Part shown: piece after piece, positions 1 through 32,567 of the stretch
Layout of the letters: the number at the start of each line of letters is the position of its first letter
How positions within the stretch are numbered: position 1 is the stretch's first letter
Virus record (IMG/VR): IMGVR_UViG_3300034779_000003
Location: 1 to 32,567 of that record
Reading direction: 5' to 3' (one strand)
DNA from: a virus
Length of the DNA stretch: 32,567 nucleotides
The notes under the pieces: model-generated
Told to the model about the DNA's origin: nothing
The model's database searches: none
The model's input: the letters and a program-made list of their open reading frames with translations, nothing else
Position numbers and translations under genes: made by a program

Positions 1-19
1 TTTTACTTCTACGCGACAT

Positions 20-37
20 AAAATATTTTGAGTCAGC
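20..37. repeat. degenerate copy of the 20-bp palindrome
   Basis: The left half and centre of the recurrent palindrome are present (ACTCAAAATATTTT read on the minus strand), but the last arm is changed to ATGT. It overlaps the stop codon of the tape measure gene and so lies at the gene's 3' boundary, as several other copies do. Confidence 0.55.
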
Positions 38-3000
38 TCAGGTCCTCATCTCTTTCTTCCATGTCGTACATTTTTGCAGCAAGCTCCTCGAAGAAATCAT
101 CCTTGCTGCTAGCCAGCGCCTTCTCGGCTGCCGCCTGAGCCAGCTCTTGCAACTGCTGTGGGCTCAAGTTACTGCCCATCACCTGCACGGTGATGGAAGG
201 CGCGAAAGTAACGGGACCAAAAGCCATAGAAGCAGGAGGGGGTGCAGAAGCGCGGACATAACTGCCGCCATCCTGTGCGCTGCTGACAGCCAGGTTGCGC
301 AAAGCCTCTACGTCCTGAAGCCAGTCACCCGGGCTCCGGCGCGACAGACTGGCAGGAAATACTTGATTTCTATTTCCGTCTGCATTAAGAGTGCGAGTGT
401 ATGCAACGTATTTCTGTAGCTCATTATTCGGAGTAACGAATCCGTTAGCGTTAGGCGTAAATAGCTCTACACCGCGCTCGCCTCCGATGTAGTCCACACC
501 TTTAAGCACGCGCCCACCTTTAGCGAAGTAGCCGCCGAAAGGTCTAACGTTCGGCGTGTTGCCTGTCTGATTTGAAGGTGTCGGAAAAGCGGGGAATGTT
601 GGCCGTTCTATAACAATGGAATTTACTTTATCAGCGAGATTCTGAGCAGCAGAAGAGACGTTCTTGAATGCAGGCGGAATCTTATTAGCGGGGTCAATGC
701 ACTGGCCGAAAGCGTCTGCGGTCTGCTTGGCAGGCTCGGCTATGTTTAATATGCTTTGTGCGAAACCTCCCATTACAGAATTATCAAGGGACGGTTTAGC
801 TGGTATCTGTACGCTTGCAAATACGCTCTCTATAGCACGTTGTAGATTAGCTTGGCCTTCGGGCGATAAGCCTATCTTCGGAAGCTCAGTCTGTATAAAG
901 CTCTGGCGAACTTCTGGAATAGCAAGTTGAGGCGCGAACCTTTGAAGCATCTCTTTGTCTGTAGCTAAAGGCTGATTGCCATAGAAGGGCCGCGCTAATC
1001 TGCGATAAAGAGTATTTTCAAATTCTGTTGCTGTGAACGTTCCCCTTGCTCTGCTCAGTTCGCCGCCGCGCATAAGAGACTCACGAACAGAGCGAGCAGA
1101 TACGGAATAGTCAACTACGTCGCCTTTCTGCCGTCTCTGATTGATAGTGTTGTAATCAAGAGTTGCGCCCTGTTCTCTTCTTAACTGCTCTCTATACGCT
1201 TGCACGTTTTTGTAACTGGCGAACGCGCCTCCAGCTATCGCCGCAATACTCATAGTCACGGGGTTGGTAGCAAGGCCAGCAGCACCAACCGCGCCCCTGC
1301 CTATCAAGCTTGCTCCGCCCGCAGCTACTTCCGAGTTGATGCCTCCGCCGCCGCTTCCACCGCGTAGCATACCGTTGAAAAGGCCAACTCCGTCTGCGGC
1401 CTCCGCGCTCGCTTTACCTAGAGACAAAAGACCAATCATAGCGGCGGACATGGCCGGATTGTCTGAAGAGGTTGCTTGTAGGCTCTTGATTTGATTTGAT
1501 AGCTGCTCTGCTACGTTTCCGCCTAATGTCATAACGGGTGCGCCAGCCGCAGCCCTTGCATTCGTTTGTGAGGCTGTAAATTCTAAGAATTGTCCGAGCG
1601 GGTTTCCCCTCTCGAACATCTGATTATAAAAGCCCTCAACATTAGGCACGCGCACATAATTCTCAGTCTCTTTCGACAACTGCCTACGCATGAGCATCAT
1701 CTGCGCTACTTCACGCTTTGCCGTGCGGTTGCCGAACATCACTTCTAATTGCTTGGCTACAGCTTCTACGTTCGTAGTGTCAACGCCCTTTCTATCGAAA
1801 GCGGCCATCAACTTGTCTGTGAAGGTAAACGGGTCTCTTCCCATGTCGTTACTTATAGGAATAGCCCCGGGAAGCAGGCGCGAAATCTCGCCACGTCTAT
1901 TGAACTCAACTTTTGAGCGGTCAAGCAATCCCATTTCGCCCCAATACTTGAGCTTGTGAGCAGGGATTTGACCGCCAACAACAGCGCTATAAAGTGAAGT
2001 GAGAGCAGTACCCGCAGCCTTGCCGCCCATCTGCTGAATGAGTGGCATAAACTTCATAAGCCCTTCGGGGGACATCTGCATGCCTACAATCTGACCTTGC
2101 TTGATAAAATTGCGAAACTCAGAAGGATTTACTTCTCCACCTGTTGCCAGATTCGTCTGCGCTATGAGATTCAAAAACTGTTTGGCTGTATTAGTGTCAA
2201 TGTCTTTACCCATTAACTCAACAGCCTTCACCGCGTCAGAAAATGCTTTGATAGACTGCTCTCGCCCTACTCTGTCACCGTTAAGCGCTTCGGTTGCCGC
2301 AACGAATCTTGAAGCTTGAGGCAATAACGCTATAGCCTCATTAACGCTTCCCATAGTGCCTGTAAGGTTCGTGAGTAGTTCTGTCGCGTCTACTTGACGC
2401 ACGCCCCTTATTTGAGATGTGACCTGTTCCACAGCTTGCAACCCTCTGGCCGTCTCAGCTTGTGGATAGTTGAGAAGTTGAAAGCGGGTCTGTGCGCGTT
2501 TGAGTTCAAGGGCAGGGTCAACGAATCCACCCCTTACCATGTCGTAAGTGCGCTCTGCTACATAGCCTACGTTGCGGGCAGTCCGCACGCCCCTGTTAAA
2601 TCTGTCTACGTTGTCGTAGTCGCCGGATGCGCGCCTCCCCCTGCGGCCTGTGCGGCCTGTCGCTCTAGCCGCTTCACGCTCTAAACGTGCGCGCTCTCTT
2701 AGTAGCTTTATGTCTGCTATCTCTGCTGAGCGCTGCGCGCCAGTGGCCCGCGCTTTGGTTTGAGTAAGCCTAGCCTGCTCACGCTCTAAACGAACGCGGT
2801 CTTGCATCAGCTTGACTTGCTCACGCACGGCACGAGTCTCGCGGTTTAATGCTGTAGCAGTCGCCCCGCTCTTTGGCAGACCGCTCTTAGGCACGCTGCT
2901 ATTAGGCTTTAGTTTGTTGAGCGCTCTTTGAAGTGATATTGCCTCTTTATTCGCGCCGCGCAGTTGCTTAGTGAGAGCAGAGATACGCTTCTCCGCTTGG

Positions 3001-3053
3001 CCCTGAACCAAGAATTGAAGGATAAGCTTGTGAGTTTCAGAACCTTTGCCCAT
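33..3053 (-). CDS. tail tape measure protein
   Basis: This protein of about 1006 residues sets tail length and is placed inside the tail tube before ejection. The N-terminal 150 residues are highly charged, coiled-coil-like and rich in Arg/Glu/Gln, with a repeated RLERE(Q/A)AR unit. The middle holds a Gly/Ala-rich hydrophobic stretch near residues 590-650 that could be a membrane segment. The C-terminal part contains a GG..FA.GG..L GV.YIGGERGVELF motif often seen near the end of tape measure proteins. The open frame extends to a TTG at 3074, but the ATG at 3053 (protein MGKGSETHK) is the more ordinary start. The gene would normally follow the tail chaperone directly. Here a 3.4-kb divergent module separates them. 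Family call is firm from length, composition and gene order. Confidence 0.85.
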   Translation of the reverse strand: MGKGSETHKLILQFLVQGQAEKRISALTKQLRGANKEAISLQRALNKLKPNSSVPKSGLPKSGATATALNRETRAVREQVKLMQDRVRLEREQARLTQTKARATGAQRSAEIADIKLLRERARLEREAARATGRTGRRGRRASGDYDNVDRFNRGVRTARNVGYVAERTYDMVRGGFVDPALELKRAQTRFQLLNYPQAETARGLQAVEQVTSQIRGVRQVDATELLTNLTGTMGSVNEAIALLPQASRFVAATEALNGDRVGREQSIKAFSDAVKAVELMGKDIDTNTAKQFLNLIAQTNLATGGEVNPSEFRNFIKQGQIVGMQMSPEGLMKFMPLIQQMGGKAAGTALTSLYSAVVGGQIPAHKLKYWGEMGLLDRSKVEFNRRGEISRLLPGAIPISNDMGRDPFTFTDKLMAAFDRKGVDTTNVEAVAKQLEVMFGNRTAKREVAQMMLMRRQLSKETENYVRVPNVEGFYNQMFERGNPLGQFLEFTASQTNARAAAGAPVMTLGGNVAEQLSNQIKSLQATSSDNPAMSAAMIGLLSLGKASAEAADGVGLFNGMLRGGSGGGGINSEVAAGGASLIGRGAVGAAGLATNPVTMSIAAIAGGAFASYKNVQAYREQLRREQGATLDYNTINQRRQKGDVVDYSVSARSVRESLMRGGELSRARGTFTATEFENTLYRRLARPFYGNQPLATDKEMLQRFAPQLAIPEVRQSFIQTELPKIGLSPEGQANLQRAIESVFASVQIPAKPSLDNSVMGGFAQSILNIAEPAKQTADAFGQCIDPANKIPPAFKNVSSAAQNLADKVNSIVIERPTFPAFPTPSNQTGNTPNVRPFGGYFAKGGRVLKGVDYIGGERGVELFTPNANGFVTPNNELQKYVAYTRTLNADGNRNQVFPASLSRRSPGDWLQDVEALRNLAVSSAQDGGSYVRASAPPPASMAFGPVTFAPSITVQVMGSNLSPQQLQELAQAAAEKALASSKDDFFEELAAKMYDMEERDEDLS

Positions 3054-3068
3054 ACAAAAAGACCCGCG

Positions 3069-3087
3069 ACTCAAAATGATTTTGAGT
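3069..3087. repeat. 20-bp palindrome family, copy with a 1-bp centre
   Basis: ACTCAAAAT-G-ATTTTGAGT: two 9-bp arms around a single central base. It lies 16 bp upstream of the tape measure ATG and downstream of the predicted promoter at 3156-3183, so a bound protein would sit in the path of transcription. Confidence 0.75.
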
Positions 3088-3090
3088 TAA

Positions 3091-3148
3091 AGCGGGCCTC
3101 TGGTTCGGGCCTCTATGATTTATGGCGCTCTACTTCGGCGCTCTATGT
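3091..3148. repeat. 13-bp spaced tandem repeats in the tape measure leader
   Basis: CGGGCCTCT occurs at 3093 and 3106, and GGCGCTCTA at 3124 and 3137. Each pair is spaced by 13 bp and the two pairs resemble one another. The block lies between the predicted promoter and the palindrome. Function is unknown; it could be a protein-binding array or an mRNA leader structure. Confidence 0.5.
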
Positions 3149-3155
3149 AAAGGGG

Positions 3156-3183
3156 ATTATAACAGAGAAGCTAATTTCGTAAA
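3156..3183 (-). promoter_or_regulatory. putative sigma70-type promoter for the tape measure gene
   Basis: On the minus strand a perfect TATAAT (3161-3156) is preceded at 16 bp by TTTACG (3183-3178, 4/6 match to TTGACA). Transcription would start near 3149, about 95 nt before the tape measure ATG. This would let the gene be expressed despite being cut off from the rest of the tail operon. Confidence 0.5.
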
Positions 3184-3194
3184 GAAAAAGTTTC

Positions 3195-3569
3195 TCACTG
3201 AAACGCTACAGCGATGTTCTCAATTCTCCATTTATGGCTTTCCCTGGTTAACGTGATGATGCTTTTACCGCCGCATTTCCATTGAATCACAACCTCTGCG
3301 GATTCATGCACGATAGTTTCGTTTAGTATCTCAAATCCTTTATTCTCACATTCCAGATAAGTCTTGCGCGTAGCAGCCGACAGTATCCTTAAACCTGTTA
3401 CCTCTTGACTCTGAGCAGCGCGTGAAGAGTAGTATTGAAGAGAGCCTTCTATATCCCCCTGCTCTAGCTTACCTGCCCAATTCTTAACAGTATCAGAAGG
3501 AGAAGAGAGCGAGCCGCAGCAGATTAGCAAGATGCATGAGAGGGCTAACAGGGTGGGCGTGCGCGTCAT
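3195..3569 (-). CDS. small secreted protein or lipoprotein, possible lysogenic-conversion (moron) gene
   Basis: The 124-residue product starts with a short positive n-region and a hydrophobic stretch ending in LLICCG (residues 14-19). This is a signal peptide with a non-canonical lipobox; the acceptor Cys would be 17 or 18. The mature part (SDTVKNWAGKLEQGDIEGS... through KWRIENIAVAF) has the length and alternating pattern of small NTF2/DUF4878-like lipoproteins. The gene has its own promoter and no clear Shine-Dalgarno site, and is isolated between the tape measure gene and the repeat arrays. Phage lipoproteins of this size often block superinfection, but that role is inference. No homologue is recognised with certainty. 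Confidence 0.6.
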   Translation of the reverse strand: MTRTPTLLALSCILLICCGSLSSPSDTVKNWAGKLEQGDIEGSLQYYSSRAAQSQEVTGLRILSAATRKTYLECENKGFEILNETIVHESAEVVIQWKCGGKSIITLTRESHKWRIENIAVAFQ

Positions 3570-3576
3570 GCGGCAG

Positions 3577-3604
3577 ATTGTAGCTGAAAATATTTAAGGG
3601 GCAA
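3577..3604 (-). promoter_or_regulatory. putative promoter of the lipoprotein gene, near-leaderless
   Basis: Minus strand: TTGCCC (3604-3599), 16-bp spacer, TACAAT (3582-3577). The ATG is 7 nt beyond the -10 box, so the transcript would begin at or beside the start codon. This fits the absence of a Shine-Dalgarno sequence. Confidence 0.4.
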
Positions 3605-3623
3605 AGCTTACACTCTGCCCCTT
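3596..3623 (-). terminator. hairpin, possible rho-independent terminator
   Basis: AAGGGGCA and TGCCCCTT form an 8-bp stem around a 12-nt loop. On the minus strand it is followed by AAATATTTT. It could end the transcript that runs through the HTH gene and GGNNN arrays before the lipoprotein promoter, whose -35 box overlaps the stem. Confidence 0.45.
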
Positions 3624-3693
3624 CCTTGTCTTGCCATGCCTCGCCTCACCATGCGATGCCCAGCCTGCCCACGCCACGCCTCAAAAACCTTAG
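3624..3693 (-). repeat. GGNNN pentamer array, third copy
   Basis: Read on the minus strand, the leader CTAAGGTTTTTGAGG (3693-3679) is followed by GG doublets spaced by about five bases (GGCGTGGCGTGGGCAGG, then GGTGAGGCGAGGCATGGCAAGG-like units). The leader is a variant of TTAAGTTTTCGAGG found at the two other arrays. Confidence 0.7.
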
Positions 3694-3716
3694 AAATAAT
3701 AGCGCGGGATAATAAC

Positions 3717-3811
3717 CATGCCATGCCTGCCAAGCCCTGCCCAGCCCGTCCGGGCCAAGCCGTACCATCCCTTGCCCCGCCGCACCAAGCCCTACCTCGA
3801 AAACTTAAGAC
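3717..3811 (-). repeat. GGNNN pentamer array, second copy
   Basis: Read on the minus strand it begins with GTCTTAAGTTTTCGAGG (3811-3795), which contains the TAA stop of the HTH gene. It continues as GG doublets with mostly 5-bp periodicity down to GGCATGGCATGG at 3717. The same 17 bp start the array at 6315. Confidence 0.75.
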
Positions 3812-4005
3812 TTCTTTTTACTACCCTTCTTTGTTGAAGGTCTACCCATTTTTGGCGGCGTGAAGTTTTTAAGGTCACTATCAGGAACGACCCAGCCGCC
3901 AACTTGCTTTGCGTTTGGAAAGCGCCCCTGCCTACACCACAGTCTTACCGTGGTTTCGTCTACGTTCAGCCGCGCAGCAACTTCCGATGTAGATAGTAAC
4001 TCCAT
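3805..4005 (-). CDS. excisionase/MerR-type helix-turn-helix regulator
   Basis: The 66-residue protein is a single winged-helix domain: LSTSEVAARLNVDETTVRLW (residues 4-23), then CRQGRFPNAKQVGGWVVPDSDL, a wing ending in the usual W.(I/V)P..DL signature. A basic Lys-rich tail follows. It is the family called helix-turn-helix domain, excisionase-like. It could act as repressor of the divergent plus-strand cluster, as excisionase, or as both. The gene has a near-perfect promoter, and its ATG is only 8 nt after the -10 box with no Shine-Dalgarno site, so its mRNA is probably leaderless. Its stop codon is part of the second GGNNN array. Confidence 0.8.
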   Translation of the reverse strand: MELLSTSEVAARLNVDETTVRLWCRQGRFPNAKQVGGWVVPDSDLKNFTPPKMGRPSTKKGSKKKS

Positions 4006-4013
4006 AGGTCAGC

Positions 4014-4042
4014 ATATTAAGAGCAGAGCAATGTTTTGTCAA
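4014..4042 (-). promoter_or_regulatory. promoter of the HTH gene, predicted leaderless transcript
   Basis: Minus strand TTGACA (4042-4037), exactly 17 bp, TAATAT (4019-4014). Eight nucleotides separate the -10 box from the ATG, so the start site should fall within about two bases of the start codon. Confidence 0.75.
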
Positions 4043-4048
4043 CAAATA

Positions 4049-4100
4049 TTTACCGCCAGCGAGAATATTTCTATTGACAAAGTTTCTCGCTGGCGGTAAA
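4049..4100. promoter_or_regulatory. 17-bp perfect inverted repeat, putative divergent operator
   Basis: TTTACCGCCAGCGAGAA (4049-4065) and its exact reverse complement (4084-4100) are separated by 18 bp. The left arm lies just upstream of the minus promoter's -35 box. The right arm occupies the spacer and -10 box of the plus promoter. A protein bound to the right arm would block the plus cluster; one on the left arm could touch RNA polymerase at the HTH promoter. The likely ligand is the adjacent HTH protein (inference). Confidence 0.75.
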
Positions 4101-4102
4101 CT
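4074..4102 (+). promoter_or_regulatory. promoter of the plus-strand cluster
   Basis: TTGACA (4074-4079), 17-bp spacer, TAAACT (4097-4102, 4/6). Predicted start near 4109, giving a leader of about 20 nt with AAAGGGG before the ATG at 4129. The spacer contains one arm of the inverted repeat. Confidence 0.65.
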
Positions 4103-4128
4103 TATAGACATCGAAAGGGGCGAATCAA

Positions 4129-4338
4129 ATGAGCAAACTTGAGCAGGCCAAACAAAAGCTCGGATTCATAGGCCGCACGCTTGAAAACGGCTATCTGGAC
4201 TTTGACACCATAGACGAGCTACAGCATGCGGTCTGTAGCGTCAAGCGGCTAATCACTGAGCATGAGCAGGATACGTTGCAACTGCCTTTGATAGAGGGCG
4301 CTTCTACATTGGTAGTTTATGAGCCGAGAGAGGCATAA
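4129..4338 (+). CDS. small protein of unknown function, first gene of the plus cluster
   Basis: 69 residues, no recognised domain. The first 45 residues look helical (LEQAKQKLGFIGRTLENGYL, then DELQHAVCSVKRLITEHEQD), followed by a short hydrophobic end. It has a good ribosome site (AAAGGGG, about 9 nt before ATG) and is the first gene after the operator-controlled promoter, the position of cro or an anti-repressor in many phages. No DNA-binding motif is visible, so a regulatory role is only suggested by place. Confidence 0.6.
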   Translation: MSKLEQAKQKLGFIGRTLENGYLDFDTIDELQHAVCSVKRLITEHEQDTLQLPLIEGASTLVVYEPREA

Positions 4339-4343
4339 GAAGC

Positions 4344-4378
4344 GGGCTTAGGAAAGCGCAGCAACGCTCCCTAAGCCC
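4344..4378 (+). other. stable intergenic RNA hairpin
   Basis: GGGCTTAGG (4344-4352) pairs perfectly with CCTAAGCCC (4370-4378), and inner GCG/CGC bases extend the stem. There is no U tract, so it is a poor terminator. It may act as an attenuator or as a processing/stability element that separates expression of the first gene from the rest. Confidence 0.55.
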
Positions 4379-4409
4379 TTCACCATTCACCACTTGAGAG
4401 GGGCAAACG

Positions 4410-4655
4410 ATGAAGGGACAGAATAACACATCCCGCAAGACAAAGACACGCGCAGAGCTTCGGGCAGAACTGGCACACGACCTTGCGTTGGTTCTCAACA
4501 ATCCAGAGCTTCCAAAAGAAGTATATGAGGGAATCACGGACGACCTGAAAGAGTTTTACAGTATGCTTTCGGGGGAAGGCCAGCGCTACATTAACGACTC
4601 AGAGGATTACATCAAACTCGTTTTAGAGGGCGGCTCTAAAGGGGGTGCGCGCTGA
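4410..4655 (+). CDS. small unknown protein, paralogue A
   Basis: 81 residues. It shares with the product of 4963-5202 a basic N-terminus, RAELA..LA.V...PELP.E.Y..I.D, a central YI, and the identical C-terminal KGGAR. The two are therefore duplicates, separated by one gene. The ribosome site GAGAGGGG precedes the ATG. The last codons (AAA GGG GGT GCG CGC TGA) also act as the ribosome site for the next gene, whose ATG overlaps the stop (TGATG). The predicted fold is helical, with a possible small binding domain. Function unknown. Confidence 0.65.
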   Translation: MKGQNNTSRKTKTRAELRAELAHDLALVLNNPELPKEVYEGITDDLKEFYSMLSGEGQRYINDSEDYIKLVLEGGSKGGAR

Positions 4656-4966
4656 TGGCTAAGAGAGGCGAAGCAATAGAATCTGGCGGCTTTACAATGC
4701 AGCCTTTCACCTCCGCTGATATTGACTACATGGTTGAGCTAACGCGACTTGCCGTAAGCTATGAAGACGACGAAGCCACAACCGCCTTCGCACTCTTAAT
4801 CGCTGGCATCGCAGCCACTGACTTTGACCGTGAAACTCTTGCTTGTTTCATCATTGAAACTGCATTAAGCAAGTCAAGAGAAATCCATTACATGATGAGC
4901 GACTACATGAATAAGGAGAGCAAGAGACTGCGAAAAGAGTTAAATAAAGGGGGTTCGCGCTCATGA
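4655..4966 (+). CDS. small unknown protein between the paralogues
   Basis: 103 residues, acidic in the middle and basic at the C-terminus. A helical, moderately hydrophobic centre (TTAFALLIAGIAATDFD) is not convincing as a membrane segment. It is not an obvious copy of its neighbours, but ends in NKGGSRS, encoded by the same kind of G-rich translational-coupling sequence. The start ATG overlaps the previous stop (TGATG), and its own stop overlaps the next start (ATGA). Its translation is therefore coupled on both sides. Function unknown. Confidence 0.6.
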   Translation: MAKRGEAIESGGFTMQPFTSADIDYMVELTRLAVSYEDDEATTAFALLIAGIAATDFDRETLACFIIETALSKSREIHYMMSDYMNKESKRLRKELNKGGSRS

Positions 4967-5202
4967 AAAAGGTTTCCGACACAAAGCGTAAGTCTAGGGT
5001 TCAATCCCGCGCTGAACTGGCGCGGCTGCTCGCCAAAGTAATGGCACACCCTGAACTCCCCTTTGAACTCTACCACGCCATAGGAGATGAAGTTATTACT
5101 TGGATTGATAACAACGCCGCAGAAGACCCGGCTTACATCGAAACAGCACTAAACGCTTATTTTCGGAAAGTGGCGCGGAATAAGAAAGGGGGTGCGCGCT
5201 GA
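4963..5202 (+). CDS. small unknown protein, paralogue B
   Basis: 79 residues, a diverged duplicate of the 4410-4655 product: SRAELARLLAKVMAHPELPF, then ELYHAIGDEV, a central YI and the C-terminal KKGGAR. Two copies of one small protein flanking another and directly preceding an ImmA-type protease suggest partners or substrates of that protease, or subunits of one complex (inference). The start overlaps the upstream stop as ATGA. The 3' end carries the same AAAGGGGGTGCGCGCTGATG coupling sequence as paralogue A. Confidence 0.65.
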   Translation: MKKVSDTKRKSRVQSRAELARLLAKVMAHPELPFELYHAIGDEVITWIDNNAAEDPAYIETALNAYFRKVARNKKGGAR

Positions 5203-5657
5203 TGGCTAAGAAATACAACCCCTTAAACCTTCCTATTCCAGATTGGAACAAGCGGAAAATGACAAGTGTGGACTTTGAAGCTGTCTGCAAACGTGAAGGA
5301 ATTACAGTAGAACGCACACGTATGAAAGGCGACACTCGCGGCCTCTACTTCATACAGGATGGATGCTCGCACATCATCATAGACACACAGTTGAGAGGGA
5401 TTAGAAGGGTACAAGTTGAGTTTCACGAATTAGGCCACTACTTCCTACGACACGAAAGAAACAAGCGGGCATTGAAGCAGATTGACCCTGATACGCATAA
5501 GTACGTAAAAGGCAGTCGCTCTCCCTTACAGGAATGGCTAGAACTTGAAGCGAATATAGTCGCCTGCATAGCAATAGCACCGGGTTTGATGGGCGCTGAC
5601 GAATTACGCCATCTGGCGCTAACCGCTACGAGAATCAACTGGCTAAAGCACAAGTAA
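5202..5657 (+). CDS. ImmA/IrrE-family metallo-endopeptidase
   Basis: 151 residues. The zinc site is plain: FHELGHYFLRH (HExxH, His75-Glu76...His79), with the third ligand in the helix LQEWLELEANIVACIAIAP (around Glu114/Glu116), as in the ImmA/IrrE family (DUF955). Known members cleave phage or ICE repressors or act as regulators in stress responses and toxin systems. The start overlaps the preceding stop (TGATG), so it is made with paralogue B. No XRE repressor, the usual ImmA partner, is next to it. The only candidate substrate with a DNA-binding domain is the divergent 66-aa HTH protein, which is smaller than usual ImmR proteins. Confidence 0.85.
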   Translation: MAKKYNPLNLPIPDWNKRKMTSVDFEAVCKREGITVERTRMKGDTRGLYFIQDGCSHIIIDTQLRGIRRVQVEFHELGHYFLRHERNKRALKQIDPDTHKYVKGSRSPLQEWLELEANIVACIAIAPGLMGADELRHLALTATRINWLKHK

Positions 5658-5658
5658 A

Positions 5659-5676
5659 CCCAAAATATTTTGACTC
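5659..5676. repeat. degenerate copy of the 20-bp palindrome in the plus cluster
   Basis: CCAAAATATTTTGACT keeps the AAAATATTTT centre but has imperfect outer arms. It lies in the only real gap of the plus-strand cluster, between the protease stop and the ribosome site AAGGAG of the next gene. Confidence 0.5.
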
Positions 5677-5694
5677 AAAAAGGAGAATCTAGGC

Positions 5695-6321
5695 ATGGGA
5701 AGTAACATCACAAAAGTAAAGGTCACAATCAAAGGCGTACGGCCTTTGCTATTACATCACTTCGGCCCTGACGCGCTGCCGCTCGAAAAGCGGGAGAAGA
5801 CAGGCGTAGCAGGCAACGACCCCGAAGAGTGGCGCAAGACCGCGCTCGTCAATAAGGATGGTCAAATCTACCTTGACCCTTCTTATGCTTTCGCGTGCAT
5901 TAGAGACGGCGCAAAGTACACGAAGAAAGGCAAAGGCTCAATCCAAGCTGTGGTTGCCGCAACTCTTCAAGTCTTGGATGATTCTGTGTTGATAAACCGC
6001 TATCTCCCCGGCTTCCCTAATGGTCATGCTTGCGACCTTGCCAGCGCGGAAGCTCCGACGCGAGACGCTAGCGCTCCCGTTTATCTGGACGTTCGCAGCG
6101 TCAAGAACCCAAGCACGAAGGGGCGCAACGTACGCTATCGCGTGGCCTGCTCTGCCGGATGGTCAACCAGCTTCACTATCCTTTTTGATAAGACCATAGT
6201 GAGCAGGGCAGAAATGGAAGCCGTATTGAATGATGCAGGCGTGCTTGTAGGCATCGCAGACGGGCGCTCTATCGGATTCGGGCGCTTCACCGTAGAAAGC
6301 TTTGAAGAGTTAGAGTCTTAA
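5695..6321 (+). CDS. RAMP-like protein of unknown function
   Basis: 208 residues. The N-terminus (TKVKVTIKGVRPLLLHHFGP) resembles a family of conserved phage and metagenomic proteins that open with a beta strand and G..PLL.H. The C-terminus, LVGIADGRSIGFGRFTVESF (residues 184-203), is a Gly-rich loop followed by a strand, very like the loop of RAMP/ferredoxin-fold RNA-binding proteins of CRISPR systems. No other Cas protein is present, so a CRISPR role is not claimed. A nucleic-acid-binding protein is the best guess. Ribosome site AAGGAG precedes the ATG. The stop codon is part of the 17-bp leader of the first GGNNN array. Confidence 0.65.
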   Translation: MGSNITKVKVTIKGVRPLLLHHFGPDALPLEKREKTGVAGNDPEEWRKTALVNKDGQIYLDPSYAFACIRDGAKYTKKGKGSIQAVVAATLQVLDDSVLINRYLPGFPNGHACDLASAEAPTRDASAPVYLDVRSVKNPSTKGRNVRYRVACSAGWSTSFTILFDKTIVSRAEMEAVLNDAGVLVGIADGRSIGFGRFTVESFEELES

Positions 6322-6405
6322 GTTTTCGAGGCGCGGCTCGGCTCTGCATGGATTGGCGCGGACTGGCGGGGCGAGGCAAGGCGAGGCATGGTAGGCAAGG
6401 CAAGG
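6315..6405 (+). repeat. GGNNN pentamer array, first copy
   Basis: GTCTTAAGTTTTCGAGG (6315-6331) includes the TAA of the upstream gene. It is followed by about fifteen GG doublets mostly spaced five bases apart, ending GGCAAGGCAAGG just before the HNH gene. The G-rich strand is the coding strand, as for the arrays on the minus strand at 3624-3811. Confidence 0.8.
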
Positions 6406-6412
6406 TTCTTTA

Positions 6413-6709
6413 ATGCCAAAGAAAAGGCAACCTAAAGAAATCTGGCGAGAGACACGACGCAGGATATTGGCGCGAGACGGCTATAGATGTGTCGGGCCAA
6501 CGTGCGGCGGCGTGTCTCTCACAGAACAGACCGCCCACATAGACCACATACGAAGCGGGAAATTAGGGACTAACGCTGACGATAACTTGAGAAGCCTATG
6601 CAGGCGATGTCACGTCCTGCGCGTTGATTTCAGGCATAGAGGAATGATTGCTAATGCTTTGAGAGATGGAATCATTCCTCCGAACTGGCGCGGGTTGGTT
6701 TGGGACTGA
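6413..6709 (+). CDS. HNH endonuclease
   Basis: 98 residues. The motif is complete: RRRILARDGYRCVGPTC, then TAHIDHIRSGKLGTNADDNL, then RSLCRRCHVLR. This gives the metal-binding Cys pairs (CVGPTC and CRRC), catalytic HIDH, the central Asn of DDNLR and the final His of the CRRCH motif. It is the single-domain type found in phages, where it serves DNA packaging beside terminase or works as a homing endonuclease. Here it is far from the terminase and at the edge of the inserted module, which favours a homing or module-specific role (inference). Its last 114 bp overlap antisense with the minus-strand gene at 6596-6835. Confidence 0.85.
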   Translation: MPKKRQPKEIWRETRRRILARDGYRCVGPTCGGVSLTEQTAHIDHIRSGKLGTNADDNLRSLCRRCHVLRVDFRHRGMIANALRDGIIPPNWRGLVWD

Positions 6710-6835
6710 CGATAGTACGAAGGTATTGAATCTTCCGCACTTCTCACATTTAATTTCAATACAACCAACGGTTTTAGGACTCACCTTTGCGGCAAGCCTA
6801 AAACAGTCCTTTTGATTGCATCGAAGTTTTATCAT
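6596..6835 (-). CDS. Com-like zinc-finger protein
   Basis: 79 residues. The N-terminal half, MIKLRCNQKDCFRLAAKV and then IEIKCEKCGRFNTF, is a two-CxxC/CxxxxC zinc finger of the type seen in the Mu Com translational activator and in many small phage proteins. The C-terminal half (from about residue 42) is low in Cys and is encoded antisense to the HNH gene, so the true end of the conserved domain is near 6710. The ATG overlaps the stop of the upstream zinc-finger gene (ATGA). It is the last gene of the tail operon before the inserted module, and its tail may have been created by the insertion. Confidence 0.6.
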   Translation of the reverse strand: MIKLRCNQKDCFRLAAKVSPKTVGCIEIKCEKCGRFNTFVLSSVPNQPAPVRRNDSISQSISNHSSMPEINAQDVTSPA

Positions 6836-6990
6836 TTTCTGTCGCTTTTTCGAGCAGGTGGAGTACGGCTAGGGACTACCTGATAATGATTCAACGATCC
6901 ACAGTGAAAACACTTTTTGTAAATACCCGGCGGAGTCCTATCTGGATACTCCGCTCTCTTTCTGCAATTACTGCAAGCCGTAACAATCAT
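6832..6990 (-). CDS. 52-aa zinc-finger protein
   Basis: MIVTACSNCRKRAEYPDR... followed by YKKCFHCGSLNHY and a basic tail. Cys6, Cys9, Cys27 and Cys30 make a typical CxxC...CxxC zinc ribbon. It overlaps by ATGA with the end of the tail chaperone extension and by ATGA with the Com-like gene, so it is translationally coupled to both. It is probably nucleic-acid-binding. It and the next gene may be diverged duplicates. No specific function is recognised. Confidence 0.6.
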   Translation of the reverse strand: MIVTACSNCRKRAEYPDRTPPGIYKKCFHCGSLNHYQVVPSRTPPARKSDRK

Positions 6991-7178
6991 CTTCTATTGC
7001 GAGTTCTTAATGCTTTCGCTGTTTCCGCAGCATCTTCGTTGATAAAACTTACATAAGTATTACGCCTTATCACAGGCAAGGCCATAACTTCGGCTTCACT
7101 CATGCCTGTTTCCTGCATCAGCCTGTATATAGTTCGCAGGTAAGCTTTCTTCTTCTTCTCCCTCCGCACGAAAGGAAT
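6987..7178 (-). CDS. tail assembly chaperone, shifted-frame extension
   Basis: This frame is open from 7178 to 6987 and overlaps the last 80 bp of the chaperone gene. It encodes KAYLRTIYRLMQETGMSEAE and then VMALPVIRRNTYVSFINEDAAETAKALRTRNRR. Tail chaperones are commonly made in two forms by programmed frameshifting. Here the extension lies in the +1 (equivalent to -2) frame, not the -1 frame. The -1 frame stops after about 14 codons. Mu-like phages are known to use a -2 shift at this gene. The purine run GAGGGAGAAGAAGAAGAAAG at 7164-7145 is the likely slip region. A separate start at GTG 7169 is the alternative. The stop overlaps the next ATG, which supports translation of this frame. Confidence 0.55.
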   Translation of the reverse strand: MPFVRREKKKKAYLRTIYRLMQETGMSEAEVMALPVIRRNTYVSFINEDAAETAKALRTRNRR

Positions 7179-7767
7179 TTAACCAGCCACTCTCCTTTTC
7201 AGCTAAAGCGAACAAGCTTATAGCGTCCAAACCCTCGAACATATCCAGAGGCACAGGCCCTTTCATAGTCGCCGTGCCCTCTGATTGGGAAAGCTCCGAA
7301 ATCTCTTTACCTATAATGAGGTAGTTCTTTCGCAACCCCTCCAGCTCGTCGGCTTCGCCCTCCATATAGGCGTCTATCAGCGTGCCGAACTCGACCACGT
7401 CATACTCAACGCCCCCGCGCGTGAAAGGGAAAGGCAGCTGGATCTTGCTGTCTGAAAGCTGCTTAGGTTTTCGACCGCCTGCTGTTTTCAGTAGGAAGGC
7501 GTTATAGCCGCGAGCCAGCGCCATTCGATCCGGGCGATTAAGTGACATGAGAACAGTCATCGGCACCGGCATCCTTAAATCACCGAAAGAGGTGATGGCG
7601 CCGCCCAGCATCATGAGCTGGCTTTGCGTCTCTTTGTCGAACCCTTCCTCCTCGCTCATTTCGAAAAGGTCACGGCCCGTAAGCCTTCTGCCGAACACAA
7701 CCTTGCTGTGCCTCACCTGGTCAGGTCCGGTGTAACCGAACCTGAGATTAACCTCGACGTTACTCAT
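7096..7767 (-). CDS. tail assembly chaperone (Mu gp41 position)
   Basis: 223 residues, following the tube gene and, before the insertion, preceding the tape measure gene: the usual chaperone slot. The N-terminus begins with beta strands (VEVNLRFGYTGPDQVRHSKV) and a DLFEMSE segment. The later part holds MPMTVLMSLNRPDRMALARGYNAF and FPFTRGGVEYDVVEFGTLIDAY, as in Mu-type tail assembly proteins with tandem substrate-like sequences. The 3' end is Glu-rich (EGEEEES), where the frameshift would occur. The ribosome site GGCGGAAG precedes the ATG. Family assignment rests mainly on position, length and the overlapping second frame. Confidence 0.65.
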   Translation of the reverse strand: MSNVEVNLRFGYTGPDQVRHSKVVFGRRLTGRDLFEMSEEEGFDKETQSQLMMLGGAITSFGDLRMPVPMTVLMSLNRPDRMALARGYNAFLLKTAGGRKPKQLSDSKIQLPFPFTRGGVEYDVVEFGTLIDAYMEGEADELEGLRKNYLIIGKEISELSQSEGTATMKGPVPLDMFEGLDAISLFALAEKESGWLNSFRAEGEEEESLPANYIQADAGNRHE

Positions 7768-7793
7768 AACTTCCGCCTTTAGCTTCTATAGAA

Positions 7794-8228
7794 TTAGATC
7801 CAGCGCGCGTCTTCAGGCTGAACGGTGAAGGTGAACTTCAGCATGTCATTTGATGTGCCGTCCCCGTCGTCAATCTTGAAGCTGGTTATCATGGTGTCTA
7901 TCAGCTCCCTGGTGCGAATGGGCACGCGCTTGGCGTCGTCGTAGTAGATGACTCGGATCGTCTTTCGCTCGTCGCCGATCCGGAGCTTAGCGGTGCGGTA
8001 GTACCAGGAGTGGATTTCGCGATCCACCTGGTTTGTACTGATAGCGCCGGAGAATGTAGCCTCTCCGATTTCCACGTTGCCCATGCCGTGCTCTGCCATC
8101 ACCGTATTGCCCGGCTGATTCGTGCTGGGCGTCATCTTGTCGTCGGGATCGGTGAAGTCGTTGCACTCAAACTTTCCGATGCCGTCTATCTCGACTCTAA
8201 AATTACCTTTGGTTGTATGCCTGCCCAT
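7794..8228 (-). CDS. tail tube protein
   Basis: 144 residues, immediately after the sheath gene, as in Mu (gpM) and P2 (FII). Contents fit a small beta-barrel tube protein: NFRVEIDGIGKFECNDFTDP, GHGMGNVEIGEATFSGAIS-like strands, IHSWYYRT and a C-terminal MLKFTFTVQPEDARWI. Many copies stack into the inner tube through which DNA passes. Strong ribosome site (AGAGGTG) before ATGGGCAGG. Confidence 0.8.
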   Translation of the reverse strand: MGRHTTKGNFRVEIDGIGKFECNDFTDPDDKMTPSTNQPGNTVMAEHGMGNVEIGEATFSGAISTNQVDREIHSWYYRTAKLRIGDERKTIRVIYYDDAKRVPIRTRELIDTMITSFKIDDGDGTSNDMLKFTFTVQPEDARWI

Positions 8229-8271
8229 CTCTTCACACCTCTTTCAAAGAAGATTCAAATGCACCGGAAGT

Positions 8272-9792
8272 TTAAGCTTCGAGCTTCACCGTCAGTGGCT
8301 GCTGGTTTAGCGAGACGTTGACGCGCTCGGCCGTGGGCGAGATTCTCACGTCCACCTTGACGTTCAGAACCTGCTGATCGAGGCTCTCCGCCGGGTTGTT
8401 CTGCTGGTCGCAAACAACCAGGAACGCTTCCTCTTCCGTCGCGCCGTAGAGGCCGCCCGCCCTCCAGAGCTGTCGGCAGATGCTTTCACATACTGACTTG
8501 GCCTCTCGGAACAGTTGCCCGCTGCCATCGATGGTCTGGAAGGGGATGTTCTGCAAAGAAGCCTTGAGCTGATAGTAGAGATAATTCAGAGTGCGAATCT
8601 CGTGAATCATCTGCACGCGGGAGTCCGGGCTTATCAGGCGCTCGCCGTATATGCGGATGCCCTGGCCCCGGAACGGCACGATGGCGTTGATCTGATTCTC
8701 ATTGAGGAAGGCGCGCGTGTTGTCGTCCATCTGCGCCAGGCCCGTCGAGTACGTCTCAATGCCGAGCGCACCCGGAATAAGACCCGTCAGCCCCGCCGGT
8801 GCCTTGAACACGCCTATAGAGTCGGCCTTCGCGCACGCGCCTGCGGCAAAGGCGCTCGTCGGGTAAAACTTCCTGACGCCGGAGCCTGCGAAATCCAGCA
8901 TCACGACGCGCGGCCAGTGCAGCCCCCCGAATGTAATGGCGTCGCGTACGTCTTTTACTTCGTCCTTGTCCAGACCTTCGGCGGCGTCATGAAGCGGTAA
9001 CCTCTGATAGGCGAGTCCGTGGGCTTCGAGAGCGGCGTGCGCAGCATCCGTGGTCACGCCGGGGAGCGCCACTTGACCGGGGCCGAACTCTTCCGAGTTG
9101 AGCACCTGCAAGCCGGTAGCTTCAGCAGTGCCGGCGCCTGCACCGATGAAAGACGCGTCAGAAAGCCCTGCGAAGTCGTCAGAGCCTCCGACCAGTAGGG
9201 TTTCAGCTGTTAAATCCGGCAGGTTGGCGGGAGCGGCATTAGCTGAAGCAAGGTTCGTTAGCTTCACGAGCTTCGAAGCGGCGTTGACGATGGCAAGTGA
9301 CGCCGCATCCATCTTCAGGTTGTTGTAAGACTCCATCAGGTCTAGCTTGTTCGACCAGACCGTGAGCCTGACCGTGTTGGCTTCGGTGCCGGCTTCTATC
9401 TTGAAGCGCACTTCCACGCTCGAAGACGGATACTTCGCGTCAATCCGCAGCGTGTCGTCTTCCGCCTCGTCCACGCCCCTGTCTTTAATGGTCTTGGTGG
9501 CCACGGCCGCCGCCGCGCCGACGACGCGCACGACCACGGCGCGGTCGCCGGGAAAGACGTTGAAGAAGATGTACATGGCGTCCCCCAGCGCGGAATTGGC
9601 GTGCAGCCCTCCGAACTGCCGGCGGTAATCTTCGAAGCCGGTGATATTGACGGGCTGGTTGACCGGGCCCCAGGGCGAGTATCCGACGGCGAGGAGCCGC
9701 GAGTTGGTTTCCAGTTGAGAGGGGCGAGCCACCGGCGAATCGTTGACGCCTACGTGAACGCCCGGTGTCGATGAGCCTGTAATGGGTAGCAT
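8272..9792 (-). CDS. contractile tail sheath protein
   Basis: 506 residues. The N-terminus PGVHVGVNDSPVARPSQLET, with LAVGYSPWGPVNQPVNITGF and DAMYIFFNVFPGDRAVVVRV, is the classic start of Mu gpL/P2 FI-type sheath proteins. The C-terminal half has the conserved REAKSVCESICRQLWRAGGL, the conserved ATEEEAFLVVCDQQNN and a final beta-rich domain (DVRISPTAERVNVSL) that links neighbouring subunits. This gene fixes the virion as a myovirus. The start ATG has GAGGACGA upstream. Confidence 0.95.
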   Translation of the reverse strand: MLPITGSSTPGVHVGVNDSPVARPSQLETNSRLLAVGYSPWGPVNQPVNITGFEDYRRQFGGLHANSALGDAMYIFFNVFPGDRAVVVRVVGAAAAVATKTIKDRGVDEAEDDTLRIDAKYPSSSVEVRFKIEAGTEANTVRLTVWSNKLDLMESYNNLKMDAASLAIVNAASKLVKLTNLASANAAPANLPDLTAETLLVGGSDDFAGLSDASFIGAGAGTAEATGLQVLNSEEFGPGQVALPGVTTDAAHAALEAHGLAYQRLPLHDAAEGLDKDEVKDVRDAITFGGLHWPRVVMLDFAGSGVRKFYPTSAFAAGACAKADSIGVFKAPAGLTGLIPGALGIETYSTGLAQMDDNTRAFLNENQINAIVPFRGQGIRIYGERLISPDSRVQMIHEIRTLNYLYYQLKASLQNIPFQTIDGSGQLFREAKSVCESICRQLWRAGGLYGATEEEAFLVVCDQQNNPAESLDQQVLNVKVDVRISPTAERVNVSLNQQPLTVKLEA

Positions 9793-9858
9793 AATCTATT
9801 CGTCCTCGCTTTCAGATAAACTCGTTACTAGAGACTGCTGATTACTATGCCGCCGCTT

Positions 9859-10158
9859 CTACTTCTTGTTGTTAGTTGAAGGCGGGCGCTGCTGCGAAGA
9901 AGAAGGAGAAGCAGTACTACTACCTGAGCTGGTTAGTGGTGCAGGCTCCGGAGCAGGCGTGCCTTCCTCTTTGGGGGGCGCGGCCTCTTTTTTCTGTCGC
10001 TCGGGCAGCACCATGAGCATTTCGGTGTCGACAAAACGCCTGCGATCGCTCTCGGAGAGCTGGACTGTTTTCTCGCTGCCGTCATGACCGGCGGCGCCGA
10101 TGAGCGTGCCGTCTTCGAGCATGATTGTTTGAAGCGTCATGTTACGGACTGTGGGCAT
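9859..10158 (-). CDS. small Mu gp38-like (DUF2635-type) protein
   Basis: 99 residues between the gp37-like and sheath genes, the position of the short gp38 protein in Mu-like phages. Residues 1-52 form a compact domain (VRNMTLQTIMLEDGTLIGAA ... FVDTEMLMVLPE), followed by a Pro/Glu and Ser/Thr-rich disordered tail ending PSTNNKK. The tail coincides with a biased DNA stretch. Function in Mu is not established. The ribosome site AGGAATAG precedes the ATG. Confidence 0.55.
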   Translation of the reverse strand: MPTVRNMTLQTIMLEDGTLIGAAGHDGSEKTVQLSESDRRRFVDTEMLMVLPERQKKEAAPPKEEGTPAPEPAPLTSSGSSTASPSSSQQRPPSTNNKK

Positions 10159-10163
10159 TTTGT

Positions 10164-10829
10164 CTATTCCTCCTGATTACTCTCTGCGTGAACGCCTGGA
10201 GCATCTGTCTCCGGGTGCGGTGCATTCCTGACGCCCAGGCTGAAATTGATCTGCTCTATTTCAATCGGCACATCGGGTACGACATCTGCCGCCAAGTACT
10301 TGAACATCGTATCGAAGTGGACTGCGTAGGCCGTAAGCTCCGGCAATCTCACAACGTATTCAGGGTTGGGCGGGTCTTCCGAAACTGTCATCACATCAAG
10401 ATTAAGGATGACCTCTTCCACCCCGCCCCCCTCAATCTCTTCGGTCTTTACAAATTGCCTGCCTACGACTGCGGCCTGTGCGGTGGCGATCATTTTCGCT
10501 ACGCCGATTTTCTCAGCCGCCTCGCCCCGCCAGTCGGAGCCACAGCAAAGAACCGTGAACGTACAGCGATGAACACGCACTATCTCATCGCCTGGAAAGA
10601 TTGGCCCGGAGCCGTCGGACGTGTCATACCCTGCGGCGTACGCAATCAGGTAAAACGGCAGGCGGCTGATTAAGGATTTGAGGGCCGACTTTGACTCCTT
10701 CTTCAGCTCCTCCTGGTCCAGTTCGCCCTTGTAAGGTCGGACGGCTTCGCTGGCAACACCGCTCTGCGCTTTAATGGCAGTGATAATGCCGTCCTCAATG
10801 CCCCTTACGTGGTAATCAAATGGCTTCAT
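10164..10829 (-). CDS. Mu gp37-like (DUF1834-type) tail protein
   Basis: 221 residues from MKPFDYHVRGIEDGIITAIK. The open frame extends further upstream, but the ATG at 10829 overlaps the previous stop as TGATG and has GGAG 4 nt before it. A conserved pattern of this family is visible: an N-terminal helix, VRPYKGELDQEELK, LPFYLIAYAAGYD, VHRCTFTVLCCG and a C-terminal ALGVRNAP-like strand. Members act at the tail terminus or sheath initiation. The gene sits between the gpG-like and gp38-like genes, in Mu order. Confidence 0.65.
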   Translation of the reverse strand: MKPFDYHVRGIEDGIITAIKAQSGVASEAVRPYKGELDQEELKKESKSALKSLISRLPFYLIAYAAGYDTSDGSGPIFPGDEIVRVHRCTFTVLCCGSDWRGEAAEKIGVAKMIATAQAAVVGRQFVKTEEIEGGGVEEVILNLDVMTVSEDPPNPEYVVRLPELTAYAVHFDTMFKYLAADVVPDVPIEIEQINFSLGVRNAPHPETDAPGVHAESNQEE

Positions 10830-11257
10830 CAGCTCCATAGGTGGCGCGCGAAGACTTCTCCGACGTCGCGTATGTCTTCGTCCTGCCACATGACAAAGGT
10901 TCGCGCCGGCGTAAATGAATGGCCTCGGCCAGGGCCTCCCGGGTAGCCGAAGTTTTGTCGCGGGCCATAGATGACGTTAGAAAACGCCTCGCCCCCGCTG
11001 TTGGTGGCCTTCGGCCTAAAGGAGTTTCGCAGCCGGGCTTTGGGGCCGACGAGAATTGAGCCGCCGCGCTTGGTCCTGAGGGTGCTCTTGGCAAGCCCTC
11101 GCCATTTCGGCCGCCCGCCCACATCGAAGTTCTTCTGGATAGACGCAATGCCGATGTCAACGGCTTTTGCGACGGGCTCTCTGGTTCGCCTGGAGCGCGT
11201 TGCCAGTTCCATCAGGCGAGCCGCCAGAGGTTCTATACCTTGAAGGCTACCACTCAT
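10829..11257 (-). CDS. virion morphogenesis protein (Mu gpG/P2 gpS family)
   Basis: 142 residues from MSGSLQGIEPLAARLMELAT. The start at 11257 overlaps the upstream stop as ATGA; the longer frame upstream is a shadow. Family signature: GGRPKWRGLAKSTLRTKRGG, SILVGPKARLRNSF, FSNVIYGPRQNFGYPG and PARTFVMWQDED. This family (Phage_tail_S) completes and stabilises tails and head-tail junctions in Mu and P2. Confidence 0.85.
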   Translation of the reverse strand: MSGSLQGIEPLAARLMELATRSRRTREPVAKAVDIGIASIQKNFDVGGRPKWRGLAKSTLRTKRGGSILVGPKARLRNSFRPKATNSGGEAFSNVIYGPRQNFGYPGGPGRGHSFTPARTFVMWQDEDIRDVGEVFARHLWS

Positions 11258-11667
11258 CCTTCGCCCTCTTCCGGAGCACTGATGAGTTGCCCTTCGGTCA
11301 GGTACACCCTCATGATCCACTCACGAGGTTCCACCACCGGTGGCTCCACGTGATCCTTTATGATCTTGTAAGCAACGCCCCCTATACCTATGTCGGTTGC
11401 TTTATCGTCAACATCCGTCAGGAAGTCTCTGAGAACCAAGCCAATAGCTGCGTTGCGCCCCGCATCCACCGTCTCTTCAATCACTACCTCCAAGTATTGA
11501 GTGGTGTCATCTTCCTCGGTACGACGCTTAGGCCATGCGCCCCATCCGTCTTCAACTGAGAGCAACTCTTCGTACTGGCCCGCGCCCTTGAATCTTAAAA
11601 ATTTCAAAGAACCTGTCGGCCCCCGCCGACTCCTGAAATAGTTCAGCCTTCTCAGTCGCGCGCTCAT
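11254..11667 (-). CDS. head-tail joining protein (putative)
   Basis: 137 residues, no strong motif. Its place between the gp36-like adaptor and the gpG-like gene is that of a head-closure or neck protein. The N-terminus is very basic (MSARLRRLNYFRSRRGP). The rest alternates beta strands (TTQYLEVVIEETVDAG, IKDHVEPPVVEPREWIMRVY). The 3' stop and next ATG overlap (ATGA). Role inferred from order only. Confidence 0.55.
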   Translation of the reverse strand: MSARLRRLNYFRSRRGPTGSLKFLRFKGAGQYEELLSVEDGWGAWPKRRTEEDDTTQYLEVVIEETVDAGRNAAIGLVLRDFLTDVDDKATDIGIGGVAYKIIKDHVEPPVVEPREWIMRVYLTEGQLISAPEEGEG

Positions 11668-11669
11668 TA

Positions 11670-12098
11670 CTAGTATTTGCCGCGTGTCCCGTGGCCGAGC
11701 GCGAAAAATGTCGGCATCCGCGACTTGACCGTTGCTTTGTCTGGCCCAAGAAGCGCCATCTGCTCACTCCCCATCCGTTGGAGGTTGGCAATCAGCTTGT
11801 CTACGTCAACCTGCTGCCTGCTGTATCCGCCGCCGTCCCCGAAGTCTTCCTTTGTTATGAAAGGGACAAAGCGGGCGACCGTCGCCGCAAGGAAAAGGTT
11901 CAGAGCAAGTCCTACCCGCTTTTGCTTGTCCCCTTCGTAGCCAGCCGCATCCGGGTCGCGTTGCAGCACTTCAGTGATGGCCAGATTGACGTAAAGCTCG
12001 TCATGTATAACTTCATCCGGTAGATCGCTGGCCTTCAATGAAGCATCTATGGCCCGCCTCACGCTTTCCGGCTTGATAAGCTCCGCCAAATTTCCCAC
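11670..12098 (-). CDS. head-tail adaptor, Mu gp36-like
   Basis: 142 residues. An all-helical pattern with VNLAITEVLQRDPDAAGYEG and GLALNLFLAATVARFVPFIT fits the Mu gp36/HK97 gp6-type connector protein that docks under the portal. The GTG start at 12098 is preceded by GGAGGTGGG, a strong ribosome site. The gene follows the capsid and gp35-like genes. Confidence 0.6.
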   Translation of the reverse strand: MGNLAELIKPESVRRAIDASLKASDLPDEVIHDELYVNLAITEVLQRDPDAAGYEGDKQKRVGLALNLFLAATVARFVPFITKEDFGDGGGYSRQQVDVDKLIANLQRMGSEQMALLGPDKATVKSRMPTFFALGHGTRGKY

Positions 12099-12120
12099 CG
12101 CCCACCTCCGACGAACTGAC

Positions 12121-12396
12121 TTATTTAGTAGCGGGCGGTTTGCTCTCAGCCTTCGGCGCCGGGATTCTCGCTATCTTCCCATCACGCAGGAGCTGGCTGA
12201 CGGCGGGCGTCATCGCGACCTCCACCGGCTTCTTGCCCGCGATCAGGATCTCGCCCTTCGGGTGCGCATCGTCTTTCTCCCATAGCACCACTTTATTGCC
12301 GCCGTCCTCTTCGGACTTGAGCGCCGACCTGACCCAGATGGTCCTGGGCTCGTGCTGCTCAGTTGCGCCCTGCTGCTGATCTCTCTCGTCTGCCAT
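12121..12396 (-). CDS. Mu gp35-like small head protein
   Basis: 91 residues. The first 30 are charged and Gln/Glu-rich. The core, VVLWEKDDAHPKGEILIAGK followed by PVEVAMTPAVSQLLRDGKIARI, matches the short domain found directly after Mu-like capsid genes. The C-terminus is Pro/Ala/Lys-rich. Likely a capsid or head-completion accessory. Strong ribosome site TTGAGGTGA. Confidence 0.55.
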   Translation of the reverse strand: MADERDQQQGATEQHEPRTIWVRSALKSEEDGGNKVVLWEKDDAHPKGEILIAGKKPVEVAMTPAVSQLLRDGKIARIPAPKAESKPPATK

Positions 12397-12465
12397 ACAT
12401 TCACCTCAAGTGTTATGAGGGCGCTTCCTCCAGGAGATAAGCGCCCCGCCTTGTTCCTTGGCTTC

Positions 12466-12485
12466 GACTCAAAATATTTTGAGTC
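12466..12485. repeat. perfect 20-bp palindrome
   Basis: GACTCAAAATATTTTGAGTC, alone in the 110-bp gap between the major capsid stop and the next start. There is no U tract on either strand, so it is not an ordinary terminator. Confidence 0.8.
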
Positions 12486-12506
12486 ACTCTCGCGGGCGAC
12501 TGCGGT

Positions 12507-13775
12507 TTACGCCGCCAGGTTCGCCAGCTTCGTCGCGTTGTTGTCGAGCTTGCCGTAGCCCTCGGTCTCCGTCATCACGATGGCCTGCGTCTGCCTGGTG
12601 GCGAAGCGCTCCACTTCAGTGATCTCGGACCCGATCTCGGTCACGCGCTCAATCGCGAAGCGGGTATCGACGCCCACCCAAGTGTCTGCCGGCGCTCCGT
12701 CCGTGTTGCCGTAAGCCACGCCGTCGCCCAGAGACGAGGCCGCTCCGCCCATCAGCTGGAAGTCGCCGAGGCCGATGAACTTCTGTATCAGCACGAGCGG
12801 CACGTTGGCCGTTCCCGTGTTGATGAGCATCGCCTTCAGGATGCCCTTCTTACGCGCCAGAAGAGCCGTCATCTTGTAAGGCGACTTGAAGTTCAGGCGG
12901 AAGGAGAGCCACGCCTCGAGCGTCGTGTTCATCGCCATGGTGTCCGGGTCAAGGTCCGTCAGGTCGTAGGAAACGGCCGCCGTGTTCGGGTTGCCGTCGC
13001 CGTTGACGATGACGTCGATGATGGTCTCCACCTTGTCGTTCTCGGCCTGGATGGCCATGAGAGCGATCTGTAGCGCAATGCGGTCCAGGCGCTCTCTGCG
13101 CAGAACTTCGTAGGAGGCCTCGATGATGCGGCCGTACTTGAAGAGCTGCACGATGTGCTGGCTCGCCTTGAGCGTGACGCGCGGAATCTCCGTGGCCTCA
13201 ACTACGCGCACCTTCCGCTTCTGCTTCGGATCAACGTCCTGCAGGTAGATGACGCGGTAGGTGTCGCCCGGGATCGGGGTCGTAATGGCGACGAGCGCCG
13301 AGACCGGAATCTCGGGCACGAAGCGGTCCGTGACGATGCGCGCCGAGTCGACGTAGGGGCGCATCGCAGAGCCGGCCACGTCTTCGGTCGAAGTCTGCAC
13401 GGCGCGCGCGCCGCCCGCGGACGCGGGCCGTGTGCTGACAGCGCCGCCGTTGGTTACGGAGAGCCACTGGCGGCGGCACCATTCGAGGCCGAGCACGCGG
13501 CGCTCCGGAGTCTCGTCAAAGGCATCCTCCCAGATGTCGGCGTAGACGCCCGCCGACGGGATGCTGCGCGTGTAGATGTTGGCTTCTGCCATGACGCGGC
13601 CGAAGGCATCACGCACGTCGTTGTCGTTCGGGTCAGAGGGATTAAGGCGCTCCATCCAGGCCGAGAGGCTCATGCCGTGCTCGTAGGCATCTCTAACCAT
13701 GCGAGGGTTAACCTGCTCGAAGATCGCCTTCGGCCCCATGCGCGTGACCTGCGCAAGCTTCTTGAATTGTTTCAT
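12507..13775 (-). CDS. major capsid protein
   Basis: 422 residues, the shell subunit with a likely HK97 fold. It lies directly after the decoration protein and protease/scaffold genes. Sequence features agree: an N-terminal helical arm (QFKKLAQVTRMGPKAIFEQV), a central domain with HIVQLFKYGRIIEASYEVLR, ERLDRIALQIALMAIQAEND and NTTLEAWLSFRLNFKSPYKM, and a C-terminal VDTRFAIERVTEIGSEITEV followed by RFATRQTQAIVMTETEGYGK. Best ribosome site in the operon (GAAGGAGAG). Codon choice is more GC-rich than in the early genes, as expected for a highly expressed gene. Confidence 0.85.
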   Translation of the reverse strand: MKQFKKLAQVTRMGPKAIFEQVNPRMVRDAYEHGMSLSAWMERLNPSDPNDNDVRDAFGRVMAEANIYTRSIPSAGVYADIWEDAFDETPERRVLGLEWCRRQWLSVTNGGAVSTRPASAGGARAVQTSTEDVAGSAMRPYVDSARIVTDRFVPEIPVSALVAITTPIPGDTYRVIYLQDVDPKQKRKVRVVEATEIPRVTLKASQHIVQLFKYGRIIEASYEVLRRERLDRIALQIALMAIQAENDKVETIIDVIVNGDGNPNTAAVSYDLTDLDPDTMAMNTTLEAWLSFRLNFKSPYKMTALLARKKGILKAMLINTGTANVPLVLIQKFIGLGDFQLMGGAASSLGDGVAYGNTDGAPADTWVGVDTRFAIERVTEIGSEITEVERFATRQTQAIVMTETEGYGKLDNNATKLANLAA

Positions 13776-13843
13776 CTACTTACTCTCCTTCGAGTAGTCG
13801 CGCGCAGCACGCGCGGAGGGTTATGGGGCTGAGCGGTTAACCT

Positions 13844-14272
13844 TTACAACCTGACGGTGACTTTCGTCGGGTCAGAGGAATCGACGATGGAGCCGCGCGC
13901 CACGAGCGCGTCCGCGGCGTTTGCGGCTTCGCGAATGTAGCCGCGGTCTCCGGCGCCGCCAGCGCCAACCGCTCCGACGAACTTCTTTCCCGGGGTGAGG
14001 GCGGCGCCATTTCCGCCCGGAGCTTCTCCGTAGCCGCCGCTCTTGATGCCGACTTTACCGTCCGGCTCGACGTTCTCGAGGATGCCTTCGACCGCCGCCC
14101 CGTCGCTGGTGAGGGCGACTGTCTTATGCGCGCTCAACATCACGGCACGGCCAACCTTGTCGGAGCCGTTAGGCTGCGTGCGGTCATAAACTATGGTCAC
14201 GCCGTCGGCGATGTAAGTGGCCGGCAGGCGCCCGATGTCGGTGTAATCAACAGTGTTCCTGGGGTTACCCAT
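13844..14272 (-). CDS. capsid decoration (cement) protein
   Basis: 142 residues, Gly/Ala-rich and beta-strand-rich: VGRAVMLSAHKTVALTSDGA, then AVEGILENVEPDGKVGIKSGG and a Gly-rich end. It resembles DUF2190-type capsid cement proteins, which sit on the outer shell and stabilise it. Position between protease/scaffold and major capsid gene fits. Ribosome site AGGAGAG precedes the ATG. Confidence 0.6.
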   Translation of the reverse strand: MGNPRNTVDYTDIGRLPATYIADGVTIVYDRTQPNGSDKVGRAVMLSAHKTVALTSDGAAVEGILENVEPDGKVGIKSGGYGEAPGGNGAALTPGKKFVGAVGAGGAGDRGYIREAANAADALVARGSIVDSSDPTKVTVRL

Positions 14273-14305
14273 ACGTCTCTCCTTTTCGAGGGCTTAAAAG
14301 CCGAT

Positions 14306-14917
14306 TTACATGAAAGCCTGCGGCGGCACTTCAACCCGCACGGCGCGGTCCTGTTCCGAGGGCGGCAGTTCGGTCTCGTCGCTCGTAGCCCTTCCGCCCT
14401 GAAGATTCGCCTTCGCCTGGCGGGCCCAGTCGTCGCGCATGAGCTTGATCGTCTCGATCTCGGCCGAGCGCAGCGTCTTCTCGTACTGCTCCCGCTTGAA
14501 GTTGTCCGCTCCGTGCGCGCGCACCCCCTCCTTGAGCGCCTCTTCGATCAGGTCGCGGCGGTAAGTGAGGCCGTCAAGCGCAAGGTCAAGCACGCGGACG
14601 CTCGTGGGAAGAATTGATGCCTCTAACCCGCGGGCTGTGAGAAGCGTGCGGAGTTGCGGAAGCATGCGTGCATCATCGGCCGTTGCGCCTGCGGCCTCCG
14701 TGGCAGCTTGGTCCGTCGTGCCAGGGGAGTCTGTGGTCGTCCCGCCGCCATCGGTGGTGCCGGTCGTCGTCGCGCCAGCGCCTTCACCGGCAGACGCGCC
14801 CGCATTTGCCCCAGCGCCATTTGTGCCGGCGTTCGTGCCGTCTGTAGTCGTCGTGGTCGTCCCGGCGTTCGCGTCGGTAGTGGTGGTGGCTTCACCTTCT
14901 CGTCTATGGGTAGCCAT
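14306..14917 (-). CDS. nested scaffold protein, internal start
   Basis: An in-frame ATG at 14917 (protein MATHRREGEATTTTDANAG) is preceded by TGAGGAGA about 9 nt upstream, a strong ribosome site inside the protease gene. Translation there would give a 203-residue scaffold without the protease: a low-complexity linker, then a helical domain ending PPQAFM. Separate scaffold made from an internal start is known for lambda Nu3. Here it is inferred from the ribosome site and domain boundary. Confidence 0.55.
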   Translation of the reverse strand: MATHRREGEATTTTDANAGTTTTTTDGTNAGTNGAGANAGASAGEGAGATTTGTTDGGGTTTDSPGTTDQAATEAAGATADDARMLPQLRTLLTARGLEASILPTSVRVLDLALDGLTYRRDLIEEALKEGVRAHGADNFKREQYEKTLRSAEIETIKLMRDDWARQAKANLQGGRATSDETELPPSEQDRAVRVEVPPQAFM

Positions 14918-15706
14918 ATCTCTGTTCTCCTCAGTGGAATGGCCGGGGAATGACCGGCGCGTGCGTGAAAGGTTGAGATCAAGGAATCGGTAGCGCATCT
15001 CGAGGAAGCGGGCCACGTCCGGCTTCATGCGCCCCTCTTCGACGTCGCGCAAAGCTTTGACAATGACGGCGCCGGGGGTCGCCCCCTTGTAAACGGCGCT
15101 TAGCTCAGCCAGGTGCGCGTCCTCCACGTCGGCGGTCGCGATCACTTTGCGCACGGTCTTCGAGCCGTCAGTGTTCTCCTCTTCGACCTCTACTTCGCGA
15201 CCCGGATAGTGCCAGCAGTCCCAGCTCATCATGTCGAGACCGCAGATGGAGCAGATGAAGGTGCCGCCGTAGAAACCTATGGAGACATCACGCGCTATGC
15301 CCGTTCGGTACTTCGAGATGAAGTTGCCGGTCTCGGGCAGGTTCTGGATCGTGTAGAGATTAACGAGGACCCGGGCCTTGCCGTCACCCTGTGCGCCGAT
15401 GTATTCACCCGTGAGTGTCCGCCCCATCATGAAGGTGAGGGCGTCCGTCTGGTGGCTGTCCTGGAAGGACACCCCCTCGGCCGCTTCCGCGGCGTAGTTC
15501 TTCAGTGAGGAGGGCATCATCCGGGTGTAGTAGGCGTCGAGCCGATTGTTAGTGGCTTCCGCCGAGATAAAGAGAGGGGGGTACTCGTCGAAGGCGGCAG
15601 GGTCCGGGGCACGGTTCTTGGCGAGCGTCATCAGCTCCTCGGAGTTGAGCGCACGAGTGACGATCCCCGCCGGGTGAGTAAATTTCATGTTGGCTAATTC
15701 GCTCAC
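14306..15706 (-). CDS. prohead protease-scaffold fusion
   Basis: 466 residues. The N-terminal 260 are a serine protease of the prohead maturation type, with likely catalytic His85 (FQDSHQTD) and Ser142 (ARDVSIGF). Inserted next to the active site is a zinc-knuckle-like CSIC...CWHYPGR (Cys152, Cys155, Cys164, His166). Residues of about 270-345 are a Thr/Gly/Ala/Asp linker, followed by a helical charged scaffold domain. The start is GTG at 15706, overlapping the zinc-ribbon stop, with GGAGG upstream. The arrangement is like lambda C/Nu3: full-length protease-scaffold plus an internally started scaffold. Confidence 0.8.
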   Translation of the reverse strand: MSELANMKFTHPAGIVTRALNSEELMTLAKNRAPDPAAFDEYPPLFISAEATNNRLDAYYTRMMPSSLKNYAAEAAEGVSFQDSHQTDALTFMMGRTLTGEYIGAQGDGKARVLVNLYTIQNLPETGNFISKYRTGIARDVSIGFYGGTFICSICGLDMMSWDCWHYPGREVEVEEENTDGSKTVRKVIATADVEDAHLAELSAVYKGATPGAVIVKALRDVEEGRMKPDVARFLEMRYRFLDLNLSRTRRSFPGHSTEENRDMATHRREGEATTTTDANAGTTTTTTDGTNAGTNGAGANAGASAGEGAGATTTGTTDGGGTTTDSPGTTDQAATEAAGATADDARMLPQLRTLLTARGLEASILPTSVRVLDLALDGLTYRRDLIEEALKEGVRAHGADNFKREQYEKTLRSAEIETIKLMRDDWARQAKANLQGGRATSDETELPPSEQDRAVRVEVPPQAFM

Positions 15707-15909
15707 TGTGGCCTCCGCCTGTTCTTAGGGGCTCTTTCCTGCCTGAAATGCTGCCGAGGGTCGTCTTTGGCCTTTGGCCTGCGTCTCGGATCGGTAACCG
15801 GCTTAGTAACCTCGTCCCCGCAGCGGGGGCATTGGGCGCTCTTCAAGTCCGCGCCGTTCAGAGGCGCGCCGCAGGAAGGGCAGAATGTCTGTTGCTGGCC
15901 TTTGCTCAT
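15703..15909 (-). CDS. small zinc-ribbon protein
   Basis: 68 residues: FCPSCGAPLNGADLKSAQCP followed by RCG gives two CxxC knuckles (Cys10, Cys13, Cys27, Cys30). A long, very basic tail (RRRPKAKDDPRQHFRQERAP...) follows. It is coupled to the protease gene by a GTGA overlap. It probably binds nucleic acid or helps head assembly; function unknown. Confidence 0.65.
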   Translation of the reverse strand: MSKGQQQTFCPSCGAPLNGADLKSAQCPRCGDEVTKPVTDPRRRPKAKDDPRQHFRQERAPKNRRRPQ

Positions 15910-16410
15910 TTAGGCGACGGGTGCCCTCTTGATAGTGATGGAGACGTACAGGTCAGAGCCTGGAGTGGCGACGCCGATCTGGTCCACGTCCACTGTGATA
16001 CGGTCGCCTGCCGCGACGGCTACGATGTCAGGCAAGGTAGTGGTGCTGGCCTTCGCGCCGTCGGCGACTGTGGGGCGGTTGCCCTGCGTGGTGAAGAGCG
16101 TGACGCCGTTCTTATTGACATCGACGATGAGAGCGGCGCCGATGGGCTCGGTGTCGACATAAGCCCTGACGTCCACGATGTTGCCGGCAACTCCGATAAG
16201 GGCGGCGGCTACCTTAGCGGCGACGGCCAGGCCGCCCGCGACGAAGAGCGTGACAGTCTCGAGCGTATTAGGCTGAGTAAGCTTCGCGGGGGTGATGCCA
16301 CTCAGGCGCGCGAGCGGAACTGTGCCGGACGTCAATTCGCTGGCGTTGAGCTTCTTAATGCCGCTGCCGTCCTTGGCGCTCAGCTTGTCGAAATTCGTTT
16401 CGCCCATCAT
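15910..16410 (-). CDS. head fibre-like or decoration protein (putative)
   Basis: 166 residues. The N-terminal 50 residues resemble the shaft repeat of phage fibres (IKKLNASELTSGTVPLARLS). The rest is a beta sandwich (VDVRAYVDTEPIGAALIVDV ... GSDLYVSITIKR), similar in pattern to fibre head or receptor-binding domains. First gene after the late promoter-like element. Ribosome site TGAGGTAA. Whether it decorates the head or the tail cannot be told. Confidence 0.55.
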   Translation of the reverse strand: MMGETNFDKLSAKDGSGIKKLNASELTSGTVPLARLSGITPAKLTQPNTLETVTLFVAGGLAVAAKVAAALIGVAGNIVDVRAYVDTEPIGAALIVDVNKNGVTLFTTQGNRPTVADGAKASTTTLPDIVAVAAGDRITVDVDQIGVATPGSDLYVSITIKRAPVA

Positions 16411-16492
16411 TTACCTCAACTTTGTGAATCACTCGGAGAGTAAAACCGAAAAGGAGCAACCCTTCGCTCATGTCCAGCGCGCATTATGGGGT

Positions 16493-16544
16493 TAAGGTGC
16501 AGGGCTTGTGTGTGAACAACCTCGAAAACAACCTCGAAAACAAC
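16493..16544 (-). promoter_or_regulatory. late promoter-like element, copy 2
   Basis: Minus strand: two 12-bp direct repeats GTTGTTTTCGAG, then GTTGTTCACACAC, a 19-bp variable spacer, then CATAATGC (-10-like, 16498-16493). The same repeats, spacer length and -10 occur at 24477-24416. It lies between a strong terminator and the first gene of the head/tail unit. There is no -35 consensus at 17 bp, so an activator binding the direct repeats is likely (inference). Confidence 0.6.
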
Positions 16545-16564
16545 CTTGCGCGCACTACAAAAAA

Positions 16565-16598
16565 GAGTGGGGACTCAAAACATTTTGAGTCCCCACTC
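16565..16598 (-). terminator. rho-independent terminator built on the palindrome
   Basis: A 16-bp perfect stem, GAGTGGGGACTCAAAA and its complement around a 2-base centre. On the minus strand it is followed by TTTTTT, so it ends the terminase/portal transcript. Its core, ACTCAAAACATTTTGAGT, is a copy of the recurrent palindrome, extended by GC pairs. Confidence 0.85.
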
Positions 16599-16622
16599 TC
16601 TCGTTAAGGTAAAAGATATGAT

Positions 16623-17129
16623 CTAGGTGGATTCCGCCGGCTGAACCGCGGCATCGTCTCGCGCGGGGCGTCCGGCGTCTTCGCTCATCTTCTCCAGAAG
16701 CGCCTTGTTAGCGCTCGCCTGGTCGTCATGGGTGGTAACATTCCCGTTCCAATGAAGCTCGTACTTTCTGCCTTCTTCCGTATCGACAGGCTTTATTCCG
16801 TTCATGCCTCTCTCCTTGTCTGCAATGTTGAAGTTTAGGGGCTGAATTCCATAACCGAATCTCTCCCACCGAACCCTTGACTTCTCGTCCCATTCGGACT
16901 GCACCCGCCGAGCTTTATCCCGCGCATCTTCAGTGTTGATTGTGCTCTCATGAAAGATAATGCCTTCGGGGTCATCTCTTTCGTCCCAGAAGCCTGTAAT
17001 GCTAACGGCCTTACCCTCATCATCAACCAGGACTTCTAGGGCTAGGCCGAGCGGGTGAAAGAATTGGCGGTTGACCTCCTGGAGGTAGCCGAACCTGACG
17101 AATTCGTCTAAAGAAATAAATCTCTTCAT
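16623..17129 (-). CDS. conserved phage protein following the portal gene
   Basis: 168 residues from ATG 17129 (MKRFISLDEFVRFGYLQEVN). The longer open frame is a shadow of the portal gene. Ribosome site GGGGGAA just upstream. The N-terminal domain QFFHPLGLALEVLVDDEGKA followed by GFWDERDDPEGIIF matches a family commonly found beside phage portal and structural genes. The C-terminal 40 residues are hydrophilic and Asp/Ala-rich. Function unknown; a virion-associated role is plausible. Confidence 0.65.
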   Translation of the reverse strand: MKRFISLDEFVRFGYLQEVNRQFFHPLGLALEVLVDDEGKAVSITGFWDERDDPEGIIFHESTINTEDARDKARRVQSEWDEKSRVRWERFGYGIQPLNFNIADKERGMNGIKPVDTEEGRKYELHWNGNVTTHDDQASANKALLEKMSEDAGRPARDDAAVQPAEST

Positions 17130-17139
17130 CACGTTCCCC

Positions 17140-18756
17140 CTATTGCACTGTGTGCGTCTCAATCGTCGAAGAAGTGTGCCTGCGCACGAGGTCAACCAGG
17201 TCGCCCGAGAACGTGCGGTGGCCGTTGGCCTGCGCTTTGCGGTTACTGCCCGGATCGGGATTAGTGTTGGCGGCGTCCGTCGCCCCGTTGTTTCCGGGCG
17301 AAGGTGCCTGTCGCGGTGCGGGCGCGTCAGCTTTGGCCTTTCCCGCCGACTTCTGCGCCATCTCATCGGCCGAGATGGATCCGTTGTCATATTGCATGCG
17401 GGCCGTCTGAGTGTTCAGTAATTCGACCTGCGCGTCGCGCAAGAGTTCCGCCGCGCGCAGCTCCGCGAACTTAAAGTCCACGGACGCGTAGACGCCCTTG
17501 GCCTGCATCGCCAGCCCGAACTGGTGCTCCAGCATCGTCTCGCCCAGCTGTTGGATGGATTTGATGAAGGCCGCGTAAATCTCCCACTGGCGGTTGGCGT
17601 TCGCTTCACTGACACCGTCCGTAGTGGCCATCAGGAGAGGCATGGACTTAGCCGCACGGGTCGTCATCCTCTCAAGGGCTTTGAATAGCCCGTCGATTGC
17701 CCCGAGGCTTGAAGTGTTTGTCGCGCCGACGGTCTGCTTGTTGACCTGAATGAAGGAGGCGTGGATGTAGGCGTCATCCGGTTCCAGCCCGCTGTAGACA
17801 GACTGAACCAGCTTGACGACGCCCTCGGCCCAGTCCATAAACTCCTGCGGGTCCGAGCCCATGTCCTCAGGCATGGAATCCCTGAGCTTCTCCAGATCGA
17901 TCTCAATATCAATGCGGGGATAGCCCTGCTGCTGGATAACCCGCCTCAAATCGTGTAGCACGCCTAAGAGGAAAAGGGCGCAGAAGAGCGCGGACGAGAA
18001 GAGGGGTCTTCCTTCGGGGCGCCCGGGGAGCGGCTGTATGGGGATGTAGCTGATGGTGGGCCTGTCCAGTACGACGAACTGCCCGTTCTGCCACTGCCCT
18101 AACTGCCAGACAGCGCCTCGAATGGGATCAGGCACGCGGCGGAAGGCGACGTAAGCCGGATCCGGAGTGACGAGGTCTACCAGCTCTCGGCCCGCCTCAT
18201 CAAGGACTGCTTCGGAGAAGAAGGCGCCGCGCAGTGCGGCGTTCGTGAAGAGCCTGTCGATTACTACTTTCGGGGAGCCATACAGCTTGCGCAAAGTAGC
18301 AAGTATTGAATCCAACTCCTTCTGCGCTTCCTTGTCCTGATCATCCGTGCCGGGCCTGACCGCCCGCGCCTCATAGCCGGGGTTGCACATCAGCACGAAG
18401 TCCGAGAGGGCGCGGGAAATCTCCGGGGAGACGTCCGCCATCAGCTCCATCAGCTTCCACGGGCTAATCTTGCTCATGGGGTCTTTGTCGAGCACCAGGT
18501 CGCGCCAGTAGCGGTCGGCGCTGAAGGGCGCGACCGTCTGGAGGGCGCTCGCAAACATATCCTGCGGCGTGTCGTAGGTAACGCGGGAACTACCGGAGAC
18601 GCTGCGCGCAAAGCCGTAGGTGTCGAGCGCCGGGGCAGAGGCGGAGGCACGCTTCTTTGCGTTAATGGTGGGCTGCTTTACATTACCAAGCACATTCTCC
18701 GAAGAGCCATCCGAAAACGGCTCCCAACCCGCCAGGCCCAGCATGTTGACCTTCAT
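17140..18756 (-). CDS. portal protein
   Basis: 538 residues, directly after the large terminase gene. The portal forms the dodecameric ring through which DNA is pumped. The sequence has the expected wing/stem pattern: VSPEISRALSDFVLMCNPGY, an ELVDLVTPDPAYVAF strand segment, WAEGVVKLVQSVYSGLEPDD, and helical stem KALERMTTRAAKSMPLLMAT, then the C-terminal helices VDFKFAELRAAELLRDAQVE. The last 70 residues are Pro/Ala/Asn-rich and disordered. Gene order and length make this firm. Confidence 0.85.
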   Translation of the reverse strand: MKVNMLGLAGWEPFSDGSSENVLGNVKQPTINAKKRASASAPALDTYGFARSVSGSSRVTYDTPQDMFASALQTVAPFSADRYWRDLVLDKDPMSKISPWKLMELMADVSPEISRALSDFVLMCNPGYEARAVRPGTDDQDKEAQKELDSILATLRKLYGSPKVVIDRLFTNAALRGAFFSEAVLDEAGRELVDLVTPDPAYVAFRRVPDPIRGAVWQLGQWQNGQFVVLDRPTISYIPIQPLPGRPEGRPLFSSALFCALFLLGVLHDLRRVIQQQGYPRIDIEIDLEKLRDSMPEDMGSDPQEFMDWAEGVVKLVQSVYSGLEPDDAYIHASFIQVNKQTVGATNTSSLGAIDGLFKALERMTTRAAKSMPLLMATTDGVSEANANRQWEIYAAFIKSIQQLGETMLEHQFGLAMQAKGVYASVDFKFAELRAAELLRDAQVELLNTQTARMQYDNGSISADEMAQKSAGKAKADAPAPRQAPSPGNNGATDAANTNPDPGSNRKAQANGHRTFSGDLVDLVRRHTSSTIETHTVQ

Positions 18757-18768
18757 ATCTTCAGCCTC

Positions 18769-20592
18769 CTACATGGGAATCTTGGTGCTGCCCTGGACCA
18801 GCGCGCCCGGTATGTGGCGGGGCAGCGTCCTCTGCGCTATAAGGTCGTAGACGGCCGCGTGGAACAGGTGGTCAGGCTTCGTATGCACCCACGTTGCGAA
18901 GGGCTGTCCCTCGTCGTTCGTGGTGACTTTGCGCACGGGGGCGCTCATGTGTGCGATGACTTCGGAGTCGTTATGCACTGCTGCCGGCCAGACCTCCCGC
19001 CCTCCAGCGATCAGGTTGTAAATTGTGTCCATCGCCATGGTGCGATCGACTTGGACGATGTCTTTCTTGAGTACCTTTGGCTTACTCACCTTAATCCCGT
19101 GCATCTCCTTCTCTTCCGCAGAGGGGAGCTTAAACAATTCGCCCTTCAGATCCTTGTAGAAGGCGCGAAAGACTTTGCCCTTGTGCTTCTGCGACCAGGC
19201 CTCCGCCCCGTGCAGCTCCGGCATCGCGTCAACTACGACGTGGCGGACCTTGTACCTGACCATAAGATCGTCCAGGTCGTCCCAGCTATTGACAGAGCCC
19301 ATCGCCAGCACGTAACGCTTCTTATCTGTCCCTGTGCCTGATATGCGGTAGTGGTAGTGCGCGCCAACGTCTACCCCCATCGTGACGTCGCGCCACGGTC
19401 CGTCGGGGAGGAGCCCGTTATCAAGATCGGCGCTCAACTGCTTGAGCATGGCCTCTGTTACGCGGCTGTCGGCAGCGTCATAGGGGATTCCGAGATCGGA
19501 GCGGTAAAACTCAATTATCTGCTCCGGGTCCGTGCTGATGGAGGAGATGCACAGCTCTCTTAACGAGACTGACGGGAAGGCGAACCAGGGTACGTGGTAG
19601 CCGCGGGTGCGCGTGATCTCGGGGTGCCGCGCGATCCAGCGGCCTGGGCCGAACCTGTCAGCGTCCTGCATGGGCTCTTTACAATTGGGACAAGATACTG
19701 TGATTGTTCCCTGATGAATCCGCTCCTCATCCCACTTCTTCCACTCGTCATAGGCGGCCCCGTTTACTTTAACGTCCCGGTGGAAGCTCAACGTATTCCA
19801 CGCATCACAGAGCGAGCACCTGACTTCCCATTCCCTCTGGTCGGACTTCAAATAATCGTCGTGAATTCCGAAGCCGGGAAACGTCGGGGTGGAGAGCCTG
19901 AACTGGCGCTTGACCTGGCTGTGGCGCAGGCGCTTGACCGCAAGGGCCACGGCGCGGGGCAGCATCTCGTCGCGCTCGTCCAGTATGAGAACGTCGGCCT
20001 TGAAGGATTTCAGTGCCTTAACAGACCACGCGCCGCGCATGTAGAAGTAGCTTTTACCAGCCTTCTTAAACCTGACGTCGTCGTAGTCATCGAAGAATTT
20101 ATCGAGCTTTTCCGACTCGTCCTTGAGGGCGCTGATACGCTCCTTAGAGAAATCGAAGAGCGCCTCCTGCGTGGGAAAGAGGTAGCCTACGTTAAGGCCG
20201 TCATTGCTGGTCTTCCAGTATTGTGCCCCTATATCCAGGGCGTGAAGGGCGCGGGTGATGGCGAGCTCTGAGACGCCGACCTGTGCGGGCTTCATGACGA
20301 CTATGAAAGGGTGGTCGTCATCGTAGATTTCCCTGAGAGGCTCGTAACCTGTCGCGGGCTCCGTCTCGCTCGCGGGCTTATAGTCGAGGGAGAAGGCCTG
20401 CCCCTCTATTTGGCGATACATTATCGCCCAGGCCAGAGGCGAGAGGATAACCTTGCGAGCCTCCTCACCGGTAGCTGGGTTGATTTTAGTTTCCGAGTAG
20501 AGTTCGACGGCAATATCAATCGCCTGGTCCTGAAGATCAGGCGGAAGCGCCATGATGCGCTCGAACAGTTCTGTGCGTGAAAGCTGTTGCAT
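18769..20592 (-). CDS. terminase large subunit (GpA type)
   Basis: 607 residues. The packaging motor: ATPase near residues 97-110 (FIVVMKPAQVGVSE, a GpA-type Walker A with Gln-Val-Gly) and Walker B VLILDERDE near 201-210. Between ATPase and nuclease lie two Cys pairs (CSLCDAW and CPNCKEP), a zinc-binding insert common in GpA proteins. The C-terminal nuclease shows MGVDVGAHYHY, HVVVDAMPE and HLFHAAVYDL acidic/His positions. The ATG at 20592 overlaps the small-subunit stop (TGATG); a TTG one codon upstream is unlikely. Confidence 0.9.
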   Translation of the reverse strand: MQQLSRTELFERIMALPPDLQDQAIDIAVELYSETKINPATGEEARKVILSPLAWAIMYRQIEGQAFSLDYKPASETEPATGYEPLREIYDDDHPFIVVMKPAQVGVSELAITRALHALDIGAQYWKTSNDGLNVGYLFPTQEALFDFSKERISALKDESEKLDKFFDDYDDVRFKKAGKSYFYMRGAWSVKALKSFKADVLILDERDEMLPRAVALAVKRLRHSQVKRQFRLSTPTFPGFGIHDDYLKSDQREWEVRCSLCDAWNTLSFHRDVKVNGAAYDEWKKWDEERIHQGTITVSCPNCKEPMQDADRFGPGRWIARHPEITRTRGYHVPWFAFPSVSLRELCISSISTDPEQIIEFYRSDLGIPYDAADSRVTEAMLKQLSADLDNGLLPDGPWRDVTMGVDVGAHYHYRISGTGTDKKRYVLAMGSVNSWDDLDDLMVRYKVRHVVVDAMPELHGAEAWSQKHKGKVFRAFYKDLKGELFKLPSAEEKEMHGIKVSKPKVLKKDIVQVDRTMAMDTIYNLIAGGREVWPAAVHNDSEVIAHMSAPVRKVTTNDEGQPFATWVHTKPDHLFHAAVYDLIAQRTLPRHIPGALVQGSTKIPM

Positions 20593-21074
20593 CAATTAAC
20601 GCGATCAGGGATCTCTTCAGGTTTGACCCCTAGAATGTCAGCCAGCGTTTTTCGCTTGTCGTCAACTTTCAACTTTCTCGTATTCGTAAAGAGGCCGCCG
20701 CGCTCTTTCGCCGCCTGCTCCAGGTGCTGCGCGGCTATCACATCCTTGCCGTCTTTAAGAGCGGCGCGGTAGAGCTTGCCCAGCTCCCTGAGGCGAAAGC
20801 TCCTGTGCGCGACGTCTATATTCGACTCGTCATCAACGAACTTCTTACGCTCTTCCCAGAACAGTTTCTTCAACTCGTCGCCGAGCTTCTGGCCCATGAA
20901 CTTCGTCGGATCATAGGCTTCGACGGCCTGGCGCGACATCTCAACGCCGAGATCCTCTTCGACTAGATCTGCCACCTCAGTGGGAGACATAAACTGCGCG
21001 AGGCATCGCACGACGAAGCGCTTCTGCGCGACATTGAGCCTCTTTTTCTTTTTCTCCTCCGCCACCTTTTTCAC
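20592..21074 (-). CDS. terminase small subunit (DUF2280-like)
   Basis: 160 residues. KRLNVAQKRFVVRCLAQFMS, then PTEVADLVEEDLGVEMSRQAV is a helix-turn-helix domain as in DUF2280, a family that acts as DNA-recognition terminase subunit. Later helices (RSFRLRELGKLYRAALKDGK, AAQHLEQAAKERGGL) form the oligomerisation part. The start is GTG at 21074; a stop lies close upstream in frame. The stop is coupled to the large subunit. Confidence 0.8.
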   Translation of the reverse strand: MKKVAEEKKKKRLNVAQKRFVVRCLAQFMSPTEVADLVEEDLGVEMSRQAVEAYDPTKFMGQKLGDELKKLFWEERKKFVDDESNIDVAHRSFRLRELGKLYRAALKDGKDVIAAQHLEQAAKERGGLFTNTRKLKVDDKRKTLADILGVKPEEIPDRVN

Positions 21075-21096
21075 CTGCCGGGCAACTCAAAATGTC

Positions 21097-21258
21097 TTAA
21101 GCCGCCCCCTCCTTATCAATCAGCACCAGCACCTCGGCGTCATCGTCGAAGTAACGCTGTCTCATCTCGCCGTCCAGTGCGCATTTTTCGTCTGCTTTGA
21201 CGTAGAGCTTCGCTTCCACGGTGAAAGGCGCTGTGACTTTCACGCTGCTAAACGGCAT
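21097..21258 (-). CDS. 53-aa protein of unknown function
   Basis: MPFSSVKVTAPFTVEAKLYV, then KADEKCALDGEMRQRY, then FDDDAEVLVLIDKEGAA. Acidic, beta-rich, no recognised motif. It fills the gap between the metallopeptidase and the small terminase, is in the operon direction and has coding-like composition. ACTCAAAAT, a half of the palindrome, lies just after its stop (21084). Confidence 0.5.
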   Translation of the reverse strand: MPFSSVKVTAPFTVEAKLYVKADEKCALDGEMRQRYFDDDAEVLVLIDKEGAA

Positions 21259-21290
21259 GACTTCAGTTGTAAGCACTTAGCATTCTCCTC

Positions 21291-21310
21291 GACTCAAAAT
21301 ATTTTGAGTC
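21291..21310. repeat. perfect 20-bp palindrome
   Basis: GACTCAAAATATTTTGAGTC, five bases after the metallopeptidase stop and 33 bases before the ATG of the 53-aa gene. No U tract. Confidence 0.8.
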
Positions 21311-21315
21311 CTGCG

Positions 21316-21960
21316 TTATGCCACCAGCCTGAGACATGTCCCGCATGCCGCGCGGACCTGAGAGGCTCCAACCTCAGGCTCAAGACCTGCGACCTCCGCC
21401 AGTTGACGCGAAGCCCCACGCGCAGCGCCCGCGCCGTACCTCCGCCACTCGCTGACGAAGACTTCAACGTCGTGGCTTCGAAGGTCGAAGATGGGAGAGC
21501 CGTCCTTTTTCCACCTCTTGGTCTTGCCGTCGTCCTCGACTGCCTGCCCGCAGTGGAGGAATTCGTGCTCTACCCCCGAACAATATGTGTAGTCGTCCGC
21601 GCGCGCGAAGAAGGGGGCATAGAGGGTGATCAGGAAGTCGAAGGTAAGATAAGCACTGCCGAACCACTGGCGGAAGGGGATTTCCTGGCGGGCCTTTTGA
21701 CGCGCCTTGCCGCGAAAGCTCAGAATCTCGGCCGTGCCGATTACTTCGACTCCTCCCTTTCCTTCCCAGACGCTAGACCACAGCACGCCGATTTTGGCGT
21801 ACTTCAGGTGCGTGTGCTCGGGGTTGTGGATGGGGCCCTTCTCGTCAACTACAGCCTTGCGGAACCAATCGTAGACCTCGGGCGCGGGCTTCCACAGATC
21901 ACCTGGCTCGTGCATCTCGGGTGGCGGATAAGGCCTGTTGAGTTCGATTAGCTTCGTCAT
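21316..21960 (-). CDS. phage metallopeptidase (PhageMetallopep-like)
   Basis: 214 residues. SGVEHEFLHCGQAVEDDGKT contains HExxH (HEFLH) followed by Cys-Gly, then HDVEVFVSEWRRYGAG. This matches the pattern HELCHCG...HDVEEF...RRYG of the putative phage metallopeptidase domain (PF18894 type). Its substrate is not known in general; it is often beside terminase genes or early genes. The first 110 residues carry hydrophobic strands (AYLTFDFLITLYAPFFAR). The last 35 residues contain a CGTC pair. There is no clear ribosome site; a GC-rich hairpin ends 10 bases before the ATG. Confidence 0.75.
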   Translation of the reverse strand: MTKLIELNRPYPPPEMHEPGDLWKPAPEVYDWFRKAVVDEKGPIHNPEHTHLKYAKIGVLWSSVWEGKGGVEVIGTAEILSFRGKARQKARQEIPFRQWFGSAYLTFDFLITLYAPFFARADDYTYCSGVEHEFLHCGQAVEDDGKTKRWKKDGSPIFDLRSHDVEVFVSEWRRYGAGAARGASRQLAEVAGLEPEVGASQVRAACGTCLRLVA

Positions 21961-21970
21961 TAAGCAATAA

Positions 21971-22003
21971 GGGGCGCGGGCTTTTATTCATGCCCGGCGC
22001 CCC
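21971..22003 (-). terminator. GC-rich hairpin, possible terminator
   Basis: On the minus strand GGGGCGCCGGGC pairs with GCCCGCGCCCC (one bulge) around a 10-nt loop, then TTATTGCTT follows. It could end the lysis/receiver transcript in part, or act as a leader structure for the metallopeptidase gene. Confidence 0.45.
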
Positions 22004-22063
22004 GGCAAACCGTCAGTCCTGGAGGGAGCGGCCTCTCAAGTTTTGCCAGGCTTACTAAAACAT

Positions 22064-22177
22064 TCACTTACGCTTCATTCGCTTCTCCATAAAAAGAAGT
22101 AGTAGGGGCTGCGCAATCGCTCCGAGCGTCACCAGCACGATGAAGGCCCATGACGCTGCTATCAGCCAGCCCTTCAT
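22064..22177 (-). CDS. 37-aa single-pass membrane protein
   Basis: MKGWLIAASWAFIVLVTLGA, then IAQPLLLLFMEKRMKRK: one or two hydrophobic stretches and a basic tail. The ATG lies 2 nt after the stop of the receiver-domain gene, so the two are coupled. In a region with holin- and spanin-like genes it may be a small holin or holin regulator (inference). Confidence 0.5.
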   Translation of the reverse strand: MKGWLIAASWAFIVLVTLGAIAQPLLLLFMEKRMKRK

Positions 22178-22179
22178 AG

Positions 22180-22641
22180 TTAGCCCTCTGGGGCCTCGCT
22201 TTTGCCGAGGGCCGAGAGCCACCCGTCGACTACGGCCGTCAATTCCTCAATCTCAATTGGCTTTGTCATGCGGAATCGGATGTCGTACTTCTGGAACTCG
22301 GAGGACATTTCCGCCGTCTCCATGAAGGCCGTGACGACGCCCACGATGGCCGGACGCGCGATGCCGATTTCCCGCTCCAATTCACGAAGGATGCGAGCGA
22401 CCATGAAGCCGGTAGCGTCTTTCATCGCAAGATCGAGCAGGTAGAAATCGTAGGGGTGAGTCCTGAGGCGGGGATCGACGTGATTACGATCTTTTAATTG
22501 CGCGATTAGACTGATGCTCGCGTCGAAGGCGTTATCGAAGAAGTCTATGTCACAGGGCCAGCTGCGCGTGGCATCCCGCAGCAGGTCCAGCGTCTCATCG
22601 GTGTCATCTACTATCAGTCCTCTTCTTCGCTCTTTGCTCAC
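22180..22641 (-). CDS. stand-alone response-regulator receiver protein
   Basis: 153 residues from the GTG at 22641 (MSKERRRGLIVDDTDETLDL), which has AGGTGG upstream; the longer frame is a shadow of the preceding gene. All CheY-type positions are visible: acidic pair Asp12-Asp13, phospho-acceptor Asp70 (FYLLDLAMKDATGF), Thr104 (GVVTAF) and Lys127-Pro128 (RMTKPIEIEEL). No output domain follows. Receivers are central to two-component signalling and are rare in phages. It lies within the lysis-type gene cluster and overlaps the preceding coiled-coil gene by 38 bp. No histidine kinase is in the window, so it would have to take phosphate from, or compete for, a host kinase. Confidence 0.8.
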   Translation of the reverse strand: MSKERRRGLIVDDTDETLDLLRDATRSWPCDIDFFDNAFDASISLIAQLKDRNHVDPRLRTHPYDFYLLDLAMKDATGFMVARILRELEREIGIARPAIVGVVTAFMETAEMSSEFQKYDIRFRMTKPIEIEELTAVVDGWLSALGKSEAPEG

Positions 22642-23104
22642 GCTGCCACCTCTCAAGCTCCGCGACCCTCTGAGACAGTTCACTGAATGTTTTGAGTGCG
22701 CTTCTGATTGCGCTATTGGCCTGTTCATCCCTCTCATCACATTCTTTCTTTATGCGGTCGCGCTCCTTCTCCGCCTCTTCAACTCGTCTTTCCAGTTCCT
22801 CATTCCGGCGCTTTAGCTCCGCATTCTCTTCTTTGATGTCCTCCAACCTCCGGGACCGCAGGTCTGCCAGTTCCTGGCTCTCCGCGGCTATCTTTCGGGC
22901 CCCCTCGGTTCTGGCGTCGACCGTGTCTTCAAGCTCGCGCGCGCGCGCCTCGTCTCCGGCCTTTAGTCTTTCGCGGACCCCCTTAAACCAGGCCCACAGC
23001 TTCCTGCCCACCCACGTGACGACAACAGTGCCGCCGCCGAGGCCCCCAATGATAATCAGGATGACGGCCCATACTTCCTCAGCATTAGGTTTAGCCAGCC
23101 CCAT
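22604..23104 (-). CDS. TM/coiled-coil protein, i-spanin-like
   Basis: About 166 residues. An N-terminal membrane anchor (VWAVILIIIGGLGGGTVVVT, near residues 10-35) is followed by a long, charged coiled coil (ENAELKRRNEELERRVEEAE ...). This topology is that of inner-membrane spanins such as Rz, and the neighbouring lipoprotein could be the outer-membrane partner. It could also be a general phage membrane scaffold. ATG 23104 or GTG 23113 may be the start. Confidence 0.6.
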   Translation of the reverse strand: MGLAKPNAEEVWAVILIIIGGLGGGTVVVTWVGRKLWAWFKGVRERLKAGDEARARELEDTVDARTEGARKIAAESQELADLRSRRLEDIKEENAELKRRNEELERRVEEAEKERDRIKKECDERDEQANSAIRSALKTFSELSQRVAELERWQREQRAKKRTDSR

Positions 23105-23258
23105 CCGATTCACTCTGGCGGCGCTCTTCTTCCAGGTTAAAAATCCGGCATTCTATCTCGGCCTGCTGCCGCTCAAGCATCGAGAGGCTGATTCTGCTGT
23201 CGTCACTGGCTTGCGGGGGCGCATAAACCCGAGTAGTAATCTCTCGTAAGGCCTGCAT
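23091..23258 (-). CDS. 55-aa charged protein of unknown function
   Basis: MQALREITTRVYAPPQASDD, then SRISLSMLERQQAEIECRIF with an Arg/Glu-rich helical end. ATG 23258 has GGAAG upstream; a TTG further up is less likely. The C-terminal half may be coiled coil. It overlaps the start of the TM/coiled-coil gene, so both are probably co-translated. Confidence 0.5.
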   Translation of the reverse strand: MQALREITTRVYAPPQASDDSRISLSMLERQQAEIECRIFNLEEERRQSESDGAG

Positions 23259-23360
23259 AATGTTCTTCCGCCACTGCAAGGTTGAAGTTTTCCGGCTCCG
23301 TGCTAATCTCCTTCATGTTGCGCGACGGATACTTTAACCGGGTCTGTCGCGTGACATGCT

Positions 23361-23386
23361 CGGCGGGTTGTGCAACCAGCCCGCCG
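23361..23386 (-). other. GC-rich hairpin after the lipoprotein gene
   Basis: CGGCGGGTTG pairs with CAAC and CCGCCG across a 4-base bulge. There is no U tract. It lies in the 143-bp gap between the lipoprotein stop and the 55-aa gene, and may slow transcription or stabilise the mRNA. Confidence 0.4.
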
Positions 23387-23401
23387 GGCCTCCGCTCCGG
23401 C

Positions 23402-23899
23402 CTACTGAGGCGGATTCTTCAGCAGATCTTCGAGCCTCTTTATGTCCGCTTCCTTCACATTCAAGCCATCTGACTCCTCAGTCGCAGCGGCAGGCACGGA
23501 CTTCATCAACGCGCGCGCCGTAGACGGCGGCGGCAGCCCTACGAAGGCGCGCACGAGCGCCAGGATGTCGTTCTTCCACGTCTCGGCCGTGGGGTTGTTA
23601 CTTTGGACAAAATCGTCGGAGATAACCTGCGCGATGTCGGAGGCGAGCTGGCGTTTGGCCTCTCTCTTTAATTCGGGGGTGGACTTATCGGCGGCACGAT
23701 AGCCGCGCAGTGAATTGCTGGTGCGGCGAAAGCCTCCGGACCATTTCTCTTTTGTGGCCTCATCTATGTTCATACGCGAGACCGCCGACGGGCCGAGATC
23801 GGAGACCGCAATGAGCTTGTCCAGGGCGCCGCATCCAATGCTGAATAGGGCAATCAGGGAGAGGGTGACTGGAATACATATCCGAGAAAATATCTTCAC
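23402..23899 (-). CDS. lipoprotein, possible outer-membrane spanin or lysis factor
   Basis: 165 residues. MKIFSRICIPVTLSLIALFS then IGC gives a type II signal peptide with lipobox SIGC (lipid on Cys23). The mature part is helical and hydrophilic (ALDKLIAVSDLGPSAVSRMN ...) with a Pro-rich segment near residue 125. It lies next to a holin-like gene upstream and a TM/coiled-coil gene downstream. It is larger than usual o-spanins, so the lysis role is uncertain. The GTG start has AAAGGAGA upstream. Confidence 0.65.
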   Translation of the reverse strand: MKIFSRICIPVTLSLIALFSIGCGALDKLIAVSDLGPSAVSRMNIDEATKEKWSGGFRRTSNSLRGYRAADKSTPELKREAKRQLASDIAQVISDDFVQSNNPTAETWKNDILALVRAFVGLPPPSTARALMKSVPAAATEESDGLNVKEADIKRLEDLLKNPPQ

Positions 23900-23911
23900 T
23901 TCGATTCTCCT

Positions 23912-24298
23912 TTAAGTTGTGGCGTTAGATTTCCCCGAGTCAGGGAAGATGACCTTGAAGACGAGGGTGGCGATGCCGAAGACGGCCCATCCGACGGTGT
24001 ACAGCTTCGACAGGTTGAACTGCCTGCCCTCCACCATCGCGTGGAGGTCCGCGTCGCCCGTCAACCAGAGAGCCACCAGTGAGACGATTGCGCTTATCAC
24101 GAGGGCCACGAAGAGCGCGGGCCTGCCGTGCAAACGGCCATTCTCGTCCGTGAGATTCCAGCTCTTCGGGAGCAGTCCCCGATTGACGAACCAGGCGATG
24201 CCGGTTGAGACGGCGCCGGCAATGCTTAATGCCATGGCCTGACCTGAAGTAAGCGCGGCGGCAATGAAAAGTGTTGCGATTAAGACAGCTGTTAGCAT
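23912..24298 (-). CDS. multi-pass membrane protein, holin-like
   Basis: 128 residues with about four hydrophobic segments: residues 2-18 (LTAVLIATLFIAAALTS), 22-40, 62-80 (ALFVALVISAIVSLVALWL) and 100-118 (LYTVGWAVFGIATLVFKVIF). It is the first gene after the late promoter-like element and is followed by a lipoprotein and a spanin-like protein, so a holin is the most likely role. Strong ribosome site GAGGGG. Confidence 0.6.
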   Translation of the reverse strand: MLTAVLIATLFIAAALTSGQAMALSIAGAVSTGIAWFVNRGLLPKSWNLTDENGRLHGRPALFVALVISAIVSLVALWLTGDADLHAMVEGRQFNLSKLYTVGWAVFGIATLVFKVIFPDSGKSNATT

Positions 24299-24329
24299 TT
24301 ACGCACCCCTCACATTTGGTTAATTGGTA

Positions 24330-24367
24330 CCCTTGCGGGCAAAGCCGGAAAGGCCCGCCCGCAAGGG
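24330..24367 (-). other. leader hairpin of the lysis/late unit
   Basis: CCCTTGCGGGC (24330-24340) and GCCCGCAAGGG (24357-24367) form an 11-bp perfect stem. The loop contains a small GCC/GGC stem. It lies between the promoter-like element and the holin-like gene, so it would be near the 5' end of the mRNA, without a U tract. Probably a stability element. Confidence 0.5.
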
Positions 24368-24415
24368 CTCGCGCGGCTGGTCAGCCCCTAAGATGGCAGC
24401 CGCGGGTAGGGTTGC

Positions 24416-24477
24416 ATTATGTGGGCAGGGGTGGCTGGGCGTGTGTGAACAACCTCGAAAACAACCTCGAAAACAAC
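24416..24477 (-). promoter_or_regulatory. late promoter-like element, copy 1
   Basis: Minus strand: 37 bp identical to the copy at 16544-16508 (two GTTGTTTTCGAG direct repeats, then GTTGTTCACACAC), a 19-bp unrelated spacer, then CATAATGC (-10-like, 24421-24416). It lies between the last early gene and the holin-like gene. Confidence 0.6.
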
Positions 24478-24490
24478 TCTACGCCGGTGG

Positions 24491-24778
24491 CTAGGCAGTC
24501 ACCTTGGAGTAATAGTTTCGGTCGAAGTAGCCTTTAAGGTTCCGATGGTCCGCGCAGAGGGAGACCTCTCCCTCCTTAAGCTTCTTACCGCATTCGAGGC
24601 ACCGGCCCAGCTTTTTACGGCGGGCGCGCTTTGCTTTATTGCGAACCTTCTGTTTATTGCTATGCTCTTGGGCGCAGGCCTGGCAGCGTGTGCCGGTCCC
24701 TTTGGGGCCGCGCTCTTCTCCACAGTCGAAACATTTTCCTTCCTTAACCCATGTCGATCTAATTTTAAGACCGGGCAT
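24491..24778 (-). CDS. basic zinc-finger protein
   Basis: 95 residues with two zinc sites: CFDCGEERGPKGTGTRCQAC (residues 16-35) and CLECGKKLKEGEVSLCADH (residues 60-78), joined by a very basic KAKRARRKK stretch. Likely DNA- or RNA-binding. It ends the early operon just before the late promoter-like element, the usual site of a late-gene regulator, but no family proves this. Confidence 0.65.
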   Translation of the reverse strand: MPGLKIRSTWVKEGKCFDCGEERGPKGTGTRCQACAQEHSNKQKVRNKAKRARRKKLGRCLECGKKLKEGEVSLCADHRNLKGYFDRNYYSKVTA

Positions 24779-25076
24779 CTAGGGAATCCTCCTCGGGATT
24801 AGGGGCCGAGCAGATACTCATTTCTACGATTTGCGCTGAATCAATGACGAGCGTTTCGCCTTCAACGTGAGATTCAAGAATGCGGATGGTGGTCTCGAGT
24901 CTGACCTGGTCAAGCGAGATTTGTACATATTTCCAACCGCCGAGCACGTCCGGCGATATGAATGTAAAGTCGGAGACCTGCCCTTGCGGCAGTATGGCGA
25001 CAAGAGAGCTTGAAACGGTTTTCAATCGCTCTACCCTCTCGGTTTCATTCTTGTCTTCCGGTTTTCCTGCGCTCAT
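24765..25076 (-). CDS. unknown early protein
   Basis: 103 residues from ATG 25076 (MSAGKPEDKNETERVERLKT) with GGAG upstream; the TTG at 25091 is unlikely. Predicted strands (VSDFTFISPDVLGGWKYVQI; RILESHVEGETLVIDSAQIV) and an acidic end. No recognised domain. It overlaps the zinc-finger gene by 14 bp. Confidence 0.55.
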   Translation of the reverse strand: MSAGKPEDKNETERVERLKTVSSSLVAILPQGQVSDFTFISPDVLGGWKYVQISLDQVRLETTIRILESHVEGETLVIDSAQIVEMSICSAPNPEEDSLDARS

Positions 25077-25093
25077 TATCTTGTGCTCCAATA

Positions 25094-25540
25094 TTAAAAG
25101 ACGTCGAAGCGAGCCTTACCGCTGCACACGGGTAGAGGCCCGGGCTTAATCGGCATGCGCGCCTCCAGGCCGTCAGGCGAAGCCATGGGCTCATGAGGGC
25201 TGAGGCCAAAAGGAAGTCCGACGAAGTGAAAGGGCATGCCGCACTGATCACAGCTGACTGTAATGTCGGCGAAGTAGTGCGAGGCCGGCTCAGTCTCCGC
25301 AACCCCTTCATCCATGATGCGCGCGACGTTGACCTGGGCCATAAAGTTCAGGTGCTTGCAGTCCTCCGGACTACATTTAATTGGTAATGGCTCTGGTGCG
25401 CCGAACAAGCTGTTTTTAGCTACAGGGACGGCTTCCGGAAATTCGCGTCGGTCTACGATGTTCCCATTCGGCAGGGTCCCGGCGTAGCCGCTTTTAATCA
25501 GGTCAAAGAGTTCTGGAAGAACTCCATTTGAATCACTCAT
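25094..25540 (-). CDS. conserved phage zinc-binding protein
   Basis: 148 residues. NGNIVDRREFPEAVPVAKNS, IKCSPEDCKHLNFMAQVNVA, ITVSCDQCGMPFHFVGLPFG and SPDGLEARMPIKPG match a widespread phage protein of unknown function that I recognise from the pattern VDRREFPEA ... C...CKHL ... C.QCG.PF.F.GL ... SPDGLEA. The four Cys probably hold zinc. ATGA overlap with the upstream gene. Confidence 0.75.
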   Translation of the reverse strand: MSDSNGVLPELFDLIKSGYAGTLPNGNIVDRREFPEAVPVAKNSLFGAPEPLPIKCSPEDCKHLNFMAQVNVARIMDEGVAETEPASHYFADITVSCDQCGMPFHFVGLPFGLSPHEPMASPDGLEARMPIKPGPLPVCSGKARFDVF

Positions 25541-25746
25541 CTATTCTTTTTCCCTTCCTGTGGAAATGCTGCGACTTCAACGCGCTCAATCAGACGAACC
25601 TTCGTTTCTACTTTTGAAGGATCGCCGTACACGCTGACCGATACGTCTAGGCCCAGCTTCTCCGCGTCGCGAATGCATTTCTGCATGAGCATCGAAACTT
25701 CTATGACCTTCTTTGCCGCGGCCTCCTGCTCAGGTGTTGTTGTCAT
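25537..25746 (-). CDS. 69-aa unknown protein
   Basis: MTTTPEQEAAAKKVIEVSML, then MQKCIRDAEKLGLDVSVSVYG and ETKVRLIERVEVAAF. Start ATG at 25746 with GGTGGAG upstream; the longer frame is a shadow of the gene above. A helix-then-strand small fold. It overlaps both neighbours, so it is translated with them. Function unknown. Confidence 0.55.
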   Translation of the reverse strand: MTTTPEQEAAAKKVIEVSMLMQKCIRDAEKLGLDVSVSVYGDPSKVETKVRLIERVEVAAFPQEGKKNR

Positions 25747-26302
25747 TCTCCACCTTCCGTCTCTTCGAATTGTTAGCCTTAAGCATCCTGTTTTTACGCG
25801 GGATGCGCACGGGGGATATCCCCTGCGCCATGCGCAGCGTGGCATCTAGCTGTTGAATCTCATCCCTGGTCAACTCGGGCTGCTTAGCTGACTGGTTCGT
25901 GTTGAAGATCTGGTTGACGATGACGAAGGCGTCCAGGAGCTTCTCCTCCTCTTTCCTGAGCGCCTTCTTATAGGTTCTAAGGAGCAGAACCACTTCGGCG
26001 CGCTCGGCGGGAGTAAGCTCAACCCAGACACTATTCTTCTGCTTGCCCTTGAAGCGCCTGACTTCGACCTGGTCAGTCATCTTTACTTTGCCGATAATAT
26101 GGACCAACAGCGTGAGGTCCAGCTTGCGGCTGAAGCTGAACTGGTAGAGCTTCGGCTCGGAGGCAATCAGGTCCTCCATGCTGATGCTGTATTTTATGAG
26201 CAGTCTCTCAAGCATCTTTGCCGCTGTCTGCCTCTCGTGAGTGGTGCCGCGCTCGGCCAGCTCCTTGATCTTTCTGAGTTTGTCCCTGAGGCTATCGCCC
26301 AT
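25730..26302 (-). CDS. DUF2786-like phage protein
   Basis: 190 residues from ATG 26302 with AAGGTGA upstream. The N-terminus, DKLRKIKELAERGTTHERQT followed by AAKMLERLLIKYSISMEDLI, fits the DUF2786 domain. The centre has strand-rich LYQFSFSRKLDLTLLVHIIG and KGKQKNSVWVELTPAERAEV; the end is very basic (RIPRKNRMLKANNSKRRKV). DUF2786 proteins are common in phages and of unknown function. Confidence 0.65.
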   Translation of the reverse strand: MGDSLRDKLRKIKELAERGTTHERQTAAKMLERLLIKYSISMEDLIASEPKLYQFSFSRKLDLTLLVHIIGKVKMTDQVEVRRFKGKQKNSVWVELTPAERAEVVLLLRTYKKALRKEEEKLLDAFVIVNQIFNTNQSAKQPELTRDEIQQLDATLRMAQGISPVRIPRKNRMLKANNSKRRKVENDNNT

Positions 26303-26573
26303 TTTCACCTTCAGTCTGATGTAGTTTAAGGAGGTAGGCCCCGGGCGTGGCAGGGTCGTATTCTACGCTGCGGTCGCCGCGCCCCTTTATGGAGTCCGCG
26401 ATCTCTTTAATCACTACCTCTTTCCAGTCCTCGTAGGCTCTGAGAAAACATTCCCGGTAATTCTCCAGGCTCTCCAGCGCCGGCAGCCACGCCCGAAAAG
26501 TAAAGTCCCGGTAAATTACTGAGTCGCCGATTTTGAATTCAACGCTCAGGCGTGTTATCGGAGGTCTGGCCAT
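26292..26573 (-). CDS. unknown early protein
   Basis: 93 residues: MARPPITRLSVEFKIGDSVI ... EDWKEVVIKEIADSIKGRGD. Mixed alpha/beta, acidic at the end. It overlaps the DUF2786 gene by 11 bp and follows the zinc gene by two bases. No recognised family. Confidence 0.55.
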   Translation of the reverse strand: MARPPITRLSVEFKIGDSVIYRDFTFRAWLPALESLENYRECFLRAYEDWKEVVIKEIADSIKGRGDRSVEYDPATPGAYLLKLHQTEGENGR

Positions 26574-26575
26574 CC

Positions 26576-26794
26576 TCAGGCTCCTCCTACGTGCTTGCCT
26601 TCAGGGACAGGGATGTTCAAAGACATTGTCTTAGAAGAGCAGCCGGGTGAATGAAGCAGGTGGTGCGCGCCGACCGAACGCATGATCTGCTTTTCCCATG
26701 TCGCATATTTGACGCAGCGCGGCCGGGCCGGCACGGGCAACTCGCCTTTGTAGTGGCACCTGACGCATTCGTAGCTGATAGTGATTGTGTTCAT
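26576..26794 (-). CDS. zinc-ribbon-like protein
   Basis: 72 residues. ISYECVRCHYKGELPVPARP followed by RC gives Cys10, Cys13 and Cys27, with further His/Cys (AHHLLHSPGC). Likely zinc-binding. The ATG overlaps the stop of the small membrane protein gene (TAATG). Confidence 0.55.
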   Translation of the reverse strand: MNTITISYECVRCHYKGELPVPARPRCVKYATWEKQIMRSVGAHHLLHSPGCSSKTMSLNIPVPEGKHVGGA

Positions 26795-26931
26795 TATCGA
26801 CCACCGTTCCAGACGTCAGTAGCTATAACAATCAAGACCGTGATGAAACCCACCTTCCAGCTTATGCCCCAGTGCTGACCCAGTAGGAGGGCAACAAGAA
26901 GGATGGCCACTGCGATTAAAGCTCTCACCAT
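26794..26931 (-). CDS. 45-aa small membrane protein
   Basis: MVRALIAVAILLVALLLGQH, then WGISWKVGFITVLIVIATDV and WNGGR: two hydrophobic stretches separated by GQHWG. It is coupled to the next gene by the TAATG overlap and follows the GroES-like gene by four bases. It may be a partner of the membrane-anchored GroES-like protein (inference) or a small holin-type protein. Confidence 0.55.
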   Translation of the reverse strand: MVRALIAVAILLVALLLGQHWGISWKVGFITVLIVIATDVWNGGR

Positions 26932-26935
26932 TGCC

Positions 26936-27295
26936 TTAGACCTTTCCTTTGTGACGCATCCGCAGCCAGTTAAAACCGGCGTCCCTCAGCTCCAGAAGCC
27001 GGATGGCCAGCGTAGCCCCGTCGCGCTTACGGCGCCCAATATCCCTCCATGATGGGCGATGTTCCATACGTCTATAGGCCAAGCCCCAGACAGCCAAAGT
27101 CAATATCAATCGTGAGTAGAACCAGTAGGTGGTGCGCTTGCCTTCGCCCACAGCCACCACGACACCCTCCAGCGGCTTCTCCTTGGCGTTATCCGGTATG
27201 ACAATAAGGCTTTGTTCCTCACTCTCATCCGCGCGACGGATGATGACTCTATCCTGAAGAGGGGTGCCGATTTGCTTTGTTGCTTGTTTGTTCAT
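26936..27295 (-). CDS. GroES N-terminal half fused to a membrane segment
   Basis: 119 residues from ATG 27295 (GGAG upstream); ATG 27307 is possible. Residues 11-54, [20 protein letters not shown] followed by [20 protein letters not shown], match the first half of co-chaperonin GroES, with the mobile-loop region shortened and PDNAKEKP...GVVVAVG clear. The second half of GroES is absent. Instead [20 protein letters not shown] (57-76) is a probable membrane helix, followed by a basic tail. Full GroES is about 95 residues. The lost half holds the barrel's closing strands, so ordinary co-chaperonin function is doubtful. It could be a decoy or a remnant recruited to a membrane role. Confidence 0.7.
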
Positions 27296-27341
27296 TGTCT
27301 TCTCCATAATTTGTGCCCGCCGAGTATCTCGCCGGGGAGGT

Positions 27342-27361
27342 GACTCAAAATATTTTGAGTC
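27342..27361. repeat. perfect 20-bp palindrome
   Basis: GACTCAAAATATTTTGAGTC, 34-47 bp upstream of the GroES-like gene and downstream of a 300-bp gene-poor stretch. Confidence 0.8.
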
Positions 27362-27661
27362 GTGTTAGTGCCTGAAACAGAGCGGAGTTCTGCCAGCTAA
27401 AATTAAACACTTCGTATGAAATAACGAGGCCGTACTTATTGAGCCGGACCGCGCGAGTCGTGAAATTGATGTCTCTGGTGAGTTGGCTTTTTCTCATAGG
27501 ATTTAGTCTTGACGGTCAGATTGAATGAAAACATTAACTTGTTGATAAACAACTCGCTTAAAGTAAGGCCACTCCGCTTCCCCATGCCTCAGCGTCAAGG
27601 CCGGTCAAGATTCATAGGCTCGCGGGCGTGCTTCTCGGCGATCGCTATAACCTCAAATTCA
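27362..27661. other. 300-bp gap without a convincing gene
   Basis: Only short frames are open; the best minus-strand one (MGKRSGLTLSELFINKLMFS ..., about 49 codons near 27580-27430) has a Shine-Dalgarno too close to its ATG. A small TTGTTGATAAACAAC dyad is present. It is more AT-rich than its surroundings. It may be a regulatory leader for the unit starting with the GroES-like gene. Confidence 0.4.
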
Positions 27662-28033
27662 TCACTTCCTTACTTTCGCAGGATCCAGGACTGTAATTAC
27701 AAACCAATGAACCTTCTCTATTCCTTCCAGACTCTTTAGGTAAAAGCCCGGGTCGTGCTTTAACTCCCCATCTTCACAGACTACGCTATGCAGTAAGCCA
27801 TTTCTGCGGATGACAAGAATCGAAAACCCTCGTGGGGCATCGTTGTATTTCGCGTAGTACCATTCCAGGCCGAAGCCATAGGGCTTAAGCCATTCCCGCC
27901 AGATCTGCAGGGCTTCCGGCGTGTTCGGCACGTAATCCGGCATCTCCCAGACAGGCATCTCGAAGCGGCTGGCCATGCATGCTTTGAAGCAATCGCCATC
28001 GAATCTTCTAACTCTCTGAGCAAGAGGCAGCAT
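27662..28033 (-). CDS. papain-like-fold phage protein (putative)
   Basis: 123 residues. GDCFKACMASRFEMPVWEMP, LKPYGFGLEWYYAKYNDAPR, then LHSVVCEDGELKHDPG. This pattern (G.CF.AC.AS...P...P, then HSVV..DGEL.HDP) recurs in phage proteins that resemble C39/papain-like peptidases, with Cys15 and the His near residue 85 as candidate active-site residues. Enzymatic activity is not proven for the family. Confidence 0.55.
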   Translation of the reverse strand: MLPLAQRVRRFDGDCFKACMASRFEMPVWEMPDYVPNTPEALQIWREWLKPYGFGLEWYYAKYNDAPRGFSILVIRRNGLLHSVVCEDGELKHDPGFYLKSLEGIEKVHWFVITVLDPAKVRK

Positions 28034-28058
28034 TAGTCGCTATCCGCTATGAGACGGA

Positions 28059-28370
28059 TCATTTAACCGCCGTTATCACTCGTCCCTCGCCTGCTTCCCA
28101 GCTCCTGCATGCTGGCGAGCGTACGAGGATGTCTGAGCCCGGGCCGCCAGTCCACAGGTGTCGTACTAGGCCGCACTTGTGATAGGTCCTCGAGTATCGG
28201 AGCTGGCAGTGATGCTTGCATGTGCCGCAGGTCTCGCCCTCGGGGCCTGTGCCGGGCTTCGCGGCGTAGCCGTTCGGCCTGGTAGGCTTTCTCTTTTTCT
28301 TCCCGGACGCATCGACCTGAGCCGGTGGTTCATTAGTCAGGGGGTCGCCGAATAGGTGGCTCTGCTGCAT
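28059..28370 (-). CDS. conserved phage zinc protein
   Basis: 103 residues. A basic, Pro-rich N-terminus is followed by ETCGTCKHHCQLRYSRTYHK, CGLVRHLWTGGPGSDILVRS and PACRSWEAGEG. The pattern C..CKH...KC.L...WT.G..SD......AC..WE is a common early phage protein, probably one zinc site per domain. Function unknown. Confidence 0.7.
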   Translation of the reverse strand: MQQSHLFGDPLTNEPPAQVDASGKKKRKPTRPNGYAAKPGTGPEGETCGTCKHHCQLRYSRTYHKCGLVRHLWTGGPGSDILVRSPACRSWEAGEGRVITAVK

Positions 28371-28406
28371 AGATGTTTTGGGTTCGCCGGCTACGTACGT
28401 CCTATC

Positions 28407-28799
28407 TTAGAAGCGAGATTTGTTGTATTGAACTCGCGTTCGGTCATCAATAAACGACCACATCAAATCAGCCGCTTGGGCCAGTTCCTCAGCTGCCTGC
28501 GCGACATTTCCGCCCTCATAGATTTGAGAGAAGTGGTCGTACAGGAAAGAGCACTCGACAATGCAATAGCCTTTCTCCGCGACCGCGTCAGTTATGAGTT
28601 CAACCGCTCTGGCTTTGTATTCGTCCCTGGTGCTTGGCTTCAGGTCGCATTTATGAGTGCCCTCAAGCTCGGACTTCGCATGTAGAGCGAGAGAGCCCCA
28701 GACCAGGCGTTCGTATAAAACAACCGTGTCGCCATAACGCTCTTGAATCATGGTCAGGCGTCCAATCAACTCGCTGATATGTAAATAGGTGAATGACAT
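28407..28799 (-). CDS. unknown early protein
   Basis: 130 residues, mostly helical: MSFTYLHISELIGRLTMIQE, KARAVELITDAVAEKGYCIV, NVAQAAEELAQAADLMWSFI. No recognised motif. Good ribosome site (AGGAGTGGGG). It follows the initiator and the 69-aa gene. Confidence 0.6.
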   Translation of the reverse strand: MSFTYLHISELIGRLTMIQERYGDTVVLYERLVWGSLALHAKSELEGTHKCDLKPSTRDEYKARAVELITDAVAEKGYCIVECSFLYDHFSQIYEGGNVAQAAEELAQAADLMWSFIDDRTRVQYNKSRF

Positions 28800-28808
28800 T
28801 CCCCACTC

Positions 28809-29018
28809 CTATCGATTTCGTATCCTTTTCTTCGGCGCTCCCTTGATACGAACTGTGTTGGGTTTGACGTGATATTCAGTCAGCCTCTCCAGAACCTCCG
28901 TGATGGCCGCGAGCAGGATTTCATCCGAGTAGCCAGTCACTTCAATGGTCGCGCGGCTCACGCGGTAAGGCGATCCGTCATTACGCTTCTCGACGACCTT
29001 TTTCCTGATTATGATCAT
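28809..29018 (-). CDS. 69-aa unknown protein coupled to the initiator
   Basis: MIIIRKKVVEKRNDGSPYRV, then SRATIEVTGYSDEILLAAIT, then a basic end PKKRIRNR. Beta-alpha pattern. The ATG overlaps the initiator stop (ATGA). It might be a replication partner such as an accessory to helicase loading, but nothing in the sequence says so. Confidence 0.55.
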   Translation of the reverse strand: MIIIRKKVVEKRNDGSPYRVSRATIEVTGYSDEILLAAITEVLERLTEYHVKPNTVRIKGAPKKRIRNR

Positions 29019-29950
29019 GTTCTGTTCATCTCTAGTTTGGCTTCTTCGATCTCACGCTCAAGGCGCTCAAGCTCTGCCTCTAGTCGTGGGTGCTCGCACT
29101 TGGCAACCCCCTGCAATCTCCCTTCAGGGGTGTCGCCGGCGGGATAGTAGAGTCCCTTTCCTTTGCAGTCCGGGCAGCAGCTCGTATCCCTCTTGGGCTC
29201 GGTGGAAGCTGGTTTTTGAAGCTCGCGTTTGCGCTTGAGGAAGACAGAGTCGTAGGTTCCTCTGCGTGCTTCAAGCGTCATCGCATAACGCTCTGGGCTT
29301 CGAACCCCGGGCATGTTGCTGGCGATGCGGATGCGCTCTTCGTCGCAGAGCTTTGAGCGATGTGGAGTGGCACACACACACTTCTGCTGCCCGACTGCGG
29401 AAGGCGCTCGCGCGCCGTGTGTGTGTGTCTGGTTCAAATGGGTCTGGTTAGATGTATCTAGTTCGGGTACAGATTCTGTACCACCGTGGTCTAAAATCTG
29501 TATCAGGGGTGGTGCGGATTCAGTACTAGGTGGTGTAGATTTTGTACTACCGCGTCTGATAAGTTTCTCTGGGGGGTGGTCTAGATTCTGTACTACCTCT
29601 TCGGACTGAGCGCGGCGCTTTTTGATGTGCAGGATCTTGTAGTTGTTCGAGGCCGCATCGCCCGCTTCGTCCGTGCGCGCCTCCTTCCTGATTAGCTTGT
29701 GCTCTATCAAGATTTTCACGCCATTGATGGCCGTCGTGCGAGAGATGCCGAGCTTGTCGGCGATGGTCTGGTAGGACGGGAAGGATGAAGAGCCTGACCT
29801 GTTGGCGTGCCTGACGAGGACGTTGTAGACTGCGACTCCCAGGGTGCCGATCTCGGAGCCGTAATCGTCAATCAACTCTTCGTCAACAATATAGAATCCC
29901 GGCTCGCGCCCGTCTATAAGTTGATCGTCATCCGGTTTGTGTTTAGCCAT
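29015..29950 (-). CDS. replication initiator-like protein with winged-helix domain
   Basis: 311 residues. Residues 38-92 (GVAVYNVLVRHANRSGSSSF, PSYQTIADKLGISRTTAING, VKILIEHKLIRKE) are a helix-turn-helix/winged-helix domain (HTH_36 type), as in phage O/replication proteins. Residues of about 118-175 are a low-complexity linker that coincides exactly with iterons in the DNA. The C-terminal part has helices and a zinc knuckle CCPDCKGKGLYYPAGDTPEG...C, then a coiled-coil end. This is the organisation of lambda O, where the origin lies inside the initiator gene and the protein binds it. No helicase or loader is recognised in the window. Confidence 0.75.
   Translation of the reverse strand: MAKHKPDDDQLIDGREPGFYIVDEELIDDYGSEIGTLGVAVYNVLVRHANRSGSSSFPSYQTIADKLGISRTTAINGVKILIEHKLIRKEARTDEAGDAASNNYKILHIKKRRAQSEEVVQNLDHPPEKLIRRGSTKSTPPSTESAPPLIQILDHGGTESVPELDTSNQTHLNQTHTHGARAPSAVGQQKCVCATPHRSKLCDEERIRIASNMPGVRSPERYAMTLEARRGTYDSVFLKRKRELQKPASTEPKRDTSCCPDCKGKGLYYPAGDTPEGRLQGVAKCEHPRLEAELERLEREIEEAKLEMNRT
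29371..29428. repeat. inverted CA/GT dinucleotide arms beside the iterons
   Basis: CACACACACAC (29371-29381) and GTGTGTGTGTGT (29417-29428) are reverse complements, 35 bp apart. A GGCGC-tcgc-GCGCC hairpin (29403-29416) lies between. They are about 35 bp from the first iteron and inside the initiator coding region. Confidence 0.6.
29462..29596. repeat. iteron array, putative origin of replication
   Basis: The unit GGTGGTCTAGATTCTGTACT is repeated with variations. The core GATTCTGTAC (or variant) begins at 29472, 29494, 29517, 29538 and 29584, i.e. steps of 22, 23, 21 and 46 (twice 23) bp. One expected position near 29561 is too degenerate to count. Two-turn spacing is typical of iterons for cooperative initiator binding. 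The array lies in the linker-coding part of the initiator gene. Confidence 0.7.
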
Positions 29951-29971
29951 GAAGTCTTAGTCCTATGCGAC

Positions 29972-30319
29972 CTAACGCTTCTCCTGTTTCTTCTTGACTG
30001 CTTCGGCAAAAGATTCAAGCTCGGGCGGTTTTACAATGCCGGAAGCCGTGGCTAGGTACTGATGCTCCTCCAACACTCCCAACGTCTCCTCGGATACAGC
30101 GGGCTCAGGCGCGCGCTCCAGGTAGACCACGAAATACTTGAGACCTCCGCGCAGCAGTGCTCGCTGTACGGCCGTCTCGCAGCCCTCTTCGAAGACGAGA
30201 CGATCGCCTATGCGCGCGCCAAGTGCGTCACCGATAGCCACAGGCACTGAGGCGCGACCCTTAAGGTTGTCGCCGTCCTTACGAACCGGCGCTTCTTCTC
30301 GAATTCGATTCTTCATCAT
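29972..30319 (-). CDS. AbrB-like DNA-binding protein (putative)
   Basis: 115 residues. LKGRASVPVAIGDALGARIG followed by DRLVFEEG resembles the SpoVT/AbrB swapped-hairpin domain (..VPVAI.DALG...GDRLVFE). The next part, ALLRGGLKYFVVYLERA, is strand-like and the end is charged. It is the gene before the initiator, so it may regulate early expression. Assignment rests on one motif. Confidence 0.5.
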   Translation of the reverse strand: MMKNRIREEAPVRKDGDNLKGRASVPVAIGDALGARIGDRLVFEEGCETAVQRALLRGGLKYFVVYLERAPEPAVSEETLGVLEEHQYLATASGIVKPPELESFAEAVKKKQEKR

Positions 30320-30734
30320 TTACGGTCTCCGTGAACCCACCCTCACGATTCAGCGCAAGTATCGCCTTCTTCAGATTCTTAGCGGCGCGCTCCTTCTTTC
30401 TCTTGTTTTTCGTGGTAAGGAAGATTTGCAGGGCACCGACCGCCAGGATGGCCAGAGCTTTCTTAATGCCGCGCGCCTTGCCGTAATAGCCCTCCGCCGC
30501 GAGCGCCCCGACTTCGCGCCTCCAACCCCGGCAAATGACCAGCAACCCGGCCTGCACGCGCCCACGGCGCTCACTAGAGGTCATGGCCGGATGATCCTGC
30601 AGAGAGCCGTCCTTCGCGTGGTGGCAGTAGAAGGGCAGCCCGCCGAGCAGGGCGAGCTGGGCTTTCAGGTGACTCTGGGGCTCGCGATTAGCCTCAGCCC
30701 CTTCGGTGTATGCGCAGCCTTCGCAAGGATTCAT
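30279..30734 (-). CDS. conserved phage Cys-rich protein
   Basis: 151 residues. MNPCEGCAYTEGAEANREPQ, LKAQLALLGGLPFYCHHAKDG matches a recurrent phage protein with C.GC....G..AN.EP ... LK..L...G..PF.CH. Cys4, Cys7, Cys37 and His38/39 may bind metal. The C-terminal half is basic with a hydrophobic helix (KKALAILAVGALQIFL). Function unknown. Confidence 0.65.
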   Translation of the reverse strand: MNPCEGCAYTEGAEANREPQSHLKAQLALLGGLPFYCHHAKDGSLQDHPAMTSSERRGRVQAGLLVICRGWRREVGALAAEGYYGKARGIKKALAILAVGALQIFLTTKNKRKKERAAKNLKKAILALNREGGFTETVNDEESNSRRSAGS

Positions 30735-30743
30735 CCTGACGCC

Positions 30744-30911
30744 TCACAAAAAGAAGAATCTGACAATTCGCCACAGACCGTATAGAGCGCCGACCATGAA
30801 GGCTCCTGCGCCGAACATCCATCGCGACAGATGGGTGCAGGCCGGGCAGAGAAACCGGCGGCTAAAGGGAGGCAGCTGCTCGCGACATCTTGAGTTCTTA
30901 CAATTGTTCAT
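30744..30911 (-). CDS. 55-aa zinc-ribbon plus membrane-helix protein
   Basis: MNNCKNSRCREQLPPFSRRF then LCPACTHLSR and a hydrophobic helix WMFGAGAFMVGALYGLWRIV. Cys4, Cys9, Cys22 and Cys25 suggest a zinc knuckle. The ATG overlaps the upstream stop (ATGA), which supports it as a real gene. Probably a small membrane-anchored protein. Confidence 0.55.
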   Translation of the reverse strand: MNNCKNSRCREQLPPFSRRFLCPACTHLSRWMFGAGAFMVGALYGLWRIVRFFFL

Positions 30912-31141
30912 CTGTCTGACATCACCTTTCCGACCTCTCTCTCGATAGCGTCTTTGTAGTGCAACAGGTCTTGAAGCGTGCCGTTGATGACGAGGCTTGT
31001 GAATTCCCTGTACACCCTAAGGGCCTTCTTGAGAGCGGCAACGCATTGGGCAGTTGACTGATGAGGGGATGCGACCGGTACGGGCAGGTCGCATTCTCCG
31101 CAAGTGTAGGTCTCGATTTCCTTATTCTCTTCTGGCTTCAT
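30908..31141 (-). CDS. 77-aa zinc-finger-like protein
   Basis: MKPEENKEIETYTCGECDLP, then AQCVAALKKALRVYREFTSL and a helical end. Cys14, Cys17 and Cys33 could bind zinc. Coupled at both ends by ATGA overlaps. No specific family. Confidence 0.55.
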   Translation of the reverse strand: MKPEENKEIETYTCGECDLPVPVASPHQSTAQCVAALKKALRVYREFTSLVINGTLQDLLHYKDAIEREVGKVMSDR

Positions 31142-31446
31142 GGTATCTCCGAAGACATCCCCAACTCGTCATATAAATCAGGCCCGTAGCCGTAATAGCC
31201 ATCTTCTTCATCGTATCGCTCGTCTTGGCACCAACTGCACGGGCAACCCCAGGGAGGCTCTCTGGTACAATGCGGGCAATGCAGGCCGTTCTCAATGAAT
31301 TCGCCGCAGTCGCAGAGCCATGCCTGGCTTTCGTCGTAATCATCCAAGTCGCCCACTTCCCACCATGGGTCGCGGTAGAATCGGCGCCTGTGATGAAGGT
31401 CAAGCGAGCGCTCTTTACGCCGATGATGTGCTTTAAGACGCGCCAT
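31138..31446 (-). CDS. 102-aa Cys-rich protein
   Basis: A basic N-terminus (RLKAHHRRKERSLDLHHRRR) is followed by WLCDCGEFIENGLHCPHCTR then CPCSWCQD, two probable zinc sites, and an acidic, Tyr-rich end (EDGYYGYGPDLYDEL). An overlapping open frame on the same strand (31122-31403) is judged a shadow. Nucleic-acid-binding likely. Confidence 0.6.
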   Translation of the reverse strand: MARLKAHHRRKERSLDLHHRRRFYRDPWWEVGDLDDYDESQAWLCDCGEFIENGLHCPHCTREPPWGCPCSWCQDERYDEEDGYYGYGPDLYDELGMSSEIP

Positions 31447-31566
31447 ATAAGTTTTCAGCCCTTAGCAGAAAATCCAGTCAGTACCGATGCAGCTCATTCT
31501 GCGCTCTGAAAACACAGTGAAAATTAACCGTCAATGCTCGCGGCCCATCAACATGCGTCTCTTCGT

Positions 31567-31938
31567 CTATTGCTCGCCTTCGGCTTCAACGTCGGGTGAG
31601 AGCGGAAGAGGTGTAATCGTCAGGCCGTCTCTGACCAACGGGTTATTGCCGATTTTTGCTACATAGTTCTGATTACAATGGGGGCAGCTAAGCATGATGT
31701 GGTTATTCTTCGACTCGTTATCGAGTGACAGATTGAACCCATCAACCAGCTTCCCCTGTGCTATGGAGAGAACACGTAGGAAACTCAGGGTTCGCTCGGT
31801 AAAGTCAGCCTCGACATCGGAGCGAAAGCCCTCAGAGCTATAGGCCTCATAAAGCCGGCTTAGATTGCGCCAAAGCTCTGCCTCTTTCGGATCTGTGATT
31901 TCTTCTGGTGTAGGTGCGGGCATATCTTTTCCTTTCAT
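31567..31938 (-). CDS. 123-aa unknown early protein
   Basis: Helical N-terminal half (EAELWRNLSRLYEAYSSEGF; LSFLRVLSIAQGKLVDGFNL) and a CPHCNQNYVAKIG motif near residue 85. ATGA overlap with the upstream gene. Real start may be M6. The 120 bp after it (31447-31566) hold no gene; a weak TTGACG is the only promoter-like sign. Confidence 0.55.
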   Translation of the reverse strand: MKGKDMPAPTPEEITDPKEAELWRNLSRLYEAYSSEGFRSDVEADFTERTLSFLRVLSIAQGKLVDGFNLSLDNESKNNHIMLSCPHCNQNYVAKIGNNPLVRDGLTITPLPLSPDVEAEGEQ

Positions 31939-32396
31939 TTATCATCCGGGTCCGGGGTCAAAAAGCGCAGCACAATTGCGTCCGTATGAACGAAGATGTC
32001 GTCCTCTCTGAGACGAGCAACCACCTGCTTTACAGAGGTGACGCAGTTATTCATCCACGTCGTCATTCGCTCAGGATCTTGAAGCATGTCTGGCGGCATG
32101 AAGCGCGTCATCTTGCCAACTTCAAGAATGACTTCGAGCACGCCGCCCGGAAGCTTTAAGACCGCGCAGCGCAGCTCATTCTCCGGGGTCACTGGCAGCG
32201 CCTGAGCCGTCACTTCATACTTCCTGCCGGGAATATGCCAACAGCCTTCGTCGCCGATGCGCAACGCGCAGATTGAGCAGATCATGCTCAGCTCTTCTTG
32301 ACTCATGCCTTCGTCCTTATATAGAGGCCGTCTATCCATTTCGTTATCAGACACAAACCATTCAACCCAAAACATTGTGGGTTGCGGGCTCAGCAT
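31935..32396 (-). CDS. early protein with the protease-type zinc knuckle
   Basis: Up to 153 residues; starts at 32396, 32375 or 32306 are possible. Only the last has a usable ribosome site (AAGGA). The segment ICSICALRIGDEGCWHIPGR (residues 39-58) has the same spacing and nearly the same residues as ICSICGLDMMSWDCWHYPGR in the prohead protease. The rest (LPGGVLEVILEVGKMTRFMP, SVKQVVARLREDDIF) has no known family and lacks the protease active site. Confidence 0.6.
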   Translation of the reverse strand: MLSPQPTMFWVEWFVSDNEMDRRPLYKDEGMSQEELSMICSICALRIGDEGCWHIPGRKYEVTAQALPVTPENELRCAVLKLPGGVLEVILEVGKMTRFMPPDMLQDPERMTTWMNNCVTSVKQVVARLREDDIFVHTDAIVLRFLTPDPDDK

Positions 32397-32567
32397 TAAT
32401 TGGCAAAGGTTGTTGGGTGCGCCTCGCCCCGTATGAAAGATAGGTTTCCGCCAGTCGTCTGATGTGATCGCCGTCTACGGCCAGCTTCTCAACCAGGTCG
32501 GCATTAGGCTCTCTAACGCCTTCTATCTGATGGCGCTTGATGCCTAGCACCTCGGCGATTACAGGGT
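32362..32567 (-). CDS. partial gene, continues beyond the window
   Basis: The frame is open to the window edge (PVIAEVLGIKRHQIEGVREP ... LAVDGDHIRRLAETYLSYGA); a GTG at 32550 is only an internal start candidate. It ends 35 bp inside the next gene. The C-terminal part looks helical; no family recognised. It probably belongs to the same early operon. Confidence 0.45.
   Translation of the reverse strand, partial: PVIAEVLGIKRHQIEGVREPNADLVEKLAVDGDHIRRLAETYLSYGARRTQQPLPINAEPATHNVLG

Follow-up and report, generated by a model that had tools for sequence, protein, structure and literature searches.

An HNH-bearing VIPR module inserted in a phage tail operon, with guides that may address virion genes of related phages

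Insertion in the tail operon

Why does a divergently transcribed block of genes separate the tail chaperone gene of a phage from its tape measure gene, and what does it do there? We analysed a stretch of 32,567 nucleotides from an IMG/VR virus record (hereafter, the window), in which the tape measure gene (33–3053, − strand) forms the far flank of the block and the tail chaperone gene (7096–7767, − strand) lies on its other side. Family libraries give neither protein a clear name, and both identities are taken from position and from relatives. Three relatives carry the sheath, tube and chaperone genes in the same order, and in all three the module is absent between the chaperone and the next long ORF, a presumed tape measure of 838–978 amino acids. 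In only one of the three (L149), this ORF, 3′ of the chaperone, matches the window tape measure by tblastn (E = 3e-9); in another (L151), the chaperone reading is interrupted by a gap and a stop. Because 3/3 relatives of the tail operon lack the module, the block is, as judged from gene order, an insertion, and the mobile insert proposed in a preliminary description, which had suggested this very comparison, is borne out.

ORF and family searches confirm the gene order and strands of that description. On the − strand, a lipoprotein-like ORF (3195–3569; DUF4878 match below threshold only) lies downstream of an array of guide tracts, followed by a gene for an HTH_17/excisionase-like regulator (3805–4005; Pfam HTH_17, E = 1.6e-11) that diverges from a + strand block (4129–6709). 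This block comprises a small ORF, ORFs ending in KGGAR, an ImmA-like gene, a RAMP-like gene and an HNH gene. The four ORFs preceding the RAMP-like and ImmA-like genes (4129–4338, 4410–4655, 4655–4966 and 4963–5202, +) belong to no family; the two KGGAR-ended ORFs, described earlier as paralogues, are indeed present and enclose a third small ORF. The ImmA/Peptidase_M78-like protein (5202–5657, +; E = 3.7e-5) and the HTH protein are likewise as first described. Two Com-like zinc-ribbon ORFs (6596–6835 and 6832–6990), both on the − strand of the tail genes, also lie inside the extra DNA and have no match at the corresponding place in the three relatives.

A Vipr protein with an HNH partner

The RAMP-like protein (208 amino acids; 5695–6321, +) has no Pfam match and matches phrog_4652 (E = 4.2e-16). 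Its predicted model (mean pLDDT 65) finds Csm3/Cas7 proteins as top Foldseek matches (E = 1.3e-5, TM 0.37–0.50), with VIA Z up to 10.1 across 148 residues, and shows a small RAMP protein with an RRM core and a glycine loop. The loop residues G194, G196, R197 and F198 are invariant in 10/10 alignment rows, and hhalign relates the protein to phiSUSP1 ALH47069.1 (probability 97.9, E = 3e-13). The 'RAMP-like protein' is thus a Cas7/Csm3-like Vipr, homologous to the SUSP1 protein, of the Viral Interference Programmable Repeat (VIPR) systems (PMC13142463), in which Vipr binds a vrRNA.

Directly downstream lies the HNH gene (98 amino acids; 6413–6709, +; Pfam HNH, E = 8.2e-7), in the position of a vap-type accessory gene. 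Residues D44, H45, N58 and H67, together with C26, C31, C63 and C66, are invariant in 10/10 rows. Its catalytic residues are intact, and the protein, described earlier as an HNH nuclease, is likely to be a DNA-cutting enzyme. Weak fold matches include the Cas9 HNH, type I HNH variants and TasH. An HNH gene adjoins vipr in the same way in 24/24 relatives found (in L045, as a fragment only), and the pair recurs in phages that otherwise show little resemblance, as well as in some genomes of bacteria.

Degenerate GGY-NN pentamers in two stretches, overlooked in the preliminary description along with the Vipr core, comprise three vrRNA guides. vrRNA-A (6327–6405, +) lies between vipr and the HNH gene and has 12 regular units, a 4-nt unit and then GGCAAGGCAAGG. 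On the − strand, vrRNA-B1 (3716–3799) has 13 regular units, a 4-nt unit and two further units, and vrRNA-B2 (3619–3680) has 10–12 units, within the range of about 9–16 YNNGG repeats of VIPR; a terminator-like hairpin (3596–3623, −; 12 pairs with a T-rich tail) closes the B array, and a similar one lies 3′ of the G001 tract at 9410–9488. The tracts score 58.6 (6327–6405, +) and 73.5 (3619–3799, −), whereas none of 100 dinucleotide-shuffled versions of the whole window scores above 26.5; a tract scoring at least 40 occurs in 1 of 78 control virus loci.

The predicted fold, the homology to SUSP1 Vipr, the GGYNN tracts, which the same finder picks up around SUSP1 vipr, and the recurring pair make the window's system almost certainly a member of VIPR. 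A suggested immunity or defence cassette is therefore confirmed at the conserved core. This core is already known (PMC13142463, April/June 2026) and not an undescribed system, and the conserved set is only the RAMP and HNH genes with the GGYNN tracts, not the ordered unit of HTH, KGGAR, ImmA, RAMP and HNH genes first envisaged, although the module itself is real.

Regulatory part

An inverted repeat (arms 4049–4070 and 4079–4100, 91% complementary) lies beside two divergent promoter-like sites; the repeat is as reported earlier, and its role as an operator is presumed from sequence. The two sites, TTGACA-17-TAAACT (4074–4102, +) and TTGACA-17-TAATAT (4042–4014, −), each agree with the consensus at 10/12 positions. 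The near-consensus promoters that had been noted are thus there, but the region has no excess of such sites over chance (6 versus 3.9 ± 2.0 expected), and it is their divergent placement alone that is suggestive.

With the HTH_17 protein and the M78 protease, this arrangement could be read as an operon whose main role is to switch lysogeny or immunity by means of an HTH repressor and the ImmA protease, Vipr being cargo. We consider this unlikely: searches of the module proteins gave no integrase or classical (CI/Cro-type) repressor above the cut-off, and none of the genes at 4129–5657, the KGGAR and ImmA genes included, is matched in the 24 vipr loci. Within the part made up of HTH protein, inverted repeat and ImmA, the HTH protein alone recurs near Vipr, and in few loci (47% over 66 amino acids in L034, a 35-residue stretch in L007 and a weak 49-residue match 5 kb from Vipr in L011). 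Together, these elements resemble a regulator of the cassette, and the lysogeny switch first considered is not supported; the HTH protein and its inverted repeat probably control how both transcripts are expressed.

Targets of the guides

In VIPR, the NN dinucleotides of the vrRNA pair with DNA as NNxNNx, the skipped base being mostly the wobble base of a codon (PMC13142463). We compared 27 guides from ten virus records carrying HNH-VIPR with the carriers' own genomes. At a skip of one base, 6/27 match at the DNA level, each to a degree equalled in no more than 1 of 200 permutations; skips of 0, 2 and 3 give 0/27 each, and foreign contigs give 2/243 in each of two controls. The natural matches thus follow the one-base-skip code across the clade, as does the portal target described below, and environmental phages provide independent natural-target support for it. 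Most of the six DNA-level matches fall in virion genes close by; the G006 match does not share the reading frame of the tape measure ORF, and that of G003.1 is ambiguous. Sense matches at the protein level were obtained for 8/27 guides; the other 19 have none at p ≤ 0.01 (17 counting antisense). All ten protein-level hits, sense and antisense, fall within 3.1 kb of the locus (Fisher 3e-6 if independent). Target genes named by profiles are portal, capsid, tape measure, tail tube, neck-like and chaperone-linked genes. The clade's guides are very probably aimed at virion genes of kin, which suggests that neighbouring genes offer a simple route to VIPR target prediction in phages.

These matches bear on whether the module is instead a defence-island type of VIPR, carried as cargo that shields a lysogen from unrelated phages. 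Nuclease-bearing types III and V are assigned to host immunity in PMC13142463, and relatives are present in Bacillus, Chloroflexi and Acidobacteria genomes, where the guides show no homology to neighbouring genes (26 tests on 13 guides from bacterial genomes, none of them reaching p ≤ 0.05). In virus records, however, the guides fit homologues of virion genes that the carrier itself has, and host protection appears improbable here.

For the window itself, the best candidate is a presumed diverged homologue of the vrRNA-A target in codons 182–193 of the tail chaperone gene (7189–7224, −; AISLFALAEKES). The protein-level match has p = 0.0095 and 0.008 among all ORFs (six tests, uncorrected) and p = 0.002 among the two flanking genes; at the DNA level, 16/24 bases agree by hand count, which is not significant. 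The B1 and B2 guides have no match, and neither an exact natural target of the window guides nor target-bearing kin were found. That the carrier's own copy of the target gene has diverged is supported for the clade and more weakly for the window, whose guides we think somewhat likelier than otherwise to be aimed at virion genes of kin.

An element inside the target of its own guide

In one related record (G002), outside the window, an empty site is seen at a guide target, the only such case. There a 1,630-bp Vipr–HNH element (1680–3309) lies inside the 57-nt target of its own guide in the portal gene, and is absent from the target-bearing kin L143, L139 and L134. This guide matches the carrier's own portal at 25/38 bases and the portals of the three kin at 31–33/38; with L143 it agrees at 33/38, and at 28/28 over units 2–15 (14 units), 16 of these 28 bases being the search pattern itself. 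A second G002 guide matches its own capsid gene at 25/42 and those of relatives no better, and a third has no match. As in intronless homing, the element sits in the target gene, kin lack it, and the carrier's allele is diverged and interrupted, which would spare it. We infer homing directed by RNA guides, or the exclusion of kin.

The guides of such a module would recognise a virion gene of a close relative, homologous to a gene near the module. The HNH protein may then cut the relative's DNA at the guided site; the cut would exclude the relative's allele, and repair from the carrier would copy the module in, much as phage homing endonucleases bring about in intronless homing, but with RNA as the guide. 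For the window, we favour with some confidence an inserted VIPR with guides directed at virion genes of kin, in which HNH cleavage and homing would follow. The narrower claim of homing by HNH cleavage has about an even chance, and we give the same odds to a general reading in which HNH-armed VIPRs of phages are RNA-guided homing elements, 1.6-kb cassettes of Vipr, HNH and guides that insert in virion genes or close to them, cut the intact allele of kin lacking the element and are copied in. If so, target choice would sit in a replaceable RNA and not in the nuclease, and the spread of the cassette would be explained; the two-gene element would allow a test. The coincidence of insertion and target in G002 would then join RNA-guided targeting to homing endonucleases, with a module that invades and excludes closely related viruses.

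Since matches between guides and the carrier's own genes exceed chance expectation, the vrRNAs could alternatively repress the phage's own late genes in a mismatch-tolerant manner, keeping virion genes off early. This is very improbable: besides the imperfect own matches in G002 and in G003 (23/30), and the complete match to a near relative's allele over 14 units, a nuclease partner would damage the phage's own genome.

A weapon without homing is a more serious possibility, though clearly the less likely one. It would silence or cut late genes of superinfecting kin or satellites, with the HNH protein strengthening interference and the location arising from recombination with kin that share the operon. 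In PMC13142463, 18/20 targets of the SUSP1 clade lie in a satellite with shared structural genes, and interference is by repression, as in the tested type II systems; here the targets that could be named are genes for the virion or for packaging, and those as far as 3 kb away do not lie at the insertion point. Yet the G002 insertion point falls within the target of the element's own guide, and the proximity of all ten matches exceeds what shared operons alone require.

Comparison with known systems

The module shares with VIPR, as described in PMC13142463, a RAMP homologue (Vipr), tandem-repeat GGY/NN guides next to its gene, an accessory gene alongside, the phage location and the one-base-skip code with the skipped base at the codon wobble position. 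It differs in that the accessory gene is an HNH gene not homologous to SUSP1 vap1, that the module has virion genes around it, both in the window and in several virus records, and that its guides resemble homologues of nearby own genes, the G002 element interrupting its own target. The vrRNAs described there have an invariant structured 3′ tail, whereas among the 3′ flanks of 21 tract blocks here no obvious common sequence is apparent; several outer ones form strong, unrelated hairpins and inner ones run into the HNH start. VIPR has so far been presented as repression-based phage–phage warfare, with nuclease-bearing types as host defence (PMC13142463, 2026); here phages carry a type that has a nuclease, and they do so among virion genes of their own. 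The main text of that paper does not contain the words homing, HNH, insert or self, and makes no mention of HNH-bearing VIPR in virion operons with neighbour-like guides.

Class 1 CRISPR (Csm/Cas7, and type I with HNH-bearing Cascade) has a similar Cas7/Csm3-like fold in its RNA-binding subunit, but here there is one small RAMP protein, a pentamer guide code and no CRISPR array: in a repeat search of 3100–7200, the only families with at least three copies were the GGYNN tract and the ends of the KGGAR genes, and no other cas families occur among the module proteins. Tas proteins carry a Nop-type domain. The module has a RAMP fold instead and no Nop-type family match; it resembles TIGR-Tas (PMC12045711) in phage-borne RNA-guided DNA targeting with tandem guides, and TasH is among the weak HNH fold matches noted above. 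Free-standing homing endonucleases of phages, such as T4 seg and mob (PMC2988022), are likewise encoded between phage genes, have targets that lie in, or close to, the gene next door in relatives and are cut hundreds to thousands of bases away from the insertion, and cause marker exclusion of the relative. Their specificity lies in the DNA-binding domain of the nuclease, whereas here an RNA and a RAMP protein would supply it, with several guides per element.

A VIPR system inside a contractile-tail operon

The 32.6-kb virus record carries a contractile-tail virion operon on its minus strand. Profile matches name its terminase, portal, major head protein, tail sheath and tail tube; its tail chaperone and tape measure are recognised from their place in the operon and from relatives that have the same gene order. 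Between the latter two genes, at 3195–6709, lies the gene block reported in the preliminary description, and its genes, strands and repeats are as described there. The promoter-like sites claimed for it are well placed, though their number is not above chance. Stretches of GGY+NN pentamers occur twice in the block, between the RAMP-like gene (5695–6321, plus strand) and the HNH gene (6413–6709, plus strand), and between the HTH and lipoprotein-like ORFs. They read as GGYNN along the strand of the neighbouring genes (vrRNA-A, 6327–6405, plus; vrRNA-B1, 3716–3799, and vrRNA-B2, 3619–3680, minus). Their scores of 58.6 and 73.5 rule out low-complexity noise, since 100 dinucleotide shuffles of the whole window never exceed 26.5. 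Rfam gives no match in the window and none at the gathering score in ten related loci, where two weak matches below that threshold were judged to be chance.

The RAMP-like protein resembles a protein of SUSP1, the model phage of the VIPR preprint (28% identity, E = 3e-6; hhalign probability 97.9, E = 3e-13). We take the SUSP1 gene to be the preprint's vipr because of its setting in a gene pair flanked by tracts on both sides; our tract finder recovers a single upstream tract and two downstream ones, which accounts for three of the four vrRNAs given in the preprint (PMC13142463). The predicted fold of the window protein (mean pLDDT 65) is closest to Csm3/Cas7, and the glycine loop of Vipr is retained in 10/10 alignment rows. 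From homology, fold, glycine loop and tracts, we therefore conclude that the block contains a VIPR system. Its accessory gene encodes an HNH protein whose D-H, N and H residues are all intact in 10/10 rows; this protein is not homologous to SUSP1 vap1, and a fold search returned weak matches alone (best E = 5e-3). PADLOC reports partial likenesses of the HTH protein to mad1, the HNH protein to ZorE and the ImmA-like protein to capP, but we did not adopt a MADS, Zorya or CBASS reading, as no partner genes were seen among the module proteins.

Two sets of short repeats were also seen here. Tracts A and B1 have a common 5′ leader, TCTTAAGTTTTCGAGG, at 6316–6331 (plus) and 3795–3810 (minus), spanning in each case the stop codon of the preceding gene, as if leader and tract had been duplicated together. 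Related AT-rich words, AAAATATTTTGAGTCA, GACTCAAAATGATTTTGAGTT and AAAATATTTTGACTCAAAA, lie at 20–35, 3068–3088 and 5662–5680, that is, where the tape measure gene ends, where it starts and directly ahead of vipr; a common regulatory or exchange motif is possible.

Vipr and HNH form the conserved unit

Relatives of this Vipr are found in nine virus contigs and 15 bacterial-genome loci, the latter from Acidobacteria, Chloroflexi, Bacillaceae and relatives, Desulfosporosinus and Verrucomicrobia. An HNH match lies directly 3′ of vipr in 24/24 loci, although it covers just 20 residues in L045. GGYNN tracts adjoin the pair in all nine virus contigs (in L012 the near tract reaches 36.9, with a stronger tract 4 kb off), and 13 of the 15 genome loci have a tract scoring at least 40, with L032 reaching 35.4 and L045 having none. 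The wider gene set proposed earlier (HTH, KGGAR, ImmA, RAMP, HNH) thus holds for its RAMP and HNH members. In the 24 Vipr loci nothing matches the KGGAR, ImmA or small ORFs, and the HTH protein has a counterpart in L034 together with two lesser matches, short in L007, weak and distant in L011, so the rest of the set is probably cargo or local regulation. Com1, considered as a gene conserved alongside HNH, was rejected because its tblastn matches run antisense to HNH.

The module is inserted between chaperone and tape measure

Homologues of the window's chaperone were sought in class Blastocatellia (162 genomes), the class of the Pyrinomonadaceae MAG that carries L034, and were found in three genomes, in which 18–19 kb around each chaperone were examined. 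All three relatives have m2, sheath, tube and chaperone ordered as in the window, and two of them, L149 and L151, also have m3 and m1. The ORF next after the chaperone is a long one of 838–978 residues, the presumed tape measure; it matches the window's tape measure in L149 alone, and the chaperone reading of L151 is broken. These 18–19-kb regions contain no GGYNN tract, and three of three relatives are without the module, in agreement with the insertion first proposed. The condition set in the preliminary description against an insertion, that every relative has these genes here in this order, does not hold. One of the three genomes, G011, has its own HNH-VIPR on a separate contig (L034). The hosts of the window phage likely fall within Blastocatellia; the chaperone query found no relative in IMG/VR or among named phages. 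None of the window's guides matches ORFs of the three relatives' fragments at p < 0.1, and no clean empty site emerged from searches for the Bacillus and Desulfosporosinus loci, which turned up VIPR blocks in scattered places.

Some guides match their own genomes with a one-base skip

Our analysis of the guide code used 27 guides, each of at least eight regular units, decoded from ten virus records (the window and nine others with HNH-VIPR, G001–G009). Each guide was scanned against its own contig with tracts masked, at skips of 0–3 bases and with 200 permutations of unit order, taking as the strict level a score reached by at most 1/200 permutations. At this level 6/27 guides match at skip 1 and 0/27 at each of skips 0, 2 and 3; at the looser 0.05 level, the numbers are 0, 6, 1 and 2 for skips 0, 1, 2 and 3. 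Guides set against the other nine contigs reach the strict level in 2/243 pairs. At the protein level, with guides read as codon prefixes against own ORFs of at least 70 residues, 8/27 guides in sense and 2/27 in antisense have p ≤ 0.01, compared with 2/243 foreign pairs in sense. These results show self-homology at skip 1 in the clade.

Four of the six DNA-level matches are in frame in identified genes, with the skipped base at the wobble position: G002 portal, G002 capsid, G003 tape measure and G009 tail tube. The other two are an ambiguous match (G003.1) and a match in G006 that does not share the reading frame of the tape measure ORF. The ten protein-level matches fall in the portal and capsid genes of G002, in the tape measure of G003 and an ORF next to its HNH gene, in two G005 ORFs (one overlapping a tail-chaperone ORF, one similar to the G003 tape measure), in the tail tube and neck-like genes of G009, in a G001 ORF with no assigned family and in the chaperone of the window. 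None of the ten is more than 3.1 kb from the VIPR block (Fisher p = 3e-6 if matches are independent), where tracts up to 3.5 kb away count as part of the block and the G002 contig is too short to inform.

These whole-contig scans supersede one of 51 guides against their own locus pieces, whose skip-3 matches (L018, L008, L024) and skip-1 match (L028) were set aside; the score of the L005 guide, good in that scan, was reached by 17/200 permutations at the DNA level on the whole contig. Thirteen guides of bacterial-genome loci gave no match at p ≤ 0.05 in the 3–10 kb covered around each locus.

In the window, vrRNA-A decodes to A-S-S-[IM]-[FL]-A-L-G-[DE]-[KN]-[DE]-[IM], and its best own match is residues 182–193 of the adjacent tail chaperone, AISLFALAEKES (p = 0.0095 with 2000 permutations and 0.008 with 5000; 0.003 in a first run of 300, and 0.002 with the two flanking genes only). 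The match is not significant at the DNA level and, given three guides and two orientations, may be called suggestive. B1 and B2 have no own match in the window in DNA or protein.

Exact target scans of IMG/VR covered vrRNA-A and B1. Units 4–12 of vrRNA-A hit one stretch in two contigs with 0/6 upstream bases matching, and units 5–12 hit 15 loci with at best 4/8 flanking bases; both were judged chance. Nine units of B1 gave 0 loci, and the vrRNA-A target with up to three mismatches was found in 0/162 genomes of the Blastocatellia set. As a separate observation, two distant window ORFs (16470–16607 and 24271–24537) have the peptide VNNLENNLENN in common, which points to a possible repeated DNA motif.

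An element within its own target

Scanning IMG/VR with eight of the 19 units of a G002 guide (tract 1739–1837) returned 17 loci, 10 of them homologues of the G002 portal gene. Over the 22 bases outside the search pattern, the guide matches 17 in L143 and 15 each in L139 and L134, all three close relatives, where 5.5 are expected by chance (binomial 4e-7 for 17/22 and 2e-5 for 15/22). Guide units 2–15 match the 3′ end of the L143 portal gene at 28/28 bases, in frame (eight of these units being the search pattern), and the own portal of G002, 93.5% identical to that of L143 over 401 residues, matches at 25/38. In our DNA alignment, the left flank ends at G002 1679 and L143 4507, and the right flank begins at G002 3310 and L143 4502. 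The L143 portal gene is therefore an empty site for a 1,630-bp G002 insert, comprising two tract blocks, HNH and vipr, that lies 31–36 nt into the 57-nt target; the start and ribosome-binding stretch of the next gene are preserved on its right side. Vipr was not found in the DNA examined of the 17 loci (the whole L143 contig; parts of L139 and L134).

For a second G002 guide, the capsid genes of relatives gave no better match than the G002 capsid gene itself, and a third guide had no match. The IMG/VR scan with a G005 guide gave 46 loci with at best 9/18 flanking bases and was judged not convincing.

Of 78 virus loci retrieved with target patterns, one has a tract scoring at least 40. This locus, L136 (IMGVR_UViG_3300031997_000207), is a G002 portal relative with a lone tract at 1085–1289 between head–tail connector-like ORFs; nothing in its 10.1-kb contig matches vipr. 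The 110 nt ahead of the tract resemble the stretch upstream of G002 vipr. Judged by eye, an H-type pseudoknot could be drawn for both leader stretches, with compensatory changes between them in its two stems, and the L136 tract may be an orphan vrRNA that has a structured leader.

Proposed mechanism

Vipr–vrRNA is described as binding double-stranded DNA through the NNx code (PMC13142463). In the mechanism that we propose, the HNH protein would then cleave the target DNA, kin alleles would be excluded and the element would be copied by repair. Free-standing homing endonucleases of T4 are reported to have cut sites hundreds to thousands of bases away from the insertion point and to exclude T2 markers (PMC2988022), and the distances from guide target to block found here fall in the same range as those cut-to-insertion distances. 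The words homing, HNH, insert and self are absent from the main text of the preprint (PMC13142463). Searches for RNA-guided homing and noncontiguous guide RNAs gave nothing of this kind in the titles and abstract openings of the matches listed, and among the papers covered from 2025 on no second one uses the terms VIPR, vrRNA and phage together; priority for RNA-guided homing of this kind is not certain.

Other GGYNN arrays

Phage GGYNN arrays also lie beside distant Vipr-like genes (28–32% identity) at L022 11203–11545, L018 5565–6297 and L021 4268–4366, with this HNH unmatched in the DNA examined; L022 has five tracts with a repeated spacer between them (GGATTTGAAACATCAC-like). An identical short 8-unit tract recurs in seven contigs (L014, L015, L016, L017, L019, L020, L023), in whose examined DNA neither this Vipr nor this HNH has a relative. 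The 259-nt array at L025 5952–6210 consists of nearly invariant GGCAA/GGCAT units with scant NN diversity, unlike a guide. The vipr–HNH–tract part of the Desulfosporosinus lacus locus L044 recurs at 77–82% identity in three genomes of the same genus (G371, G381, G384), with a second, partial copy nearby in G371, and the matches do not extend beyond this part in the query, as if the segment were mobile.

Follow-up and report, generated by a model that had tools for sequence, protein, structure and literature searches.

The DNA analyzed here is an IMG/VR virus record of 32,567 bases (the window, W), which, judging from its gene content, is a contractile-tailed phage (Table 1). It raises the question of what is done by a 37-bp block, GTTGTTTTCGAGGTTGTTTTCGAGGTTGTTCACACAC, that occurs at two places on the minus strand and is followed each time, after exactly 19 unrelated bases, by CATAATGC (24421-24414 and 16488-16481). 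This arrangement, which the initial annotation described, is found in the window as claimed. The end of site 2 had been placed at 16493, which is 12 bp short and 5 bp before the start of CATAATGC. The block contains three GTTGTT cores at 12-bp spacing (two full copies of a 12-bp tandem repeat plus a third, partial copy) rather than two repeats. By simple arithmetic, chance would produce an exact repeat of 37 bp ~1e-13 times in 32.6 kb. When up to three mismatches are allowed, the 18-mer core has 4 matches in the window, versus 0.03 expected, and CATAATGC is present only at the two sites, with 0.68 occurrences expected. There is no third copy of the block in the window, even with three mismatches, and the further copies for which a search upstream of baseplate genes had been suggested are not found there. 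Candidate promoters of this kind are not reported by a consensus promoter scan.

Table 1. Positions of the two sites, the genes around them, and the equivalent sites in related phages
Feature	Coordinates	Strand	Basis or description
Candidate activator gene (95 aa, two Cys-pair zinc modules, basic)	24491..24778	-	Sole family common to six phages upstream of site 1; profile search; structure model
Site 1 putative activator block, three GTTGTT cores at 12-bp spacing	24441..24477	-	37 bp identical to site 2 block
Site 1 -10-like hexamer CATAAT	24416..24421	-	19 bp after block
Genes downstream of site 1 (membrane protein, lipoprotein-like, receiver-domain protein, metallopeptidase)	21316..24298	-	ORFs, Pfam
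Terminase and portal genes, between site 1 and site 2	17140..20595	-	Pfam and PHROGs
Terminase	18769-20595	-	Pfam and PHROGs
Portal	17140-18756	-	Pfam and PHROGs
Intrinsic terminator just upstream of site 2	16564..16599	-	17-bp perfect inverted repeat; fold -32 kcal/mol, z -9.07, T6 tail
Site 2 putative activator block	16508..16544	-	37 bp identical to site 1 block
Site 2 -10-like hexamer CATAAT	16483..16488	-	19 bp after block
Head and contractile-tail genes, downstream of site 2	7096..16410	-	Pfam and PHROGs
Capsid	12507-13775	-	Pfam and PHROGs
Sheath	8272-9792	-	Pfam and PHROGs
HTH_36 protein gene	29015-29950		
Site 1 equivalents in relatives	G001 11800, G008 5729, G011 3995, G013 6253, G018 37647		
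Site 2 equivalents in relatives	G001 1147, G004 4441, G007 5500, G008 16560, G014 3447, G018 43130, G019 31957		

No close phage was found in an annotated phage collection, and an exact scan of IMG/VR with the window's own 18-mer gave no match. Relatives in IMG/VR were found by terminase, portal, or capsid homology or by pattern scan, and nine of them have the same architecture: two or three GTTGCGC-like cores every 12 bp, then 23 to 24 bp, and then CATAAT. The relative G001, whose terminase is 66% identical, has a different 33-bp block in two copies, each 23 bp before CATAAT and placed as in the window, while a third type of block, whose period is likewise 12 bp, occupies the site 2 position in G004. 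Each of the contigs that span both positions (W, G001, G008, and G018) has two sites and no more, and their places correspond. A scan of 1115 NATAAT sites in the relatives' loci, which used no repeat sequence and did not impose the leading C of CATAAT on the sites that it found, gave 14 rows with a strong upstream direct repeat, and the lag is exactly 12 in 12 of the 14 (overlapping loci account for some of these rows, and two are chance matches in AT-rich sequence). In a control covering lags 8 to 16 at 252 CATAAT sites, there are 12 repeats at lag 12 and 1 to 4 at the other lags. Because ATAAT was imposed in the scans of relatives, these results describe sites with that box, and any site with a different -10 box could have escaped detection. 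A degenerate scan of the collection, which added G018 and G019, found 25 stretches at lag 12 compared with 15 at the control lag of 13, indicating that most of its matches are due to chance; matches were counted only in relatives with homologous neighbor genes (L022, L130, L138, and records already known). Alignment of the terminase against genome contigs gave no relative. Alignment of the portal gave seven, several of them labeled Chloroflexota, and a lag-12 scan of the loci of these seven found no element. Two more distant relatives (G003 and G005) have instead, when read by eye, a usual-looking -35/-10 pair near the site 2 position.

We aligned 14 sites from 10 phages, anchored on CATAAT, which is present in 14/14 at a fixed distance, with cores at a 12-bp lag and a spacer of 23 to 24 bp. 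Block identity is 0.91 to 1.00 within a genome, with a mean of 0.54 between genomes. In contrast, spacer identity within genomes is only 0.29 to 0.46, and the spacer and downstream sequence are at approximately the random level within a genome, unlike the blocks. The mean information content is maximal in CATAAT, compared with ~1.2 bits per column for the two cores and 0.39 for the spacer. The 14 sites have a mean of 2.07 of 6 matches to a -35 box, versus 2.34 at random positions. An inverted repeat of at least 5 bp is absent from the block in the window and at most other sites; the blocks of G001 and G004 contain inverted repeats of 7 and 11 bp, respectively. In the initial annotation, the arrangement was read as a promoter of late genes with activator sites upstream, a phage activator being likely, and this reading is well supported by the conserved architecture, the phage-specific repeats, the within-genome identity, the unconserved filler, the lack of a -35 box, and the presence of two copies at matching places. 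We infer that both sites have promoter activity and are activated rather than repressed, and activation is very probably by a phage protein.

The genes behind the two sites are consistent with this. Head genes come after site 2, and the strong terminator that had been described ahead of it is borne out by the fold and T6 tail of the hairpin (Table 1). In G001, a terminator also precedes site 2, although it is shorter than that of the window. In G004, G007, G008, G014, and G019, a strong hairpin lies over the -10/start region (P of 0 to 0.012 versus random positions); the window has no such start-overlapping hairpin. However, G014 has a weaker candidate terminator upstream in addition to its start-overlapping hairpin, so the exchange of one structure for the other is a tendency and is not strict. 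Site 1 had been described as preceding lysis genes. In the window, the first genes past it, as read from their sequences, encode a small membrane protein and then a lipoprotein-like protein, and in several relatives the first gene encodes a cell wall-lytic enzyme (GH46 in G008, VanY/M15 in G001, and a LysM protein in G011). Since these lytic enzymes are of unrelated kinds, it is the promoter, and not the gene, that appears to be conserved.

In the window, 13 bp lie between the site 1 block and the end of the gene for a small zinc-module protein, with the modules CX2C-X12-CX2C and CX2C-X11-CX2H. In an all-against-all comparison of the six phages with an early region (W, G001, G008, G011, G013, and G018), only this family of 95- to 130-aa proteins recurs in every one of the six early regions, and it always adjoins site 1; contig ends truncate the early region (~3.6 to 6 kb) in G008, G011, and G013, so that a more distant activator gene could be missed in them. 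The contigs of G004, G007, G014, and G019 do not reach the expected zinc-gene region. A family profile search of all fetched loci added only G015 to the six, and a second search, of relatives lacking the element, found no family member. In G015, CATAATGC lies ~90 bp after the zinc-protein gene without 12-bp repeats, and there is a diverged 27-bp duplicate block that is not of the 12-bp kind. The family alignment is divergent. A structure model of the window protein (pLDDT 90) has two Cys-rich modules with a helix after each. For the seven family members, Pfam gives no convincing match and PHROG matches are weak, one being to DksA-like proteins (5.7e-5). Fold comparison is also weak, with a GATA finger best (Z of 2.7) and DksA at a Z of 2.2 to 2.3; Foldseek gave no useful match, and one family member compared with the phage collection had no match. 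The position, co-occurrence, and composition of the zinc protein suggest that it binds DNA, and we consider it reasonably likely that it is the activator of both sites.

Taken as a whole, the two sites are probably a matched pair of activated late promoters, with the zinc protein as the most likely activator. In such a model, CATAAT would serve as the -10 element for the housekeeping sigma factor of the host polymerase, and in place of the missing -35 element, two or three direct-repeat cores would serve as binding sites for an activator, encoded by the phage, through which polymerase is recruited or held. If the hexamer spans -12 to -7, the cores start at about -68, -56, and -44 and the last core ends at -37. 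The proximal core, at about -44 to -37, would thus adjoin the usual -35 contact, with the other cores 12 bp apart upstream of it, and the invariant C at -12, which departs from the consensus, would limit basal promoter strength. The zinc gene is the last of the early cluster, directly upstream of site 1, and its product would be made early. It would then turn on site 1, for expression of the lysis-side genes and on into terminase and portal, and site 2, for expression of the head and tail genes, which would be insulated by the terminator. The repeat sequence and the specificity of the activator would change together between phages. More tentatively, and with the balance of our expectation somewhat against it, tandem zinc-module proteins may be a new class of phage late activators, each reading the 12-bp repeats of its own phage, with matched pairs diversified across the lineage. 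In some relatives, the start-overlapping hairpin would replace the upstream terminator; since most of its 5' arm lies outside the transcript made from the promoter itself, this hairpin would stop nothing but read-through transcription.

It is also possible, though rather unlikely, that the sites are activated late promoters whose activator is some other DNA-binding protein of the phage or host, the zinc gene lying beside site 1 only by inherited gene order. Other early genes are common to some of the phages (for example, the HTH_36 protein is found in 4/6), and zinc-module proteins have many roles, including, as the weak PHROG match to DksA-like proteins brings to mind, action on polymerase without DNA binding. 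However, no other family recurs across the six early regions, and this one invariably lies next to site 1. A host factor would also leave it unexplained that the repeats differ between phages yet agree within each. A phage-encoded or alternative sigma factor that recognizes the repeats would account for the fixed distance from core to hexamer and for the lack of a usual -35 box. Even so, a core taken as -35-like would be positioned ~8 bp farther upstream than expected, a sigma factor has no need of two or three tandem copies, and none was detected by Pfam among the window genes scanned, which makes this explanation highly improbable.

Two further explanations dispense with activation. The repeats might be operators through which a phage repressor shuts off both late units. 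Identical operators at several promoters are typical of repressors, inverted repeats occur within the G001 and G004 blocks, and the window carries an IrrE-like peptidase gene along with a region of divergent promoters that could form a lysogeny module. Against this, every block lies entirely on the upstream side of the -10 hexamer, at a fixed spacer of 23 to 24 bp, and most of them, including that of the window, have no inverted repeat. Moreover, the lack of a -35 box together with a fixed upstream block implies a basal promoter too weak to need repression, and we regard operator function as improbable. The bracketing of the terminase and portal genes by both sites in W, G001, and G008 would also fit DNA elements that flank this module and act in packaging, replication, or recombination. 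That the sites are such elements and not promoters is very doubtful, given that CATAAT is kept at a fixed distance while the filler is unrelated, that both sites have the same orientation and lead into operons, and that site 2 is directly behind a terminator in W and G001.

A limited literature search on this phage lineage found nothing, and the matched pair of activated promoters proposed here would be the first testable model of late-gene control in this uncultivated lineage. It provides six matched candidate sets of activator and repeats (W, G001, G008, G011, G013, and G018) and possibly a seventh, diverged set (G015), and with natural covariation of this sort, exchanging parts between phages would make it possible to derive the rule by which a small zinc protein recognizes DNA. 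A further implication is that reading of raw sequence can find a promoter class that is absent from the output of a consensus promoter scan.

Among known systems, Mu Mor and P2 Ogr are analogues. Like P2 Ogr and P4 Delta, the candidate activator is a small zinc protein that would serve several late promoters sharing only a short box (PMC3931495). However, Ogr has one CX2CX22CX4C finger and TGT-N12-ACA sites (PMC3931495), whereas the candidate has two modules and no such finger, TGT-N12-ACA is present in none of the 14 sites, and none of the seven family members matches the Ogr_Delta Pfam domain at an E value of ≤1. Judged by its sequence, the candidate is not a recognizable member of the Ogr family. 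The Mor and C promoters of Mu have a -10 box without a -35 box, as here (PMC4390567, PMC4461284), and at Pm the Mor site that replaces the -35 box is centered at -43.5 (PMC4390567), which is close to the proximal core. In contrast to the direct repeats at 12-bp spacing in these phages, Mor binds an inverted repeat as a dimer, and no Mor/C homologue was found among the genes scanned. The closest known systems appear to be the Ltr/Alt late regulators of Gram-positive phages (TP901-1 Alt and Staphylococcus aureus Phi13 Ltr), in which both the gene order and the direct repeats are like those described here (PMC13123087). TP901-1 Alt has four imperfect direct repeats at -76 to -32, upstream of the start (PMC13123087), and the cores of our sites start within this range. 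The systems differ in that Ltr/Alt control involves a single late transcript rather than two promoters per genome, and in that the candidate here has two zinc modules in ~95 to 130 aa, with no convincing similarity to a known regulator family in Pfam or PHROG searches. This kind of late control is already known, and the paired promoters proposed here would be a variant of it.

The window holds several copies of a perfect 20-bp palindrome, GACTCAAAATATTTTGAGTC, together with variants of it, and this element is possibly a second phage-specific regulatory site. Its counterparts in G008, a related phage, are ACCTATAACGTTATAGGT and ACCTAAAACGTTTTAGGT; three related copies are present in G001, and in G018 a similar palindrome is located before site 2, the putative late promoter of the head/tail genes. 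Five relatives have a strong hairpin at site 2, with its 5' arm overlapping the -10/start region; this arm would be mostly untranscribed when transcription starts at the site 2 promoter itself. The related phage G015 has the zinc protein, the candidate activator, with a different duplicated block of 27 bp; the 12-bp repeats were not found in G015, where the duplicated block is of another kind.

Coordinates of features in the window and in related phages (G, contigs; L, loci from relatives)
Feature	Position	Strand
Palindrome GACTCAAAATATTTTGAGTC, window	12466-12485; 21291-21310; 27342-27361	
Palindrome variants, window	15-34; 5658-5677; 16573-16592	
Hairpin-overlapped site 2	L153 5500; L160 3447; L154 16560; L012 4441; G019 31957 (L165)	
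Duplicated 27-bp block, G015	L166 16832-16858 (= G015 46832-46858); G015 32928-32954	
TTGACA boxes and inverted repeat, window	4014-4102	
Inverted 18-bp repeat AGTCTTAAGTTTTCGAGG, window	3795-3812; 6314-6331	
Segment AAAGGGGGTGCGCGCTGATGGCTAAGA, window	4638-4664; 5185-5211	
GroES-like (Cpn10) gene, window	26936-27307	-
Small protein, window	31935-32396	-
Portal-related segments	L003 12901-13200; L003 13664-13963	
Receiver domain protein (PF00072), window	22180-22740	-
Receiver domain protein (PF00072), relatives	L005 9396-9794; L154 11179-11619; L138 5815-6219; L158 6397-6882; L159 7658-8194	

What looks like an early control region has a 22-nt inverted repeat and a pair of perfect TTGACA boxes, with 17-bp spacers and facing in divergent directions, that lie on either side of this repeat or overlap it. 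The 18-bp repeat AGTCTTAAGTTTTCGAGG lies inverted at the two ends of the plus-strand gene cluster, one copy at each, and shares GTTTTCGAGG with the late-promoter unit. A 27-bp ribosome-binding and start-codon segment, AAAGGGGGTGCGCGCTGATGGCTAAGA, is identical before two nearby small genes.

The window also encodes a GroES-like protein (E = 2.9e-12) and a small protein that aligns where a stretch of the portal protein also aligns; in G001, the C-terminal region of the portal is present a second time in incomplete form. Downstream of the site 1 genes, all six phages that have this putative lysis-side promoter encode a stand-alone response-regulator receiver domain protein. A CheY-like protein on a phage, with its position kept among relatives, is unusual.
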